From contig CAINLR010000196.1 of the NCBI GenBank assembly GCA_903850425.1, positions 1-54,079 on the forward strand: a stretch of 54,079 nt of DNA. Direction: 5' to 3'. The first letter of the stretch is position 1; each line of letters opens with the position of its first letter. The notes beneath the pieces are model-generated. The model saw only the letters and a list, made by a program, of their open reading frames with translations, made no database searches and was not told the DNA's origin. The position numbers and the translations under genes are program-made. Origin of the DNA: an uncultured Verrucomicrobia subdivision 3 bacterium. Its GTDB lineage: Bacteria; Verrucomicrobiota; Verrucomicrobiia; Limisphaerales; UBA11358. Positions 1 through 54,079 of this stretch are shown here, in pieces.

Positions 1-81
1 TGTCGTTGGTGCCCGCACCGACGCTTCCAACGCCGTGCGTTGATCCGAATCCAGTTCCAAACCGCGTATGGGTCTTGCCAT
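1..81 (-). CDS. IS630-family transposase, N-terminal fragment (runs off the window)
   Basis: Reading leftward from an ATG at 81, 27 codons stay open to the window edge. The peptide begins MARPIRGLELDSDQRTALEA and goes on to a VRAPTT-like end. IS630 transposases typically start with this kind of short helix: an MxRP start, an acidic 'LEL..D.R..LE' stretch and an 'R.PTT' end, ahead of a helix-turn-helix. The DDE catalytic part lies outside the window. The gene sits about 55 bases inside a TA that interrupts the neighbouring kinase gene, as expected for IS630 elements, which target TA. Only 27 residues are visible, so the family call rests on N-terminal resemblance and context. Confidence 0.6.
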   Translation of the reverse strand, partial: MARPIRGLELDSDQRTALEASVRAPTT

Positions 82-136
82 GCACCCAGTTTAAACAAAT
101 ATCATGTTATGTCCACTGTATTCGAGAACACAACAC
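1..136 (-). mobile_element. End of an IS630-like insertion sequence
   Basis: The kinase reading frame is normal down to a TA at 137-138 and then becomes unrelated sequence with a stop after nine codons. The sequence beyond the TA begins GTGTTGTGTTCTCGAATACA (minus strand), which would be the terminal inverted repeat, and the transposase start lies about 55 bases further in. The second end and the other copy of the TA are outside the window, so the inverted repeat cannot be confirmed. Confidence 0.6.
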
Positions 137-1036
137 TAGTTCCACCAACTCGGCGTTGAACAAGACGATCTTGGTGCGGCCGTCACGGAGCTGTCGCGGC
201 AACTCCAAGTCGCGCACCACCCCGTCGGCAAACAATGGTCGCAGCAATCGGTCGCGTTCAGCCGCGTCGGTCCAGAGGCCCAATTCCAATGCAGTGCGCC
301 CGGTTACTTCCGCGACCGAATAACCGTAGATCCGGCAAAAGCAATCATTGACCTCGATGAACCGCCCCGTGTCCATTTCGGTAAGCGCGATGCCGTTGGG
401 GCTGGAGCGAAAGGCCTTGGAAAACTTCTCTTCGCTGACGGCCAGTTCCCGGGCGGATTGTGAGAGCCGGTCGCGCTCGTTGTCGTAATGTTTCACCACC
501 ATCCAGATCAACATCACAATGGTGGTGTAGGCCGCCACCGAGCCAGAAACGACATCAATCACCTCTTCCCGGCGCGAAGGAAACGCGGTCACCAACTTGG
601 GAAAATGATACCCGATCAGGTTGAGCCCGGAGAAGTCAACCAAGATGGCCGCCACAAAAATCCAACGCAGCCGGCCTTCAAAAAACACCATGGGCAGCAC
701 CACCAACCCAAAGAAATAAAAATTGAGCGACCCGTCCATGCCCCCGTCGAAAAACCAGGCCAGACTCAGCGCCAGCCCGATCGCCGTGACCAACACCTTG
801 ACGTGATAACGTCCGCGCCTGGTTTCGGTGAAGCAAAACAGCGCGAACAACCCAAAACCAACATCAAGCACGTTCACCAAGACGGGCATGTCCGGCTCGA
901 ACAGATTGGTCGGGATGACCACGCACAGACACACGAACACAATCACCAGACACATCAAGCGGAACAGCCGCTCGCGCATGGTCTGCGATTTGTCCAGCGC
1001 ACAATAGTCGTAAAGTTTTTGCAGTAATCGGTCCAT
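107..1036 (-). pseudogene. Membrane-anchored PAS sensor kinase, 3' part lost to an IS insertion
   Basis: The protein starts MDRLLQKLYDYCALDKS, has about six hydrophobic segments in its first 180 residues and then a PAS domain (about residues 205-305). The native frame ends at ...FNAELVEL, and nine codons from the insertion sequence follow before a TAA. All kinase domains are missing. The intact paralogue at 12893-15373 has the same membrane module (it starts [17 protein letters not shown]) followed by PAS, HisKA, HATPase and receiver domains, so this gene probably once encoded a similar hybrid kinase. ATG at 1036 is preferred over GTG at 1042 because it matches the paralogue's start. It lies 140 bases downstream of the chemoreceptor gene on the same strand. 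The remaining product could still be a membrane PAS protein but cannot signal as a kinase. Confidence 0.8.
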
Positions 1037-1180
1037 ACGCACCCAGCGCGATCATAGCCACCGCAGTGCTCACCCTCAAGATCCGGCTTGCTTGCCAGGC
1101 AAGATATGCGCCGCCAGCGGCAGCAGGCTGCCGGCGAAAGGGTCGGCGCCAAATGCGCCCGGGGATTACCGCCCGGCGCT

Positions 1181-2830
1181 TTAGAAATCTCGGAAGTCGC
1201 CTTCGAGAGGAATTTCAATTCGCGGAGCTGCCCCGACCGCTTGGATTGCGGCCGGACGAGAAACCCGACCTTGATTCCGCGGTTTGGCGAACTTCGCGCT
1301 GGACGGTGTGCCGGTGGCCACAACTCGGCTGTTATTGGGGCCGTCGCGCAGCGTGGCCTGGTTGCCCTGGTCGCCCTGGTCGCCCTGCATGTCCCCGACG
1401 AGTTGCATCAATTCGAGGACGGACTGCTTCATCAGCTCGGCCTGGGCATTCAGCTCCTGGGCCGCAGCGGCGCTTTCCTCGGCGGTCGCGGCATTGGATT
1501 GCGTGACCTTGTCCATCTGGCCGACCGCAGAGTTGATCTGGGTGATGCCCTGCGTTTGCTCCAGCGAAGCACTGGCCACTTCGGAGGCGAGTTCATCCAC
1601 CTGCCGGATCTTGGCCACAATGCCATTCAGAGCGGCGGCGACTTTCTGACTGATTTGAACGCCTTGGGCCGTTTTAAGAATGGCACCTTCGATCTTGGCC
1701 GTGGTTTCCTTCGCAGCGGTGGCGCTGCGTTGCGCGAGGCTGCGGACTTCATCGGCCACGACGGCAAAGCCCATGCCGGCTTCGCCCGCCCGGGCGGCTT
1801 CGACGGCGGCATTCAGCGCGAGGATATTGGTTTGAAAGGCAATCTCGTCAATGGTCTTGATGATTTTGGCGATGTCATCGGAAGAAATCTTGATGGCTTC
1901 CATGGCCTGATTCATGGCGTGCATGTCTTCGGAGCCTTTGTCGGCGGCCGCGCGGGCTTCCCGCGCCAGCTCGTTGGCTTTGGAGGCGTTCTCCGCATTG
2001 CGCTTGGTCATGCTGGCCATTTCTTCCAGCGAGGCTCCGGTCTCCTCAATGGACGCGGCCTGCTCGCCCGAACCCTGCGCCAACATCTGGCTGGCGCTGG
2101 ATACCTGGCCGGCCGCTTGATTGACCTGGGCGGAATTGCTGCTCAAATTGTGCACGAGATGGGTCAAGGCGCGACGAACGCGGGTGGAGTTGACCGCGAC
2201 CAGCACTATCGTCAACGCCGCGAAGCCAACACTGGCCGCGCCCAGCCAGAGCACATATTTACGGATATTTCCAAAGCTGGCGACCGTGAGGCTGGTGCGC
2301 TGGTTGGCCGTCGTGGTGCAATAGTCTTTGACCTGCCCCGCCGCGCCGTTGAGGGCGGTGACTTTGGCTGGAATTTCCTGATCGAGAATCTTCATTGCGC
2401 CAGCAAAGTCCTTATCCAACGTGGCGCGGATCTTGCCCATGGTCTGCACATAATCGTCGAGGCTGGTCGCCAACAGGGCCACGCGTTGATGCCCGTCGCC
2501 GGCGGGATAAAGCTGGGTGAGTTGGGCGAGAATTTCGGTGTTGTGCTGCTGGACGGCATCCGTCTCGGCGAGTTTGGCGGGCCGTTCCTTGTCCTGCGCG
2601 AACATGACTTCAAACGAGTGCAACCGGTAAACCGCCAGGTTTTCCTGGAGCAAAGCCAGCAGCCGAATGCTCGGCAAGCCTTCCTGTTCCAATCCGTGCG
2701 TCGCCTCGGTGCCGCGCTGGCAAACGCCCCACAGCACCACGCCTTGCACCAGGAGAAAAACGAGTAACAGGGCGAGGAGGATCTGGATCAGACGGAAACT
2801 GCTCTTGATGGAAGTGCTGGAATGATTCAT
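1181..2830 (-). CDS. Methyl-accepting chemotaxis protein (4HB-type sensor)
   Basis: A 549-residue chemoreceptor. TM1 is at about 14-34, followed by a mostly helical periplasmic region of about 150 residues that fits a four-helix-bundle sensor, then TM2 at about 186-206 and a long cytoplasmic coiled coil. The signalling hairpin tip ([20 protein letters not shown]) is canonical and would bind CheW and CheA. HAMP is weak: the region after TM2 passes quickly into the helical bundle. The C-terminus ends [10 protein letters not shown], whose last five residues (DFRDF) fit the x-aromatic-x-x-aromatic CheR docking tail. It follows a PstS-like gene and a porin gene on the same strand, so the periplasmic protein may present a ligand to it. 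A sigma-28-like site lies ahead of the first gene of this group. Confidence 0.9.
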
Positions 2831-2848
2831 GCGTAAACAGGGAGTGGA

Positions 2849-2868
2849 GCCGGGCGCGAACGCCCGGC
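2849..2868 (-). repeat. Perfect intercistronic hairpin (8-bp stem, CGAA loop)
   Basis: GCCGGGCG and CGCCCGGC pair across a CGAA loop between the PstS-like stop codon and the chemoreceptor start. No T-tract follows in either direction, so a terminator is unlikely. It may stabilise the upstream message or shift expression between the two genes. Confidence 0.5.
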
Positions 2869-2876
2869 CCCGGACA

Positions 2877-3299
2877 TTATTTTATTTCAATCGTTTTGAC
2901 GCCGGTCAGGGCGGCATCCGCGGGCACAATGGCGATCGCGCCTTTGGTCGAGGCGACGAGCGCCACCAGCGCGGCGGCATCATCCGCCTTCTTGGGCTGC
3001 TGGCCGCGGCCGGAGAACGCGAGGCGTTGCCAGAAGGTCTTGAACGCACTGGTGTCCATGCCGCTGGCTTGCTGGATGGCCGCATCCGTTTTGTCGCCCA
3101 TGTAGGCGAGCGCGATGCTCTGGCCGCCGTCCCAGTATTTCGTGTTGCCGGTGTAGATGTCCTTCAAGGCCGCCGGCGTGAGGGTGGTGACCGACACGCT
3201 ATCGTTGGCGATGACGACGCCGTCGAGCGCCAGCGCCCGGAACGATCCAGTGCCGAGCAGGGCGCAGAGTAAACCGAGTTTCAAGAGGGATGATTTCAT
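2877..3299 (-). CDS. Small PstS-like periplasmic substrate-binding protein
   Basis: A 140-residue protein with a signal peptide (about 1-24, ending near ALA). The rest matches the start and hinge of phosphate-type binding proteins: [20 protein letters not shown], then [12 protein letters not shown], and a late GAIAIVP segment. It is about half the length of PstS and resembles the short PBP-like proteins often encoded next to porins and sensors and not next to ABC permeases. No pst transporter genes are nearby. It sits between a porin gene and a chemoreceptor gene on one strand, which favours a role as a ligand-binding adaptor for chemotaxis over transport. The ligand is unknown; phosphate or another oxyanion is an inference from the family. 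Confidence 0.75.
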
Positions 3300-3339
3300 A
3301 ATCGAGTCAGGTAGGATGAGGTTTCGATTTGAAGGCCAC

Positions 3340-4551
3340 TTAGAAACTAAAGGTGGTCTTCACCGCCAGCATGAACCAGCCGTTGTTATTGCTCTGGACG
3401 GGATTGTTGGCGTTGTCGCGCAACAGCCCGGTGCCTTCAAGGTAATGACCTTCCACTTTGAAAACCCACCAGTCTTTCAGGTCGAAGCGAAAGCACAAAG
3501 CGGCGTCGTTTTGTTTGGCGCTGGCATCCTTGAACATCGTGTAGTAAGTGCCCACTTCCAGCAGGTGATTGAAACGGTGGGAGGCGGCGACATACCAGGT
3601 TTCCGGATTATCGCCCGTGGTGCCGATGTTGTAATCGCCCATCGCGGGCAGATAATTATGACCTTCAAAATCGTAGGTGTAATACTCAGCTTGGAACGTC
3701 CAGCTTTTATAGATATATTCCGCCGAATACTGCTGCAGCGGGACGTTGCCCACGCTGTGAATATGGCCCGGCCCATATGGCGGGATGATGGTGGAGTTGT
3801 AACCCCAGTTGGCCATGTAGGCATACGCCGCGCCCAGCCGCAATCCGTCCACCGGCGTATTCCACCAGAGTTGTCCGCCAAAAATCGGCGCGGTATCAAT
3901 GCCGTTGAACTCGCCCACCGGCGCCGGCGGCAGTCCGTTTTCAGCATAACGCGCCACGCCACCATTGTCGGCCATGCTGACGTAGCCGGCATAAGCTTCG
4001 TAGGAAAGGCTGCCGGCCTTGTTCATCTGGATGCTGCCAAACAAATCCACACCGTCGAGTCCGGCGCTCCAATCGCGCCAACGCGCGTCATAGATGCCTT
4101 GCGGCAACAAGACAAACGTGCGGGCCAGATCAATGTCTTGAATCGAGTTGTAGATGCCGGAAGGGCGGCGAATGCGCCCGCCGCGCACGCCGATTTGATC
4201 GCTAAAAGTGTATTCGATCAAGGCGTAGTCCAGAAACGGATCGTATTGACCCACATTGCCGACATCGAACGCAAAGCCCTGCACGGCGATGCGCGTGCGC
4301 GGAAATGGATTGATGGAAACATTCGCGCCGATTTCCGTGAATTGAAACGAACCGTTCTTGGTGTCGTTGGCCAGATAATTGTAGTCGGTCGTTTTTAAAT
4401 AGCCCTGGCTGATGAAGGCGTGGAAGTCCAGCGGGGGCATGTTGGTGCCCAGAGGATGCACCTCATAGGCGGAGGCGCCGCAGGCGGCGGCTGCGCCCAG
4501 GGCGGCCGTTAACAGGGTTTTCTGTGTGTCAGTGCGTTTGATTCGTTTCAT
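3340..4551 (-). CDS. Outer-membrane porin-like beta-barrel protein
   Basis: A 403-residue protein with a signal peptide (hydrophobic stretch about 12-28, ending ASA). The body alternates aromatic and polar residues in repeated strand-turn units (for example QLWWNTPVDGLRLGAAYAYM) and ends in phenylalanine (TTFSF), as outer-membrane beta-barrels do. Most similar in general form to diderm porins of unknown substrate. It is the first gene of a minus-strand group with the PstS-like protein and the chemoreceptor. A sigma-28-like promoter lies about 50 bases ahead of its ATG. Together they suggest an uptake-and-detect unit: pore, periplasmic binder, receptor. Confidence 0.75.
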   Translation of the reverse strand: MKRIKRTDTQKTLLTAALGAAAACGASAYEVHPLGTNMPPLDFHAFISQGYLKTTDYNYLANDTKNGSFQFTEIGANVSINPFPRTRIAVQGFAFDVGNVGQYDPFLDYALIEYTFSDQIGVRGGRIRRPSGIYNSIQDIDLARTFVLLPQGIYDARWRDWSAGLDGVDLFGSIQMNKAGSLSYEAYAGYVSMADNGGVARYAENGLPPAPVGEFNGIDTAPIFGGQLWWNTPVDGLRLGAAYAYMANWGYNSTIIPPYGPGHIHSVGNVPLQQYSAEYIYKSWTFQAEYYTYDFEGHNYLPAMGDYNIGTTGDNPETWYVAASHRFNHLLEVGTYYTMFKDASAKQNDAALCFRFDLKDWWVFKVEGHYLEGTGLLRDNANNPVQSNNNGWFMLAVKTTFSF

Positions 4552-4602
4552 TAGTTCAATTGGGTTGATAGGCTAAGGCAAAATGTAAATTTACGTGCCT
4601 AG

Positions 4603-4629
4603 CTATCGGCGGTTTTGTCGCCTACTTAA
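4603..4629 (-). promoter_or_regulatory. Sigma-28-like promoter for the porin/PstS-like/MCP operon
   Basis: TTAAGTAG-N11-GCCGATAG on the minus strand. The -10 matches the FliA consensus GCCGATAA at 7 of 8 positions, the -35 keeps the AAGT core of TAAAGTTT, and the spacer is exactly 11. The porin ATG is at 4551, giving a short leader of about 45 bases. Confidence 0.65.
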
Positions 4630-4670
4630 GCCATTTTTGATGCCCTGTGAACCGGCAGGAGAATGAACGA

Positions 4671-7600
4671 TCAAACATCCAGAAACCGGCGGATGGTTTC
4701 CAGCAGGTGATCCGTGGCGTAGGGCTTTTGAATGAAGGACTCGCCCAGGCGCAATTGAAAATCCCGGCCGGCAATGTCCGCGCTGTAGCCGCTGACATAA
4801 ATCACCTTGAGCTGCGGCTGTTCCGCCACCAGTTGCCGGGCCAGTTCCTGGCCATTCATGCCGCCCGGCATCACCAAGTCCGTCAGCAGCAGCGCCACCC
4901 GGCCGCGATGTTCAGGCCAGCGGGCCAAAGCCTCCATGCCATTGGCCGCTTCCACCACGCGGTAGCCTTGCCGTTCGAGAAAAATGCGCGTCGGCTTGCG
5001 CACCGCCAGTTCGTCCTCCACCAAGAAAATGGTCTCCGTGCCCCCGCGCGGCTTGGGTTTGACGTCGGTGGGGGCCGGTCCCACCGACGTCTCGCGGCTG
5101 GCCGGCAGAAAAATTTGGAAGGTCACGCCCTCGCCCGGGCGGTTGTCCAGCTCGATCCAGCCTTGGTGCTGTTTGACGATGCCAAAGACCGTGGCCAACC
5201 CCAGCCAGGTGCCTGACCCGGCTTCTTTGGTGGTGAAGAAGGGTTCAAATATTTGCGGCAACACTTCAGGCGGGATGCCGCTGCCCGTGTCACTGACACT
5301 TAAACTGACGTAACGGCCCGGCGGCACTTCCGCATTCACGCGCGCGGACCCCTCGGCCACGGTGACGGCCGTGGTGGCCACCTGCAAACGTCCGCCTTTG
5401 GGCATGGCGTCCCGCGCATTGACGGCCAGATTCATCAGCACCTGTTCGAGCATGCCGGGATCGGCGCGCGTCAGGAGCGGGGCCGCGTGGAGGTTGAGTT
5501 GCAACTGCACGTCCTCGCGAATCAGGCGCTGCAGCATCTTGCCCAGATTCATGATCAGTTCATTCAGATTCAACACCTGCGATTGCATCACCTGCCGGCG
5601 GCTGAACATCAGCAACTGCCGGGTGAGAGCGGCGGCGCGGTTGACATCGGTCACCATTTCCCGCAACCCATCGCGCACTTCCTCCGGCAGCGGCTCGACC
5701 CCGAGCAGCATTTCGGACTGCATGAGCAGCGCGGAGAGAATGTTGTTAAAGTCGTGCGCCACGCCCCCGGCCAGCCGGCCGACGGCTTCCATTTTCTGGG
5801 CCTGGCGGAATTGCTGCTCCAGTTGCAAACTGTCGGAAACGTCGCGTGAGTTGATGATGATCTGCTGTTCGCCGGCTTCGGTCTGGATGCTGGTGCCCAC
5901 GGCTTCAATGTGCCGCCAGAGGCCGTTTTGGTGGCGCAAACGCACGGTCAGCGTGATGGGCACGTTGAGCTGTGCCAATGATTGATGGAAGGCGGCCTGC
6001 GACCGGAGCCGGTCTTCCGGGTGGGCGAGGTCGAGCAGGCAGCGCCCGATGAACGCGGCGGCGGGATAGCCCAAAATCCGTTCGCCGGAGGCGCTTTGAT
6101 AGGTGACCACAGCCTGCGCGTCAATCACCGTGATGCTGTCCGAGGCGTGTTCAATGAGCGAACGAAAATACTCTTCGCGGCGTTGGAGTTCGATTTCTGC
6201 GCGCTTGCGATTGGTGATGTCGCGGATGATGGCCTGCAGAAATACTTTCCCGTCCAGTTCAATCCGGTTCAGGCTGACCTCAGTATCAAACGGGGTCTGA
6301 TCCAGCCGCGTGTGCCGCCATTCAAAGAATTGCGGCTGCCCGGCAAAGGCGCGGTCAATTTTTTCGCGCGCCAGTTCGCGCGAAAGCCCGCCATCCGGCT
6401 GCGCGACCGGTGAAAAATCAGCGGGGGAATGACCCATGATGTCCGCGCTCTGGCAGCCAAACATGACCAGCGTCTGCGGATTGCAGGAGAGAAAAACGTG
6501 CTCATCCATCATGCAGATGGCGTCATTGGATTTGTCAAACAAGGTGCGGAATTTCAGTTCGCTTTCGCGCATGGCGAATTCCGCCCGCTGGCGTTCGGTC
6601 AGGTCACTGGCCAGCCCCAGAAATCCCGTGATCTCCCGCTCCCGGTTGCGGATGGTCGTGACGACCAGTTGCACGGTCAACCGGGTGCCGTCTTTGCGGA
6701 CGAAGGTCCATTCGCGCACGTCATGTTGGGCTTGGCGGGCAGGCTCCACAAACGCGTCAAAGCCCGTGATCGTGCGCCCGGACGACAGCGACAGCTCCCG
6801 GCCCCGCGCCTCGATTTCTTCGCGCAGATGCCAGAGTTCCGGGGTGTGCCGGCCGATGACTTCCGCCGCGGAGTAACCGAGCATCCGCTCGGCGCCGGAA
6901 TTAAACAGCCGCACCAAACCCTTTATTTCCGTGGCGATGATGGCCACCTCCGTGGCCGAATTGAAAACATTCTGGATTTGCGCCGTGGCTTCCAACAACG
7001 CCGCGTCGCGCTGGCCGATGGTTTCCAGCATTTGATTGAAACCGCGCGCCAGACGGCCCAACTCGTCGTCGTTCTTGATGGGAACCCGGACGCTGTAATC
7101 GGCGTTTTGCGTCACCTGGGCGCTGGTCTCCACCAGCTCAAACAAGGGCTTCAAGAAATAGCGCTGCATGCCCATCAGCAGCACCGTCGCCATGGCAATC
7201 AACACCAGGGCAACCACGACCATCATGATGAAGTCTTGCGGCACCCGCGCATAAAATGGCGGGATAGCCTCCTGCAGATAGAGGTAGCCAATCACGCGCT
7301 CGCCATGCCGGACCACCTGCCAGATGGAAACCGAGAAGACATCGAATTGGGCGCCCGCCGGGCGCGGGGCGGTGATGGCCGCATCATCGTCATGGCGGAA
7401 CTCGGCAAACCGGTTGGTTCTGGCATCCAATAGGACCGCCAGCTCGAGGTTCCTCGCCTTTCCCAAACTCACTAAATAGGAGCGCGCGTTTTCCTTATCA
7501 AGAAATTCCAGCGGCGCTTGTAACATTTCGCTCAGCACGGCGGCGTCTTCCACCAACTGCTTTTCCGTCGCCGGGCGAAAGGTCTTCAGATCGTAGGCCA

Positions 7601-7691
7601 ACATACCTCCGATCACCAATAACATCGCCAGTCCGCTGGCGATGAGAATCAGCCGGATCAATCGTTGCCGCAATGAAAGCTGCCAGGCCAT
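4671..7691 (-). CDS. Hybrid sensor histidine kinase (CHASE8-like, HAMP, 3 PAS, HisKA, HATPase, REC)
   Basis: A 1006-residue inner-membrane kinase. TM1 is at about 14-33, a CHASE8-like periplasmic domain at 35-150, TM2 at 157-177 and HAMP at about 178-230. PAS domains lie at about 240-365, 375-495 and 505-625. HisKA carries the phospho-acceptor in AGGVAHDFNN, an HATPase follows (N box LMNLAVNARDAM) and a receiver ends the protein (FLVEDE, phospho-acceptor Asp in LLLTDLVMP, Lys in QKPY). An oddity: the ATP-lid G2 box reads GSGTWLGLATV, with Trp (TGG) where the other kinases in this window have Gly. It starts one base after the stop of the YfiR-type gene, so it is translated with it and probably responds to that periplasmic protein. 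No DNA-binding output domain is present; the output partner is unknown. Confidence 0.9.
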   Translation of the reverse strand: MAWQLSLRQRLIRLILIASGLAMLLVIGGMLAYDLKTFRPATEKQLVEDAAVLSEMLQAPLEFLDKENARSYLVSLGKARNLELAVLLDARTNRFAEFRHDDDAAITAPRPAGAQFDVFSVSIWQVVRHGERVIGYLYLQEAIPPFYARVPQDFIMMVVVALVLIAMATVLLMGMQRYFLKPLFELVETSAQVTQNADYSVRVPIKNDDELGRLARGFNQMLETIGQRDAALLEATAQIQNVFNSATEVAIIATEIKGLVRLFNSGAERMLGYSAAEVIGRHTPELWHLREEIEARGRELSLSSGRTITGFDAFVEPARQAQHDVREWTFVRKDGTRLTVQLVVTTIRNREREITGFLGLASDLTERQRAEFAMRESELKFRTLFDKSNDAICMMDEHVFLSCNPQTLVMFGCQSADIMGHSPADFSPVAQPDGGLSRELAREKIDRAFAGQPQFFEWRHTRLDQTPFDTEVSLNRIELDGKVFLQAIIRDITNRKRAEIELQRREEYFRSLIEHASDSITVIDAQAVVTYQSASGERILGYPAAAFIGRCLLDLAHPEDRLRSQAAFHQSLAQLNVPITLTVRLRHQNGLWRHIEAVGTSIQTEAGEQQIIINSRDVSDSLQLEQQFRQAQKMEAVGRLAGGVAHDFNNILSALLMQSEMLLGVEPLPEEVRDGLREMVTDVNRAAALTRQLLMFSRRQVMQSQVLNLNELIMNLGKMLQRLIREDVQLQLNLHAAPLLTRADPGMLEQVLMNLAVNARDAMPKGGRLQVATTAVTVAEGSARVNAEVPPGRYVSLSVSDTGSGIPPEVLPQIFEPFFTTKEAGSGTWLGLATVFGIVKQHQGWIELDNRPGEGVTFQIFLPASRETSVGPAPTDVKPKPRGGTETIFLVEDELAVRKPTRIFLERQGYRVVEAANGMEALARWPEHRGRVALLLTDLVMPGGMNGQELARQLVAEQPQLKVIYVSGYSADIAGRDFQLRLGESFIQKPYATDHLLETIRRFLDV

Positions 7692-7692
7692 A

Positions 7693-8307
7693 TTAACGGG
7701 CCTCCGTCTGCGGCATAATAACCTTGTTCGCGAGTGCCAACATTTGTGGTGTGAATTTTACCCCTGCCTGCTGCGTCGCCGGCAAGCTCACGTCAAAACG
7801 GACCCGTCCCGCCACCGTCTTGAGTTCCAGGATTCCGCCCCGCTCAAGGGTATGCCCCGATTCGCCCACCGTGACGATCGGCTTGTCTTTCAAGACCGCC
7901 AGCCAATTTTCCTCGCGGCTTTTTTCCGCCGCGCTGATGAACACCAAGTGGCAGCCGTCGGCCGCTTCGGCGCTGGCCAGATGCCGCACCTGGATCGTCC
8001 GCGCGCCGACCTGCTGGGCCGCCGTCTTCGCCAGCACCTCGCCGAAGGGATTCTCGCCCAGCACGCCAATGATGATCGGATCGTCCTTGCCGGCAAAGGC
8101 GTTGGACGGCCACTCCGTATAGCTTGTGAACGCGGTAAGCAAACCCGCCTTGATACTGTATTCCGGCGCGATGGCCGGCTGGGCTTCTAAAATCTGGAAT
8201 GGCAACGCTGCCCCGCCGAGCAACAACACCAGCCAAAAGGCCAGGCAACGAATGGCCTGACGCCGGCCGGGAAGTTTGATGCTTTGCCAGTTCATGGAAG
8301 TAAACAT
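7693..8307 (-). CDS. YfiR-type periplasmic protein (DUF4154)
   Basis: A 204-residue protein with an N-terminal hydrophobic signal (about 22-38). The mature part has the family hallmarks: an early KAGLLTAFTSYTEWP segment, a central GVLGENPFGEVL strand-helix, and a late GGILELKTVAGRVRFDVSL stretch followed by a conserved helix. YfiR of Pseudomonas is a periplasmic, redox-responsive repressor of the membrane diguanylate cyclase YfiN; here the partner is likely the kinase whose start lies one base past the stop. The ATG at 8307 shares one base with the stop of the TonB receptor upstream (TGATG), so receptor, periplasmic protein and kinase are tightly coupled. A second YfiR-kinase pair is at 41611-45591. 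Confidence 0.85.
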   Translation of the reverse strand: MFTSMNWQSIKLPGRRQAIRCLAFWLVLLLGGAALPFQILEAQPAIAPEYSIKAGLLTAFTSYTEWPSNAFAGKDDPIIIGVLGENPFGEVLAKTAAQQVGARTIQVRHLASAEAADGCHLVFISAAEKSREENWLAVLKDKPIVTVGESGHTLERGGILELKTVAGRVRFDVSLPATQQAGVKFTPQMLALANKVIMPQTEAR

Positions 8308-10337
8308 CAAAATCTCCAGGTGACTTTGGCATAGACGCCGCGCGGGATTTCAGCCGTCTGGTTCACCAGCGAGGCGTGATATTCCGCATGTTGATCGTGC
8401 AAAAGGTTCTGGCCCACGAGCGCCACCTCGAGGTTCCGGGTCGGCCGCCAAGCCAGTTGCAGATCCAAGTCAACGTAAGCCGGCACATGATAATAGGGGA
8501 TGTTGTCGAGATAGCGCAGCGCGCCCGTCAATTCCACTTCGCGACCGAGTTTGACGCCGGAAGTCAGCGCCACGGTCTGGCGCGGCGAGGTCAGCGAATC
8601 ACCGGCAAATTCGATTGGGTCGGGCAAATACGAATGCAACTGAGTATGCCGGACGCTGTAACTGACGGTGGCAAACCAAGCATCGCAAGGTCGCCAGGTC
8701 AACGCCATTTCCCCGCCATAGGAATCCCCCTCCGTGCCGTTGGCCGTCACCACCGGAATTACGACTGATGGAGCCGGCGTCCCCTGGCCATAGGGCGTGC
8801 CATAGGTGGCCATGATCAAATTCTTGTATTGGTAATAATAGCTGGCCACGTCCACCGTAAGGGACTTGGCGGCCTGCCAGCGCCAGCCCAGTTCCCACGA
8901 CTGCAACTCCTCCGGGTTCACGTCTTGATTGCCACGCCACCGCAAGACGGCAGGCAAGTTTGGATCGAAGGTGCCGGGCGGAAAAACGCGCAGGTCTATC
9001 TGCGCCTGCTGCTCCACTTCCGAGGGACTGCGCAGCGCCTGCGACCAGGCCGCCCAGAGGGTGTGCCCTTCGGCCGGGTGCCAGGTGAGGCGAGCATTTG
9101 GCTGCGGCAGGAATCCGCCAACCGAATGACCTTCCAGCTTGATCCCGCCGGTCAAGAAGAGCCGGTCCCGAACGAGCTCAATTTCATCCTGCACAAAACC
9201 CGAACCCAGCCACACGACTTCCTGCGCCGGATCGAACGCCGCCCAGCGTGGCCGCGTGTGGAAGTCCACCATCCGACCATCCAAGCCCCAATCCACCACT
9301 TGCCGCCGCCACCCGGTCCAGGTGTGATGCATCTGCACATCCGCCGTATGCACATCGAAATCCACGATGGATTCCTCGCGCTGTGAAAAATCGTAGTAGG
9401 CTTGGAGCTGCAGGGTGGAATCCGGGGTCAGCTCCGTCTGCCAGCGGCCCAGCATTTGCCCGCCCAAGACCTGCGCCGCACTATTATTGGTCACAATGTA
9501 ATTAGGCGACAAGAGATCCGGCAGTTGCGTGGTGTCATTATTTTCGCCCCAATGAATATCTCCTTTCAGCGTCCACTGCGTATTGGCCCGCGGATAACCG
9601 TCCGCCCGAAAGCCACCCTGGCCCGTGCGCGTGGCATCATTGGCCTCGCCGCCGCCCGGTTTCGGCAGGGACAGATCATAATCATACGTTCCATAAACCC
9701 GGACGTAGGTGTTGGTGCCGGCCTGCCAGCCGTAGCGGGCGCCGGCCAGAGCGGCTTTCGTCGTGCCGCCACCGCCGTAAATCAGGCCGCCCTGCGTGTC
9801 GCGCGCCGACTTGGTGATAATATTGATCACGCCATTCATCGCGTTGGCGCCCCAGATCGAACCGCCCGGGCCGAGCACCACTTCGATTTGGTCCAGATCC
9901 GGCAGGAAATAATTCTGCTGATCCCAAAAGACGCCGCTGTAAATCGGCGAATAAACGGAAACGCCGTCCATCATCACCAGCAGCTTGTTCGCATATTGCG
10001 ACTGGAATCCGCGGGCCCCGATGGCCCAGGTGCTGCCATTGATCTGCGCTACGTTGAGGCCCGGCACCGTGCGCAACGCCTCGGGAATGGAGGTCGCGCC
10101 AGAGCGCGCGATGTCCTCGCTGGTAACGACCCGCACGGCGGCGGCGGCGTTTTTCAGCGGCTCGGCCCGCTGGCTCACGCTGACGATTTTGATTTGCGAC
10201 AGTTCCTCGAGAGAAAGATTGGCCAGAATGGGGGAGGCGTGCAGCGCATCATCCACCGCCGCCGCCGACGAAACGGTCTGAAACAGCATCGCCGGGACCA
10301 GCGCTGCCGCCAGTATTTTGGAACCATGTGAATTCAT
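8307..10337 (-). CDS. TonB-dependent outer-membrane receptor (copy 1)
   Basis: A 676-residue receptor with a signal peptide (about 1-27). The plug domain begins after a conserved LSLEELSQIKIVSVSQR segment and contains the typical AAAAVRVVTSEDI, SIPEALRTVPGLNVAQING and IEVVLGPGGSIWGANAMNGV motifs. The barrel ends ...YAKVTWRF with a terminal Phe. Receptors with this LSLEEL...SVS start commonly lie beside YfiR-type proteins and membrane sensors. Closely related to the receptor just upstream (10519-12546), most strongly in the plug, indicating tandem duplication. Its stop overlaps the YfiR start by one base. Substrate unknown; no siderophore, vitamin or glycan genes are adjacent. Confidence 0.9.
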   Translation of the reverse strand: MNSHGSKILAAALVPAMLFQTVSSAAAVDDALHASPILANLSLEELSQIKIVSVSQRAEPLKNAAAAVRVVTSEDIARSGATSIPEALRTVPGLNVAQINGSTWAIGARGFQSQYANKLLVMMDGVSVYSPIYSGVFWDQQNYFLPDLDQIEVVLGPGGSIWGANAMNGVINIITKSARDTQGGLIYGGGGTTKAALAGARYGWQAGTNTYVRVYGTYDYDLSLPKPGGGEANDATRTGQGGFRADGYPRANTQWTLKGDIHWGENNDTTQLPDLLSPNYIVTNNSAAQVLGGQMLGRWQTELTPDSTLQLQAYYDFSQREESIVDFDVHTADVQMHHTWTGWRRQVVDWGLDGRMVDFHTRPRWAAFDPAQEVVWLGSGFVQDEIELVRDRLFLTGGIKLEGHSVGGFLPQPNARLTWHPAEGHTLWAAWSQALRSPSEVEQQAQIDLRVFPPGTFDPNLPAVLRWRGNQDVNPEELQSWELGWRWQAAKSLTVDVASYYYQYKNLIMATYGTPYGQGTPAPSVVIPVVTANGTEGDSYGGEMALTWRPCDAWFATVSYSVRHTQLHSYLPDPIEFAGDSLTSPRQTVALTSGVKLGREVELTGALRYLDNIPYYHVPAYVDLDLQLAWRPTRNLEVALVGQNLLHDQHAEYHASLVNQTAEIPRGVYAKVTWRF

Positions 10338-10518
10338 GATCGCATTCTGTTTGTTGGCTCAAAACCATGCGTCCCCGCCGCTCGAAGGGCGGCAGCGGCT
10401 CGCATAATTGCGCCGAATTCTCGTTTGGTAATGTGGCATCAGCAATCTTTTTCCTGTTAAAAATGACTCGCGCGTGGGTTTGCCAATAAGTGGTTCATGG
10501 ATGGCAGGAGGTTTTGGG

Positions 10519-12546
10519 TCAGAATTTATAAGTCACCTTGGCATAAACGCCCCGGGGGATTTCGGCGGTCTGCCCCGCGAGGCTCGATGTATATTCGAGG
10601 TGCTGGTCGTGGAGCAGGTTCTGCCCGACCAGCGAAAATTGCCACCGCTCGTTTGGCCGCCAAGCGAGTTGCGCATCCAACTCAACATAGGCGGGCGTAT
10701 GGCTGTAGGGAATGTTGTCGAGGTAGCGCAGCGCACCAGACAACTCCACTGCGCGGCCGAGTTTGAGGCTGGAGTTGAGCGCCACGGTTTGGCGCGGAGC
10801 ATCCAACGCGTGGCCGGCATAGCCTTGGTCCGGCTGCACATAGGAATGCAGCATGGTGTGCCTCACGCTGTAGCTGGCGCTGACCAGCCAACGGTCCACA
10901 GGCCGCCAAGTCAGCGCCATCTCGCCGCCGTAAGCATCGCCCTCCGCACCGTTGACATACGTTAGTGGAACCACCACGGCCTTCAAAGCCGGATCGTATC
11001 CCGGCTTGCCGGCGCTGGTGGTGCTGATGAGGTCGTCGTAATGATAGTAATAGCCGGCCACGTCGAGGGTCAGGGATTGACGCGCCTGCCAGCGCCAGCC
11101 GATCTCCCACGCCTGCAATTTTTCCGCCTCCAAGCTGGCATTACCCGCGAGCCGCACCACCGTGGGAAACGGGTTTGGCGGCATGGGCCGGAGCACACTC
11201 ACATCAATCTGGGAATTTAGTTCGGTGGCCTGCGGGCTGCGCAAGGCTCGCGACCAGGCCACCCAAAAGGTATGCCGTTCGGCGGGCTGCCACGTCAGCC
11301 GGGCATTCGGCTGCGGCATGAACCCGACGTCCGAATGTTCCTCCAGCTTGATGCCGCCGGTCAATTTCAGTGCATCGGGCACCAGGCTGATTTCATCCTG
11401 CACAAAACCGGAACCGAGCCATTCGGTCGCCTGCATCGGATCATACGTTGCCCAGCCCGGCTCCGAATCCCGATACACCATCCGTCCGTCCACACCCCAG
11501 TCTATCACCTGTCGCCGCCAGCCAGACCAAGTGTGATGCAACTGCATATCCGCCGTCTGCACCGCCGCGCTGCCGGCCACCTCGTTCCGCTTCGAAAAGT
11601 CATAATAGCCTTGTATCTGAAGGGTGGAATCGGGATTCATCTCCGTCTGCCAATGTCCGAGCAGTTGCCCGCCAAGGCTGCGCGTCATGGCGGTGTTCGT
11701 GAAGACATAACTGGGTGGTCGCGTCAGGTCTGGTTGCAGTAATAAATCATCGTTCGCCGCCCAACGCACATCGCCCTTCACGGTCCACTCCGAATTACCG
11801 CGCGGATAGCCGTCCAACCGGAAGCCGCCCTGACCACTGCTCGTAGCGTCCGGCGCATCCCCACCGCCGATCCTGACGGTCGGATTGTCATAATTGTAAA
11901 TTCCATAGACGCGGGCATAGACATTGGTGTCCGCGAGCCAGCCGTAACGCGCCCCGGCCATGACCGCCTTCTCATTGCCACCTCCGGCGTAAACCATCCC
12001 GCCCTGGGTGTCGCGGGCCGATTTGGTGACAACATTAACCACGCCATTGACCGCGTTTGCGCCCCAAATGGAGCCACCCGGACCCAGCACCACTTCGATC
12101 TGTTCCAAATCCGGCAGGAAATAATTCTGCTGATCCCAAAACACGCCGCTGAAAACTGGCGAGTAAACCGAGACGCCATCCACCATCACGAGCAGCTTGT
12201 TGGAAAACTGGCTTTGAAAACCGCGCGCGCCGATGGCCCAGGCGCTGCCGTTGATCTGCGCCACGTTGAGGCCCGGCACATTGCGGAGGGCTTCGGGAAT
12301 GGAGGTCGCGCCGGAGCGGGCAATGTCTTCGCTGGTGACGACATGCACGGCGGCGGCGGCATTCGCCAGTGGCTGGACGCGCTGACTGACGCTGACGATT
12401 TTGATTTGCGACAGCTCCTCGAGCGACAGATTGGCCAGAATGGGGGAATCCCTCGGGGCATCATCCGCCGTCAGCGCCGCATCCGCCGGCAGGCAAAACA
12501 AGGCCGGCAGGCTGGCCGCCAGGCGGATGGACACAGGCAAATTCAT
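10519..12546 (-). CDS. TonB-dependent outer-membrane receptor (copy 2)
   Basis: A 675-residue paralogue of the neighbouring receptor: signal peptide about 1-23, the same LSLEELSQIKIVSVSQR start, the same plug motifs (IEVVLGPGGSIWGANAVNGV) and a terminal Phe (YAKVTYKF). Differences concentrate in extracellular loops of the barrel, so the two probably bind related but different ligands. It is first in the minus-strand series receptor-receptor-YfiR-kinase; a 181-base gap with no clear terminator separates it from copy 1. A strong sigma-28-like promoter lies about 200 bases upstream, which would place uptake or detection of the ligand under the motility programme. Confidence 0.9.
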   Translation of the reverse strand: MNLPVSIRLAASLPALFCLPADAALTADDAPRDSPILANLSLEELSQIKIVSVSQRVQPLANAAAAVHVVTSEDIARSGATSIPEALRNVPGLNVAQINGSAWAIGARGFQSQFSNKLLVMVDGVSVYSPVFSGVFWDQQNYFLPDLEQIEVVLGPGGSIWGANAVNGVVNVVTKSARDTQGGMVYAGGGNEKAVMAGARYGWLADTNVYARVYGIYNYDNPTVRIGGGDAPDATSSGQGGFRLDGYPRGNSEWTVKGDVRWAANDDLLLQPDLTRPPSYVFTNTAMTRSLGGQLLGHWQTEMNPDSTLQIQGYYDFSKRNEVAGSAAVQTADMQLHHTWSGWRRQVIDWGVDGRMVYRDSEPGWATYDPMQATEWLGSGFVQDEISLVPDALKLTGGIKLEEHSDVGFMPQPNARLTWQPAERHTFWVAWSRALRSPQATELNSQIDVSVLRPMPPNPFPTVVRLAGNASLEAEKLQAWEIGWRWQARQSLTLDVAGYYYHYDDLISTTSAGKPGYDPALKAVVVPLTYVNGAEGDAYGGEMALTWRPVDRWLVSASYSVRHTMLHSYVQPDQGYAGHALDAPRQTVALNSSLKLGRAVELSGALRYLDNIPYSHTPAYVELDAQLAWRPNERWQFSLVGQNLLHDQHLEYTSSLAGQTAEIPRGVYAKVTYKF

Positions 12547-12742
12547 GTTGGTTTCTGGTGGGGCGGCAACGCCCGCCCGCTGCCGGGCGAATTAGCTTCT
12601 GAATCTGGTTGATGAGATTTTGTCACGCTGGTCTTGGTTTGTCGAGCGCGGGACGGCGGCTGGCGGCGGCACTGCCATCGCCGCTTCAACGGGCCAACCA
12701 CACCGCAAGCCGGCCCACGATTTACCATCATTCCGTCTTCTG

Positions 12743-12769
12743 CTATCGGCGGGCGAGCCACACACTTTA
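12743..12769 (-). promoter_or_regulatory. Sigma-28-like promoter for the TonB receptor/YfiR/kinase group
   Basis: TAAAGTGT-N11-GCCGATAG on the minus strand: -35 matches TAAAGTTT at 7 of 8, -10 matches GCCGATAA at 7 of 8, spacer 11. This is one of the two strongest sites in the window. Start of transcription would fall near 12737 and the receptor ATG is at 12546. Confidence 0.7.
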
Positions 12770-12793
12770 GTGATTTCAAAGTGAAGTTCTCCT

Positions 12794-12820
12794 TAAGTGA
12801 AGTGGTCATTCAGCCGATGC
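12794..12820 (+). promoter_or_regulatory. Weaker sigma-28-like site ahead of the hybrid kinase/OprB pair
   Basis: TAAGTGAA-N11-GCCGATGC, spacer 11, -10 match 6 of 8. The ATG of the kinase is at 12893, about 65 bases past the expected start of transcription. It is less certain than the others because the A after GCCGAT is replaced by G. Confidence 0.4.
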
Positions 12821-12892
12821 CGAAGCAGCCGTCTCGCCCCGTGCCCGAATCCTCCGGAGTGGGGAAACCAAGCTGAGACGGTAACGGTCTGA

Positions 12893-15373
12893 ATGGATTT
12901 TTTGCTCGAAAAGCTTTGGAATTATGTGGCGCGAGACAAGTCGTTGACCTTTCAGGTGCGACTGTTCCGCTTGATGTGTCTTACGACGACCATGTTGTGC
13001 CTGCTGGTGATCTGCCCGATCAACCTGTTTCTGCCCAACATCCCGTTCGTGGTCAATGTGGCCAACATATTCCTGGGTCTGTTCGCCCTCTTTTGTTACG
13101 TCCAATCCCAGCGCGGCCGAAACCTCATGAAGTTGTTTCTGGCGTTATTGATCCTGTCGTTGAACCCGGTCTGGTTTCTCAACGGCGGGATGAACGGCAG
13201 CATCACCTATTATTTTTTTCCGGTGCTGATGCTGCCCATGGTGTTTTTTCGGGGCCGGACGCGGTGGATTATTTCCGGCCTGATCATGGCGAATGTCTGC
13301 GCGCTCCTGTTTGCGGATTATAAGTTTCCAGGTTTGGTGATTCCCTTTCATGACCGCCATGACCAGATGCTGGACTTGACTTCGGGAATTATCTGCAGCT
13401 TCATCGCGATCACCGTGGTGTTTTGGGTGATTGTGACGAACTATGACTGGGAACAAAGCCTGATTGCGCGCTACGCCAAAGACCTGGCGGCGAGCGAGGA
13501 AAATTACCGCGGGGTGGTGGAAAACGCCATGAGCATCATTCTGCGCCTGGATGCCGAGGGAAAAATCATTTTTTTCAACCAGTTCGCCGAAAACCTGTTC
13601 GGCTATCAACGCGCGGAGATCATAGGCCGCCATCTGGTGGGCAGCATCGTGCCGGAAGTCTCGTCGAAAGGGGAGAATCTGGCCGCGAAAATTGCCGAAC
13701 TCCTCCGCCAGCCGGAACAATTCAAGGCCTCGGAAAACGAAAACATCTGCCGCGATGGCCGGCGCCTCTGGGTGAACTGGACCAACCAGCCCATCTATGA
13801 TGATCAAGGCCGGCTGCGGGAAATTTTGTGCGTGGGCGCGGATATCAGCGAGCGCGCGGCGCTGCTGGAACAACTCCGGTTGACCCAGATCACCATGGAT
13901 GTGGCGGCCGAGCAAATCCTCTGGACCGATGACCAGGGCCGGATCATTTATGCCAATGCGGCGGCCGTGGCGGAATTGGGTTACACCGCCGGGGAATTAC
14001 GCCAACTCACCTTGCACGATCTGGCGGTGAATTTCCCCGCGTCCGCCTGGCCGGAACGCTGGGCCGCCCTCAAGCGCCAGCGCGCGGCCACGTTTGAACT
14101 GACCCAGCGACGCAAGGATCACGCCACCCGGCCAGTCGAATTGTCCATGACCTATATCCAGGCGGCCGACAAGGAATACACCACGGTCTTCATCCGCGAT
14201 CTCACCGACCGGAAGGAGGCCGAGGAAAAGCGCCGGCAGCACGAACTGGAAATGCAGCATCTGCAGCGGCTGGAAAGTCTCGGCATTCTGGCCGGCGGCA
14301 TCGCCCATGATTTCAACAACCTGCTCACCGCCATCTTGGGCAACATCGGGCTGGTGAAAATGGACCTGGACCCCGCTGCGGAAAATTTCGAACTGCTCGG
14401 CGAAGCCGAAAAAGCCTCCGGCCAGGCGCGCGATCTGACCGCCCAGTTGCTGACCTTCGCCAAGGGCGGCAAACCCGTGAAAAGCGCGGTCAAACTCGAA
14501 CGCGTCCTTCGCGACAGCCTCAGTTTTGCCCTGCGCGGCAAGTCGGTCAAATGCGACATCCATATCGCTGCCGACCTGCGGCCCGTCGAAGCCGACGCTG
14601 CCCAAATCTCCCAGGTTTTCAACAATCTGGTCATCAATGCCTGTCAGGCCATGTCCGCCGGTGGCACCGTTACAATCAAGGCGCAGAACCAGAGTGTCAT
14701 CACGCCCGACCAGGCCGGCGCGCCCGCCGGCGAGTATGTCGAAGTGACGGTGCAGGATGAGGGCAAAGGCATTGCCCCGGAAAACCTGAGCAAGATTTTC
14801 GACCCCTATTTCACCACCAAAAAATCCGGCTCCGGCCTCGGGCTGGCCGTCGTCCATTCCGTCATTAAAAACCATGCCGGACTGGTGTCCGTCGCCTCCA
14901 CGCCCGGAGTCGGCACCACCTTCACCATCCTGCTCCCGGCCGCCCGCCAGGCGGAGATCAAAACCACGTTCATCAAAAAGGCCGACAGCGGGGGCGGCTG
15001 CCGGGTGCTGGTGATGGACGATGATAAAATGGTTCGCAAGATGCTCGCGAAAATGCTCGCGAAAATCGGCTGCGACGTGGAAACCGCAGCGGATGGGGAC
15101 GCCGCGCTGCAACTGTATCAACAGATGGCCGCGCAACAAAAACCGTTTGCGCTGGTCATCATGGACTTGACCGTCCCCGGCGGCATGGGCGGTCAGGAAG
15201 CCATCCGACGACTGCTGGAAATTAACCCCAAAGCCAAAGCCATTGTCTCCAGCGGTTACTCCGACAATCCCATCATGGCCGACTATGCGGCCTTCGGCTT
15301 CAAAGGCGTCGTGACCAAACCTTTCACCGCCGAACAAATCAAAACCGCCATCCAAAACGCCCTCACGGACTGA
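12893..15373 (+). CDS. Hybrid sensor histidine kinase with a multi-TM input domain
   Basis: An 826-residue kinase. The first 195 residues hold about six hydrophobic helices and no large periplasmic domain, so the ligand or stimulus is sensed within the membrane. PAS domains lie at about 200-325 and 335-450. HisKA has the acceptor His in [10 protein letters not shown], HATPase has [11 protein letters not shown] and [12 protein letters not shown] boxes, and a receiver (VLVMDDDKM, acceptor Asp in VIMDLTVP) ends the protein. The N-terminal module matches the IS-broken gene at 107-1036. One base separates its stop from the OprB-type porin ATG, so the two are co-translated and the kinase may report on a substrate the porin admits. 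No DNA-binding domain. Confidence 0.9.
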
Positions 15374-15374
15374 T

Positions 15375-16751
15375 ATGAACCTGTTAAAACCACTCTCATT
15401 ATTGACCATTCTGTGGCTGGCACTCGTTGCTCCGGCATCCGCCCCGGCCGAAAGCCAAACCAGCACCAATGCTTTCACCCGCTGGGCCACGCAGGATTAC
15501 CTGCTGGGCGACTGGGGCGGCGCCCGCAGCCGCCTGGCGCGGCACGGCGTGGACTTGGAATTTTTCTACGCCGGCTCCGTGCCGGACAATCTCAGCGGCG
15601 GCCGGCGCACCGGGGCGATTTACCAGGGCCTTGGGCTGGCAACGCTGGACCTCGATTCGCAAAAGCTGCTGGATTACGCCGGGGGGAAATTCCATGTCTC
15701 CGGCCTCTGGCTGCATGGCCGCGAAGGTTTTTCCGCCAATTTTCCCGGGGACTACAACCGCGTCAATCTCCTCGACCTCGACCACACCTTCCGCCTGGGC
15801 GAACTCTGGTATCAGCAGAAATTCTTCGCAGACCAACTGGCCATCAAGCTGGGTGAACTGGCCATTGATTCGGATTTCCTCGTGCCGGAATACTACACCT
15901 GCGCCGGCCAGTTTAGTCTATTGAACCAGACTTTCTTCTATCCCTCGCTGCCCTTCAACGTCTTCGATCCGCCCGGATTTCCGGCCACGGGCCATGGTCT
16001 TTCGACAATGCCGCTGGCGACCCCCGGTGCCGTCATCCGTTGGTCACCCACCGAAAACTTTTACGCGCAGGCCGGGATTTACAGCGGCACGCCCGACCGG
16101 ACTGATTCCGGCACGCGTTTCAGCGTCAGCCAGCAGGACGGCTTGCTGAACTACTTTGAAATCGCCTGGCGGCACAACCCCGGCACCAATAATCCCGGCC
16201 TCGGCGGCACTTACAAACTCGGCGCGTATTATCACACCAGCGATTTCACGGACCTCTACGACGGGGTTTTTTACGCCGCCGGCATCAACCCGGCACCCCG
16301 CCAGCATCAAGGAAACTGCGCGGCGTATCTGCTCGCGGAGCAACAGCTCTATCTTAAAAACGGCAAGGCAGATCCAGCTTTGCAAGGGTTGGTCGGCTTC
16401 TTCCGGTTGCTCGCCGCGCCGTCAGATCGCAATCTCACGCAGCTCGAAGTGGACGGCGGACTCGTTTATCGCGGCCTGATTCCCACGCGGCCGTGGGACT
16501 CGCTCGCGCTGGCCGGTTCGTATCTTGAATTTAGCGACGACCTCCGCCGCGCACAGGAGGACATCAACTCATTCGCGCCCGGCAGCTTCACGCCGCTGGA
16601 TTACGAAGGCGTCATTGAATTGAGCTACAAAATCCAAGCCACCGCGTGGTGGACGATTCAGCCCAGCGTGCAACACGTCTTTCATCCGAGCGGTTCTTCC
16701 GCGACGCCCGACGCCACCGTGTTCATCCTGCAAACCACGCTGCGGTTTTAA
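15375..16751 (+). CDS. OprB-family carbohydrate-selective porin
   Basis: A 458-residue outer-membrane protein with a signal peptide (about 1-25, ending APA/ESQ). The N-terminus of the mature part has the family motif LLGDWGGARSRLARHGVDLE, followed by a LSGGRRTGAIYQGLG segment typical of OprB (PF04966). The barrel ends in Phe (TTLRF). OprB proteins pass glucose and other sugars. The gene starts one base after the kinase stop, forming a two-gene unit, and its 3' end overlaps the convergent cheR by four bases. Confidence 0.88.
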   Translation: MNLLKPLSLLTILWLALVAPASAPAESQTSTNAFTRWATQDYLLGDWGGARSRLARHGVDLEFFYAGSVPDNLSGGRRTGAIYQGLGLATLDLDSQKLLDYAGGKFHVSGLWLHGREGFSANFPGDYNRVNLLDLDHTFRLGELWYQQKFFADQLAIKLGELAIDSDFLVPEYYTCAGQFSLLNQTFFYPSLPFNVFDPPGFPATGHGLSTMPLATPGAVIRWSPTENFYAQAGIYSGTPDRTDSGTRFSVSQQDGLLNYFEIAWRHNPGTNNPGLGGTYKLGAYYHTSDFTDLYDGVFYAAGINPAPRQHQGNCAAYLLAEQQLYLKNGKADPALQGLVGFFRLLAAPSDRNLTQLEVDGGLVYRGLIPTRPWDSLALAGSYLEFSDDLRRAQEDINSFAPGSFTPLDYEGVIELSYKIQATAWWTIQPSVQHVFHPSGSSATPDATVFILQTTLRF

Positions 16752-17638
16752 GCCGCGGGCTTGAGATAGATCGCCGGCCGCACGAGTTTCAAGCTGTGCT
16801 TCACGCCGCTCAAACTTTCCGAATGTCCCACCAGCAGATGGCCGCCCGGCACCAGCTTGGCGGTCAGTCGCTGCACCAGCGTCTCCTGCGTCGGACGGTC
16901 GAAGTAAATCATCACATTGCGACACAGGATCAAATCGAAGGACCACGCGAACGGATACGCGCCTTCCAGCAAATTTAGATGGTGAAAATGGACACGGCGG
17001 CGCAGTTCGTCTTTCACGCGGAAATGACCGGCCCATTTTTTTTCGCCCTTTTGAAAATGCCGCCGCAGGGCTTCGGGACCAACGCTCGTCAGCCGTTCCT
17101 GTTCATAAATCCCCTGCGTGGCCACTTCCAGCACGCGCGTCGAAATGTCCGTGGCCTCGATCTGCCAGCGGCCGGATTCGGCGGGCGCAAAATTCTCGGC
17201 GAAATGAATCGCCAGTGAATACGGCTCTTCGCCGGTGGAGGAGGCCGAACTCCAGATGCGGAACGGTTCCTTGCGCCCTTTCACCGCGTTCCAAGTCGGA
17301 ATGATCACGTCCCGGATGAACTCGAAATGTTTGATCTCCCGGAAAAAATGCGTGTGGTTGGTCGAGATGCGGTCAATCAGGAATTGCAGTTCTTCCGCGC
17401 CCGCCGGCGAGCGCATGAGTTCGCAATACTCCTGGTAGCTGTTCAGGTTGAGATGGCGCAGCCGTTTCGCCAGTCGGGAGGCCACCAGCACCCGTTTGTC
17501 GGGACCGAGATGAATCCGGCTGCGTTCATAAATCAGCTGGCATAAGAACTCATAGTCCGCGTCGCCCAGCGTGGTGGTGAGCCAGCCCGGCTCGGTGAGT
17601 TTGGCGGCGGCCGGCGGCCTGGCGGCAGTCCGGCTCAT
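16748..17638 (-). CDS. cheR: CheR-type chemoreceptor methyltransferase
   Basis: A 296-residue SAM-dependent methyltransferase that adds methyl groups to receptor glutamates. The N-terminal helical domain ends in ISTNHTHFFRE, the family signature. The SAM-binding loop is WSSASSTGEEPYSLA, followed by ATDIS and LCRNVMIYF motifs. A beta-subdomain that would dock receptor tails lies at roughly 200-235. Both chemoreceptors in this window end in a matching tail (DFRDF, DFKDF). Its ATG overlaps the stop of the upstream hybrid kinase (ATGA), so it is expressed with that kinase; no cheA, cheB or cheY of the usual kind is in the window. Confidence 0.92.
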   Translation of the reverse strand: MSRTAARPPAAAKLTEPGWLTTTLGDADYEFLCQLIYERSRIHLGPDKRVLVASRLAKRLRHLNLNSYQEYCELMRSPAGAEELQFLIDRISTNHTHFFREIKHFEFIRDVIIPTWNAVKGRKEPFRIWSSASSTGEEPYSLAIHFAENFAPAESGRWQIEATDISTRVLEVATQGIYEQERLTSVGPEALRRHFQKGEKKWAGHFRVKDELRRRVHFHHLNLLEGAYPFAWSFDLILCRNVMIYFDRPTQETLVQRLTAKLVPGGHLLVGHSESLSGVKHSLKLVRPAIYLKPAA

Positions 17639-20463
17639 TTTTCTTGGGCCAGCAATTGGCGCACGTTGGTCAGCAGTTGATCGGCGGTAAACGGCTTGTG
17701 CAGCACCACGTTCGCGCCGGCGGCCTTGGCTTCGGCGATGCGGTGTTCCTCGCCCAGGCCGGTGATGACGATGCTTTTAATGCCGGGCTGCATTTGGTGC
17801 ATGCCGCGCAGCATCCCCGGCCCGTCCATTTGCGGCATCATCACGTCGCTGATCACCAGCCGGATGTCGGCGCGTTGTTGGCTGAACATCGCCACCCCTT
17901 CGCGGCCTTCGGCCGCAATGATGGTGCGATAGCCTTGCCGGACTAAGATGGCGCTGGCCAGCCGGCGCACCGCGGGCTCGTCATCCACGATGAGAATCAG
18001 TTCGCCGTTGCCGCGAATGGACTCCGTGCCGCCCGCGCCAATGTCATTCGCGGCGGACTCGCCCGGCGCGGCGGGAATATGCACCAGAAATTTCGTGCCC
18101 TGGCCCAGTTGCGTTTCCAGGTGGACGAAGCCGCCGTGATTCTCCGCGATGCCCAAGACCGTGGCCAGGCCCAGCCCGGTGCCCTGCCCGAGCGGCTTGG
18201 TGGTGAAGAACGGATCGAAAATCTTGTCCACCAGTTCGGGCGCAATCCCGGTGCCGGTGTCGGTGACCGAAATCACCACATAGCCGCCGGGCTTGGCTTT
18301 GGGATGAATCCGCGCGCCGGCCGCATCCAGTTCGACGATGTGCAGGCCGATGGTGAGCAGACCGCCTTGCGGCATGGCGTCGCGGGCATTGACGCAGAGG
18401 TTCATGATGACCTGCTGAATCTGCGTGGCGTCGCCGAGCAGGATGCACGGCGGCTTGGCAATGCTCGTGGCCACCTCGATGGAGCGCGGAAAGGTTTCGC
18501 GGGCGATGCGCTGCATCTCCTGAATGAGATGCTTGGGGTTGATCAAAATGCGCTGGCCTTCGACCCCGCGCGCAAACATGAGCACCTGCCGGATGATGTC
18601 CGCGCCGCGCCGCGAACAGGTTTCCAGCGTCTGGAAACAGGCCTTCATGCTCTCGTCCTCGCTGTTGTCCTTGATGAACTGGACCGCCATCATGATCGGC
18701 GCGAGCACGTTGTTGAGGTCGTGCGCCAGGCCGCTGGCAAGCGTGCCGATGCTTTCGAGCCGCTGGCCGCGCAGCAGTTGGGATTCGAGTTTTTTCTTTT
18801 CCGTGATGTCGTTGTTGACGATGAGAATGGCCTTGGGTTTGCCGTCCGCTTCGCGCATCAAGGTCCAGCGGCTTTGGATGGTCAGCTCCTGCCCGCCGCG
18901 GTTTTTTTGCTTCAGCTCGCCCGTCCATTCGCCCTGCTGCTGCACCGTATGGAGCGCGCGGGTGGATTCAAAGGGATCAATATTTTGCAGGAGTGCCGAG
19001 GCGGTATGGGTTTTGGCTTCGTCGGGCGACCAGCCGTAAAGCTGATGCGCCCCTTCGTTCCAATAAGTGATCCGGTCGGAGAAATCGCGGACCAAAATCG
19101 CGTCGCGGGTGATGTCCAGCAGCGCGGCCTGGGAACGGATCTGTTCGTCGGCGCGGACGCTCTTGGTGATGTCCTCGAGGCAGATGAGCACGCGCACCGT
19201 GTCGTCGAACTGAATGCGCTCGGTGGAGACGAGCAGCACCACTTCGCTGCTTTGGCCATCGCGCATGACCGACTTGGTCATTTTGACCTGCCGCAGACTC
19301 TTGCCCGTGGTAAGCGTTTCGATGAGCACGCGCCGGAGATTGCAGCCGAGGCACGCGGCGCTCTGGTCGCATTCCCCATTGGTTTTGGGACTGCAATTGA
19401 AAAATTCCCCGAGGCGAAGATGGTTGGCGGTGTGCTGCCGATGATTGGCAAATTCGCTGGCGGCATGATTGGCGCGGACGATCTGCAACTGCTCGTTGAA
19501 GAGACACAGCGCGCTCGGCACCCGGTCATAGACGGTGGCGAGTTCAGCCTCGCTGCGGCGGGCGGCCTCGCGCGCGTGCAGCCGGTCGAACAAAGTCGCC
19601 AGATAATTCGCCAGGCTCGTGGCCGCTTTGATCACGCGCGGCTCGGCGACAATGTTGGCGCGGTGGGCCAGCGACAGGGTGCCCACCACCTTGCCGTCCG
19701 ATTTGATGGGGACACAGACGAACGTCTGGACGCCCAGCACGCGCAGAATCGGTGCGGCATATTCGCGGCGCTCCGCCACATTGTTTTCCACGAGCAGTTC
19801 GCCGGAGTAGGCCACCTGGCCGGAGAGCGAAACATCCATCGGCACTTCAAAGGGCGAAGGCATTTCCTCCAGCGGAATGCCATAGGCCCCGCGATAGACC
19901 ATGAGCGCGCGGTTGAAGTCGCAGAGCTCAATGGACACCATCGGAAAATCCGTCATGCCGCTGGTCTCCCGCGCGATGGTGTCAAAGATGGACTGCTCGG
20001 ACTCGCCCGAGAGCATCACCTCGGAGATGCGATGAAAGGCGGTCAACTCGCGATTCTGCCAGAACAACTCCTGTTCCGCCCCGCGCGTTTTGGTGATGTC
20101 CGTGACGGCGAAGGTGGCGTCCGCCTGGGAAAGATCCGACTGGATCGAGGTAAGCGTGACCGTGATCAGCGAACCGTCGCGGCATTGCAGGACCGTCTGG
20201 CCGGTGGCGACGCCATGGGTTTGCAGGTCGGCGTAAATCGTCTCGCCGACACGTAGAAATTCCTGGTCGTTCGGAAAGATGATGCGCGTGGACTGACCGA
20301 TCAGTTCGGCGGCGGAATAACCGACCATCTCCAGAAAACACGCGTTGACCTGGGTGAAAGCACGGCTGCGCAACCGCACAATGCCCACGGGCAGGGCGCG
20401 GAAAATCTCCGGCTCCGCCTGGGTTGTTTGCACCGTCGGGCCTTCAGTCAAGGTCGCAGTCAT
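17635..20463 (-). CDS. Soluble hybrid histidine kinase (PAS, GAF, 2 PAS, HisKA, HATPase, REC)
   Basis: A 942-residue protein taken from the ATG at 20463 (MTATLTEG). A longer open frame upstream crosses the promoter region and is not used. No membrane segment is seen, so it is cytoplasmic. Domains: PAS about 20-130, GAF about 155-300, PAS about 310-425, PAS about 435-560, HisKA (ASGLAHDLNN), HATPase (GTGLGLATV), receiver (LIVDDE, acceptor Asp in VISDVMMP, Lys in LHKPF). The second PAS has a cysteine cluster, CSPKTNGECDQSAACLGC, resembling metal- or redox-linked PAS variants. cheR overlaps its stop by four bases, tying this kinase to chemoreceptor adaptation. A sigma-28-like site lies 37 bases ahead of the ATG. 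Confidence 0.88.
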   Translation of the reverse strand: MTATLTEGPTVQTTQAEPEIFRALPVGIVRLRSRAFTQVNACFLEMVGYSAAELIGQSTRIIFPNDQEFLRVGETIYADLQTHGVATGQTVLQCRDGSLITVTLTSIQSDLSQADATFAVTDITKTRGAEQELFWQNRELTAFHRISEVMLSGESEQSIFDTIARETSGMTDFPMVSIELCDFNRALMVYRGAYGIPLEEMPSPFEVPMDVSLSGQVAYSGELLVENNVAERREYAAPILRVLGVQTFVCVPIKSDGKVVGTLSLAHRANIVAEPRVIKAATSLANYLATLFDRLHAREAARRSEAELATVYDRVPSALCLFNEQLQIVRANHAASEFANHRQHTANHLRLGEFFNCSPKTNGECDQSAACLGCNLRRVLIETLTTGKSLRQVKMTKSVMRDGQSSEVVLLVSTERIQFDDTVRVLICLEDITKSVRADEQIRSQAALLDITRDAILVRDFSDRITYWNEGAHQLYGWSPDEAKTHTASALLQNIDPFESTRALHTVQQQGEWTGELKQKNRGGQELTIQSRWTLMREADGKPKAILIVNNDITEKKKLESQLLRGQRLESIGTLASGLAHDLNNVLAPIMMAVQFIKDNSEDESMKACFQTLETCSRRGADIIRQVLMFARGVEGQRILINPKHLIQEMQRIARETFPRSIEVATSIAKPPCILLGDATQIQQVIMNLCVNARDAMPQGGLLTIGLHIVELDAAGARIHPKAKPGGYVVISVTDTGTGIAPELVDKIFDPFFTTKPLGQGTGLGLATVLGIAENHGGFVHLETQLGQGTKFLVHIPAAPGESAANDIGAGGTESIRGNGELILIVDDEPAVRRLASAILVRQGYRTIIAAEGREGVAMFSQQRADIRLVISDVMMPQMDGPGMLRGMHQMQPGIKSIVITGLGEEHRIAEAKAAGANVVLHKPFTADQLLTNVRQLLAQEK

Positions 20464-20499
20464 GTCAGATTTATTTTCAAAACCAACTTTACCATCTTC

Positions 20500-20526
20500 C
20501 CTTCGGCCAAATCCGGAAGAACTTGA
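20500..20526 (-). promoter_or_regulatory. Sigma-28-like site for the hybrid kinase/cheR pair
   Basis: TCAAGTTC-N11-GCCGAAGG on the minus strand; -35 matches 6 of 8, -10 matches 5 of 8, spacer 11. Weaker -10 than the others but well placed: expected start of transcription near 20493, ATG at 20463. Confidence 0.45.
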
Positions 20527-20554
20527 GGAATAAACCGGGCGGCGAAAACGGGCC

Positions 20555-20581
20555 TCAAGCCGCCGCCGTTCCAACCGATAA
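20555..20581 (+). promoter_or_regulatory. Sigma-28-like promoter for the Aer-like gene
   Basis: TCAAGCCG-N11-ACCGATAA; -10 matches GCCGATAA at 7 of 8, spacer 11. The -35 octamer is identical to that of the site at 38402-38428. It faces away from the site at 20500-20526, giving a divergent pair. Confidence 0.6.
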
Positions 20582-20699
20582 CCGACAAGTGGTTGGAACA
20601 ACCACCCTTAATGACCCAATACGAACTGATGAAGCGAGCCAATGCCAACCTCGCCTGGTGGATCCCACCGGACCAACGCCGCCGCCCGCCTGCCGCCCC

Positions 20700-22079
20700 A
20701 TGAATGTCCGTCCCATCCAGCCGCTCGCGACCGCCCGCGAATTCAAATGCCATGAGATGTTTTTCTCCACGACCGACCTGAAGGGAATCATCCGGTCGGG
20801 AAATGATGTCTTCGCGCGGGTGAGCGGATTCAGCAAGGCGGAATTGTATGGCCAGCCGCACAATATTATCCGTCATCCTGACATGCCACGGGCGGCCTTC
20901 GCCCTCCTGTGGACGAACTTGAAACAAGGGCTTCCCTTCGCCGGCTATGTCAAAAACATGGCCAAAGACGGCAGCTACTATTGGGTGTTCGTGGTCGCGG
21001 TTCCGGCCGGCCGCGATCACTACCTCTCCATTCGTTTCCAGCCGAGTTCACCGCTGCTGGACCGGGTGGCCGCGCTTTACCAGCAGATGTTGGGCGCGGA
21101 GCATCTTGCTCTCGCCAACGGCGGCGACGAGGCAGACGCCGTGGCCGCCGGGGTGCAGGTGCTCACGGCGGCGTTGCCGGCGCTCAACTTCGCCACCTAT
21201 GACCACTTTTCGCACACGGCCTTGAACGTCGAAATCAAGGCCCGCGACACGCGATTGTCCGCCGCCGGCACACGGCTCTTCCCGGCGGAGCTGGCAGGCC
21301 GGGATTCCCTCGCGACCCTCTATGGCCTCGGGGTCCAAACTTACGACCGGGTGGACGCACTGTTCCGGCAACTGGATGGCTTTGTGGAATACACCAGCGG
21401 CCTGCAGGAAAAGGCGGCCAGCGTGCTCGACACCGCCGAGATCTTCCGGTTGCACGCCCTGAACGTGAACATCACCTCGCAACACCACGGCAACGTGGGC
21501 GTGGGCGTGGGCGTCGTGGCCGGCTTTCTGAGCGATTACTCCCGGCAATTGACCGACGGCACCCTTGAACTGCGCACGCACATTGCCGAAATCACCCAGC
21601 GAACCGAAACCATCAATGCCCGCGTCGCAATGGCGCGGCTGCAAATGGAGATGCTGCTCTACTTTCAGGCCGAATCCGCCACCCAGCCGGACGCGATGGC
21701 CGCCGGGCCGATGCAGGTTTTGGAAGAGTGCTTTATCACCAGCACCACGCAGGTGCTCGCCGCGTTGACGCAGTTGCGGGACAATCTGCCCCGCCTTGTC
21801 GGCAATCAACAAAACCTGGCGCGCACCGCGCTGGCCATCGAGCTGGCACAGGTGCAGGGCCTCACGGAAGCCGCCCGCATCGCGCAAGGCGACACCCTCC
21901 GCAGCATGTTCGCCGAGTTCCGGGCCAAGATCGCTGCCACCCGCGCACAACTCGACAACCTGGCCGAGGTGATGGAAAAAATCGGCACGCTCTCCGACCA
22001 CAGCCCGCGCCAGATCGCCAGCATCAACACCGCCACCCAGCGGATGCAGGCCGGCTTCAAAGCCCTCGCCGTGGCTTGA
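20700..22079 (+). CDS. Aer-like PAS sensor with an atypical helical C-terminus
   Basis: A 459-residue protein from ATG 20700 (MNVRPIQPLATAREF). Residues about 15-120 are an Aer-type PAS: FFSTTDLKGII, then SGFSKAELYGQPHNIIRHPD and a YYWVFVVAVPA strand. In Aer and its relatives this PAS binds FAD and senses redox state or oxygen. The remaining 330 residues are mostly helical, with no clear membrane segment and without the canonical receptor tip (no [18 protein letters not shown]). A distant echo is seen in FRLHALNVNITSQHHGN and VGVVAGFLSDYSRQL. So it may be a soluble, divergent signalling protein whose binding to CheW/CheA is uncertain. An upstream start in the same frame is possible; no good ribosome-binding site decides it. 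Confidence 0.7.
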   Translation: MNVRPIQPLATAREFKCHEMFFSTTDLKGIIRSGNDVFARVSGFSKAELYGQPHNIIRHPDMPRAAFALLWTNLKQGLPFAGYVKNMAKDGSYYWVFVVAVPAGRDHYLSIRFQPSSPLLDRVAALYQQMLGAEHLALANGGDEADAVAAGVQVLTAALPALNFATYDHFSHTALNVEIKARDTRLSAAGTRLFPAELAGRDSLATLYGLGVQTYDRVDALFRQLDGFVEYTSGLQEKAASVLDTAEIFRLHALNVNITSQHHGNVGVGVGVVAGFLSDYSRQLTDGTLELRTHIAEITQRTETINARVAMARLQMEMLLYFQAESATQPDAMAAGPMQVLEECFITSTTQVLAALTQLRDNLPRLVGNQQNLARTALAIELAQVQGLTEAARIAQGDTLRSMFAEFRAKIAATRAQLDNLAEVMEKIGTLSDHSPRQIASINTATQRMQAGFKALAVA

Positions 22080-22230
22080 ACCAGCCGGCGTCAGCGGAGG
22101 CCTTTGCGCGTCTGATTTTGCCGCCGTCCGGCGGATACTTCCAGGCCAGCACAACACCGCCGCCGGTGAAGCCGGAGGATGTTTTCAAGTTTCATTTGAA
22201 ACGGACACCGCGACCCGTTAACACTGGCGC

Positions 22231-23229
22231 GTGGCCCGCTTCTATGAACAACTCGCCGCCGCCGCGAACCAGCCGTTCGCGCTGGCGCTCATTGCCGGCA
22301 CCAAAGGCTCCAGCCCGCAACGCGCCGGCGCCAAGGCCATCTTCTTCGCGGATGGAACCATGGCCGGCACGCTGGGCGGCGGCTGTCTGGAAGCGGAAGT
22401 CCATTCCCGCGCCCTCACAGCCCTGAAGACCGGCCAGCCCGCCGAGTTCGCGATGGTGCTGGATCACGATTTCGGCTGGGACGATGGCCTCATCTGCGGC
22501 GGCAGCGTGAACGGCGTGATCCTGCCGCACGCCGCGCAGTCAAAAAAGCTCTGGCACGAACTGGCCCACATCACCGCGCCCATCCGCTGGGGCGTGAAAA
22601 AGGATTTTTCCATCGCGATTGTTTCTTCCCCTGAACCGCGTAGCCGCCGACGTGAGTCGGCTCCATCTCATTCGGCTGAAAGAAAAAGTCAGAGCCTCTT
22701 TACGTCGGCGGCGACGGATGAAGGGAATTGGCTTTATCTGGAAACCGTTTCGCCGGCAGTGGAACTCTGGATCGCCGGTTCCGGTCACGTCGCACAAGCC
22801 GTCGCGCCACTCGCGCTGCAACTGGATTTCGCCGTCACCGTGTTCGACGACCGGCCGGAGTTGGCGAACCACGATTTCTTTCCGCGTGACGCCAAACTGC
22901 ACGTCGGTGGCTGGCATGAATTATTAAAATTCCGGCCGCCGCCAAACGCCTTCGGACTCATCGTCACGCGCGGTCATCAGCACGATGCGCTGGCGCTGTC
23001 GGAATGGATCAACTGTCCTTTTGAGTTTCTCGGTATGATTGGCAGCCGGCGCAAGGCGCGCATCATCCGCGAACAATTTCTGCGGCAAAACCTCGCCACG
23101 GCCGAGCAGTTCGACCGCGTCGCGTGCCCGGTGGGCTTGGACATTGCGGCCGTGGGCACGCACGAAATCGCGGTCAGCATCGTGGCGCAGTTCATCCAGC
23201 AACGGGCCGGAATGACCGCTCAAGCCTAA
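22231..23229 (+). CDS. XdhC-family molybdoenzyme maturation protein
   Basis: A 332-residue protein starting at GTG. The N-terminal XdhC/CoxI domain has [32 protein letters not shown] and [13 protein letters not shown] motifs; the C-terminal Rossmann-like domain has [15 protein letters not shown] and [14 protein letters not shown]. XdhC proteins bind molybdenum cofactor and load it, after sulfuration, into xanthine dehydrogenase-type enzymes. No such enzyme is encoded nearby. Residues about 136-162 are an in-frame 78-bp repeat bounded by inverted repeats and are not part of the family. The 3' end overlaps the convergent isomerase gene by three bases. Confidence 0.85.
22638..22715 (+). repeat. 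78-bp inverted-repeat-bounded insert inside xdhC
   Basis: The left end CGTAGCCGCCGACG and the right end CGTCGGCGGCGACG are inverted repeats matching at 13 of 14 positions. Length is a multiple of three with no stop, so it adds 26 residues rich in Arg and Ser (start [10 protein letters not shown]) to XdhC between its two domains. It looks like a small miniature-transposon-type or dispersed repeat. Confidence 0.6.
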
Positions 23230-24263
23230 GATTTCTTTTTTGAAAACGCCGCGTCGAAGGCCGCTTGGTTCGGCGTGAAATCCAGTTTCCGCACGAAGGC
23301 GCAGCTTTCCGTCGCGCCATGAATGCGATCCATGCGGCCGTCTTCCCACTCCACCGAGAGCGGGCCGCGATAGCCGACGTCGTTCAGTGCGACGATGATT
23401 TCCTCGAATTTGATGTCGCCATGGCCGAGCGAGCGGAAATCCCAGAAGCGCCGCGCGTCTGTGAAATCCGTGTGGCCCCCGAACACGCCGACCGTGCCGT
23501 CGCCATGACCCCACCACGCATCTTTCATGTGCGCGTGGAAAATGCGGTCGCCGAATTCGCGGATGAACTTCACATAGTTCACGCCCTGATAGCCGAGGTG
23601 CGAGGGATCGTAATTGAAACCGAAGCGCGGATGATTTTTTACAGCTTCGAGCGCGCGTTTGGCGGAGGCGATGTCGAAGGCGATTTCTGTGGGATGCACT
23701 TCGAGCGCGAAGTTGACGTTTTCTTTTTCAAACACGTCGAGAATGGGCAGCCAGCGTTTGGCAAAGTCGGCAAAGCCCTTGTTCCAATAATCCTGATTCG
23801 TCGGCGGAAAGCCGTAGATCGAATGCCAGATGCTTGAACCGGTGAAACCGTTGACGACCGCCGTCGCGCCTTTCACCGTGCCGGGTTTGGCATCAAAAAA
23901 TTTCCGCGCCGCCTTCGCTGTGGCCTTCATTTTTTCGGCGGCGCGCTGGCGGACGCCCTCCGGTTTGCCATCGCCCCAGACATCGGCGGGCAAGATGGCT
24001 TGGTGCCGTTCATCAATCAAATCGCACACCGCCTGGCCGACGAGGTGCGTGGAGATCGCAAAACATTTCAGGCCGTGCTTGGCGAGCAGCGCCCATTTCT
24101 TTTTGCAGTAGTCCGGTTCGGCGAGCGCGCGGTCCACTTCAAAGTGGTCGCCCCAGCAGGCGAGTTCCACGCCATCGTAGCCCATGGCTTTGACTTTGGG
24201 CGCGAGTTCGGCGAGGGAAAGGTCGGCCCATTGGCCGGTGAAAAGGGTGACAGGTCGTGACAT
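23226..24263 (-). CDS. Sugar-phosphate isomerase/epimerase (xylose isomerase-like TIM barrel)
   Basis: A 345-residue cytoplasmic TIM-barrel protein of the AP-endonuclease-2/sugar isomerase superfamily. It starts [20 protein letters not shown], and the likely metal-binding residues are spread in order: [14 protein letters not shown] (Glu), [14 protein letters not shown] (Asp, His), [10 protein letters not shown] (His) and [14 protein letters not shown] (Glu). Substrate unknown. In verrucomicrobia such genes usually travel with Gfo/Idh/MocA oxidoreductases in sugar or inositol breakdown; one lies 900 bases away on the other strand. Confidence 0.85.
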
Positions 24264-24623
24264 AAGGAAATGAGATTTTGTCCAGCCATGTTGCCAAGCC
24301 GCGCTGACAGGTCAAGCGTTCCTCGGAAAAATTTTTCACCCGCGGCGAACCGGGCGCCGGTCCAAAATTCCGCCGCCAGCCCAAATCGTTTTGCCTACCC
24401 AAACGAGTGGCGAAAAAGACTTTTCACTTTGAAAAAATTACCTATGCTTTTTGAAACCATTGCACCAAGCTGCGCGTCATCCGTTGCGGGCAAATGAATG
24501 CTGCACAATGAGCCGGCTCGGAATTGACACAGCGACGACCCCGTTTTAGGGGATTGTGCCTGGATAATATTTCGCCGAGCGTTAGCCAAGCCGGCGACCC
24601 GTTGTTACCGAAAAATCAAACAC
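24264..24623. other. Divergent gap upstream of the isomerase and DoxX genes
   Basis: No gene is seen. It is AT-richer than its surroundings near 24415-24450 and contains CCCC-GTTTTA-GGGG at 24540-24553, a small inverted repeat. I found no sigma-28-like site and no convincing -35/-10 pair, so the promoters of both flanking genes remain unassigned. Confidence 0.4.
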
Positions 24624-25169
24624 ATGAACGATTCGACTGACAAGCCATCAAACAGCTCCTCCGGGAGCCAATGCAACTGCGATTACTCACTCGCCTTCCT
24701 CATTCTGCGGGGCTGGCTGGGTGTGCGCGCCCTCATGACCGGCGTTGAAAAATTCGGCGCCTACAAATCCGTCCAGCAGCCGCTGCTCGACGCCAGTGGC
24801 CAACCGGACGCCAGCGGCGCGCTGGTGGACGTGAAAGTGAAATATTATGCGCTGGCAAATTACTCGGGCATCCCGGCTGGCTTGAAGGGCAAGTTCGCGC
24901 ATGAAGCCTTGCTGCCGCAGTTCGCGCTGACGGCGTTTGACAAAATGCTCGGACCGCTGCTCCTCGCCACTGGCGTGATGCTGTTGCTCGGCCTCGGCAC
25001 GCGGCTGTCGCTGTTCGTGCAGGGTATTATTTACATTGCGCTGTCGGTCGGGCTGATTTTAATCAAGCAGGATGACGGCATTTCCTGGCTGGGCATCCAT
25101 GTCGCGCTCGTGGCGATGGCGCTGATGCTCGCGAAACACAACAAGCTTGCGCTACTCAAAAAATGGTAA
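24624..25169 (+). CDS. DoxX-family membrane protein
   Basis: A 181-residue inner-membrane protein. The first 20 residues are polar (Ser/Asn rich), followed by LAFLILRGWLGVRALMTGVEKF, then further hydrophobic helices at about 105-125, 128-145 and 148-168 in a DoxX-like order. Function of DoxX proteins is not settled; some take part in thiosulfate or quinone redox chemistry. Its last seven bases overlap the Tat oxidoreductase start, so the two are an operon. Confidence 0.7.
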   Translation: MNDSTDKPSNSSSGSQCNCDYSLAFLILRGWLGVRALMTGVEKFGAYKSVQQPLLDASGQPDASGALVDVKVKYYALANYSGIPAGLKGKFAHEALLPQFALTAFDKMLGPLLLATGVMLLLGLGTRLSLFVQGIIYIALSVGLILIKQDDGISWLGIHVALVAMALMLAKHNKLALLKKW

Positions 25170-26521
25170 AGCAACCCATCACCCGCCGCGAATTCATCGG
25201 CGCCTCGGCGGCCGCCGGCGCGGGGTTGTTGCTGACCTCGTGCAGCCAGGAATCCAACCAGCCCGCCGCCGGTGGCAAGACCTCGGCATTGAGCAAGATC
25301 AACATCGCGCTCATCGGCTGCGGCGCGCAGGGCCAGGTGCTGCTGGATTCACTGCAAGTCATTGAGGGCATCCGCCTCGTCGCCGTGGTGGACATCTGGG
25401 ACTACAATCGCAACAGCAACGTCGCCCGCCTCAAGAAAAATGGTTTCGAGGTGAAGGGTTATGAGAATTACGAAGACTTGCTCGCGCACGAAAAGGATTT
25501 GCAGGCAGTCGTGGTGGCCACGCCGGATTTCTGGCACGCGCCCATCACCAACGCCTGTCTGAAAGCGGGTCTGCACGTCTATTGCGAAAAGATGATGAGC
25601 AACACCCTCGATGGGGCACGCTCCATGGTGAAGACGATGCGCGAGACCGGCAAGCTGTTGCAAATCGGCCATCAGCGCCGGAGCAATCCGCGTTACATTT
25701 TCGCCTTGAACCGGCTTATCAAAGAAGCGCAGATGTGCGGTCGGCTCACCGCCGCCCAAGCCCAGTGGAATCGCGCCAAGACGGACGATTTGGGCTGGCC
25801 AAAAAAAACGGAACTCAAGCCGGAGCAACTGGCCAAATACGGTTTCAAAGATATGCATCAGTTCCGCAATTGGCGCTGGTTCAAGGGCCTTGGCGGCGGC
25901 CCGCTCTCCGACCTCGGCGCGCATCAGATTGACATCTTCAACTGGTGGTTCGGCAAGACGGCAAGTTCCGTCGTGGCCAGCGCCGGCGCGGATTATTACC
26001 AAAACCACGACTGGTATGACAACGCGATGGTGATTTATGAATTCTCGCTTACCGGAGCGGATGGCAAGCCTTACACGGCCCGTGCTTTCTACCAAGTGCA
26101 GACTACCACCAGTGCTGGCGGCGGTTATTTCGAGCAGTTCATGGGCGATGAAGGCACGATTAAGATGTCCGAGAATCCCAGCATCACCAAGATTTACCGC
26201 GAAGACCGCGCGAAGTCGTGGGATGATCTCGTGGCAAAAAATTTCTTGAGCGCGAGCGCCGTGGAACGGCCGGCTGGCGATGCGGATAAAGTAGATGTGC
26301 GGGAAACTGCGCCCCTGCTGCAATACGACATCCCGGTCTCGTTCAACAAAAAAATTCATCAGCCGCATCTGGAGAATTTCTTCAACGCCATCCGCGGCAC
26401 GGCCAAATTAAACTGCCCGGCCGACGAGGCCTTCAGCAGCGAATACATTATCCACAAAGCGAACGAATCCGTGGCCAGCCAAAAAGTGATTGCCATGACC
26501 AAAGAGGAGACCGAAGCTTAA
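25163..26521 (+). CDS. Tat-secreted Gfo/Idh/MocA-family oxidoreductase
   Basis: A 452-residue protein. The N-terminus TRREFIGASAAAGAGLLLTS ending in a Cys is both a twin-arginine signal and a lipobox, so a folded, cofactor-loaded, membrane-anchored periplasmic enzyme is likely. The NAD(P)-binding fold starts at INIALIGCGAQGQV, and the usual catalytic EKP motif is CEKMMSNT here. The C-terminal half fits the Gfo/Idh/MocA substrate domain, with DLGAHQIDIFNWWFG supplying the conserved His. Such enzymes oxidise or rearrange sugars and cyclitols. Start ATG lies within the end of the DoxX gene. Confidence 0.9.
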   Translation: MVKQPITRREFIGASAAAGAGLLLTSCSQESNQPAAGGKTSALSKINIALIGCGAQGQVLLDSLQVIEGIRLVAVVDIWDYNRNSNVARLKKNGFEVKGYENYEDLLAHEKDLQAVVVATPDFWHAPITNACLKAGLHVYCEKMMSNTLDGARSMVKTMRETGKLLQIGHQRRSNPRYIFALNRLIKEAQMCGRLTAAQAQWNRAKTDDLGWPKKTELKPEQLAKYGFKDMHQFRNWRWFKGLGGGPLSDLGAHQIDIFNWWFGKTASSVVASAGADYYQNHDWYDNAMVIYEFSLTGADGKPYTARAFYQVQTTTSAGGGYFEQFMGDEGTIKMSENPSITKIYREDRAKSWDDLVAKNFLSASAVERPAGDADKVDVRETAPLLQYDIPVSFNKKIHQPHLENFFNAIRGTAKLNCPADEAFSSEYIIHKANESVASQKVIAMTKEETEA

Positions 26522-26537
26522 ACCGCAAATTAAGGTA

Positions 26538-26586
26538 GGGCAGAGCTGCCGCTCTGCCCCAATCGAACAGCCAGCCACAAGCTGGC
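26538..26586 (+). repeat. Two small hairpins after the oxidoreductase gene
   Basis: GGGCAGAG/CTCTGCCC around CTGCCG (26538-26559) and GCCAGC/GCTGGC around CACAA (26570-26586). Neither is followed by a T-tract, so these look like dispersed hairpin repeats and not terminators. Confidence 0.45.
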
Positions 26587-26636
26587 GGAAAACGGGCGGC
26601 GCGGCAGCACCACCCGAACAGGTTGATAAATTTTTT

Positions 26637-27284
26637 ATGAAAAACTTAGTTTATAATATTGCCGTTGCCGCATTACTCACCGGAACCGTTGCCCTCGCCG
26701 AAGACAAAATTCCGCTGCAAACGGATTTGCCCAAGCCGCTGTTCGTGGGCACGCCGGTGCCGATCAAAGGCATTCCGAATCTGGAACCTAAAACCAAAGG
26801 CGAGCGCCCGGAATTTCTCGTTCCCGCCGGCACCGTCAATCTGGCCAAGGGCAAGAAAGTCACCGCCAGCGACAGCGAACCGGTCATCGGCACACTGGAT
26901 CTCATCACTGACGGCGACAAGGAAGGCGACGAAGGCTCGTGGGTGGAATTCGGCCCCGGCAAGCAATGGGTGCAGATTGATTTGGAAAAGGAATCGGAAA
27001 TTTCCGCCGTCCTCGTCTGGCATTTCCATTCGCAGGAACGCGTTTACAAAGACGTCGTCGTGCAGGTCTCCAACGATCCGAAGTTCGAGAAGGATGTCAC
27101 CACGATCTTCAACGACACGCCGGACGCCGGCAAAGATCTGGCCTACATTGAAAACTACCGGGGCAAGCTGATTGATGCCAAAGGCGTCAAAGGCCGCTAC
27201 GTTCGCCTCTACAGCAATGGCAACACGACCAATAAAATGAACCATTACATTGAGGTCGAGGTGTTCGGCAAACCGGCGGCGTAA
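26637..27284 (+). CDS. Secreted discoidin-like (F5/8 C-type) domain protein, copy 1
   Basis: A 215-residue protein with a signal peptide (about 1-21, ending ALA/EDK). After a short KIPLQTDLPKPLFVGTP segment comes a jelly-roll domain: NLAKGKKVTASDSEP, LITDGDKEGDEGSWVEFGPG, WVQIDLEKESEISAVLVWHF and a YVRLYSNGNTTNKMNHYIEV end. The pattern fits the F5/8 C (discoidin) or galactose-binding-like fold, which usually binds glycans. No catalytic domain is present. Nearly identical over its domain to the next gene, a tandem duplicate. Confidence 0.75.
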   Translation: MKNLVYNIAVAALLTGTVALAEDKIPLQTDLPKPLFVGTPVPIKGIPNLEPKTKGERPEFLVPAGTVNLAKGKKVTASDSEPVIGTLDLITDGDKEGDEGSWVEFGPGKQWVQIDLEKESEISAVLVWHFHSQERVYKDVVVQVSNDPKFEKDVTTIFNDTPDAGKDLAYIENYRGKLIDAKGVKGRYVRLYSNGNTTNKMNHYIEVEVFGKPAA

Positions 27285-27304
27285 ATCCGCCCGGTCAGAC
27301 CATT

Positions 27305-28099
27305 TTGAAAAACGCCCGATTCCAGTTTATCGGTTTGGTTTTGTTGTCGGCCTGCGTTGGCCTCACGTCAGGCTGCCGCCCGCCGGAAGCGCCGCCGGCA
27401 GTTTCTCAGGCAGCGCCACCAGTGACACCCCCGGCGGCTGCTCCGGTGACGGCAAATAAAATTCCGCTGCAAACGGATTTGCCGAAGCCGCTATTCGTGG
27501 GCACACCGGTGCCGATCAAGGGTATTCCCAATCTGGAGCCAAAAATGAAGGGTCCGCGTCCAGAGTTTCTGGTTCCCGCCGGCACGGTCAATCTGGCCAA
27601 GGGCAAGAAAGTCACCGCCAGCGACAGCGAGCCGGTCATCGGCACGCTTGACCTCATCACCGATGGCGACAAGGAAGGCGACGAAGGCTCGTGGGTTGAA
27701 TTCAGCCCCGGCAAGCAATGGGTGCAAATTGACCTGGAAAAGGAATCGGAGATTTTCGCCGTGATGCTCTGGCATTTCCATTCGCAGGAACGCGTTTACA
27801 AAGACGTCGTCGTGCAGGTTTCGAATGATCCAAAGTTTGAAAAGGACGTCACGACGATTTTCGACGACACACCCGGCACCGGCCAGGACCTGGCCTACAT
27901 TGAAACTTACCAGGGCAAATTGATTGATGCCAAAGGCGTCAAAGGCCGTTATGTCCGCCTCTACAGCAACGGCAACACGACCAACAAAATGAATCATTAC
28001 ATCGAGATTGAAGTGTTTGGATTATCCAATGATTCTGTGGTTTCAGACAAAAGCAAAGTCCCGCTGAAGACAGCAATTCCTAAACCGTTATTTCAGTGA
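27305..28099 (+). CDS. Discoidin-like lipoprotein, copy 2
   Basis: A 264-residue paralogue starting at TTG (no ATG is available before the signal sequence). The signal ends in LTSGC, a lipobox, so unlike copy 1 it is lipid-anchored. A Pro/Ala linker follows (about 25-45), then the same KIPLQTDLPKPLF segment and discoidin-like domain. The C-terminal extension ends SKVPLKTAIPKPLFQ, which repeats the start of the conserved segment, as if a third unit had been cut off. The stop overlaps an ATG of the next gene (TGATG). Confidence 0.75.
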   Translation: MKNARFQFIGLVLLSACVGLTSGCRPPEAPPAVSQAAPPVTPPAAAPVTANKIPLQTDLPKPLFVGTPVPIKGIPNLEPKMKGPRPEFLVPAGTVNLAKGKKVTASDSEPVIGTLDLITDGDKEGDEGSWVEFSPGKQWVQIDLEKESEIFAVMLWHFHSQERVYKDVVVQVSNDPKFEKDVTTIFDDTPGTGQDLAYIETYQGKLIDAKGVKGRYVRLYSNGNTTNKMNHYIEIEVFGLSNDSVVSDKSKVPLKTAIPKPLFQ

Positions 28100-28110
28100 T
28101 GATTTTTTAG

Positions 28111-29595
28111 ATTAGAATTCTCCTCTCGCCCAAAACTACGACAACGCCATCACCCAATATCCGCTGGGCGCTGTTTTTCGCCATCGCTCTATTGGCCCTC
28201 GCCGTCCGCCTGCCGCAGCTCGGCGAGCGGCCGATGCACACGGACGAATCCATCAACGCCTATCTCACCGGCGAATTGCTGGACGGTAAAGAGTATCACT
28301 ATGACCCACGCGACCGTCACGGTCCCGCGCTCCTGGCCGTGGCCGAACCGCTGGCAAAACTGCTCGGCGCAAAAAACTTTGTCGAACTGACGGAAACCCA
28401 ACTTCGGCTCTCCACCGTTCTCACCGGCACCGCGACGATATTATTGTTCGGCGCCGCGGTGGAAGTGTTCGGGTTCATTGCCTGCCTGATCGCCGCACTG
28501 CTGTTCGCCTTCGCTCCCCTACCCGTCTATTACAGCCGCTATTTTATTCATGAATCCCTGTTCGTGGCCGCCACGCTCGGTTTGATTTTGTCGGGCTGGC
28601 GGGCATTGCTCAAAAAATCTCTCATGTCCGCTGCGCTTGCGGGCTTCTGCGCCGCGCTGATGCTCGCGTGCAAAGAAACGGCGGTCATTCACTTCTTTGC
28701 CTTGGGCGTGGCAGCTTTGATTGGCTGGCGGCTGCTGCCGATGGTGCAGATGCCCAAATCAAAGGTCATCGTCATTGCCGGCGGCGTTTTTCTGACCACG
28801 ATCGTTTTGCTATTCACCTGGTTCGGCCAAAATTGGTCCGGCTTGGCGGATTTGTTTCGCGCGGTTCCGCATCTGGCCTCGCGGGCCGGCGGCGAAGGCC
28901 ATGAAAAACCATTTTGGTATTATGCCCGCCTGCTTGCTGACGGCTGGTCGGGCGCAGTGCTGCTAGGCTTGGCGACGCTGGGAATTTTCCGCGCGCGCCA
29001 AGCCGGTCCCCGGTTATTGCTGGTGGTTTACGCACTGCTCATTGCGGTCATTTACAGCGCCATTCCCTACAAAACCCCGTGGCTGGCGCTGAATTTCTGG
29101 CTGCCGCTGGCACTGCTTGCCGGCTTCGCTGTGGAATGGCTTTGGCGCGCAACCTCAAAGCCTTTTCCCCGCGCGCTGATTTTGATTGGTCTCACGACGG
29201 TTGGGTTTCTGATGGCGCACGATACGCGTAAATGGGTTTTTCAAATTCCGGCGGATGAAAAAAATCCCTACGCTTACGCACACACCAGCGAGGATTTGTT
29301 AAGTCTGCCAAAACGACTGGAGGAGCTGACTCAACAAAAGAACATATCAAATCCGCGCATCACGGTGATCGCCGCTGATGCGTGGCCGCTGCCGTGGTAT
29401 CTGCGAAAATTTTCGCAGGCCGGTTTTTTGCAGCCGGGTCAAGCGATGTGGGACGCAGATTTTTTCATCACCACCTCGGACCTCTCCGACGAGTTGGCAG
29501 AACGACTGAAGCATTTGCGGCCGGAATTTTTCGGCTGGCGACCCGGTGTCATCCTGATCTTGTGGACGCCCGCACCGGCGAAATCTGAACCATGA
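28111..29595 (+). CDS. Multi-TM glycosyltransferase-like protein (TIGR03663/GT39 type), start uncertain
   Basis: An inner-membrane protein with about 10 hydrophobic helices. The motif RPMHTDESINAYLTGELLDG after the first helix, with an Asp-Glu pair, is the hallmark of TIGR03663 proteins related to GT39 mannosyltransferases. A later HGPALLAVAEPLAKLLG segment and a periplasmic C-terminal part also fit. The start is not settled: TTG at 28192 would remove most of the first helix. Codons back to ATT 28111 are open and encode a hydrophobic RWALFFAIALLALAV helix. Further upstream an ATG at 28099 in the same frame is followed by ATT TTT TAG, so that natural start is blocked by an amber codon. The 3' end overlaps the ApbE start (ATGA). 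Confidence 0.7.
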   Translation: MRILLSPKTTTTPSPNIRWALFFAIALLALAVRLPQLGERPMHTDESINAYLTGELLDGKEYHYDPRDRHGPALLAVAEPLAKLLGAKNFVELTETQLRLSTVLTGTATILLFGAAVEVFGFIACLIAALLFAFAPLPVYYSRYFIHESLFVAATLGLILSGWRALLKKSLMSAALAGFCAALMLACKETAVIHFFALGVAALIGWRLLPMVQMPKSKVIVIAGGVFLTTIVLLFTWFGQNWSGLADLFRAVPHLASRAGGEGHEKPFWYYARLLADGWSGAVLLGLATLGIFRARQAGPRLLLVVYALLIAVIYSAIPYKTPWLALNFWLPLALLAGFAVEWLWRATSKPFPRALILIGLTTVGFLMAHDTRKWVFQIPADEKNPYAYAHTSEDLLSLPKRLEELTQQKNISNPRITVIAADAWPLPWYLRKFSQAGFLQPGQAMWDADFFITTSDLSDELAERLKHLRPEFFGWRPGVILILWTPAPAKSEP

Positions 29596-30428
29596 GCGAA
29601 CCGGTCATTCACGTTTTCAATCACAACGCGATGGCGACGCAGTTTCAGGTGCGCATCGCGGATGAGGAAAAAACTTACGCCGCGCAAACGGCCCAGGCGG
29701 CGTTTGCGTTGACCGACCAATTAGAATCGCTCCTGAGCCGGTTCCGCGCGAACAGTGATATTACCCAAATCGCGCAGCTCGTCGTGGGTGAAAAACTGCG
29801 CGTGAGCGAGCCGGTGTTTGCCTGCCTCGACCTCGCCCGCAAAATGGAGTTCGCCACGCGCGGCGCGTTTTCGGTGACGGCGGCGGCCTTGAAAACGCAG
29901 CCGGCCAAGCCGCTGTGGGCGCTGGTGCAGAAAGAATTTTCCATCCGCTGCGACAGCGGCCGACTGGAGTTCGACCTGGGTGCCATCGGCAAAGGTTTTG
30001 CGCTCGACCGCATGGCGGAAGTCTTACGCGAGTGGTCGTGTCCGGCGTTTCTGCTCGTCGCGGGCGGCAGCAGCATTCTCGCCGGTGACGCGCCGAAGGA
30101 AACGGCCGGGTGGTCGTGCGGTCTGGGTGAAGACCATTCGACGCATCGCTACTGGCTGAAAAACGAATCTTTGAGCGGCTCCGGCCTCGCGGTGAAGGGA
30201 AAACATATTTTGGATCCGCGCACCGGCCAGCCGGCGCGTCGCCAAAACCGCGTCTGGGCGCTGGCAGATTCCGCCGCCGAGTCCGATGCCCTTTCGACGG
30301 CGGCGATGGTGTTGACCGAAAGTGAAATTACCGACGTTGTCGCCAAGAACAAAATGTGGTTGGTCTTTCTGAACGAAGAAAAAAAATGGCGGCAACTGGG
30401 CTTGCGCCCGTTGCCGCCGATGGTTTGA
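29592..30428 (+). CDS. apbE: FAD:protein FMN transferase (ApbE family)
   Basis: A 278-residue protein. Family motifs: HNAMATQFQVRI near the start, LEFDLGAIGKGFALDRMAE in the middle, LLVAGGSSILAGD, and KHILDPRTGQPA late, followed by ESDALSTAAMVL with the metal-binding Asp and Thr. ApbE moves FMN from FAD to a Thr of flavoproteins such as NqrC or RnfG. No signal peptide is seen, so it may act in the cytoplasm, unlike the common lipoprotein form. No Nqr or Rnf genes are nearby. Translated with the membrane glycosyltransferase. Confidence 0.85.
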   Translation: MSEPVIHVFNHNAMATQFQVRIADEEKTYAAQTAQAAFALTDQLESLLSRFRANSDITQIAQLVVGEKLRVSEPVFACLDLARKMEFATRGAFSVTAAALKTQPAKPLWALVQKEFSIRCDSGRLEFDLGAIGKGFALDRMAEVLREWSCPAFLLVAGGSSILAGDAPKETAGWSCGLGEDHSTHRYWLKNESLSGSGLAVKGKHILDPRTGQPARRQNRVWALADSAAESDALSTAAMVLTESEITDVVAKNKMWLVFLNEEKKWRQLGLRPLPPMV

Positions 30429-30435
30429 AGCGCGG

Positions 30436-31995
30436 CTATTCGCGTTTGCCCGTCGGAAGTTGCACGGCGCGATAGCCGCCTTTGGTTTTGAAATAAAGAA
30501 TCAACGCGAGGTAGCAAACGAAGGTGAAAGCAGGAAACATCGCCATCTTGCCCAGGGCGCTGAATTTGCCGGCGGTCGTGGCCGCTTGGATATCGGCCTG
30601 CGATTTAGCGTCCGTGACTACGACAGTCTTCGCCGGATCAATGGCCTCATACGCGCCGAGCAGATAATTTTGCTTCATCGTCACCTGTTGGTAGAGCGCA
30701 GGGTTGGATGACTGCAATTGCTTGGTGGTGGAAGATTCCTGCATGTAGCCGAGAAAGGGGGCGCCGAGAATTCCGACCGCCAGCATCCCGATGCCACCCA
30801 TGGCATTCAGCGTCAGGGCGCCGCCCTTCGGACATTGTTCGGAAGTTAAGCCCAAAATGGTCGGCCAGAAAAACGTGATGCCGACGCCAAACAAGGTTGC
30901 AGCCGCAAAAATGGTGCCGATGCCGGAATGCGCGGTGTGGGAAAGGGCGAGAATGCCCAACCCCGCCAGCGCCGAGCACGTCGCGAGCAGTCCGATGGGT
31001 GAAAATTTGTGGGCGAGCGGTCCGGCGCAAAAACGCAAAATCAACATGATGGCTGAGGTGTAAACCAGCACCCAGGCGGAGTTGTAGCCAGCGGCTTTCA
31101 TCGGATCTTCCATAAGCGCCGTGATCCAGCCATTGGTGCCGAGTTCGGTGGTGGCTTGCGGAATCATGATGATGATGAGAAAGGCGAGCAGCAGGCGGCC
31201 GAAGGATTTGGTGATGACGGCGAACGCCACCACGACCGCTCCAGTGAGCATCCAACTGACATTTTGCGACCAGCCAAAAACCTGGCCGAGCTGCGCAAAC
31301 ACAAGGCCGAAACCGACGAACGCGCCGAAGACACCAAGTTCCTTGAGCATGGTGAGGTAGCTGACGCCCGCTTGCTCGCGTTCGCTTTTCGGAAATGCTT
31401 TGCCGATGAGAATGATGAAAAATGTGATCGCCGGAATGAGGATCAAACCGAGATTAATGCGCCAGTCAGTGTTGTTCGCCAGCGCGATGGTGCAGAGGCC
31501 GCCCATCACGAGGCCCGCCGGCCAGCCCGCGTGTAGCCGGTTCAGCCATTTCACCTTGTCGTTGTTGAACATCGTGGAAACGATGGGATTGGCGTAAGCC
31601 TCCACCGTGCCATTGCCCAGGCCGAGAATGATGCTGCCCCAATAAAGCAGTTGGTAGCCGTGTTTTTGTCCGGCAACCAGTGCGTCGCCAGTGACGCCAT
31701 GCGTGCAACTGTATGCCGCGATCGCCATCCCCGTATAGGCGAGATAGCTCAGGAAGGAATAAATCATCGCCACTTTGTAGCCGATGCGGTCAATAAACAA
31801 GCTGAAGATGATGATGCTCACGCCGAACGACCAGATGCCTGCGCCCTGAAGTTCGCCGACGACGACATTGTCCAAGCCGAAGTCGGTCTTGAACTGGCCG
31901 CCGCATAAAATCATGCGGCTGATGAAAGCGTAGCTGGTGGTGATGAGCGCAATGAAGCAGCCCCAGAATAGAATTTTGTCTTGTCGGTTATTCAT
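30436..31995 (-). CDS. Major facilitator superfamily transporter
   Basis: A 519-residue inner-membrane protein with about 12 hydrophobic helices, for example IILGLGNGTVEAYANPIVST and GIGTIFAAATLFGVGITFFW. It is longer than usual because of a soluble insert of about 55 residues before the last helix (residues about 430-490). The overall form resembles FucP/glucose-type MFS carriers. It lies convergent with apbE, eight bases apart. Substrate unknown; a sugar is an inference from the family and from the neighbouring oxidoreductase. Confidence 0.8.
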   Translation of the reverse strand: MNNRQDKILFWGCFIALITTSYAFISRMILCGGQFKTDFGLDNVVVGELQGAGIWSFGVSIIIFSLFIDRIGYKVAMIYSFLSYLAYTGMAIAAYSCTHGVTGDALVAGQKHGYQLLYWGSIILGLGNGTVEAYANPIVSTMFNNDKVKWLNRLHAGWPAGLVMGGLCTIALANNTDWRINLGLILIPAITFFIILIGKAFPKSEREQAGVSYLTMLKELGVFGAFVGFGLVFAQLGQVFGWSQNVSWMLTGAVVVAFAVITKSFGRLLLAFLIIIMIPQATTELGTNGWITALMEDPMKAAGYNSAWVLVYTSAIMLILRFCAGPLAHKFSPIGLLATCSALAGLGILALSHTAHSGIGTIFAAATLFGVGITFFWPTILGLTSEQCPKGGALTLNAMGGIGMLAVGILGAPFLGYMQESSTTKQLQSSNPALYQQVTMKQNYLLGAYEAIDPAKTVVVTDAKSQADIQAATTAGKFSALGKMAMFPAFTFVCYLALILYFKTKGGYRAVQLPTGKRE

Positions 31996-32169
31996 GGTGA
32001 ATGGAATGCCGTAAATACTCGCGACCTGCCTCCAAGTGTCAACGGCAAATTAGGCTTTTTGCGAAATAATTCCTGCCATCAGTCCCAAGCCTGATGGTGG
32101 CGCCGACGCGGGAAAGAGGCGCGTATTTAGTTTGTAACTAATTCCGCATTGGCGGCTCGATATAGGTGC

Positions 32170-32403
32170 ATGAAGATCCATCTGCTCATCCGCCGGTTCG
32201 CCGGCACATTCATTTTGGCCAGCCTGCTGCTCGCGCATTACCACAGCCCGAACTGGCTTTGGTTCACCGCGTTTGTCGGCTTCAATCTGCTGCAATCCTC
32301 GTTCACCAATTTCTGCCCGCTGGAAATCGTGTTGAAGAAGCTGGGCTGCGGTGGTGCGTGCGGCGGCACCGAGAAAAAGTCTGACAGCTCCTGCTGCTCC
32401 TGA
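32170..32403 (+). CDS. DUF2892 (YgaP-like) small membrane protein
   Basis: A 77-residue protein from ATG 32170. Two hydrophobic helices form the DUF2892 hairpin (FAGTFILASLLLAHY and WFTAFVGFNLLQSSF), followed by NFCPLEIVLKKLG and a Cys-rich tail, CGGACGG and CC, that could bind metal or react with sulfur. YgaP-type proteins pair this membrane part with a rhodanese; here the rhodanese is a separate gene at 36747. First gene of the cluster running to 38378. Confidence 0.8.
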   Translation: MKIHLLIRRFAGTFILASLLLAHYHSPNWLWFTAFVGFNLLQSSFTNFCPLEIVLKKLGCGGACGGTEKKSDSSCCS

Positions 32404-32420
32404 CATAGTAGCGCCACTTC

Positions 32421-33443
32421 ATGAAACGCTTCCTGATATTAACCGCCATTGCGACGGGTCCGCTCCTGGCCGGCTGCCACAAGGCGCCGGAACCAAGAAG
32501 CGCCGTGGAACTGCCCTCCGTCGCCATCCGCGCCCAGACCGTCGAACGCAAGGCGCGCGCCGCCACGGAAGATGTGGTTGGCACGGTGCGACCGAAATTG
32601 AGCGCGGCCATCGAGGCCAAAGTCAGCGGGCGCATCGAGAAAATGCTCGTCGTGCCCGGCCAGACCGTGAAACAGGGCGAATTGCTCGTCCAGCTCGACG
32701 CCCATGAGATTCAAGCGCGTTATGACCAAGCCGCCGCCGGGCGGCAGGAGGCCGAAAACAATTTGAAACGCAACACGTCGTTGATGGAGCAGAAAATTCT
32801 GTCGCAATCGGAATTCGACAATGCGCAGGCCAAGTTCCGCATGGCGGCCGCCGCGGAAGCGGAGGCCAAAACGATGCTGGACTATGTCAAAATCGTGGCA
32901 TCGTTCGACGGCGTCATCACCCGCAAGCTCGCCGATGTGGGTGACCTCGCCGCGCCGGGCAAGCCGCTGTTGCAAATGGAAAATCCCAACACGCTGCGCT
33001 TCGAGGCCGACGTGCCTGAGGCACTAATCGGCAACGTGAAACTCGGGGACCAGCTCGCTGTGCGCCTCGCCGCCATTACGGCGGAGATTGCCGGCACCGT
33101 GGCGGAACTTTCACCCGCCGCCGATCCCAACAGCCGCACGTCATTGGTTAAATTGGATTTGGCCGGCGCCGCCGGTTTGCGGTCCGGACAGTTCGGTCGC
33201 GTGGCAGTTCCCGTTGGTGAAGCCATCGCGATCCGGGTTCCCACCGCTGCCGTGATCCAGCGCGGACAGATGGAAATGGTTTTTGTGGTCATCAGCAACC
33301 ACGCGCAAATGCGGCTGGTCAAAACTGGCAGCCACTTCGGCGGCGAAATCGAACTCGTGTCCGGGGTGGATGCCGGCGAGCAAGTGGTGACCGACGGGGC
33401 CGCCGCTTTGGCCGACGGGCAACCGGTGACGATCAAACCGTGA
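32421..33443 (+). CDS. RND efflux periplasmic adaptor (membrane fusion protein)
   Basis: A 340-residue lipoprotein: signal ending LLAGC, then the adaptor order. An N-terminal beta/lipoyl half includes [20 protein letters not shown], a helical hairpin at about 95-150 ([16 protein letters not shown]), the second lipoyl half ([20 protein letters not shown]), and beta-barrel and membrane-proximal domains ([20 protein letters not shown]). It bridges the inner-membrane pump encoded next, with which its stop overlaps (GTGA), to an outer-membrane channel not encoded here. Confidence 0.9.
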
Positions 33444-36400
33444 AAGCCAGCCAAGCCAATTCATCGGGCGCGCATTTGGGCATCGCCGGGCGCATTGCAC
33501 AGTCCTTCATTGATTCCAAGCTGACGCTGCTGATCATCATCGCATCGCTGCTGCTCGGCGTGTTTGCCGTGGTGATGCTGCCGCGTGAGGAAGAACCACA
33601 AATCAAGGTGCCGATGGTGGACGTGCTGGTGTCCATGCCGGGCTTTCATGCCAAGGAAGTCGAGGAGCGCGCCACGCGGCCAATGGAGAAATTGCTGTGG
33701 GAAATTCCCGGTGTCGAATACATCTACTCCACTTCAAGCGAGGGCCAGTCCATGGTCATTGTGCGATTCAAGGTCGGCGAAAATATGGATAGCAGTCTGG
33801 TGAAGCTGAACCAGAAGATGCAGCAGAATTTCGACAAGATTCCCCACGGTGTTTCGACGCCGCTGATTAAGGCGCGGACGATTGACGACGTGCCCATTCT
33901 AGCGCTGACGATCCACAGTCCGCATTACGATCACCTCACCTTGCGGCGGCTGGTCGCGCAGGTGGATGATGCCATCAAGCAAGTGCCGCTGGTTGCGGAA
34001 ACAACCATCATCGGCGGCGCGCAACGGCAAGTGCGCGTGTTGCTCGACCCGGTGCGGCTGGCGTCGCGCAATCTTTCGCCCGCCGGTTTGGTGCCGATGT
34101 TGCAACAGGCGAACAAACAGTATTCCGCCGGCAACCTGACCAGCGACAACCATGAAATCATAGTGGAAACCGGCGCGTTTTTGCAAACCGCCGAGGACGC
34201 GGGCAACGTGGTGGTGGGCGCGTATTCCGGCAAGCCGGTGTATCTGCGCGACGTGGCGGACATCGTGGACGGCGCGGAAGAACCGAGCCAATATGTGTTC
34301 TTCGGTTCCGGCGCGGCGAATAAAATTTCCGCCGATGAACCGGCCGTGACAATTTCCATCGCCAAGCGGCCCGGTGCGAATGCCATTTCCGTTGCCCGAC
34401 AGGTTTTGAAAAAAGTCGAGACGTTGAAGGGCTACATCATCCCAGCCGATGTTCAGGTTAGCGTTACGCGGAACTACGGCGTGACGGCGGAAGACAAATC
34501 CAACGAACTGCTCTGGCACATGCTGCTCGCGGTGGTGAGCGTGTCGGTCCTGATTCTGTTGGTGCTGGGTTGGCGCGAATCCATCATCGTCGCACTGGCG
34601 ATTCCGGCGACGCTCGCGCTGACGCTGCTCATTTTTTATCTCTACGGTTTCACGCTGAATCGCATCACGCTGTTCGCGCTGATTTTTTCCATCGGCATTT
34701 TGGTGGATGACGCGATTGTGGTGGTGGAAAACATCGTGCGCCATTTTCATCTGCCGGAAAGCAAGGGCCGCAGCCGCGCAATCGTCGCCATCGAAGCTGT
34801 GGGCGAAGTCGGCAACCCCACCATTCTCGCCACCTTTGCGGTGATCGCCGCCGTGCTGCCGATGGCGTTCGTCGGTGGGCTGATGGGGCCGTATATGCGG
34901 CCGATTCCGATTGGCGCGAGCGCGGCGATGTTTTTCTCGCTGGCGATTTCCTTCATCGTCACGCCCTGGGCGGCCATCCGCATTTTGCAATGGCGGAAGA
35001 AACCCGAAAGCGGAAAGCGGAAAGCGGAAAGCGGAAAAGACGGCGATGAAAACAGTTTTTTTACACGGATATACCGCCGGCTGATGACGCCGCTGATTGC
35101 CAGCGCAAAACGGCGTTATCAATTTCTCGCGGCGCTGGTCGTGCTGTTGCTTGTTTCGATGGCGCTGGTTTATGTCGGTTGGGTGAAAGTGAAGATGCTG
35201 CCGTTCGACAACAAGAGCGAATTTCAGATCATCCTGAATATGCCGGAAGGCAGTTCGCTTGAACGCACCGCCCTGGCCGCGCGGGAAATCGCCGCCGCCG
35301 TTCGCACCGAACCCGAGGTGACGGATTACGAGGTTTATGCGGGCGTGGCGTCGCCGTTCAATTTCAACGGCCTCGTGCGCCATTACTTCATGCGGCGCGG
35401 CGCGAACGTGGCGGATTTACAAATTAACCTGGTTCCAAAAAATGAGCGCAAGGCGCAGAGCCATGACATCGCCAAGCGAGTGCGTCCGCGCGTGGCGGAG
35501 ATTGCGAAAAAATTCGGCGCGCGGGTTGCCGTCGCTGAAGTGCCGCCCGGCCCGCCGGTGCTGCAAACCTTGGTTGCGGAAATCTACGGCCCGACCGAAG
35601 AAAACCGGCTGAGGCTGGCGCAGAAGGTAATTGATATTTTTCACACCACACCCGGCGTCGTGGACACGGACTGGTATATTGAAGCCGACCAGCCGAAGGT
35701 CGAATTCGTGATTGATAAGGAAAAGGCCGCGTTGCACGGCATCAGCGCCGAGACGATTTCGCAGACGCTCAAAATCGCCGTGGGCGGCGCATCCGTGGAT
35801 TTGCTGCACGTCCCGCGCGAGAAGGAGGACGTGAACATTGTTTTGCAACTCCCGCTCGCCAGCCGCAGCAACCCGGAGGAATTGCTCGCGCTGCGCGTGC
35901 GTTCCGGCGATGCGAATGCCCTGCCCGAACCAGCGACCGCTGGCAGCGCCGCCCCGCTCGTGCCGTTGCGCGAACTTGTGAAAGTGAAACAGACCATCAC
36001 CGATAAAAGTATTTATCATAAGAATCTCATGCCGGTCACCTACGTCATCGGCGATGTGGCGGGCGTGGTGGAAAGCCCGGTCTATGCGATTCTAAAAATG
36101 AATGAGGCTTTGGAAAAACTGGACACCAAACAATTCGGTGGCGACGGCTCGCCGCTGAAAATTTACAATGCCGTGTTGCCGTTCTCCGACCAGCCGCCTT
36201 CAATGAAATGGGACGGCGAATGGCATATCACCATCGAAGTGTTCCGCGACCTTGGCCTGGCGTTCGCCGCCGTGCTGGTGCTGATTTACGTTTTGATGGT
36301 CGGCTGGTTCAAGTCGTTCCTTACGCCGATGATTGTGATGATGGTGATACCGTTTTCACTCATCGGCGTTTTACCGGCGCATGGAATCCTGCACGCCTTT

Positions 36401-36742
36401 TTCACCGCGACCTCGATGATCGGTTTCATGGCGGGCGCGGGTATTGTGGTGCGCAATTCCATCATCCTCGTGGACTTTATTGAGATGCGTTTGGCCGAAG
36501 GTCATCCGCTGGCTCAAGCGGTGGTCGAGGCGGGCATGATCCGTTTTCGGCCCATCATGCTCACCGCGCTGGCCGTGGTCGCTGGTGCCACGGTGATTCT
36601 AACCGACCCGATTTTTCAGGGGCTGGCGATTGCGTTGATGGCGGGAAGTCTGATTTCCATGTTCACCGCCCCGGTGCTGGTGCCGCTGCTTTACTTCATG
36701 GCGAATAACCGGAAGCCGGGCATTAAAGTTTTAAAAGATTAA
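33440..36742 (+). CDS. RND efflux transporter, AcrB/HAE family
   Basis: An 1100-residue inner-membrane pump starting at GTG. TM1 and the adjoining start of the porter domain ([19 protein letters not shown]) are typical, as are TM4 with the proton-relay pair in [15 protein letters not shown] and the C-terminal TM bundle ([20 protein letters not shown]). Two large periplasmic domains are present. Residues about 523-532 in the cytoplasmic loop between the two halves are encoded by four perfect GAAAGCG repeats and look inserted. Placed in a cluster with rhodanese and YeeE/YedE genes, so the export substrate may be a sulfur compound or metal, but this is inference. Confidence 0.9.
35006..35033 (+). 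repeat. Heptamer tandem repeat (GAAAGCG x4) inside the RND pump gene
   Basis: Four exact copies of GAAAGCG, followed by a partial GAAA. It encodes a Ser/Gly/Lys-rich stretch in a cytoplasmic loop, which tolerates extra residues. Copy-number change would shift the frame by one base per unit. Confidence 0.7.
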
Positions 36743-36746
36743 CATT

Positions 36747-37118
36747 ATGAATTGGAAACTCATCTTGCTCGTGGCGGCTGTGATTGCGGTCGTTTTTTTG
36801 GTGAAACGAGCCGGTCAGATTTCAGCCAAGGATGCGCTGGCGCACTTGAAACATGGCGCGCTGGTGATTGACGTGCGCAGCCCCGGCGAATTCAATTCCG
36901 GCCATCTGCCGGTCGCGATCAATATTCCGTTGGACGAACTCGAAACCGTCCTGCCCCAGCGGGTGACGAACAAGAACCAGGCGTTGCTCTTGCATTGTCA
37001 GAGCGGCATGCGCAGCGGCATGGCCAAAAGTAAATTAACCCGCTTGGGCTACACCAATGCCTTCAATCTCGGCTCGCTCGGCCGCGCCCGGCAAATCGTG
37101 GGCAACCCGGGGCAGTGA
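36747..37118 (+). CDS. Single-domain rhodanese with an N-terminal membrane anchor
   Basis: A 123-residue protein: one hydrophobic helix at about 4-19 (LILLVAAVIAVVFLV), then a rhodanese domain with DVRSPGEFNSGHLPVAINIP and the active-site loop HCQSGMRS carrying catalytic Cys84. Rhodaneses move sulfane sulfur to thiols. Four bases separate it from the pump stop. Together with DUF2892 it resembles a split YgaP. Confidence 0.88.
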   Translation: MNWKLILLVAAVIAVVFLVKRAGQISAKDALAHLKHGALVIDVRSPGEFNSGHLPVAINIPLDELETVLPQRVTNKNQALLLHCQSGMRSGMAKSKLTRLGYTNAFNLGSLGRARQIVGNPGQ

Positions 37119-37191
37119 CATGCTTGAAAGCTAAACATGGCGTTTTTTCAACGGACAGCTAAGCTGCGGCTTCGCGAACACTAAAGAATTT

Positions 37192-37767
37192 ATGAAAGCA
37201 CCAACCAACCAAACCGCGACCAGTTCCGCTGGCGACCGCGCCGATGCCAGAGGGCGCTGGAATCCCTACCTCGTCGGCATCGGCATCGGCGTCTTGAGCT
37301 GGTTCGCGTTCGGCGTCCTCGATGAGCCGCTGGGCATCTCCACGGCCTTATCGTCGGCCTCCAGTGTTTGCGCCCTGCCAATATTGGGGAGCGACGGCGT
37401 GGCCGACAACGCCTACTGGGCCAAGAATCCGCTCAAGTGGAACGGTGGGTTGTTATTTCTCATCGGCACATTTTTCGGCAGCCTGTTGAGCGTCCTGGTC
37501 AGCCGGACGTTTCGATGGGAGAAAGTTCCCAGCACCTGGTCGCAGCACTTTGGTGGTTCGACCGCCAAGCGCTTGGTGGCGGCATTTCTCGGCGGCGTCA
37601 TTATCATGTTTGGCGCGCGCATGGCCGGCGGTTGCACGAGCGGACACGGCATCAGCGGTTCGCTCCAGTTGGCCCTCAGCAGTTGGACGTTCTTCCTGAC
37701 GATGTTCGCCTCTGGCATCGTGACGGCGCTGATTCTCTTCCGCAATCGGTCGGGCGCAGCCAAGTAA
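37192..37767 (+). CDS. YeeE/YedE-family sulfur transporter, N-terminal half type
   Basis: A 191-residue membrane protein with about four to five helices and a conserved FGARMAGGCTSGHGISG motif around Cys148, the family's likely thiosulfate-contact cysteine. An ASSVC motif precedes it at residue 60. In many bacteria two short YeeE/YedE genes together replace one long TsuA-type protein, and this gene is followed at 37791 by the partner half. The first 24 residues are polar. Confidence 0.85.
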   Translation: MKAPTNQTATSSAGDRADARGRWNPYLVGIGIGVLSWFAFGVLDEPLGISTALSSASSVCALPILGSDGVADNAYWAKNPLKWNGGLLFLIGTFFGSLLSVLVSRTFRWEKVPSTWSQHFGGSTAKRLVAAFLGGVIIMFGARMAGGCTSGHGISGSLQLALSSWTFFLTMFASGIVTALILFRNRSGAAK

Positions 37768-37790
37768 ATCAGCCTCAACTTTCCAAAATC

Positions 37791-38378
37791 ATGACGTTTC
37801 CTGTCTCTGCTGAAACCGCCCGTTGGCTGGCCATTCCCATGGGCATTCTCTTTGGCGTGCTGCTGCATCGCGGCGGCGTGGCCAACTACAATGTGATTGT
37901 GAATCAGTTCCGGTTCAAAGATTTTACCGTCCTCAAAATCATGTTCACCGCCATCATCGTCGGTGGCATCGGCGTATTGTTGTTGAAAAGCACCGGCCAC
38001 GCGCAATACCACATCAAACCCGCGAACATGCTCGGCGTGGCGCTGGGCGCGGCGCTCTTCGGCGTCGGCATGGTGCTCTACGGCTATTGTCCCGGCACGG
38101 GCGTGGCGGCGATGGCCACCGGCAGTCTGCACGCGGTGGTGGGTTTCCTCGGGATGCTGGTCGGCGGCGTGCTTTACGCGCTAAGTTTTGCTTGGGTGGA
38201 AGCGCACATTCAAAAGGTAGCCGCGCTCGGCAAGGTGCGCTTGCCGGACATCACCGGTGTGCCGGATTGGGGCTGGTTTGTGATTCTCACCGCCATCGCC
38301 GGCGTGGTGTTCTGGCTGATCGAAACCCGGTTCACGCCGGATGGCGGCACGCCAATTCTCACCGGTAACAATCGCTAA
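37791..38378 (+). CDS. YeeE/YedE-family sulfur transporter, C-terminal half type
   Basis: A 195-residue membrane protein from ATG 37791; a longer frame upstream overlaps the partner gene and is not used. It has the second-half motifs: FGVLLHRGGVANYNVIVNQF and GMVLYGYCPGTGVAAMATGS around Cys100. About five helices. Together with the preceding gene it probably forms a thiosulfate or other sulfur-species uptake unit, feeding the rhodanese. Ends the sulfur/efflux cluster; a long gene-free stretch follows. Confidence 0.85.
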   Translation: MTFPVSAETARWLAIPMGILFGVLLHRGGVANYNVIVNQFRFKDFTVLKIMFTAIIVGGIGVLLLKSTGHAQYHIKPANMLGVALGAALFGVGMVLYGYCPGTGVAAMATGSLHAVVGFLGMLVGGVLYALSFAWVEAHIQKVAALGKVRLPDITGVPDWGWFVILTAIAGVVFWLIETRFTPDGGTPILTGNNR

Positions 38379-38401
38379 CCCAGCGGAAGGCGAGAAAAAC
38401 C

Positions 38402-38428
38402 TCAAGCCGAACCCGCCACTGCCGATAA
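38402..38428 (+). promoter_or_regulatory. Sigma-28-like promoter with a perfect -10, no obvious gene behind it
   Basis: TCAAGCCG-N11-GCCGATAA: the -10 is an exact match to the FliA consensus and the spacer is 11. It lies 24 bases after the YeeE/YedE stop, pointing into a stretch with no gene. Confidence 0.6.
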
Positions 38429-38735
38429 GCAGCACAGCGAAGTCGTCGCCACTTGAAAAGCTGGCGCGTTTCCTCGCTGGCTCGTGTCCCCAGCCGAATA
38501 TCCATTGATTTTCCGACCTGGAAAAACTAGGCCAGCAACAAACTGCGCATCACTGGCGGCGTAATGGTGGTGACGCCCGCAGCCAGATTCCCATGGCCGG
38601 CGATTTTTAGGCTGTTTCCGGGTGGACAAAGATCCGATTAATTCTTGCGCCACGCGCTCCAGCCGAATTCCGAAGTTGGTTTTGCTCGGCGCCGGAGTGC
38701 CCGCCGCCTGCGCGTCGCTATTTCGGAATTCGCGC

Positions 38736-38762
38736 TAAAGCCAATTGGGATTCGGCCGATAC
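38736..38762 (+). promoter_or_regulatory. Sigma-28-like promoter for the haem chemoreceptor/cheW operon
   Basis: TAAAGCCA-N11-GCCGATAC: -10 matches 7 of 8, -35 keeps TAAAG, spacer 11. The chemoreceptor ATG is at 38966, giving a leader of about 200 bases. Confidence 0.65.
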
Positions 38763-38965
38763 TCATTTTGGCTGGGATTAGCGCAAGCACTCAGGCGATG
38801 GTGAGGTGTCTGCCGCAACCCTGGTAACGCAAGGTTCGCATGAGCTTGTTTTTATTAGTTGAGAGGGCCGGGACGGCGCTGCTTTTTGAAGTGGCGCGGC
38901 GAGGTTGTCATCCCCGGAAATCCCCCGCCAGCTTTCAGCGCTTGCGGTGGAGAAAATAGAAAACT

Positions 38966-40603
38966 ATGAAGCTACAAACTAAAATCGGGATTCAATTACT
39001 GGGCGGCATGGTCGGGGTATTACTCCTGGCCCAGGTCGTCCCGCTCATTCAAGCCAAGCGTTCGAATGGCCAACTGGCCGCGTCCAGCCTGGGGCTGCTG
39101 AACGGGCGCGAGCTGCAAAATATCCAGAACATCCAGACGGCCGTGCAGTTTAGTGTCACCGATTCGTTGAGCCGCGGCGACATGGAAGTGTTTTCCCGGG
39201 TGGCGGCGTTGCAGGCGACCATGGCGGGCTTCGTAGAATTCTCGCTTTACAATCGGGACGGGAAAATTACGGATTCGTCCAGCAAATCGTCGTTGGGGCA
39301 CAAGCTCGAACCGGAACTCAAAACTCGGCTCTTTGCCAGTTCGGCCTTGCTGGTGCAGACGAACGCCAATGTGATCGAGATCTACAAGCCGTTGATCGCC
39401 GGCCAAAAATGCCTGGAGTGTCATGACAAATTCCAGGCCGGCGCGGTTTGCGGCGCGACTTACTTTCGGTTTTCGAATGACGCGGCGGCGCAACTGGCCG
39501 GGCAGTTCGACCAAATCACCACCGCGTCCAATCGGCAGTCGCAATTCTTGTTCCTCGGGATTCTGGCGTTGGGCGGGATCGTGTCGGCGGGTTTGACGCT
39601 CGCCATCACGCGGCCGATTCTCAGGGCGTTGACCCGCATGGTCAGCGGCATGAAGGAAGGCGCGAACCAGATCACGGCGGCCTCCGCCGAGACGTCGGTG
39701 GCCAGCCAGTCGCTGGCCGAAGGGGCGAGCGAACAGGCGTCGTCGCTGGAGGAAACCAGTGCGTCGCTGGAAGAAATGGCCAGCATGACCAAGCGCAATT
39801 CTGAGAATGCGCGGCAAGCCAACGAGCTGGCCAAGCAGGCGCGCACCGCCGCCGACCAAGGCGTGGGCGACATGCAAACCATGGGGGCCGCGATGGAAGC
39901 CATCAAAGTGTCCAGCGACGACATCGCCAAGATCATCAAGACGATTGATGAGATCGCCTTCCAAACGAATATTCTCGCGCTCAATGCCGCAGTGGAGGCC
40001 GCGCGGGCGGGCGAGGCGGGCATGGGTTTTGCAGTGGTGGCCGATGAAGTGCGCAACCTGGCGCAACGGAGCGCGCAGGCGGCGAAAGAAACCGCCGGCA
40101 AGATCGAAGGGGCCATCATCAAGACCGGCCAGGGCGTCGCCATCAGCAGCCAGGTGGCGCAGACGCTCAACGACATTGTGGCCAAAGTGCGGCAGGTGGA
40201 CGAACTGGTGAGCGAAGTGGCCAATGCTTCGCGGGAACAAACCGAGGGCATCACGCAAATCAACGTCGCCGTGGGCCAGTTGGACAAGGTGACGCAAAAC
40301 AATGCGGCCAGCGCCGAGGAAAGCGCCGCCGCCGCCGAAGAATTGAATTCCCAGTCCGAAGTCATGAAGCAGTCCGTGGCCGAACTCATGCAGTTGGTGG
40401 AAGGCAAGGCCGAAGCCGCCCCGACCACGGTGGCCGCCGCAGGGCGCCGCCAGCCGGTTGCTGCCACCGCGCCCAAGGCGAAACGGCTGGCCGCAACCAA
40501 CGGCAACGGGAATGGCCACGTCCCCAAGCCGCACGCCAATGGCCAAAGCCTGGAGGCCCGGCGCAGCGAAATTCCCATGGAAGGCGATTTTAAGGATTTT
40601 TGA
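38966..40603 (+). CDS. Methyl-accepting chemotaxis protein with a periplasmic c-type haem motif
   Basis: A 545-residue chemoreceptor. TM1 is at about 8-28, a periplasmic domain at about 30-190 and TM2 at about 194-217. The periplasmic part contains CLECH (Cys149, Cys152, His153), the CxxCH site for covalent haem c, ahead of another Cys at 162. Haem-PAS/CACHE chemoreceptors of this form are known in Geobacter and sense redox state or gases. The cytoplasmic part is a canonical receptor with the tip [20 protein letters not shown]. It ends IPMEGDFKDF, a fit to a CheR-docking tail. cheW follows 55 bases later. Haem attachment needs export and Ccm machinery not seen here. Confidence 0.9.
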   Translation: MKLQTKIGIQLLGGMVGVLLLAQVVPLIQAKRSNGQLAASSLGLLNGRELQNIQNIQTAVQFSVTDSLSRGDMEVFSRVAALQATMAGFVEFSLYNRDGKITDSSSKSSLGHKLEPELKTRLFASSALLVQTNANVIEIYKPLIAGQKCLECHDKFQAGAVCGATYFRFSNDAAAQLAGQFDQITTASNRQSQFLFLGILALGGIVSAGLTLAITRPILRALTRMVSGMKEGANQITAASAETSVASQSLAEGASEQASSLEETSASLEEMASMTKRNSENARQANELAKQARTAADQGVGDMQTMGAAMEAIKVSSDDIAKIIKTIDEIAFQTNILALNAAVEAARAGEAGMGFAVVADEVRNLAQRSAQAAKETAGKIEGAIIKTGQGVAISSQVAQTLNDIVAKVRQVDELVSEVANASREQTEGITQINVAVGQLDKVTQNNAASAEESAAAAEELNSQSEVMKQSVAELMQLVEGKAEAAPTTVAAAGRRQPVAATAPKAKRLAATNGNGNGHVPKPHANGQSLEARRSEIPMEGDFKDF

Positions 40604-40657
40604 GCGGTGCAACTCGCCCTCAAGCGAGGCCCGATTCAACCGATAGAGAAATGTTTT

Positions 40658-41167
40658 ATGAATACCGCCACCAAAGCCCCCGACCGCCTGGCCGGCAAAT
40701 ATCTCACCTTCGCCCTGCACCGTGAATCTTACGGCGTGGACGTGCTGAAGGTGCGCGAAATCATCCGCATGACCAACATCACGGCCGTGCCGCAGATGCC
40801 AGACTTTGTCCGGGGCGTGCTCAACCTGCGCGGCAAAATCATTCCGGTGATGGATCTGCGCCGCCGGTTCCAGTTTCCCACGCAGGAAGACAACAGCCAG
40901 ACCTGCATCGTGGTGGCCCAAGTGCGCCTGCCCGATGGCAAGTCCACCCAGATGGGCCTGGTCGTGGACGGCGTCGAGGAAGTCATCAACCTCAGCGATG
41001 CGGACATTGCGCCGACGCCCGATTTTGGCGGCCAAATTTGCACGGATTATATTCTCGGCATCGCCAAGGTCAAAGGGGCGGTCAAGGCGTTGCTGGATAT
41101 TGACGGCGTGGTCGGGGCCGACCTGTTGAGCAATTTGCGGAACCTCACTCCAACCGCGGTCGCTTAA
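40658..41167 (+). CDS. cheW: CheW-type chemotaxis coupling protein
   Basis: A 169-residue single-domain CheW from ATG 40658; an upstream in-frame start at 40607 is less likely because residues before MNTATKA have no family match. Motifs: YLTFALHRESYGVDVLKVRE, RGVLNLRGKIIPVMDLRRRF, and a late YILGIAKVKGAVKALLDID. CheW couples receptor tips to CheA. It lies next to the haem chemoreceptor and would form its dedicated adaptor. Confidence 0.93.
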   Translation: MNTATKAPDRLAGKYLTFALHRESYGVDVLKVREIIRMTNITAVPQMPDFVRGVLNLRGKIIPVMDLRRRFQFPTQEDNSQTCIVVAQVRLPDGKSTQMGLVVDGVEEVINLSDADIAPTPDFGGQICTDYILGIAKVKGAVKALLDIDGVVGADLLSNLRNLTPTAVA

Positions 41168-41610
41168 AACCGGGCGTCGCCCGCGACGCTTTGGCAGCAC
41201 GGCTTTGAGCGCTCGAGCGCAGAATTGGAGCGCTGGGCGGCGCCACGGGGCTGGCCCGCCCCGTGAACTGGCAGAAGGCTAGCCTGGCCTACGCAACGGC
41301 GGGTCGCCTTCGGGAATTCGGACTGACCGAGACCGGCGGGCGGTGGATTGCGCTGGTAATACCGGCCCGGCCCCAAACATAATGGCACCGCAGCCGAGCG
41401 AGGATTTCTCAGTCCGGTTCAAGTTGGCAACCGGCAGGCACCTCTGGCTGGCATCGCCATGAATTCAAATGTCAGGCGCAGCGCGACGGGTCTGATTTTC
41501 ACGAATCAGGCTTCGCCATTGTATTGGTCGGAAGCTTCGACGCGCTCCAAGGCGGGGCGGAACGGGGAGGGCGTTCGGTGATTTTTTGAAAGGCACCAAA
41601 GCAAACCCGC
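41168..41610. other. 443-base gap after cheW
   Basis: No gene is seen. At 41174-41189 GCGTCGC and GCGACGC pair across CC and are followed by TTTGG, a weak terminator or hairpin for the cheW transcript. A cluster of GAGCGCT-like words lies at about 41207-41245 (GAGCGCTCGAGCGC, then GGAGCGCTGG). I found no good sigma-28-like site for the following yfiR-type gene. Confidence 0.45.
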
Positions 41611-42210
41611 ATGAGCCTTTTCCCGCCAGCCCACCCCCGACCACGCGTCCGTGCCATGCTCGGCGGCATCATCTGCGCCTGGCTGTGTTGGGCCGGGGCG
41701 GCAGGGGGCGCGGATCTACTTACCACCAAACCGCACGATGTCATGGCCTGCTATCTCGGCCAATTCCCCGCCTATGTGGAATGGCCAACCAATACTTCGG
41801 TGGCGGCGGCGACACCCTGGCGGATCGGCATTCTGGGCAGCGATCCGTTTGGTGAAGTGCTGGAGAAAGTTGTGCAAGACCGCAAAGTGGCCGGCCGCAG
41901 CTTTGAAATCTGCCGCGCGGCGAAGTTGCCCGACCTGCCGCCGTGTGAAATTATTTTCATCGCGGGGAAGGATGCGAATGAGATCAAAAAGATTTTGCAG
42001 CAGCTCGGTTCGCAACCGGTGCTGACGGTGAGTGACTATGACCATTTTCTGGCGCTCGGCGGCATCATACAATTGCAGACGCGCGACACGGTGCGGATGC
42101 TGATCAACCTCGACGCCGCCCGGTCGGCGAAATTAAAAATTCGCGGAACGCTGCTGGAAGTGGCCAGCGAGGCCACCGAAAACGGCGGGCGGAGAATCCT
42201 TAGAAAATAG
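41611..42210 (+). CDS. YfiR-type periplasmic protein (DUF4154), second copy
   Basis: A 199-residue protein with a signal segment at about 15-33. The family marks are YLGQFPAYVEWP, IGILGSDPFGEVLEKVVQD, then FLALGGIIQLQTRDTVRMLI with the late LDAARSAKLKIRGTLLEVA helix. It differs clearly from the copy at 7693. Its ATG precedes a multi-PAS kinase by three bases past its stop, repeating the YfiR-kinase arrangement, but here no TonB receptor is adjacent. Confidence 0.82.
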   Translation: MSLFPPAHPRPRVRAMLGGIICAWLCWAGAAGGADLLTTKPHDVMACYLGQFPAYVEWPTNTSVAAATPWRIGILGSDPFGEVLEKVVQDRKVAGRSFEICRAAKLPDLPPCEIIFIAGKDANEIKKILQQLGSQPVLTVSDYDHFLALGGIIQLQTRDTVRMLINLDAARSAKLKIRGTLLEVASEATENGGRRILRK

Positions 42211-42213
42211 CGC

Positions 42214-45200
42214 ATGTTCAAAATCGCTGGCATCCAAAAGCGCGCCTTGACCGCCATTCTCGGCACGGCGCTGCTGGCATTTGTAGCGGGCGGCATCGGC
42301 ACCGCGCTGTATCAGGATCGCTCGCTCAATGCCCGGGTGAAACAAACCCTCGAACCCTACGCTGAAGTGATCACCGTCAGCACCAAAGTGGCGGTTGATT
42401 TCGCCTACCAGGACCGGGCGCAGGAAATTCTGGACGAACTCCAAGCCAACCACCAGATTCTGCGGGCCGATATCATTCTGTCCAATGGCCGCACGCTGGC
42501 GAGTTATCCAACCAACAACCCGGTGCTGGAACCGTTCCGGTGGAACCGGGCCAACGACACCTATCCGGATCCGACCGGCGAATTTTCCGAGCTCGTCCAA
42601 ACCCTGCCGGTGGAGGGCGGCCGCCCGGCACACTTGGTCATCCGCATGAGCCTGGCCCAGCTGCGCCAGAGCAATTGGAAAATTCAGGCGCAACTGGCGG
42701 CGGCCGTGGCCGGCGTGCTGCTGGTGACTGCGCTGGCGCAATTTTTCCTGCTGCGGCGCTCGGTGCTAACCCCACTGGCGCAGCTCGCCGCCGTGACCGA
42801 GTCCGTCCGCCGGCAGGGCGATTACTCGCTCCGGCTGCCCGTGCAGGGCGCGGATGAATTCGGCCGGCTTGGCAAGAACTTTAATGCCCTGCTGACCATG
42901 GTGGAATACCGGGAGGCCGCGCTCCGGCGGGTCACCAATTTTCAAAGCGCCATCCTGAATGATGCCGCCTACGCCATCATTTCCACCACCACCGAGGGCC
43001 GCATCACCAGCTTCAATCCCGCCGCCGAAAGCATGCTGGGCTACCAGGCGGAAGAACTCATCGGCCACGCCACGCCCATTCTCTTTCACGAAGCCGAGGA
43101 ATTGTCCACCCGCGCCGGGCAGTTTTCGGAGCAGTTGGGCGAGCCGGTGGAAGCCGGTTTCGCGACGCTGATCGCCCGCTCGCGACACCATTTGCCCAAT
43201 GAACATGAATGGACTTTCGTCCGCAAAGATGGCAGCCGATTGGCGGTGCTGCTCTCCGTGACGGCCTTGCAGGATGACGCGGGGGCCATCAGCGGCTTCC
43301 TCGGCATGGCCGTGGACATCACCGAGCGGCGGCAGGCGGAAGCAGCCTTGCGTCAACGCGACACGAAATACCGCCAGTTGTTCGAGAACATGCTCACCGG
43401 TTTCGCCTTGAGCGAGATCATCTGCGACGCCGCAGGCCGACCGGTGGACTATCGGTTTCTGGAAATCAACCCGGCGTTCGAGCGGTTGACCGGCCGGGCG
43501 GCGGACGCACTGATCGGCAAAACCGTTTTGCAGGTGCTGCCCCGGACGGAAAAAAATTGGATCGAAACTTTTGGCCAGGTGGCGCTGACGGGCGTGCCGG
43601 CCGCGTTTGAAAACTATGCCGGGGAGCTGGACCGTTATTTCGACACGTGGACCTTCTCGCCCCAGCGCGGCCAGTTCGCCGTGGTTTATTCCGACATCAC
43701 CATCCGCAAAAAGTTTGAACTCGAATTGCGCCACAATAATTCGCTGCTCGAAGCCACGTTGCAGGCCACCGCCGATGGCATCCTCGTAGTGGCGGCCGAG
43801 GGCACCGTCACCAGCTACAACCGGCAGTTGGTGGAAATCTGGCGCGTGCCGCAGGAAATTCTGAACACCCGCCAGGCCGGCGCGCTGACCCAGTATCTCG
43901 TGCGTCAATTAACCGATCCCGCCACCGCCGCCCAGCGCCTCATCCCGTTTCACGACACGTCCAAGGCGGACACGTTTGAAATTCTGAGCTTCGCGGACGG
44001 CCGCATCTTTGAGCGCTATTCCCGGCCGCAGCTCGTGGCGGAGAAAGTCGTGGGCCGCGTCTGGAGTTTCCGCGATGTCACCGCCGCCCGGCAGGCCGAA
44101 GTGGCCGTGCGCGAGAGCGAATATAAATTCAAGACGCTGTTCGAGACCGCCAACGACACGATTTTCCTGATGAACCACCAGGTGTTTTTGGAATGCAATT
44201 ATCGGAGTGAAGAGATGTTTGGCTGTCCGCGTGCGCAGATTATCGGGGAATCCCCCATTCGATTTTCCCCCGAACGGCAGGCCGATGGCCGGCGTTCCAA
44301 GGAGAAGGCGGCGGAGAAAATCGGCGCCGCGCTCGCCGGCACGCCGCAATTTTTTGAATGGATCCACTGCCGCGCCGATGGCACGCCATTCAACGCCGAA
44401 GTCAGCCTGAACCGCCTCGAACTCCACGGCCAGATCGTCATCCAGGCCATCGTGCGCGACATCACCGCGCGCAAGCAGGCCGAGGCCGCGCGGCGCGAGG
44501 CGGAGGAACTTTACCGCACGCTGGTCAACACGTCGCCGGACGGCATCTGCGTTTTGGATACCGAAGGCCGCATTACATTTTCCTCCCCGCGAGATGTCGA
44601 ACTGTTCCGGGTGCCCAACGCGGCCGCCAAACTGGGCCATCACGGTCTGGAATTCATCGCCACCAGCGACCGGGCCCGGGCGGAGCAGGCGATTCGCGAC
44701 GCCCTCCACGGGAACATCCATCCCGACCAGCGCCTGCTCATGCTGCGCGGCGACGGCACGAAGTTCGTCGCGGAATTGAACGGCACTCCGCTGTGCGATG
44801 CCCACGGCGAGGCGCGCGGCGTGATGTTCGTCATCCGCGATGTGACGGAACGCCAGCGACAGGAGGACGAAATAAAAAATAAAAATGCGGAACTCGAACG
44901 TTTCACTTACACCGTCTCGCACGATCTCAAAAGCCCGCTCATCACCATCAAGGGTTTCGCCGGCGCGTTGCTGGCCGATCTGGCCGCCGGCAAAACCCAC
45001 CGTCTGGCCGACGATCTCAAGCGCATTATTCTCGCCTCGGACAAGATGGCTGAATTGCTCAACGGGCTGCTGGAACTCTCGCGGATTGGCCGGATCGTCA
45101 ACCCGCCCATCGCGGTTTCGATGGTCAAAATCACCGCCGAAGTGAGCGAACTGCTGGCGGGCTCGATCGAACAGCGCCAGGCCCGGGTCACGGTGTAACC

Positions 45201-45591
45201 CGGTCTGCCGGCGGTCAGCGGCGACCCGCAGCGGTTGCGGGAAGTCGTGCAAAATCTGGTGGAGAATGCGCTCAAATTCCCCGCCGCCGGCCGCGTCCCG
45301 GAAATTGAAATTGGTTTTCAAGCGCACGGCGAGCAGACTGAATACTTCGTGCGCGACCACGGCCAGGGCATTGACGCGCGCTATCACGAAACCATTTTCG
45401 GCCTGTTCAACAAATTTGATCCACGTTCCGAAGGCACGGGCATTGGCCTGGCGTTGGTGCGGCGCATCGTGGAATTTCACGGTGGCACCATCCGGGTGGA
45501 ATCCGCCGGGGCCGGCCAGGGCGCAACTTTTTACTTCACTCTGCCGACCCACACGGCACTATCTAGCCCAACTACGGACAAAACCATATGA
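42214..45591 (+). pseudogene. Multi-PAS sensor histidine kinase split by an in-frame TAA
   Basis: The gene encodes TM1, a CHASE8-like periplasmic domain (about 35-160), TM2 (about 165-185), HAMP, five PAS domains (about 245-370, 380-500, 505-620, 630-755, 765-880) and HisKA with the acceptor His in [11 protein letters not shown]. At 45196-45198 a TAA interrupts ...RQARVTV; the same frame then continues PGLPAVSGDPQRLREVVQNL and a complete HATPase domain (GQGID, EGTGIGLALVRRI) up to 45591. Related kinases read straight through at this point, often with a Gln. As annotated, the 994-residue product lacks ATP binding and cannot phosphorylate itself. The tail still overlaps the next response regulator by ATGA, so the split is recent, an error, or suppressed. 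Confidence 0.8.
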
Positions 45592-46040
45592 GTGGCCGAC
45601 CGCTGAACATCCTGCTGGTGGAAGACAATCCAGATCATGCCGAGCTGGTGCGGCGCAATCTGGAAGGCTTCCAGGTCGCCAACCGGTTGCATCACGTCGA
45701 GGATGGCGCGACGGCGATTGATTTTATTTTTGGCGAGGGAATTTATGGCGACCGCACGCAGTTTCCCGTGCCGGATCTGGTGTTGCTGGATTTGCGCCTG
45801 CCGCGCGTGGACGGGTTGGAAGTGTTGCGGCGTGTCAAGGCCCATCCCATCCTGCACCGCATTCCCGTCGTGGTGCTGACGACTTCCGACGCCGAACGCG
45901 ATGTGGCGATGGCTTACGAGCAGCACGCGAATAGTTACGTGACCAAGCCCGTGGATTTCGCGCGGCTGGCGCAGTTGATCAAAGACCTCGGCTGTTATTG
46001 GATCACGCGGAACGAAAGTCAACCGAAGCTGGAACCATGA
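45588..46040 (+). CDS. Single-domain response regulator (Rcp1-like)
   Basis: A 150-residue receiver-only protein. Acidic pocket ILLVEDNPDHAEL, acceptor Asp in VLLDLRLPRVDG, Thr/Ser in VLTTSD and Lys in YVTKPVDF. Such proteins take phosphate from partner kinases and either act by protein contact or as phosphate relays. It overlaps the kinase tail upstream and the hybrid kinase downstream (ATGA both times). Confidence 0.9.
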   Translation: MSGRPLNILLVEDNPDHAELVRRNLEGFQVANRLHHVEDGATAIDFIFGEGIYGDRTQFPVPDLVLLDLRLPRVDGLEVLRRVKAHPILHRIPVVVLTTSDAERDVAMAYEQHANSYVTKPVDFARLAQLIKDLGCYWITRNESQPKLEP

Positions 46041-48421
46041 AGCACATCCTGCTCATCGAGGACGAGACGGATCATGCAGATTTGATCCAGCGGGCGCTGG
46101 CCGAGGCGGTCCCACCGTTCAAGATTTCACTGGCGGAGAACCTGGCGGCGGCCCGCGCGCTGGCCGCGCGCGAACTGCCCGATCTGGCGCTGGTGGATTA
46201 TCGGCTGCCCGATGGCAGCGGCTATGAATTCGTCGCCTGGGCGGCGGATCGCTTCCCGGTCATTCTGCTCACGGCGTTCGGGAATGAACGGACCGCCGTG
46301 GAAGCCATCAAGGCGGGCGCGCTGGATTACGTCATCAAATCGCCGGAGATGTTCGCGGACGTGGCGCATCTGGTGGAGCGTTCGCTGCGCGAATGGAAAA
46401 ACCAGCATGAACGCAAGCAGGCCGATTCGCGGCTGGAAGCCATCAACCACCTGCTCGCCACGATGGGGCCGGACTTCACCGGCAACATCGCGCGGCTCAT
46501 TGAACTGCTCGCGCAGGAAACGGGAGCGCAGATGGTGTTTTATTCGCAGGTCAGCGGCAAAAAACTGCGGACGGTGGCGGCGTGGGAAGTGGCCAGACAT
46601 CTGCCCGGCTGCGCCAAATGCGGCTGCTCGGTGTGCGAAAAAATCCTGCAATACGCCGCCGGCCATTTGCAGGATGTGGAGACGGCCCGGCAGAATCCCG
46701 ATTCCCCTTCCTTGTTCTTTGACGTTTCGGAATTTCACACGCACCTCGGTCAGTTGGTGCGCCGCCAGAATGAACCGGTGGGCGTCATCTGCCTATTCTT
46801 CGACCGGCCGCACAAACTCACCACGGCCGACCGCCGCCTGCTGGGCATCCTGGCCTCGGCCCTCGGCGCGGAAGAACATCGCAAGCGCACGGATGATGAA
46901 TTGCGCGCCATGGACAGCCGCTACCGCCAGATTATTCAAATGGCCAACGAAGGCATCTGGGTTTCGGACGAGCAGGATCGCCTCACCTTCGTCAACCAAC
47001 GCATGGCCGACCTGCTGGGTTACAGCCCGGCGGAACTGATGCACCGCCCCGTGCGCGACTTCGTTGAACCCACCGAACTGGCGGATCATGAATTCAAATT
47101 GCAACTGGCCCACCGCGGTCAGTCCACCCAGTTCGAGCGCCGCCTGCGCCGCCAGGACGGCAACGAACTGCTGGTCTGGATGTCCGGCTCGCCTTTGTTC
47201 GACGACGATGGCAATTTTCGCGGCGCGTTCGCCATGCTGACCGACCTCACCGAGCGCCGGGCGCTCGAATCGCAACTGCGCCAGGTGCAAAAACTGGAAT
47301 CCATCGGCCAGCTCGCCGGCGGCGTGGCGCATGATTTCAACAATATTCTCGCGGCGATCATGATGCACTTAAGCCTGCTGCATCAAAATCCCAACCTCGA
47401 TCTCGAAACCACGGAGGCCATCAAGGATCTCGAGTCGGAAACCAAGCGCGCGGCCAACCTCACCCGCCAGTTGCTCATGTTCAGCCGCCGCTCCGTCATG
47501 CAGGTCCGGCCCGTGGACATGAACGATGTCGTGCAAAACATGCTCAAGATGTTGCGCCGCCTCCTCGGCGAACATATCAGCATCAAATTTGAGAGCCAGT
47601 GCGACCTGCCCCCGATCGAGGCCGACATTGGGATGCTCGAGCAAGTGCTGATGAACCTCGCCGTCAACGCCCGCGACGCCATGGCCAAAGGCGGCAGCCT
47701 CACCATCGCCACCACCCTGGTGGTGATGGACGTCGAAGCCACCAAGCTTAACTCCGAGCGCCGCCTTGGCAACTTTGTCAGCCTGGCCGTCACCGACACC
47801 GGCGTTGGCATGGACGCCGTCATCCTCAAACGGATTTTTGAACCCTTCTTCACCACCAAGGAAATTGGCAAAGGCACCGGCCTCGGCCTGCCGACCATTC
47901 ACGGCATTGTGAAACAGCACCAAGGCTGGATTGAAGTGCAGAGCCAGCCCGGGCGCGGCACCACGTTCCAAGTGTATCTCCCCGTGCAACCCGGCTTGAC
48001 GTTGCCCTTGGTGGATCCTCATGCCGCGCCGCTGCAAGCCCCGCGCGGCCACGGCACCTTGCTGCTCGTCGAGGACGAAGAGATTGTCCGGCGGCCCATC
48101 GGCATTTACCTGCGCAAACTCGGCTACTGCGTCCTCGAAGCCGCCAACGGGAACCAGGCGTTTGAATTGTGGCGCGAACATCGCGACCAGGTTGACCTGC
48201 TTTACACCGACATGGTCATGCCCGAAGGGCTCAACGGTCTGGAGCTGGCCGAGCAGATGCGCGTCGAGAAACCCGGGCTGAAGGTCATTATTTCCAGCGG
48301 TTACAGCACCGAAATCAGCAACCACGGCGTCCCCGCTGAAAGTGGCTTTTTCTATCTTGCCAAACCCAGTCCCTCCGCCCTCATCGCCGCCACGGTCCGC
48401 GACTGTCTGCAGAAAAAATAA
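46037..48421 (+). CDS. Hybrid histidine kinase (REC, GAF, PAS, HisKA, HATPase, REC)
   Basis: A 794-residue cytoplasmic protein from ATG 46037, which overlaps the previous stop. REC about 1-115 (acceptor Asp in LALVDYRLP), GAF-like domain about 130-285, PAS about 290-410, HisKA with AGGVAHDFNN, HATPase (NLAVNARDAM, GTGLGLPTIHG), and a final receiver (LLVEDE, Asp in LLYTDMVMP, Lys in LAKPS). The GAF part contains a tight cysteine cluster, CAKCGCSVC, that could bind metal or sense redox. It likely takes phosphate from the upstream kinase and passes it on. Confidence 0.88.
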   Translation: MKHILLIEDETDHADLIQRALAEAVPPFKISLAENLAAARALAARELPDLALVDYRLPDGSGYEFVAWAADRFPVILLTAFGNERTAVEAIKAGALDYVIKSPEMFADVAHLVERSLREWKNQHERKQADSRLEAINHLLATMGPDFTGNIARLIELLAQETGAQMVFYSQVSGKKLRTVAAWEVARHLPGCAKCGCSVCEKILQYAAGHLQDVETARQNPDSPSLFFDVSEFHTHLGQLVRRQNEPVGVICLFFDRPHKLTTADRRLLGILASALGAEEHRKRTDDELRAMDSRYRQIIQMANEGIWVSDEQDRLTFVNQRMADLLGYSPAELMHRPVRDFVEPTELADHEFKLQLAHRGQSTQFERRLRRQDGNELLVWMSGSPLFDDDGNFRGAFAMLTDLTERRALESQLRQVQKLESIGQLAGGVAHDFNNILAAIMMHLSLLHQNPNLDLETTEAIKDLESETKRAANLTRQLLMFSRRSVMQVRPVDMNDVVQNMLKMLRRLLGEHISIKFESQCDLPPIEADIGMLEQVLMNLAVNARDAMAKGGSLTIATTLVVMDVEATKLNSERRLGNFVSLAVTDTGVGMDAVILKRIFEPFFTTKEIGKGTGLGLPTIHGIVKQHQGWIEVQSQPGRGTTFQVYLPVQPGLTLPLVDPHAAPLQAPRGHGTLLLVEDEEIVRRPIGIYLRKLGYCVLEAANGNQAFELWREHRDQVDLLYTDMVMPEGLNGLELAEQMRVEKPGLKVIISSGYSTEISNHGVPAESGFFYLAKPSPSALIAATVRDCLQKK

Positions 48422-48457
48422 CCGCTCGGCACTCTGGCTCGTTCGCGGCCAGCACCG

Positions 48458-49122
48458 ATGAAAATGGAACCTGCCAACGCCACCGGCACCGGCGAGAACA
48501 ATAACGAGCGGCGGTTGCTCGGCCTCGGCATCGCGCTGGCCCTGCTGGTGGGAATCGGGAGCTGGCTCGCCCCGGCCTGGTTGGCCCACCGCGAAAAAAC
48601 GCGCGGCATCCTGCCGGACCGGGCGCGGCAGCTCCTCCCCTTTGCTTTGACCGACAGCCCCGGGCGCACTGTGACGCAGGCGCAATTTGACACCAAAATT
48701 CTCGTCGTTAGTTTTTTATTCGCGAGTTGTTCGCTGACGTGTCCCGAAGTCACCAACGCAGGGCGGAAATCCAGCGGCTCACCGCCGGCTAACCGGAGGT
48801 CCGGCTCTTGTCGCTCACCGTGGATCCGCGTTCAGAAACGCCGCCAGTGCTGGCAAAAGTTGGCGCGCACTACGGCCAGGACACGAATCGCTGGCACCTG
48901 CTCACCGGCGACAAGGCGACCTTGCACAAAGTCATCGGCACGAGTTTTCTCGCGCGCGATGCGGGCGACCCGTTTAATTCCATGCCCGGCAATTCTACCG
49001 GCACCGAGCGCATTGCCGTGGTAGATCAGCACGGGCGCGTCCGGGTTTACCTTGATGGCTTGCGGCCGGATACGGCGGTGGCCGTCGTCGCGGAAATCGT
49101 AAAACTGCGCGAAGCTAAGTAA
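48458..49122 (+). pseudogene. SCO1/SenC-like gene with a frameshift and stop
   Basis: The first frame gives a membrane helix (about 20-40) and a thioredoxin-like start ending FASCSLTCPEV, the CxxxC motif of SCO copper chaperones. From about 48757-48765 the coding shifts to another frame (AEIQRLTAG), meets a TAA at 48790-48792, and continues PEVRLLSLTVDPRSE... to 49122. The conserved His normally late in SCO proteins is not seen (the spot reads GTERIAVVDQHG). No cytochrome oxidase genes are adjacent. Two lesions make a working protein unlikely unless the sequence is wrong. Confidence 0.75.
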
Positions 49123-49312
49123 TTCAACGGTTAAGACCGACTTCTGCCAAAACCAGGCTTTTGGCGGAATCGGCCCTGAAATATAATTGACGCCGGGCCG
49201 TATTTTACGCATAACCCGTTCCATACCAGCGTAAAATAACAGGTGAACGGTTCCCGCAACTAATCCGTCAATGGTATGTTAGAATGATTGCAACGATTAA
49301 CCACGGCTTTTT

Positions 49313-51190
49313 ATGAAAAACAAACTCATTGGCGGTTGGACGGTGACAGCGGCGGTCGCGACGATCTGTCTATTCGGCTGTGTCGCCTGCGTGTCGGCGC
49401 AACCGGCGGCACCCGATGTGGCATTGGAGGCGGCGGCGGGACCGCCTCCCGACCCGGCGGTGGCTTTGCCGCCGAACATTGCGCCGGACAGCCCGCTCGG
49501 CCAGGTCGTCAAACTCGTGCAAGCGGGCGTGGAAGTCGGCGTCGTCAAAACCTTCATTGTCAATTCCGGCAGCGCGTTCAATCTCGACGCGGAAAAAATC
49601 ATCACCCTGAACGATCTGGGCGTTCCCACCGAGATCATCAATGTGATGATGGAACACGACAAAAAGTTTACGGTTGCCGCCACCGCGCCACCGCCGCCGG
49701 CACCGGCACCCGCCACGGTGGTCGAGAATTCCACCCTCGTCGCGCCCGATGCGCCGGTGACGGTGGAGTATTTCAACAACACCCTCTCGCCCTATGGCAG
49801 TTGGGTGATGGTGGAAGGCTACGGCCGTTGCTGGCGGCCGACGGCGGTGATTTACGATGCCACCTGGCAACCATATAGTGACCGTGGCCACTGGGTTTAT
49901 AGCGATTGCGGTTGGTATTGGGACTCGGATTATTCCTGGGGAGCCACGTTCCATTACGGCCGCTGGTTTCGCAACGACCGCTTTGGCTGGTGCTGGTGGC
50001 CGGACACGGTCTGGGGACCGTCGTGGGTGACGTGGCGTCAATCTGATGCCTATTGCGGCTGGGCGCCGCTGCCGCCGTTCGCGATCTATCGCCCCGGCTT
50101 GGGCTTCTCCTATCGCGGCGCGAACGTCGCGGTCGGCTTTGACTTCGGACTTTCCGCCAGTTGCTTCACGTTCGTGGCGGTGGGAAATTTTTGTGATCGC
50201 CATCCGCGCTACTACCGCGCCGATTCGCATCGTCGCGACGAAATTTTTCACCAGACGACCGTCATCAATAATTACCACGACAACCGCACGACCGTCATCA
50301 ACGGCGGCATCCCGGTGGACCGCGTGCGCGGGGCGACGCATCGTCCGCTTCAGCCGGTAGCCATCCATGAGCTGCCGAACGCTGCTCGCCAGGGCTGGCG
50401 CGGGGATAATGCCGAGCATTCCGACCGCCGCCCCGGCAATTCGCCGGCTGACAACCGCCCGGACCGGAACGCCCCTGGCTCGCCGCTGCGTCACGACCCG
50501 GCCTCGCCCGCTGAACATAACAACGATGCCAGTCATCGGCCCGGCTTAGGGCAGCCGAATCCGGTGCCCAACCGGAATGGAAATATCAATTCGCCTGGCC
50601 GTCCGCAGTCGCCGGAAGCGTCTGGCATCCGCAGCGGCCAGCGCGATGGCGGTTTGAATAATCCCAATGCCAATCCGGCGGCGGCACCGCAAAACCCGAT
50701 GCCCACAGGGAACAATCATCCGATTGCCGGCACGCCGATCACGCGCCAGCAACCGTCGCCGACCACGCTGGTCAACCCGGCACCCGTCCAAAACCTGACG
50801 CCGCCGGCGAACAACCGGCCGACCGCTGGCACGCCGTTTGTCCATAACCCGTCCGCGCCGATTACCGTGCCAGTCACGCCTTCGGCCCCGGTTCGCCCCC
50901 AACCGCAGGACACTGTGCGGCAAGATCGCAGTTTCCAAACGCCGGTGGTCAGACCCGAGCCGCCACGTCCCAGCCCGCAAATCCAGCAACCTCAAATCAT
51001 CACGCCGCCCGTGGTGCAAGCGCCACCGCAACGCCCGTTGCCGGTGGAGCGCCAGAGTCCCCAGGTAAGCGTCCCGCGCTACGTCGCTCCGCCCTCGCCG
51101 CCAGCAAGCCCGGCCCCGGCGCCCAGCCAGCCGCGCAACGCCAATCCCCCGGCCGACCATAGCTCGGATCGGGACAAACAAAAACATTAA
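49313..51190 (+). CDS. Secreted YXWGXW/DUF6600-type protein, proline-rich tail
   Basis: A 625-residue protein with a signal peptide (about 1-31, ending VSA). Residues about 145-290 are Trp/Tyr/Gly rich, with repeated units such as SPYGSWVMVEGYGRCWRP, HWVYSDCGWYWDSDYSWG and FGWCWWPDTVWGPSW. The final 280 residues are low-complexity, rich in Pro, Asn and Gln, probably disordered. Function is unknown; in verrucomicrobia such proteins are thought to be surface or envelope components. A strong terminator follows directly. Confidence 0.75.
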   Translation: MKNKLIGGWTVTAAVATICLFGCVACVSAQPAAPDVALEAAAGPPPDPAVALPPNIAPDSPLGQVVKLVQAGVEVGVVKTFIVNSGSAFNLDAEKIITLNDLGVPTEIINVMMEHDKKFTVAATAPPPPAPAPATVVENSTLVAPDAPVTVEYFNNTLSPYGSWVMVEGYGRCWRPTAVIYDATWQPYSDRGHWVYSDCGWYWDSDYSWGATFHYGRWFRNDRFGWCWWPDTVWGPSWVTWRQSDAYCGWAPLPPFAIYRPGLGFSYRGANVAVGFDFGLSASCFTFVAVGNFCDRHPRYYRADSHRRDEIFHQTTVINNYHDNRTTVINGGIPVDRVRGATHRPLQPVAIHELPNAARQGWRGDNAEHSDRRPGNSPADNRPDRNAPGSPLRHDPASPAEHNNDASHRPGLGQPNPVPNRNGNINSPGRPQSPEASGIRSGQRDGGLNNPNANPAAAPQNPMPTGNNHPIAGTPITRQQPSPTTLVNPAPVQNLTPPANNRPTAGTPFVHNPSAPITVPVTPSAPVRPQPQDTVRQDRSFQTPVVRPEPPRPSPQIQQPQIITPPVVQAPPQRPLPVERQSPQVSVPRYVAPPSPPASPAPAPSQPRNANPPADHSSDRDKQKH

Positions 51191-51206
51191 GCCATTCTTT
51201 CCGCAA

Positions 51207-51235
51207 CGCCGCGCGGGCCACCGCGCGGCGTTTTT
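51207..51235 (+). terminator. Rho-independent terminator
   Basis: CGCCGCGCGG and CCGCGCGGCG form a 10-bp stem with a GCCA loop, followed by TTTTT. It ends the DUF6600-type transcript and separates it from ruvC. Confidence 0.9.
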
Positions 51236-51302
51236 CCTTTTGCCCTGCCGCTTGCGCTGGCAACCTTTTCGCGTGGGAATTTCCCTCCAGCAATTCGAGC
51301 AG

Positions 51303-51881
51303 ATGAAAGCGCGCCTCGGCGGCAAACCACCGCGCGCCGTCGCGACCGTCGCCGCGCCGCGCCGCTCGCCGCTCGCGGCTGCGCAGATCATTTTGGGTGT
51401 TGATCCGTCGTTGCGCGGCACGGGTTACGGCGTGGTGCGCGCGGAGAAATCCAATCTGACGGTGCTGGCGCAGGGCACGATTGCCTGTCCGGCCAAATGG
51501 GAACGCTCGCGCTGTCTGGCCAAAATTTCCCAAACCCTGCGCGACGTTTTGCGCGAGCAAAAGCCGACCGTCTGCGTGGTCGAAGGTCTTTTCTTCGCGC
51601 AAAATTTGCAGACTGCGCTCATCATGGGCGAGGCGCGCGGCGCGGCGATGGCGGTGATCGCCGAAGCCGGGCTGGATATTTTTGAAATCGCCACGCGCAA
51701 AGTGAAGCAGGCCATCGTCGGTTACGGGGCCGCCCAAAAGCTCGCGGTCGCCAAAATGGTGCAGCGGATGTTGCACCTCGCTGAACTGCCCGAACCCGAC
51801 GCGGCCGATGCGTTGGCGCTGGCCATCGTCCACGCGCAGGAAAACGCGCGGCATAACTTCACACCGCCGAAAAAAATTTAA
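51303..51881 (+). CDS. ruvC: Holliday junction resolvase RuvC
   Basis: A 192-residue protein from ATG 51303 (an earlier in-frame start at 51240 cannot be excluded). The catalytic core starts at IILGVDPSLRGTGYGVV (first Asp), then VVEGLFFAQN (Glu) and ELPEPDAADALALAI (final Asp pair). About 25 residues precede the usual start, an extension rich in Pro/Arg. RuvC cuts Holliday junctions during recombination. It is followed by ruvA; no ruvB is in view. Confidence 0.92.
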   Translation: MKARLGGKPPRAVATVAAPRRSPLAAAQIILGVDPSLRGTGYGVVRAEKSNLTVLAQGTIACPAKWERSRCLAKISQTLRDVLREQKPTVCVVEGLFFAQNLQTALIMGEARGAAMAVIAEAGLDIFEIATRKVKQAIVGYGAAQKLAVAKMVQRMLHLAELPEPDAADALALAIVHAQENARHNFTPPKKI

Positions 51882-51897
51882 AATTTCAAATGAAAAA

Positions 51898-51998
51898 AAC
51901 ATCCAACCTTCAACATTCAGCGCCCAGCATCCAAGGTGATTCGTGCGGGTGCTTCATTGGTCGTTCGATGTTGAATGTTGAATGTTGAATGTTGAATG
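51898..51998 (+). repeat. Heptamer repeat region just ahead of ruvA
   Basis: TTGAATG occurs four times in a row at 51971-51998. A short inverted version (CATCCAACCTTCAACATTCAGC-like words) lies at about 51900-51922, so the RNA could fold back. The array ends eight bases before the ruvA ATG and occupies the place of a ribosome-binding site. Confidence 0.7.
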
Positions 51999-52005
51999 TT
52001 TTCAC

Positions 52006-52608
52006 ATGATTACTTTTCTCCAAGGCAAACTCGTCGAAGCACTGCCCACACAGGTCGTGGTGGACGTCAACGGCATCGGCTACGAAGTGCTGATTCCGTT
52101 GTCGTCGTTCGACAAAATTCCCGCGCCCGGCCAGCCGGTGAAACTGCTCACGCAACTCGTCGTGCGCGAAGACGCGCATATTCTTTACGGCTTCGCCACG
52201 GCGGCGGAGCGCGATTTGTTCAAGCTGCTCGTGCATAGCGTCAGCGGCATCGGTCCGAAGACAGCGCTGAATATTCTGAGCGGCATTTCGGTGACAGCGT
52301 TTCGCGGCGCGGTTGCGAGCAGCGATGTGAAATCGCTGTCGCAAATTTCCGGCGTCGGCAAGAAAACGGCGGAACGCATCGTGGTGGAACTCCGCGACAA
52401 GATTGGCGCGACGGGCGTGTGGGAAGCGGCGAGCGCAAAAAACGCGCTGTCAGCGGACGACCAGAAAACCAACGACGCGGTGCTGGCGCTCATGGCGCTG
52501 GGCTTCAAACAAATCGAGGCGCACGACGCCGTGCGCGCCGCGCAGACCATGCTGGGTGCCACGGCCTCGGTGGAACAACTGGTGCGTGCGTGTCTGAAGA
52601 AAAATTGA
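52006..52608 (+). CDS. ruvA: Holliday junction DNA helicase subunit RuvA
   Basis: A 200-residue protein from ATG 52006, close to the usual 200-203. N-terminal OB fold (MITFLQGKLVEALPTQVVVD), then two helix-hairpin-helix motifs (SGIGPKTALNILSG and SGVGKKTAERIVVEL), and a C-terminal three-helix domain (DAVLALMALGFKQIEAHDAV). It binds the four-way junction and recruits RuvB. Five bases separate it from the acyltransferase start. Confidence 0.95.
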   Translation: MITFLQGKLVEALPTQVVVDVNGIGYEVLIPLSSFDKIPAPGQPVKLLTQLVVREDAHILYGFATAAERDLFKLLVHSVSGIGPKTALNILSGISVTAFRGAVASSDVKSLSQISGVGKKTAERIVVELRDKIGATGVWEAASAKNALSADDQKTNDAVLALMALGFKQIEAHDAVRAAQTMLGATASVEQLVRACLKKN

Positions 52609-52613
52609 GCGCC

Positions 52614-53309
52614 ATGCCTCCAGCCAAAACTCCAAGACGCAGCGGCGTGGTGATTCCCAACGCGCCAAAATGGTTTCAGCGACTGGCGGCGTGGCTGATT
52701 TGGGCGGCGTTCAGCCTGCTCGCGCTGACGCTCCGTTTTCGCGTGCAGGATCCGCACGGATTGTTGGCACGCAAAGATCTCGGCCCGGTGATTTATTGCA
52801 TCTGGCACAACCGCCTGGCGCTCTGCATGGAAATATATCGGACGTTTGGCCGGAGCCGAAAACAGAGCGCCGGCATGGCCGCGATCGTCAGCGCGAGCAA
52901 AGACGGGGCATTGCTGGCGGCCGTTCTGGATTGCTTCGGTGTGCAGCCGGTGCGCGGTTCGAGCAGCCGGCGCGGCGCGCAGGCCTTGCTGGAATTGAGC
53001 TCCTGGTCCGAGCGCGGTTACGATCTCGCGGTCACGCCCGATGGCCCGCGCGGTCCGCGCTATGTCGTGGCGGGCGGTTCGGTGATGCTGGCGCAAATCA
53101 CCGGTCGGCCGCTCGTGCCGGTGACGTATAATTTGAGCTGGAAGATTCAATTGAAAAGCTGGGATGGTTTCCTGATTCCGCTGCCCTTCTCCCGTTGCGA
53201 CGTCATCGCCGGCCGCGTGGTGATGGTGCCGCGCGAAGGCACGGACGAAAGCCGGGAAAAACTGCGGCTGGAAATAGAAACGGAATTGCGCGCCATTTCG
53301 CACGCTTGA
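52614..53309 (+). CDS. DUF374-family lysophospholipid acyltransferase-like protein
   Basis: A 231-residue protein from ATG 52614. One hydrophobic helix near 23-40, then the catalytic His motif in CIWHNRLALCMEIY, SASKDGALLAAVLDCFGVQP, GSSSRRGAQALLEL, and VTPDGPRGPRYVVAGGSVML, a string typical of DUF374. Such proteins are thought to acylate lipids, perhaps lipid A or phospholipids. It sits between ruvA and priA. Confidence 0.88.
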   Translation: MPPAKTPRRSGVVIPNAPKWFQRLAAWLIWAAFSLLALTLRFRVQDPHGLLARKDLGPVIYCIWHNRLALCMEIYRTFGRSRKQSAGMAAIVSASKDGALLAAVLDCFGVQPVRGSSSRRGAQALLELSSWSERGYDLAVTPDGPRGPRYVVAGGSVMLAQITGRPLVPVTYNLSWKIQLKSWDGFLIPLPFSRCDVIAGRVVMVPREGTDESREKLRLEIETELRAISHA

Positions 53310-53312
53310 AAA

Positions 53313-54079
53313 ATGATCGCCCGCGTCAGTCTCGAAATCGCGTTGCGCAAGGAATTTGACTATCTCATTCCGGCCGAGCTTGCGGGGCAGGTGGACGTGG
53401 GCAGCCGCGTGCAGGTGCCGTTCGGCGCGCGGAAAATTCTCGGCTGCGTCACCGCGCTGGCGGAAGAATCCGGCCTCATCAAGCTCAAGCCCATTCTGAA
53501 AGTCATCGGCGCGCAAACGCTCGTCACGCCCAAGGTGCTGCGGCTGGCCCGGTGGATTGGCGAATATTACTGCTGCGCGCCGGAGACCGCGTTGAAGTCG
53601 GTTTTGCCCGAGGCCGTGCGCAAGGAAGATGCCGGTTGGCGCGAACGGATTTTTGTCCGCGCGCTGGCGGTGAGTGGTGAATTGCCGAAATTGCCGAAAC
53701 GCCAGCAGGACGTCTGGAATATTATTTCCGAGCGGCGGGAGCTGTTGCTGTCCGAATTGTTGTCGCTGGCGGAAACGACTGCGGCCACGGTGCGAAAATT
53801 GGAGGACCGTGGCCTGGTGGAAATCGCCGCGCAGATTTCCGAGCGCGATCCGTATGCGCGTGAAATGATCGTGGCCACGCTGCCGCTGGTCCTAAATCCC
53901 GCGCAATCGAAAGCCCTGGAGACGATCAAGGCGGCAATGGGTGGAACAGGCTTCCAGCCTGTGGTTTCGGGCATCCTGCCCGAAACGGGCGAGGGGGCAT
54001 CAACGCCTGGCGAAACTGCGGCGGTCAAAACGACCAACACCAGCGCCAATGTTGGCTTGCTGGCCACGCCTCACCCGAA
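53313..54079 (+). CDS. priA: Primosomal replication protein N' (PriA), N-terminal part, interrupted by a repeat
   Basis: Starts at ATG 53313 and runs off the window. The first 105 residues fit the PriA DNA-binding domain (MIARVSLEIALRKEFDYLIP, GSRVQVPFGARKILGCV, ARWIGEYYCCAPETALKSVL) and the next 95 the winged-helix region ending LNPAQSKALETIKAAM, after which the helicase domain would begin with its GxTGSGKT loop. Instead, from about residue 210 the frame reads GTGFQPVVSGILPETGEG and more low-complexity residues to the edge. PriA restarts stalled replication forks and is usually required for good growth. Confidence 0.85.
   Translation, partial: MIARVSLEIALRKEFDYLIPAELAGQVDVGSRVQVPFGARKILGCVTALAEESGLIKLKPILKVIGAQTLVTPKVLRLARWIGEYYCCAPETALKSVLPEAVRKEDAGWRERIFVRALAVSGELPKLPKRQQDVWNIISERRELLLSELLSLAETTAATVRKLEDRGLVEIAAQISERDPYAREMIVATLPLVLNPAQSKALETIKAAMGGTGFQPVVSGILPETGEGASTPGETAAVKTTNTSANVGLLATPHP
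53946..53985 (+). repeat. Double-hairpin dispersed repeat inside priA
   Basis: Two perfect inverted repeats, each with the same TCC loop: ACAGGCT/AGCCTGT (53946-53962) and TTTCGGGCA/TGCCCGAAA (53965-53985). No stop codon arises. The regular layout suggests a dispersed repeat unit that inserts as a pair of hairpins. Confidence 0.7.

Follow-up and report, generated by a model that had tools for sequence, protein, structure and literature searches.

A gene string in an uncultured Verrucomicrobia subdivision 3 bacterium, composed of two TonB-dependent receptors, a YfiR-like periplasmic protein and a CHASE8 hybrid sensor kinase, probably passes the signal of a substance at the outer surface across the periplasm to the kinase in the inner membrane. 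Taken as a whole, a trans-envelope sensory operon leading from receptor to YfiR to CHASE8 kinase is the best explanation of the locus, and we give this reading a probability of roughly 60%. Sequence evidence establishes which parts make up the locus, in what order they stand and that this order is conserved, as well as the common ancestry of the kinase input half with YfiN and the parallel divergence of YfiR and that half. By analogy with Pseudomonas aeruginosa, where YfiR is a repressor, we infer that YfiR contacts CHASE8 here as it does there; control of YfiR by the receptor is a weaker inference.

In the proposed mechanism, one or both outer-membrane receptors would bind or import a ligand and the periplasmic YfiR would serve as the coupling subunit, binding the PAS-like CHASE8 domain that the kinase exposes outside the cytoplasm and holding it in one state. 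Occupation of the receptor would change the availability or conformation of YfiR, and this change would be passed through HAMP to the HisKA/HATPase/REC output. Control of YfiR by the receptor might work through retention, in the manner of YfiB, or through admission of a ligand that YfiR binds.

Organisation of the locus

The features of the window, i.e., the whole 54,079-nucleotide stretch analysed, are given in Table 1. The original prediction placed the system at 7693-12546, an interval which leaves out the kinase, and described the receptor pair as coupled base for base to YfiR. This coupling applies to receptor 2, whose TGA stop (8309-8307) shares base 8307 with the YfiR ATG (8307-8305) on the minus strand; the two receptors themselves lie 181 nt apart. 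The single base said to separate YfiR from the kinase is 7692, between the YfiR TAA (7695-7693) and the kinase ATG (7691-7689). Read by eye, the YfiR ATG is closely preceded by GGAG, and that of the kinase has GGAGG upstream.

Table 1. Features of the receptor-YfiR-kinase locus and of the second YfiR-kinase pair in the window.
Feature	Position	Strand	Evidence
TonB-dependent receptor 1, TOL_0244-like, 675 aa	10519..12546	-	Plug 3.6e-20, barrel 2.8e-37; NF053590 538.5 bits
TonB-dependent receptor 2, 676 aa, directly upstream of YfiR	8307..10337	-	Plug 3.6e-19, barrel 7.6e-32; NF053590 556 bits
Common base: last A of receptor 2 TGA, first A of YfiR ATG	8307..8307	-	Sequence
YfiR-like periplasmic protein, 204 aa	7693..8307	-	PF13689 6.7e-37; NF053591 YfiR_like_TOL0243 141.1 bits
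Hybrid sensor kinase, 1006 aa, CHASE8-HAMP-PAS domains-HisKA-HATPase-REC	4671..7691	-	Pfam
CHASE8 periplasmic sensor domain of the kinase	7275..7571	-	PF17152, 49.3 bits; predicted fold
Probable outer-membrane barrel (judged by eye) encoded downstream, no Pfam match; membership uncertain	3340..4551	-	119 nt behind kinase stop
Short PstS-like binding protein, encoded downstream; membership uncertain	2877..3299	-	PF12849 26.2 bits, just under cut-off 27
Downstream methyl-accepting chemotaxis protein (MCP); membership uncertain	1181..2830	-	PF00015 1.4e-44
Second YfiR-like gene, without adjoining receptor	41611..42210	+	PF13689 9e-34; NF053591 120.8 bits, cut-off 125
Second CHASE8-HAMP-PAS kinase, 3 nt after second YfiR	42214..45198	+	Pfam

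Both receptors consist of a Plug and a TonB-dependent barrel (Pfam) and are 67% identical to each other. As predicted, they are free of an N-terminal signalling domain: there is no STN match in Pfam and the Plug starts from residue 61. The kinase likewise agrees with its description as CHASE8-like and PAS-rich, with Pfam finding CHASE8, HAMP, PAS domains, HisKA, HATPase_c and Response_reg; as HisKA, HATPase_c and the receiver stand in one chain, it is a hybrid histidine kinase. No barrel or binding-protein label appeared in the gene strings of relatives, a weak test based on single-sequence models and, in part, on an ORF caller that missed even the window's own copies of these two genes.

The second YfiR-kinase pair of the window stands without a receptor and does not follow the full string. 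In the reading frames of its kinase a stop codon falls after HisKA and ahead of the ATPase domain.

Recurrence of the gene string

The gene order extends well beyond this locus: a neighbourhood survey found the receptor-YfiR-sensor string in several bacterial phyla, and the refuting case named in the original prediction, a gene order confined to this locus, does not hold. In the organism's own 6.9-Mb genome each of the four Plug domains has a YfiR gene within 4 kb, and each of the three CHASE8 domains directly follows one, five YfiR genes being present in total; for a genome of this size, the chance that three separate receptor loci would all come to lie no more than 3 kb from any of five YfiR genes is about 8e-8. 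Across 40 close genomes (own included), 27 of 40 CHASE8 matches lie within 1.5 kb of YfiR, against 0.05 expected by chance, and every one of the 27 is downstream on the same strand. In these genomes 26 of 60 Plug matches lie within 6 kb of YfiR, 21 of them on the same strand; the linked matches make up 26/39 of those scoring at least 65 bits and 0/21 of the weaker ones. This count pairs only Plug and DUF4154 matches and is understated at two loci where the contig cuts the receptor.

A second scan used the receptor alignment as search key, the YfiR alignment being too poorly conserved for this purpose, and so did not presuppose YfiR. Among the best 80 of at least 585 relatives, and therefore not a random sample, YfiR lies within 3.5 kb at 57 loci, on the same strand as the receptor at all 57, and the full string is present at 47. 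Loci with the string include those of two isolates, Desulfoluna butyratoxydans and Desulfacinum hydrothermale. Receptor position was taken from match ends for 36 loci and set to a default of 8001-9950 for nearly all others, which usually displaces it by about 100 nt. YfiR is upstream of the anchoring receptor at five of the linked loci, and three loci of this set also occur in the other locus sets. At 23 of the 80 loci YfiR is missing from the neighbouring 3.5 kb; the sequence stops early at six of them (within 200 nt at three, less than 3.5 kb downstream at the others), leaving 17, which include the nearest relative among the receptor loci listed (66% identical).

When the sample was anchored on YfiR across phyla, 34 of 49 distinct YfiRs had a receptor directly upstream and 44 had a CHASE8-type sensor downstream. 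Among the 142 YfiR ORFs collected, which gave 139 distinct sequences once duplicates were removed, 12 have a receptor with no sensor detected and six have neither. Linkage counts were taken from domain-based gene calls or match positions; greedy ORF calling lost YfiR at several loci to a longer ORF on the opposite strand.

The close junctions are also a habit of the family, beyond chance. Measured as gaps between longest ORFs, the junction is at most 30 nt or overlapping from receptor to YfiR in 87/107 cases and from YfiR to sensor in 110/119. Short overlaps are common in bacterial operons, which would suit a reading of the locus as chance or ordinary operon packing, i.e., adjacency with no functional link. 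However, the linkage recurs in distant groups far above chance, and the counts contradict this reading, which we consider extremely improbable.

The same data bear on the possibility that the receptor is a target and not an input, with the kinase regulating the receptor operon, YfiR sensing, e.g., redox or envelope state, and the receptor being regulated cargo. In its favour, many YfiR-sensor pairs have no same-strand receptor directly upstream (12/49 YfiRs in the phylum sample, 12/33 in the set made up of this genome and its relatives, and the second pair of the window); a receptor lies next door in another place or direction at three of the receptor-less cases of the phylum sample and at five further loci. 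However, the receptor precedes YfiR whether the output is a kinase, a GGDEF-EAL protein or an MCP: CHASE8-HAMP-MCP and CHASE8-HAMP-GGDEF-EAL proteins each stand behind the same receptor-YfiR pair at two loci, and direct control over receptor expression would not be expected of an MCP. A further point against this reading is that few YfiR relatives keep the cysteine pairs known from P. aeruginosa (Cys145-Cys152 in 1/139, Cys71-Cys110 in 24/139). Overall we find it unlikely that the receptor is a target.

The YfiR-like protein and the sensor half of the kinase

The window YfiR scores 127.2 bits against PF13689 (cut-off 24.9) and lies above the NF053591 cut-off of 125, with a hydrophobic, signal-like stretch at aa 17-35. 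Its AlphaFold2 model (pLDDT 88.6) has the YfiR fold: the 15 best Foldseek matches are YfiR or YfiR-YfiB complex entries (E 1.4e-8 to 5.8e-7), the best of those to P. aeruginosa YfiR structures having E 1.4e-8, and they are followed by the substrate-binding proteins 3lft, 3lkv and 8wgl (2.2e-4 to 2.6e-4). It is below the cut-off of NF053586, the sequestration YfiR model (48.8 bits, cut-off 85). The two-pair signature of four cysteines known from YfiBNR is absent; positions 71, 110, 145 and 152 are G, C, L and E and the mature protein has one cysteine.

Sites of YfiR named in PMC3375315 have largely kept their hydrophobic character among the 139 relatives, with I/V/L/M at position 160 in 133, F at 162 in 95 and another large hydrophobic residue there in 43, and L/V/I at 183 in 116. 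Counting against the proposed path, several residues that PMC4655355 connects with YfiN or YfiB binding in the P. aeruginosa protein are changed here: Phe151 is F in 3/139 and Ile169 is I in 5/139, Glu163 is E in 66/139 and D in the window, and 82 relatives have V in place of Gln187. Variability in the putative binding region 159-185 is barely lower than elsewhere in the protein (mean entropy 2.01 vs 2.08, 2.16 and 2.71).

The CHASE8 domain of the kinase (E 1.9e-11) is flanked by hydrophobic segments on both sides and has a predicted PAS-like fold between two long helices. Kinase aa 6-227 match the full NF053592 model (HK_near_YfiR_like, 1-223) at 149.2 to 154 bits, under its cut-off of 194. 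The DgcN/YfiN model matches all 58 aligned sensor halves, that of the window over aa 5-227 and model positions 2-223 at 8.1e-21; the whole kinase stays below the full-protein cut-off (74.3 bits, cut-off 325) because the GGDEF half is absent from it. The WalK model also matches 58/58, more weakly (window aa 121-225, 8.9e-10), and among solved structures a search by sequence with the sensor gave HAMP-region and weak WalK matches only. Common ancestry of the kinase input half and YfiN is evident from these sequence comparisons. In YfiN the stretch AAVVF has been reported to bind YfiR (PMC3375315). A family consensus of the sensors, A-A-[LV]-x-F, with the final F in 108/119, resembles this stretch, and the window kinase has APLEF at a similar place; both likenesses were found as pattern matches with YfiN itself unaligned.

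Co-divergence of the three proteins

Distances were compared over 78 triplets, i.e., the 85 with a kinase core less seven dropped for short domains. YfiR follows the sensor half of the kinase (Spearman 0.62, partial 0.54) and shows little relation to the catalytic core in the same chain (0.19, partial 0.005), with an intermediate value for the receptor (0.44, partial 0.26). Other distances gave Pearson r of 0.58, 0.15 and 0.28 for sensor, core and receptor, values matched by 0, 3 and 1 of 2000 shuffles, respectively. In the more distant half of pairs the YfiR-receptor correlation is 0.11 and that of receptor with sensor -0.12. The receptor-YfiR co-divergence is weak.

That YfiR would act on the periplasmic domain of the kinase has good indirect support, because the sensor descends from a common ancestor with YfiN, the genes are adjacent, YfiR and sensor diverge together, hydrophobic interface sites are kept, and YfiR is fused to the kinase in one polypeptide in two relatives. 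Overall, the trans-envelope path set out in the original prediction is supported in part; the proposed step from receptor to YfiR is based on the conserved gene order, with the weak co-divergence just described.

Two candidate contacts on the receptor were considered. YfiR tracks the plug (0.00 after correction) no better than the barrel (0.16), so a plug-YfiR contact is not favoured, although the plug is too conserved for its missing signal to say much. The N-terminal helix was rejected as a YfiR docking site, being carried with or without YfiR and so marking the family, not the link: a strict LSLEEL-like pattern before the plug occurs in 66/130 YfiR-linked and 13/29 unlinked receptors, nine more unlinked receptors at contig ends, two of them with the segment, being set apart.

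The weak receptor signal, stronger for barrel than plug, would suit a sequence of import and then sensing, in which the receptor only imports, YfiR binds the ligand in the periplasm and shifts its grip on CHASE8, and receptor and YfiR do not touch. The YfiR fold is half a periplasmic binding protein, consistent with its Foldseek neighbours and with the resemblance to 3LFT and 3LKV reported in PMC4655355. Transport is possible since the genome has five ExbD matches, one with a weak TonB_C match nearby, under cut-off. However, P. aeruginosa YfiR binds YfiB directly (PMC4655355), and the conserved plug tempers the co-divergence argument. We regard import followed by sensing as a real possibility with less than an even chance.

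Relation to known systems

The trio of NCBIfam models NF053590 (TOL_0244 family TonB-dependent receptor), NF053591 (TOL_0243 family YfiR-like) and NF053592 (sensor histidine kinase, YfiR-like protein-associated) describes the same three kinds of gene. Within NCBIfam both receptors match NF053590 best, over 2-604 of 604, with scores under the equivalog cut-off of 645. Whereas the window YfiR passes its model, the receptors and the kinase sensor score below theirs and are therefore treated as distant relatives and not called members.

The window shares with YfiBNR of P. aeruginosa the YfiR fold and a partner with the YfiN-type CHASE8/PAS-HAMP input half, in which, going by pattern, one stretch may correspond to AAVVF. 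It differs in that the partner is a kinase instead of a GGDEF protein, the structural disulfide Cys145-Cys152 is missing, and TonB receptors stand upstream with no YfiB gene alongside; the neighbours are the two receptors, the Pfam-less protein, the PBP-like protein and the MCP. The kinase in place of a diguanylate cyclase, highlighted at the outset, is present but not new: YfiR/PAS-HAMP modules whose output is a kinase or an MCP have been on record since 2012 (PMC3375315), in a paper whose alignment of divergent homologues includes Opitutus terrae (legend of Figure S5). With NCBIfam models for all three proteins, the prior art for the module is substantial; our literature search found no paper on a receptor as input to the YfiR-sensor module.

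According to PMC6304351, expression of TOL_0244 of Thalassolituus oleivorans, namesake of the receptor family, rises sevenfold on n-C28 alkane vs Tween 80. OmpS of Alcanivorax dieselolei, 40.3% similar to TOL_0244, is described in that paper as detecting alkanes and triggering expression of a chemotaxis response; the paper makes no mention of TOL_0243.

Discussion

TonB receptors are usually regarded as importers, and those best known for signalling rely on an STN domain together with an anti-sigma factor. In FecA-FecR-FecI such a TonB-dependent receptor governs an output in the cytoplasm, two membranes away, as proposed for the window; FecA-type receptors do so by means of the N-terminal STN domain, which the window receptors lack, and no FecR or sigma factor was found among the Pfam-identified neighbours of the operon. 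If the proposed reading is true, receptors would have a way of signalling besides STN/FecR.

Testable expectations come from the linkage, the fusions and a co-divergence that runs along the chain: YfiR and CHASE8 should touch first, and outputs should be exchangeable. A broader view, to which we give slightly less than an even chance, is that STN-less TonB receptors form the outer-membrane input of a modular, multi-phylum system of receptor, YfiR and CHASE8-HAMP sensor with interchangeable outputs. Where the output is an MCP, cells would swim by what their outer-membrane receptor binds. If YfiR couples receptors to kinases, cyclases and chemoreceptors, many annotated importers may be sensors, the receptor family having at least 585 relatives.

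Operon organisation

The system in the window is encoded by four consecutive minus-strand genes, where the TGA of receptor 2 shares one base with the ATG of YfiR and one base separates the YfiR stop from the kinase ATG, both as originally noted. The base-for-base coupling claimed for the receptor pair holds for receptor 2, but not for receptor 1, which lies 181 nt away, and the kinase falls outside the interval 7693-12546 that had been proposed for the system. Both receptors possess a plug and a barrel, and the expected lack of an N-terminal signalling domain was borne out, as neither gave an STN match. The kinase, correctly described as a PAS-rich hybrid, consists of a hydrophobic segment, CHASE8, a second hydrophobic segment, HAMP, PAS domains, HisKA, HATPase and a receiver.

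Features of the window and of compared loci
Feature	Location	Strand
TonB-dependent receptor 1, first transcribed	12546-10519	minus
TonB-dependent receptor 2	10337-8307	minus
YfiR-like protein	8307-7693	minus
Hybrid kinase	7691-4671	minus
Outer-membrane-barrel-like protein	3340-4551	minus
Second CHASE8 kinase	42214-45198	plus
Chemosensory genes (two MCPs, CheR, CheW)	1181-2830, 16748-17638, 38966-40603, 40607-41167	
Protein near the nearest receptor relative	L063:11809-13029	minus
CHASE8-HAMP-MCP	L146:7314-8903	plus
CHASE8-HAMP-MCP	L151:5081-6760	minus
YfiR-histidine kinase fusion	L166:1-1881	minus
YfiR-histidine kinase fusion	L170:7011-9752	plus
Sigma factor with YfiR domain (own genome, contig C74)	L044:8164-9699	

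The barrel-like protein downstream of the kinase has no Pfam match; by eye, its N-terminus resembles that of a protein in the vicinity of the nearest receptor relative (L063), near which no YfiR was found. The window's chemosensory genes include an MCP-CheW pair upstream of its second YfiR-kinase pair. In the kinase of that pair, an in-frame stop separates HisKA from the ATPase domain; the same frame continues beyond it with an ATPase match, and this may reflect a pseudogene, a split gene or a sequence error.

Conservation of gene order

The possibility that this gene order occurs only here was dismissed by a neighbourhood survey covering the organism's own genome, its relatives, its phylum and named genomes, where the order recurs. 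All four Plug family copies in the own genome lie less than 4 kb from one of its five YfiR genes, and all three CHASE8 copies directly follow one. Across 40 close genomes (own included), 27 of 40 CHASE8 matches lie within 1.5 kb of YfiR, against a chance expectation of 0.05, and every one of the 27 is downstream of YfiR and shares its strand. Plug matches were within 6 kb of YfiR in 26 of 60 cases (same strand in 21 of the 26), comprising 26/39 scoring at least 65 bits and 0/21 scoring lower, a split that points to a single receptor family. In the own-plus-relatives set, 20 of 33 YfiRs have a receptor directly upstream, a further five have a divergent receptor next door, and 29 have a CHASE8-type sensor directly downstream. 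The phylum sample contained YfiR in 34 of 288 genomes; among its 49 distinct YfiRs, 34 directly follow a receptor and 44 directly precede a CHASE8-type sensor.

Named genomes were scanned using the receptor alone as search key, and among the best 80 of 585 relatives YfiR lay within 3.5 kb at 57 loci, always on the same strand and downstream in 52. The 23 other loci include three whose sequence stops under 200 nt past the receptor (L079, L122, L127) and three that continue for under 3.5 kb (L083, L106, L117), leaving 17 with enough room but no YfiR seen. The full string of receptor, YfiR and CHASE8-type sensor occurred at 47 of these best 80 loci, assigned by their titles to Alpha-, Beta-, Gamma- and Deltaproteobacteria (including Geobacter-type bins), Verrucomicrobia, Acidobacteria, Deferribacteres, Nitrospira, Nitrospinaceae, an anammox bacterium and a Bacteroidota bin.

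Homology and putative contact of YfiR and the sensor

Kinase residues 5-227 match positions 2-223 of the YfiN/DgcN model (8.1e-21), a model matched by all 58 aligned sensor halves; all 58 also match the WalK model, more weakly. The predicted sensor structure is a PAS-like domain flanked by two long helices, with top Foldseek matches to a WalK model, two chemoreceptor models, a LapD-type output domain and extracytoplasmic PAS domains such as CitA, while the predicted YfiR structure matches those of P. aeruginosa YfiR. The sensor half is probably what YfiR touches. Malone et al. (PMC3375315) proposed that a hydrophobic C-terminal YfiR patch (residues 160, 162 and 183) binds an AAVVF stretch in the YfiN PAS domain. 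Here, an AAVVF-like stretch, located by pattern matching, ends in F in 108 of 119 sensors, and among 139 aligned YfiRs position 160 is hydrophobic in 133, position 162 in 138, and position 183 is L, V or I in 116. The counterparts of Phe151, Glu163, Ile169 and Gln187, tied to YfiN or YfiB binding in PMC4655355, are mostly other residues, and the putative binding region varies just a little less than other parts of YfiR. The stabilising disulfide of P. aeruginosa YfiR (Cys145-Cys152) is kept in only one of 139. The Cys110 counterpart (window YfiR residue 119) is cysteine in 103 of 139, and that of its partner Cys71 in only 27, so that one periplasmic cysteine is conserved by itself.

Co-divergence

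Pairwise distances were compared across 78 loci carrying receptor, YfiR and kinase, with the kinase core as internal control and organism kinship still contained in all figures. YfiR tracked the sensor half (Spearman 0.62; 0.54 allowing for receptor and core) and hardly the core (0.19; partial 0.005), whose distances are more than noise since they track the receptor at 0.35. Values were 0.44 for YfiR and receptor (partial 0.26) and 0.39 for receptor and sensor (partial 0.14). When only the half of pairs with the larger distances was considered, YfiR-sensor remained at 0.54, against 0.11 for YfiR-receptor and 0.03 for YfiR-core.

The receptor might hold or release YfiR in the manner of YfiB, or it might admit a ligand that YfiR, whose fold resembles binding proteins, would carry to the kinase. 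The weak receptor-YfiR co-divergence, linked to the barrel and not the plug, leans slightly towards ligand carriage, although the plug is almost invariant, which weakens that contrast.

Outputs and fusions

Pfam searches placed CHASE8-HAMP-MCP proteins behind the receptor-YfiR pair at L146 and L151, CHASE8-HAMP-GGDEF-EAL at L074 and L105, and a kinase with GGDEF-EAL at L132. Kinase-receiver genes lie near the MCP genes of L146 and L151. YfiR and a histidine kinase share one chain in two relatives (L166 and L170), ordered as hydrophobic segment, YfiR, a long, coiled-looking stretch (judged by eye), second hydrophobic segment, HisKA and HATPase, with no CHASE8 match in either; the fusion of L166 is incomplete at the contig end. 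In the own genome, a single 511-aa frame encodes an ECF-type sigma factor (Sigma70 r2 and r4), then hydrophobic stretches (206-246), then a YfiR domain at the C-terminus (aa 352-497). This sigma factor may have a YfiR sensor of its own in the periplasm.

Discussion

The best reading is a relay in which the signal would pass from receptor to YfiR, CHASE8, HAMP and kinase. Its YfiR-to-CHASE8 step has good indirect support, while the receptor-to-YfiR step is inferred from gene order. Because a 2012 paper already described the YfiR-PAS/HAMP module and its kinase, GGDEF-EAL and MCP outputs (PMC3375315, with Opitutus terrae among the aligned homologues) and NCBIfam holds consecutive models for receptor, YfiR and kinase sensor, the last named after its proximity to YfiR, the window system is of a kind already catalogued; the window YfiR scores above the NCBIfam cut-off, the receptors and kinase below. 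No account of a receptor as the input of a YfiR system was found in the available parts of the open literature, and "TonB" is absent from the main text of PMC3375315. PMC6304351 reports TOL_0244 as sevenfold up on a long-chain alkane, and states by citation that the related receptor OmpS is required to detect alkanes and triggers a chemotaxis response.

The co-divergence pattern implies that YfiR and the CHASE8-HAMP half act as a single evolving unit behind which outputs are swapped, and to which the receptor is tied more loosely. The MCP proteins of L146 and L151 suggest that a TonB receptor has been put to chemosensory use.
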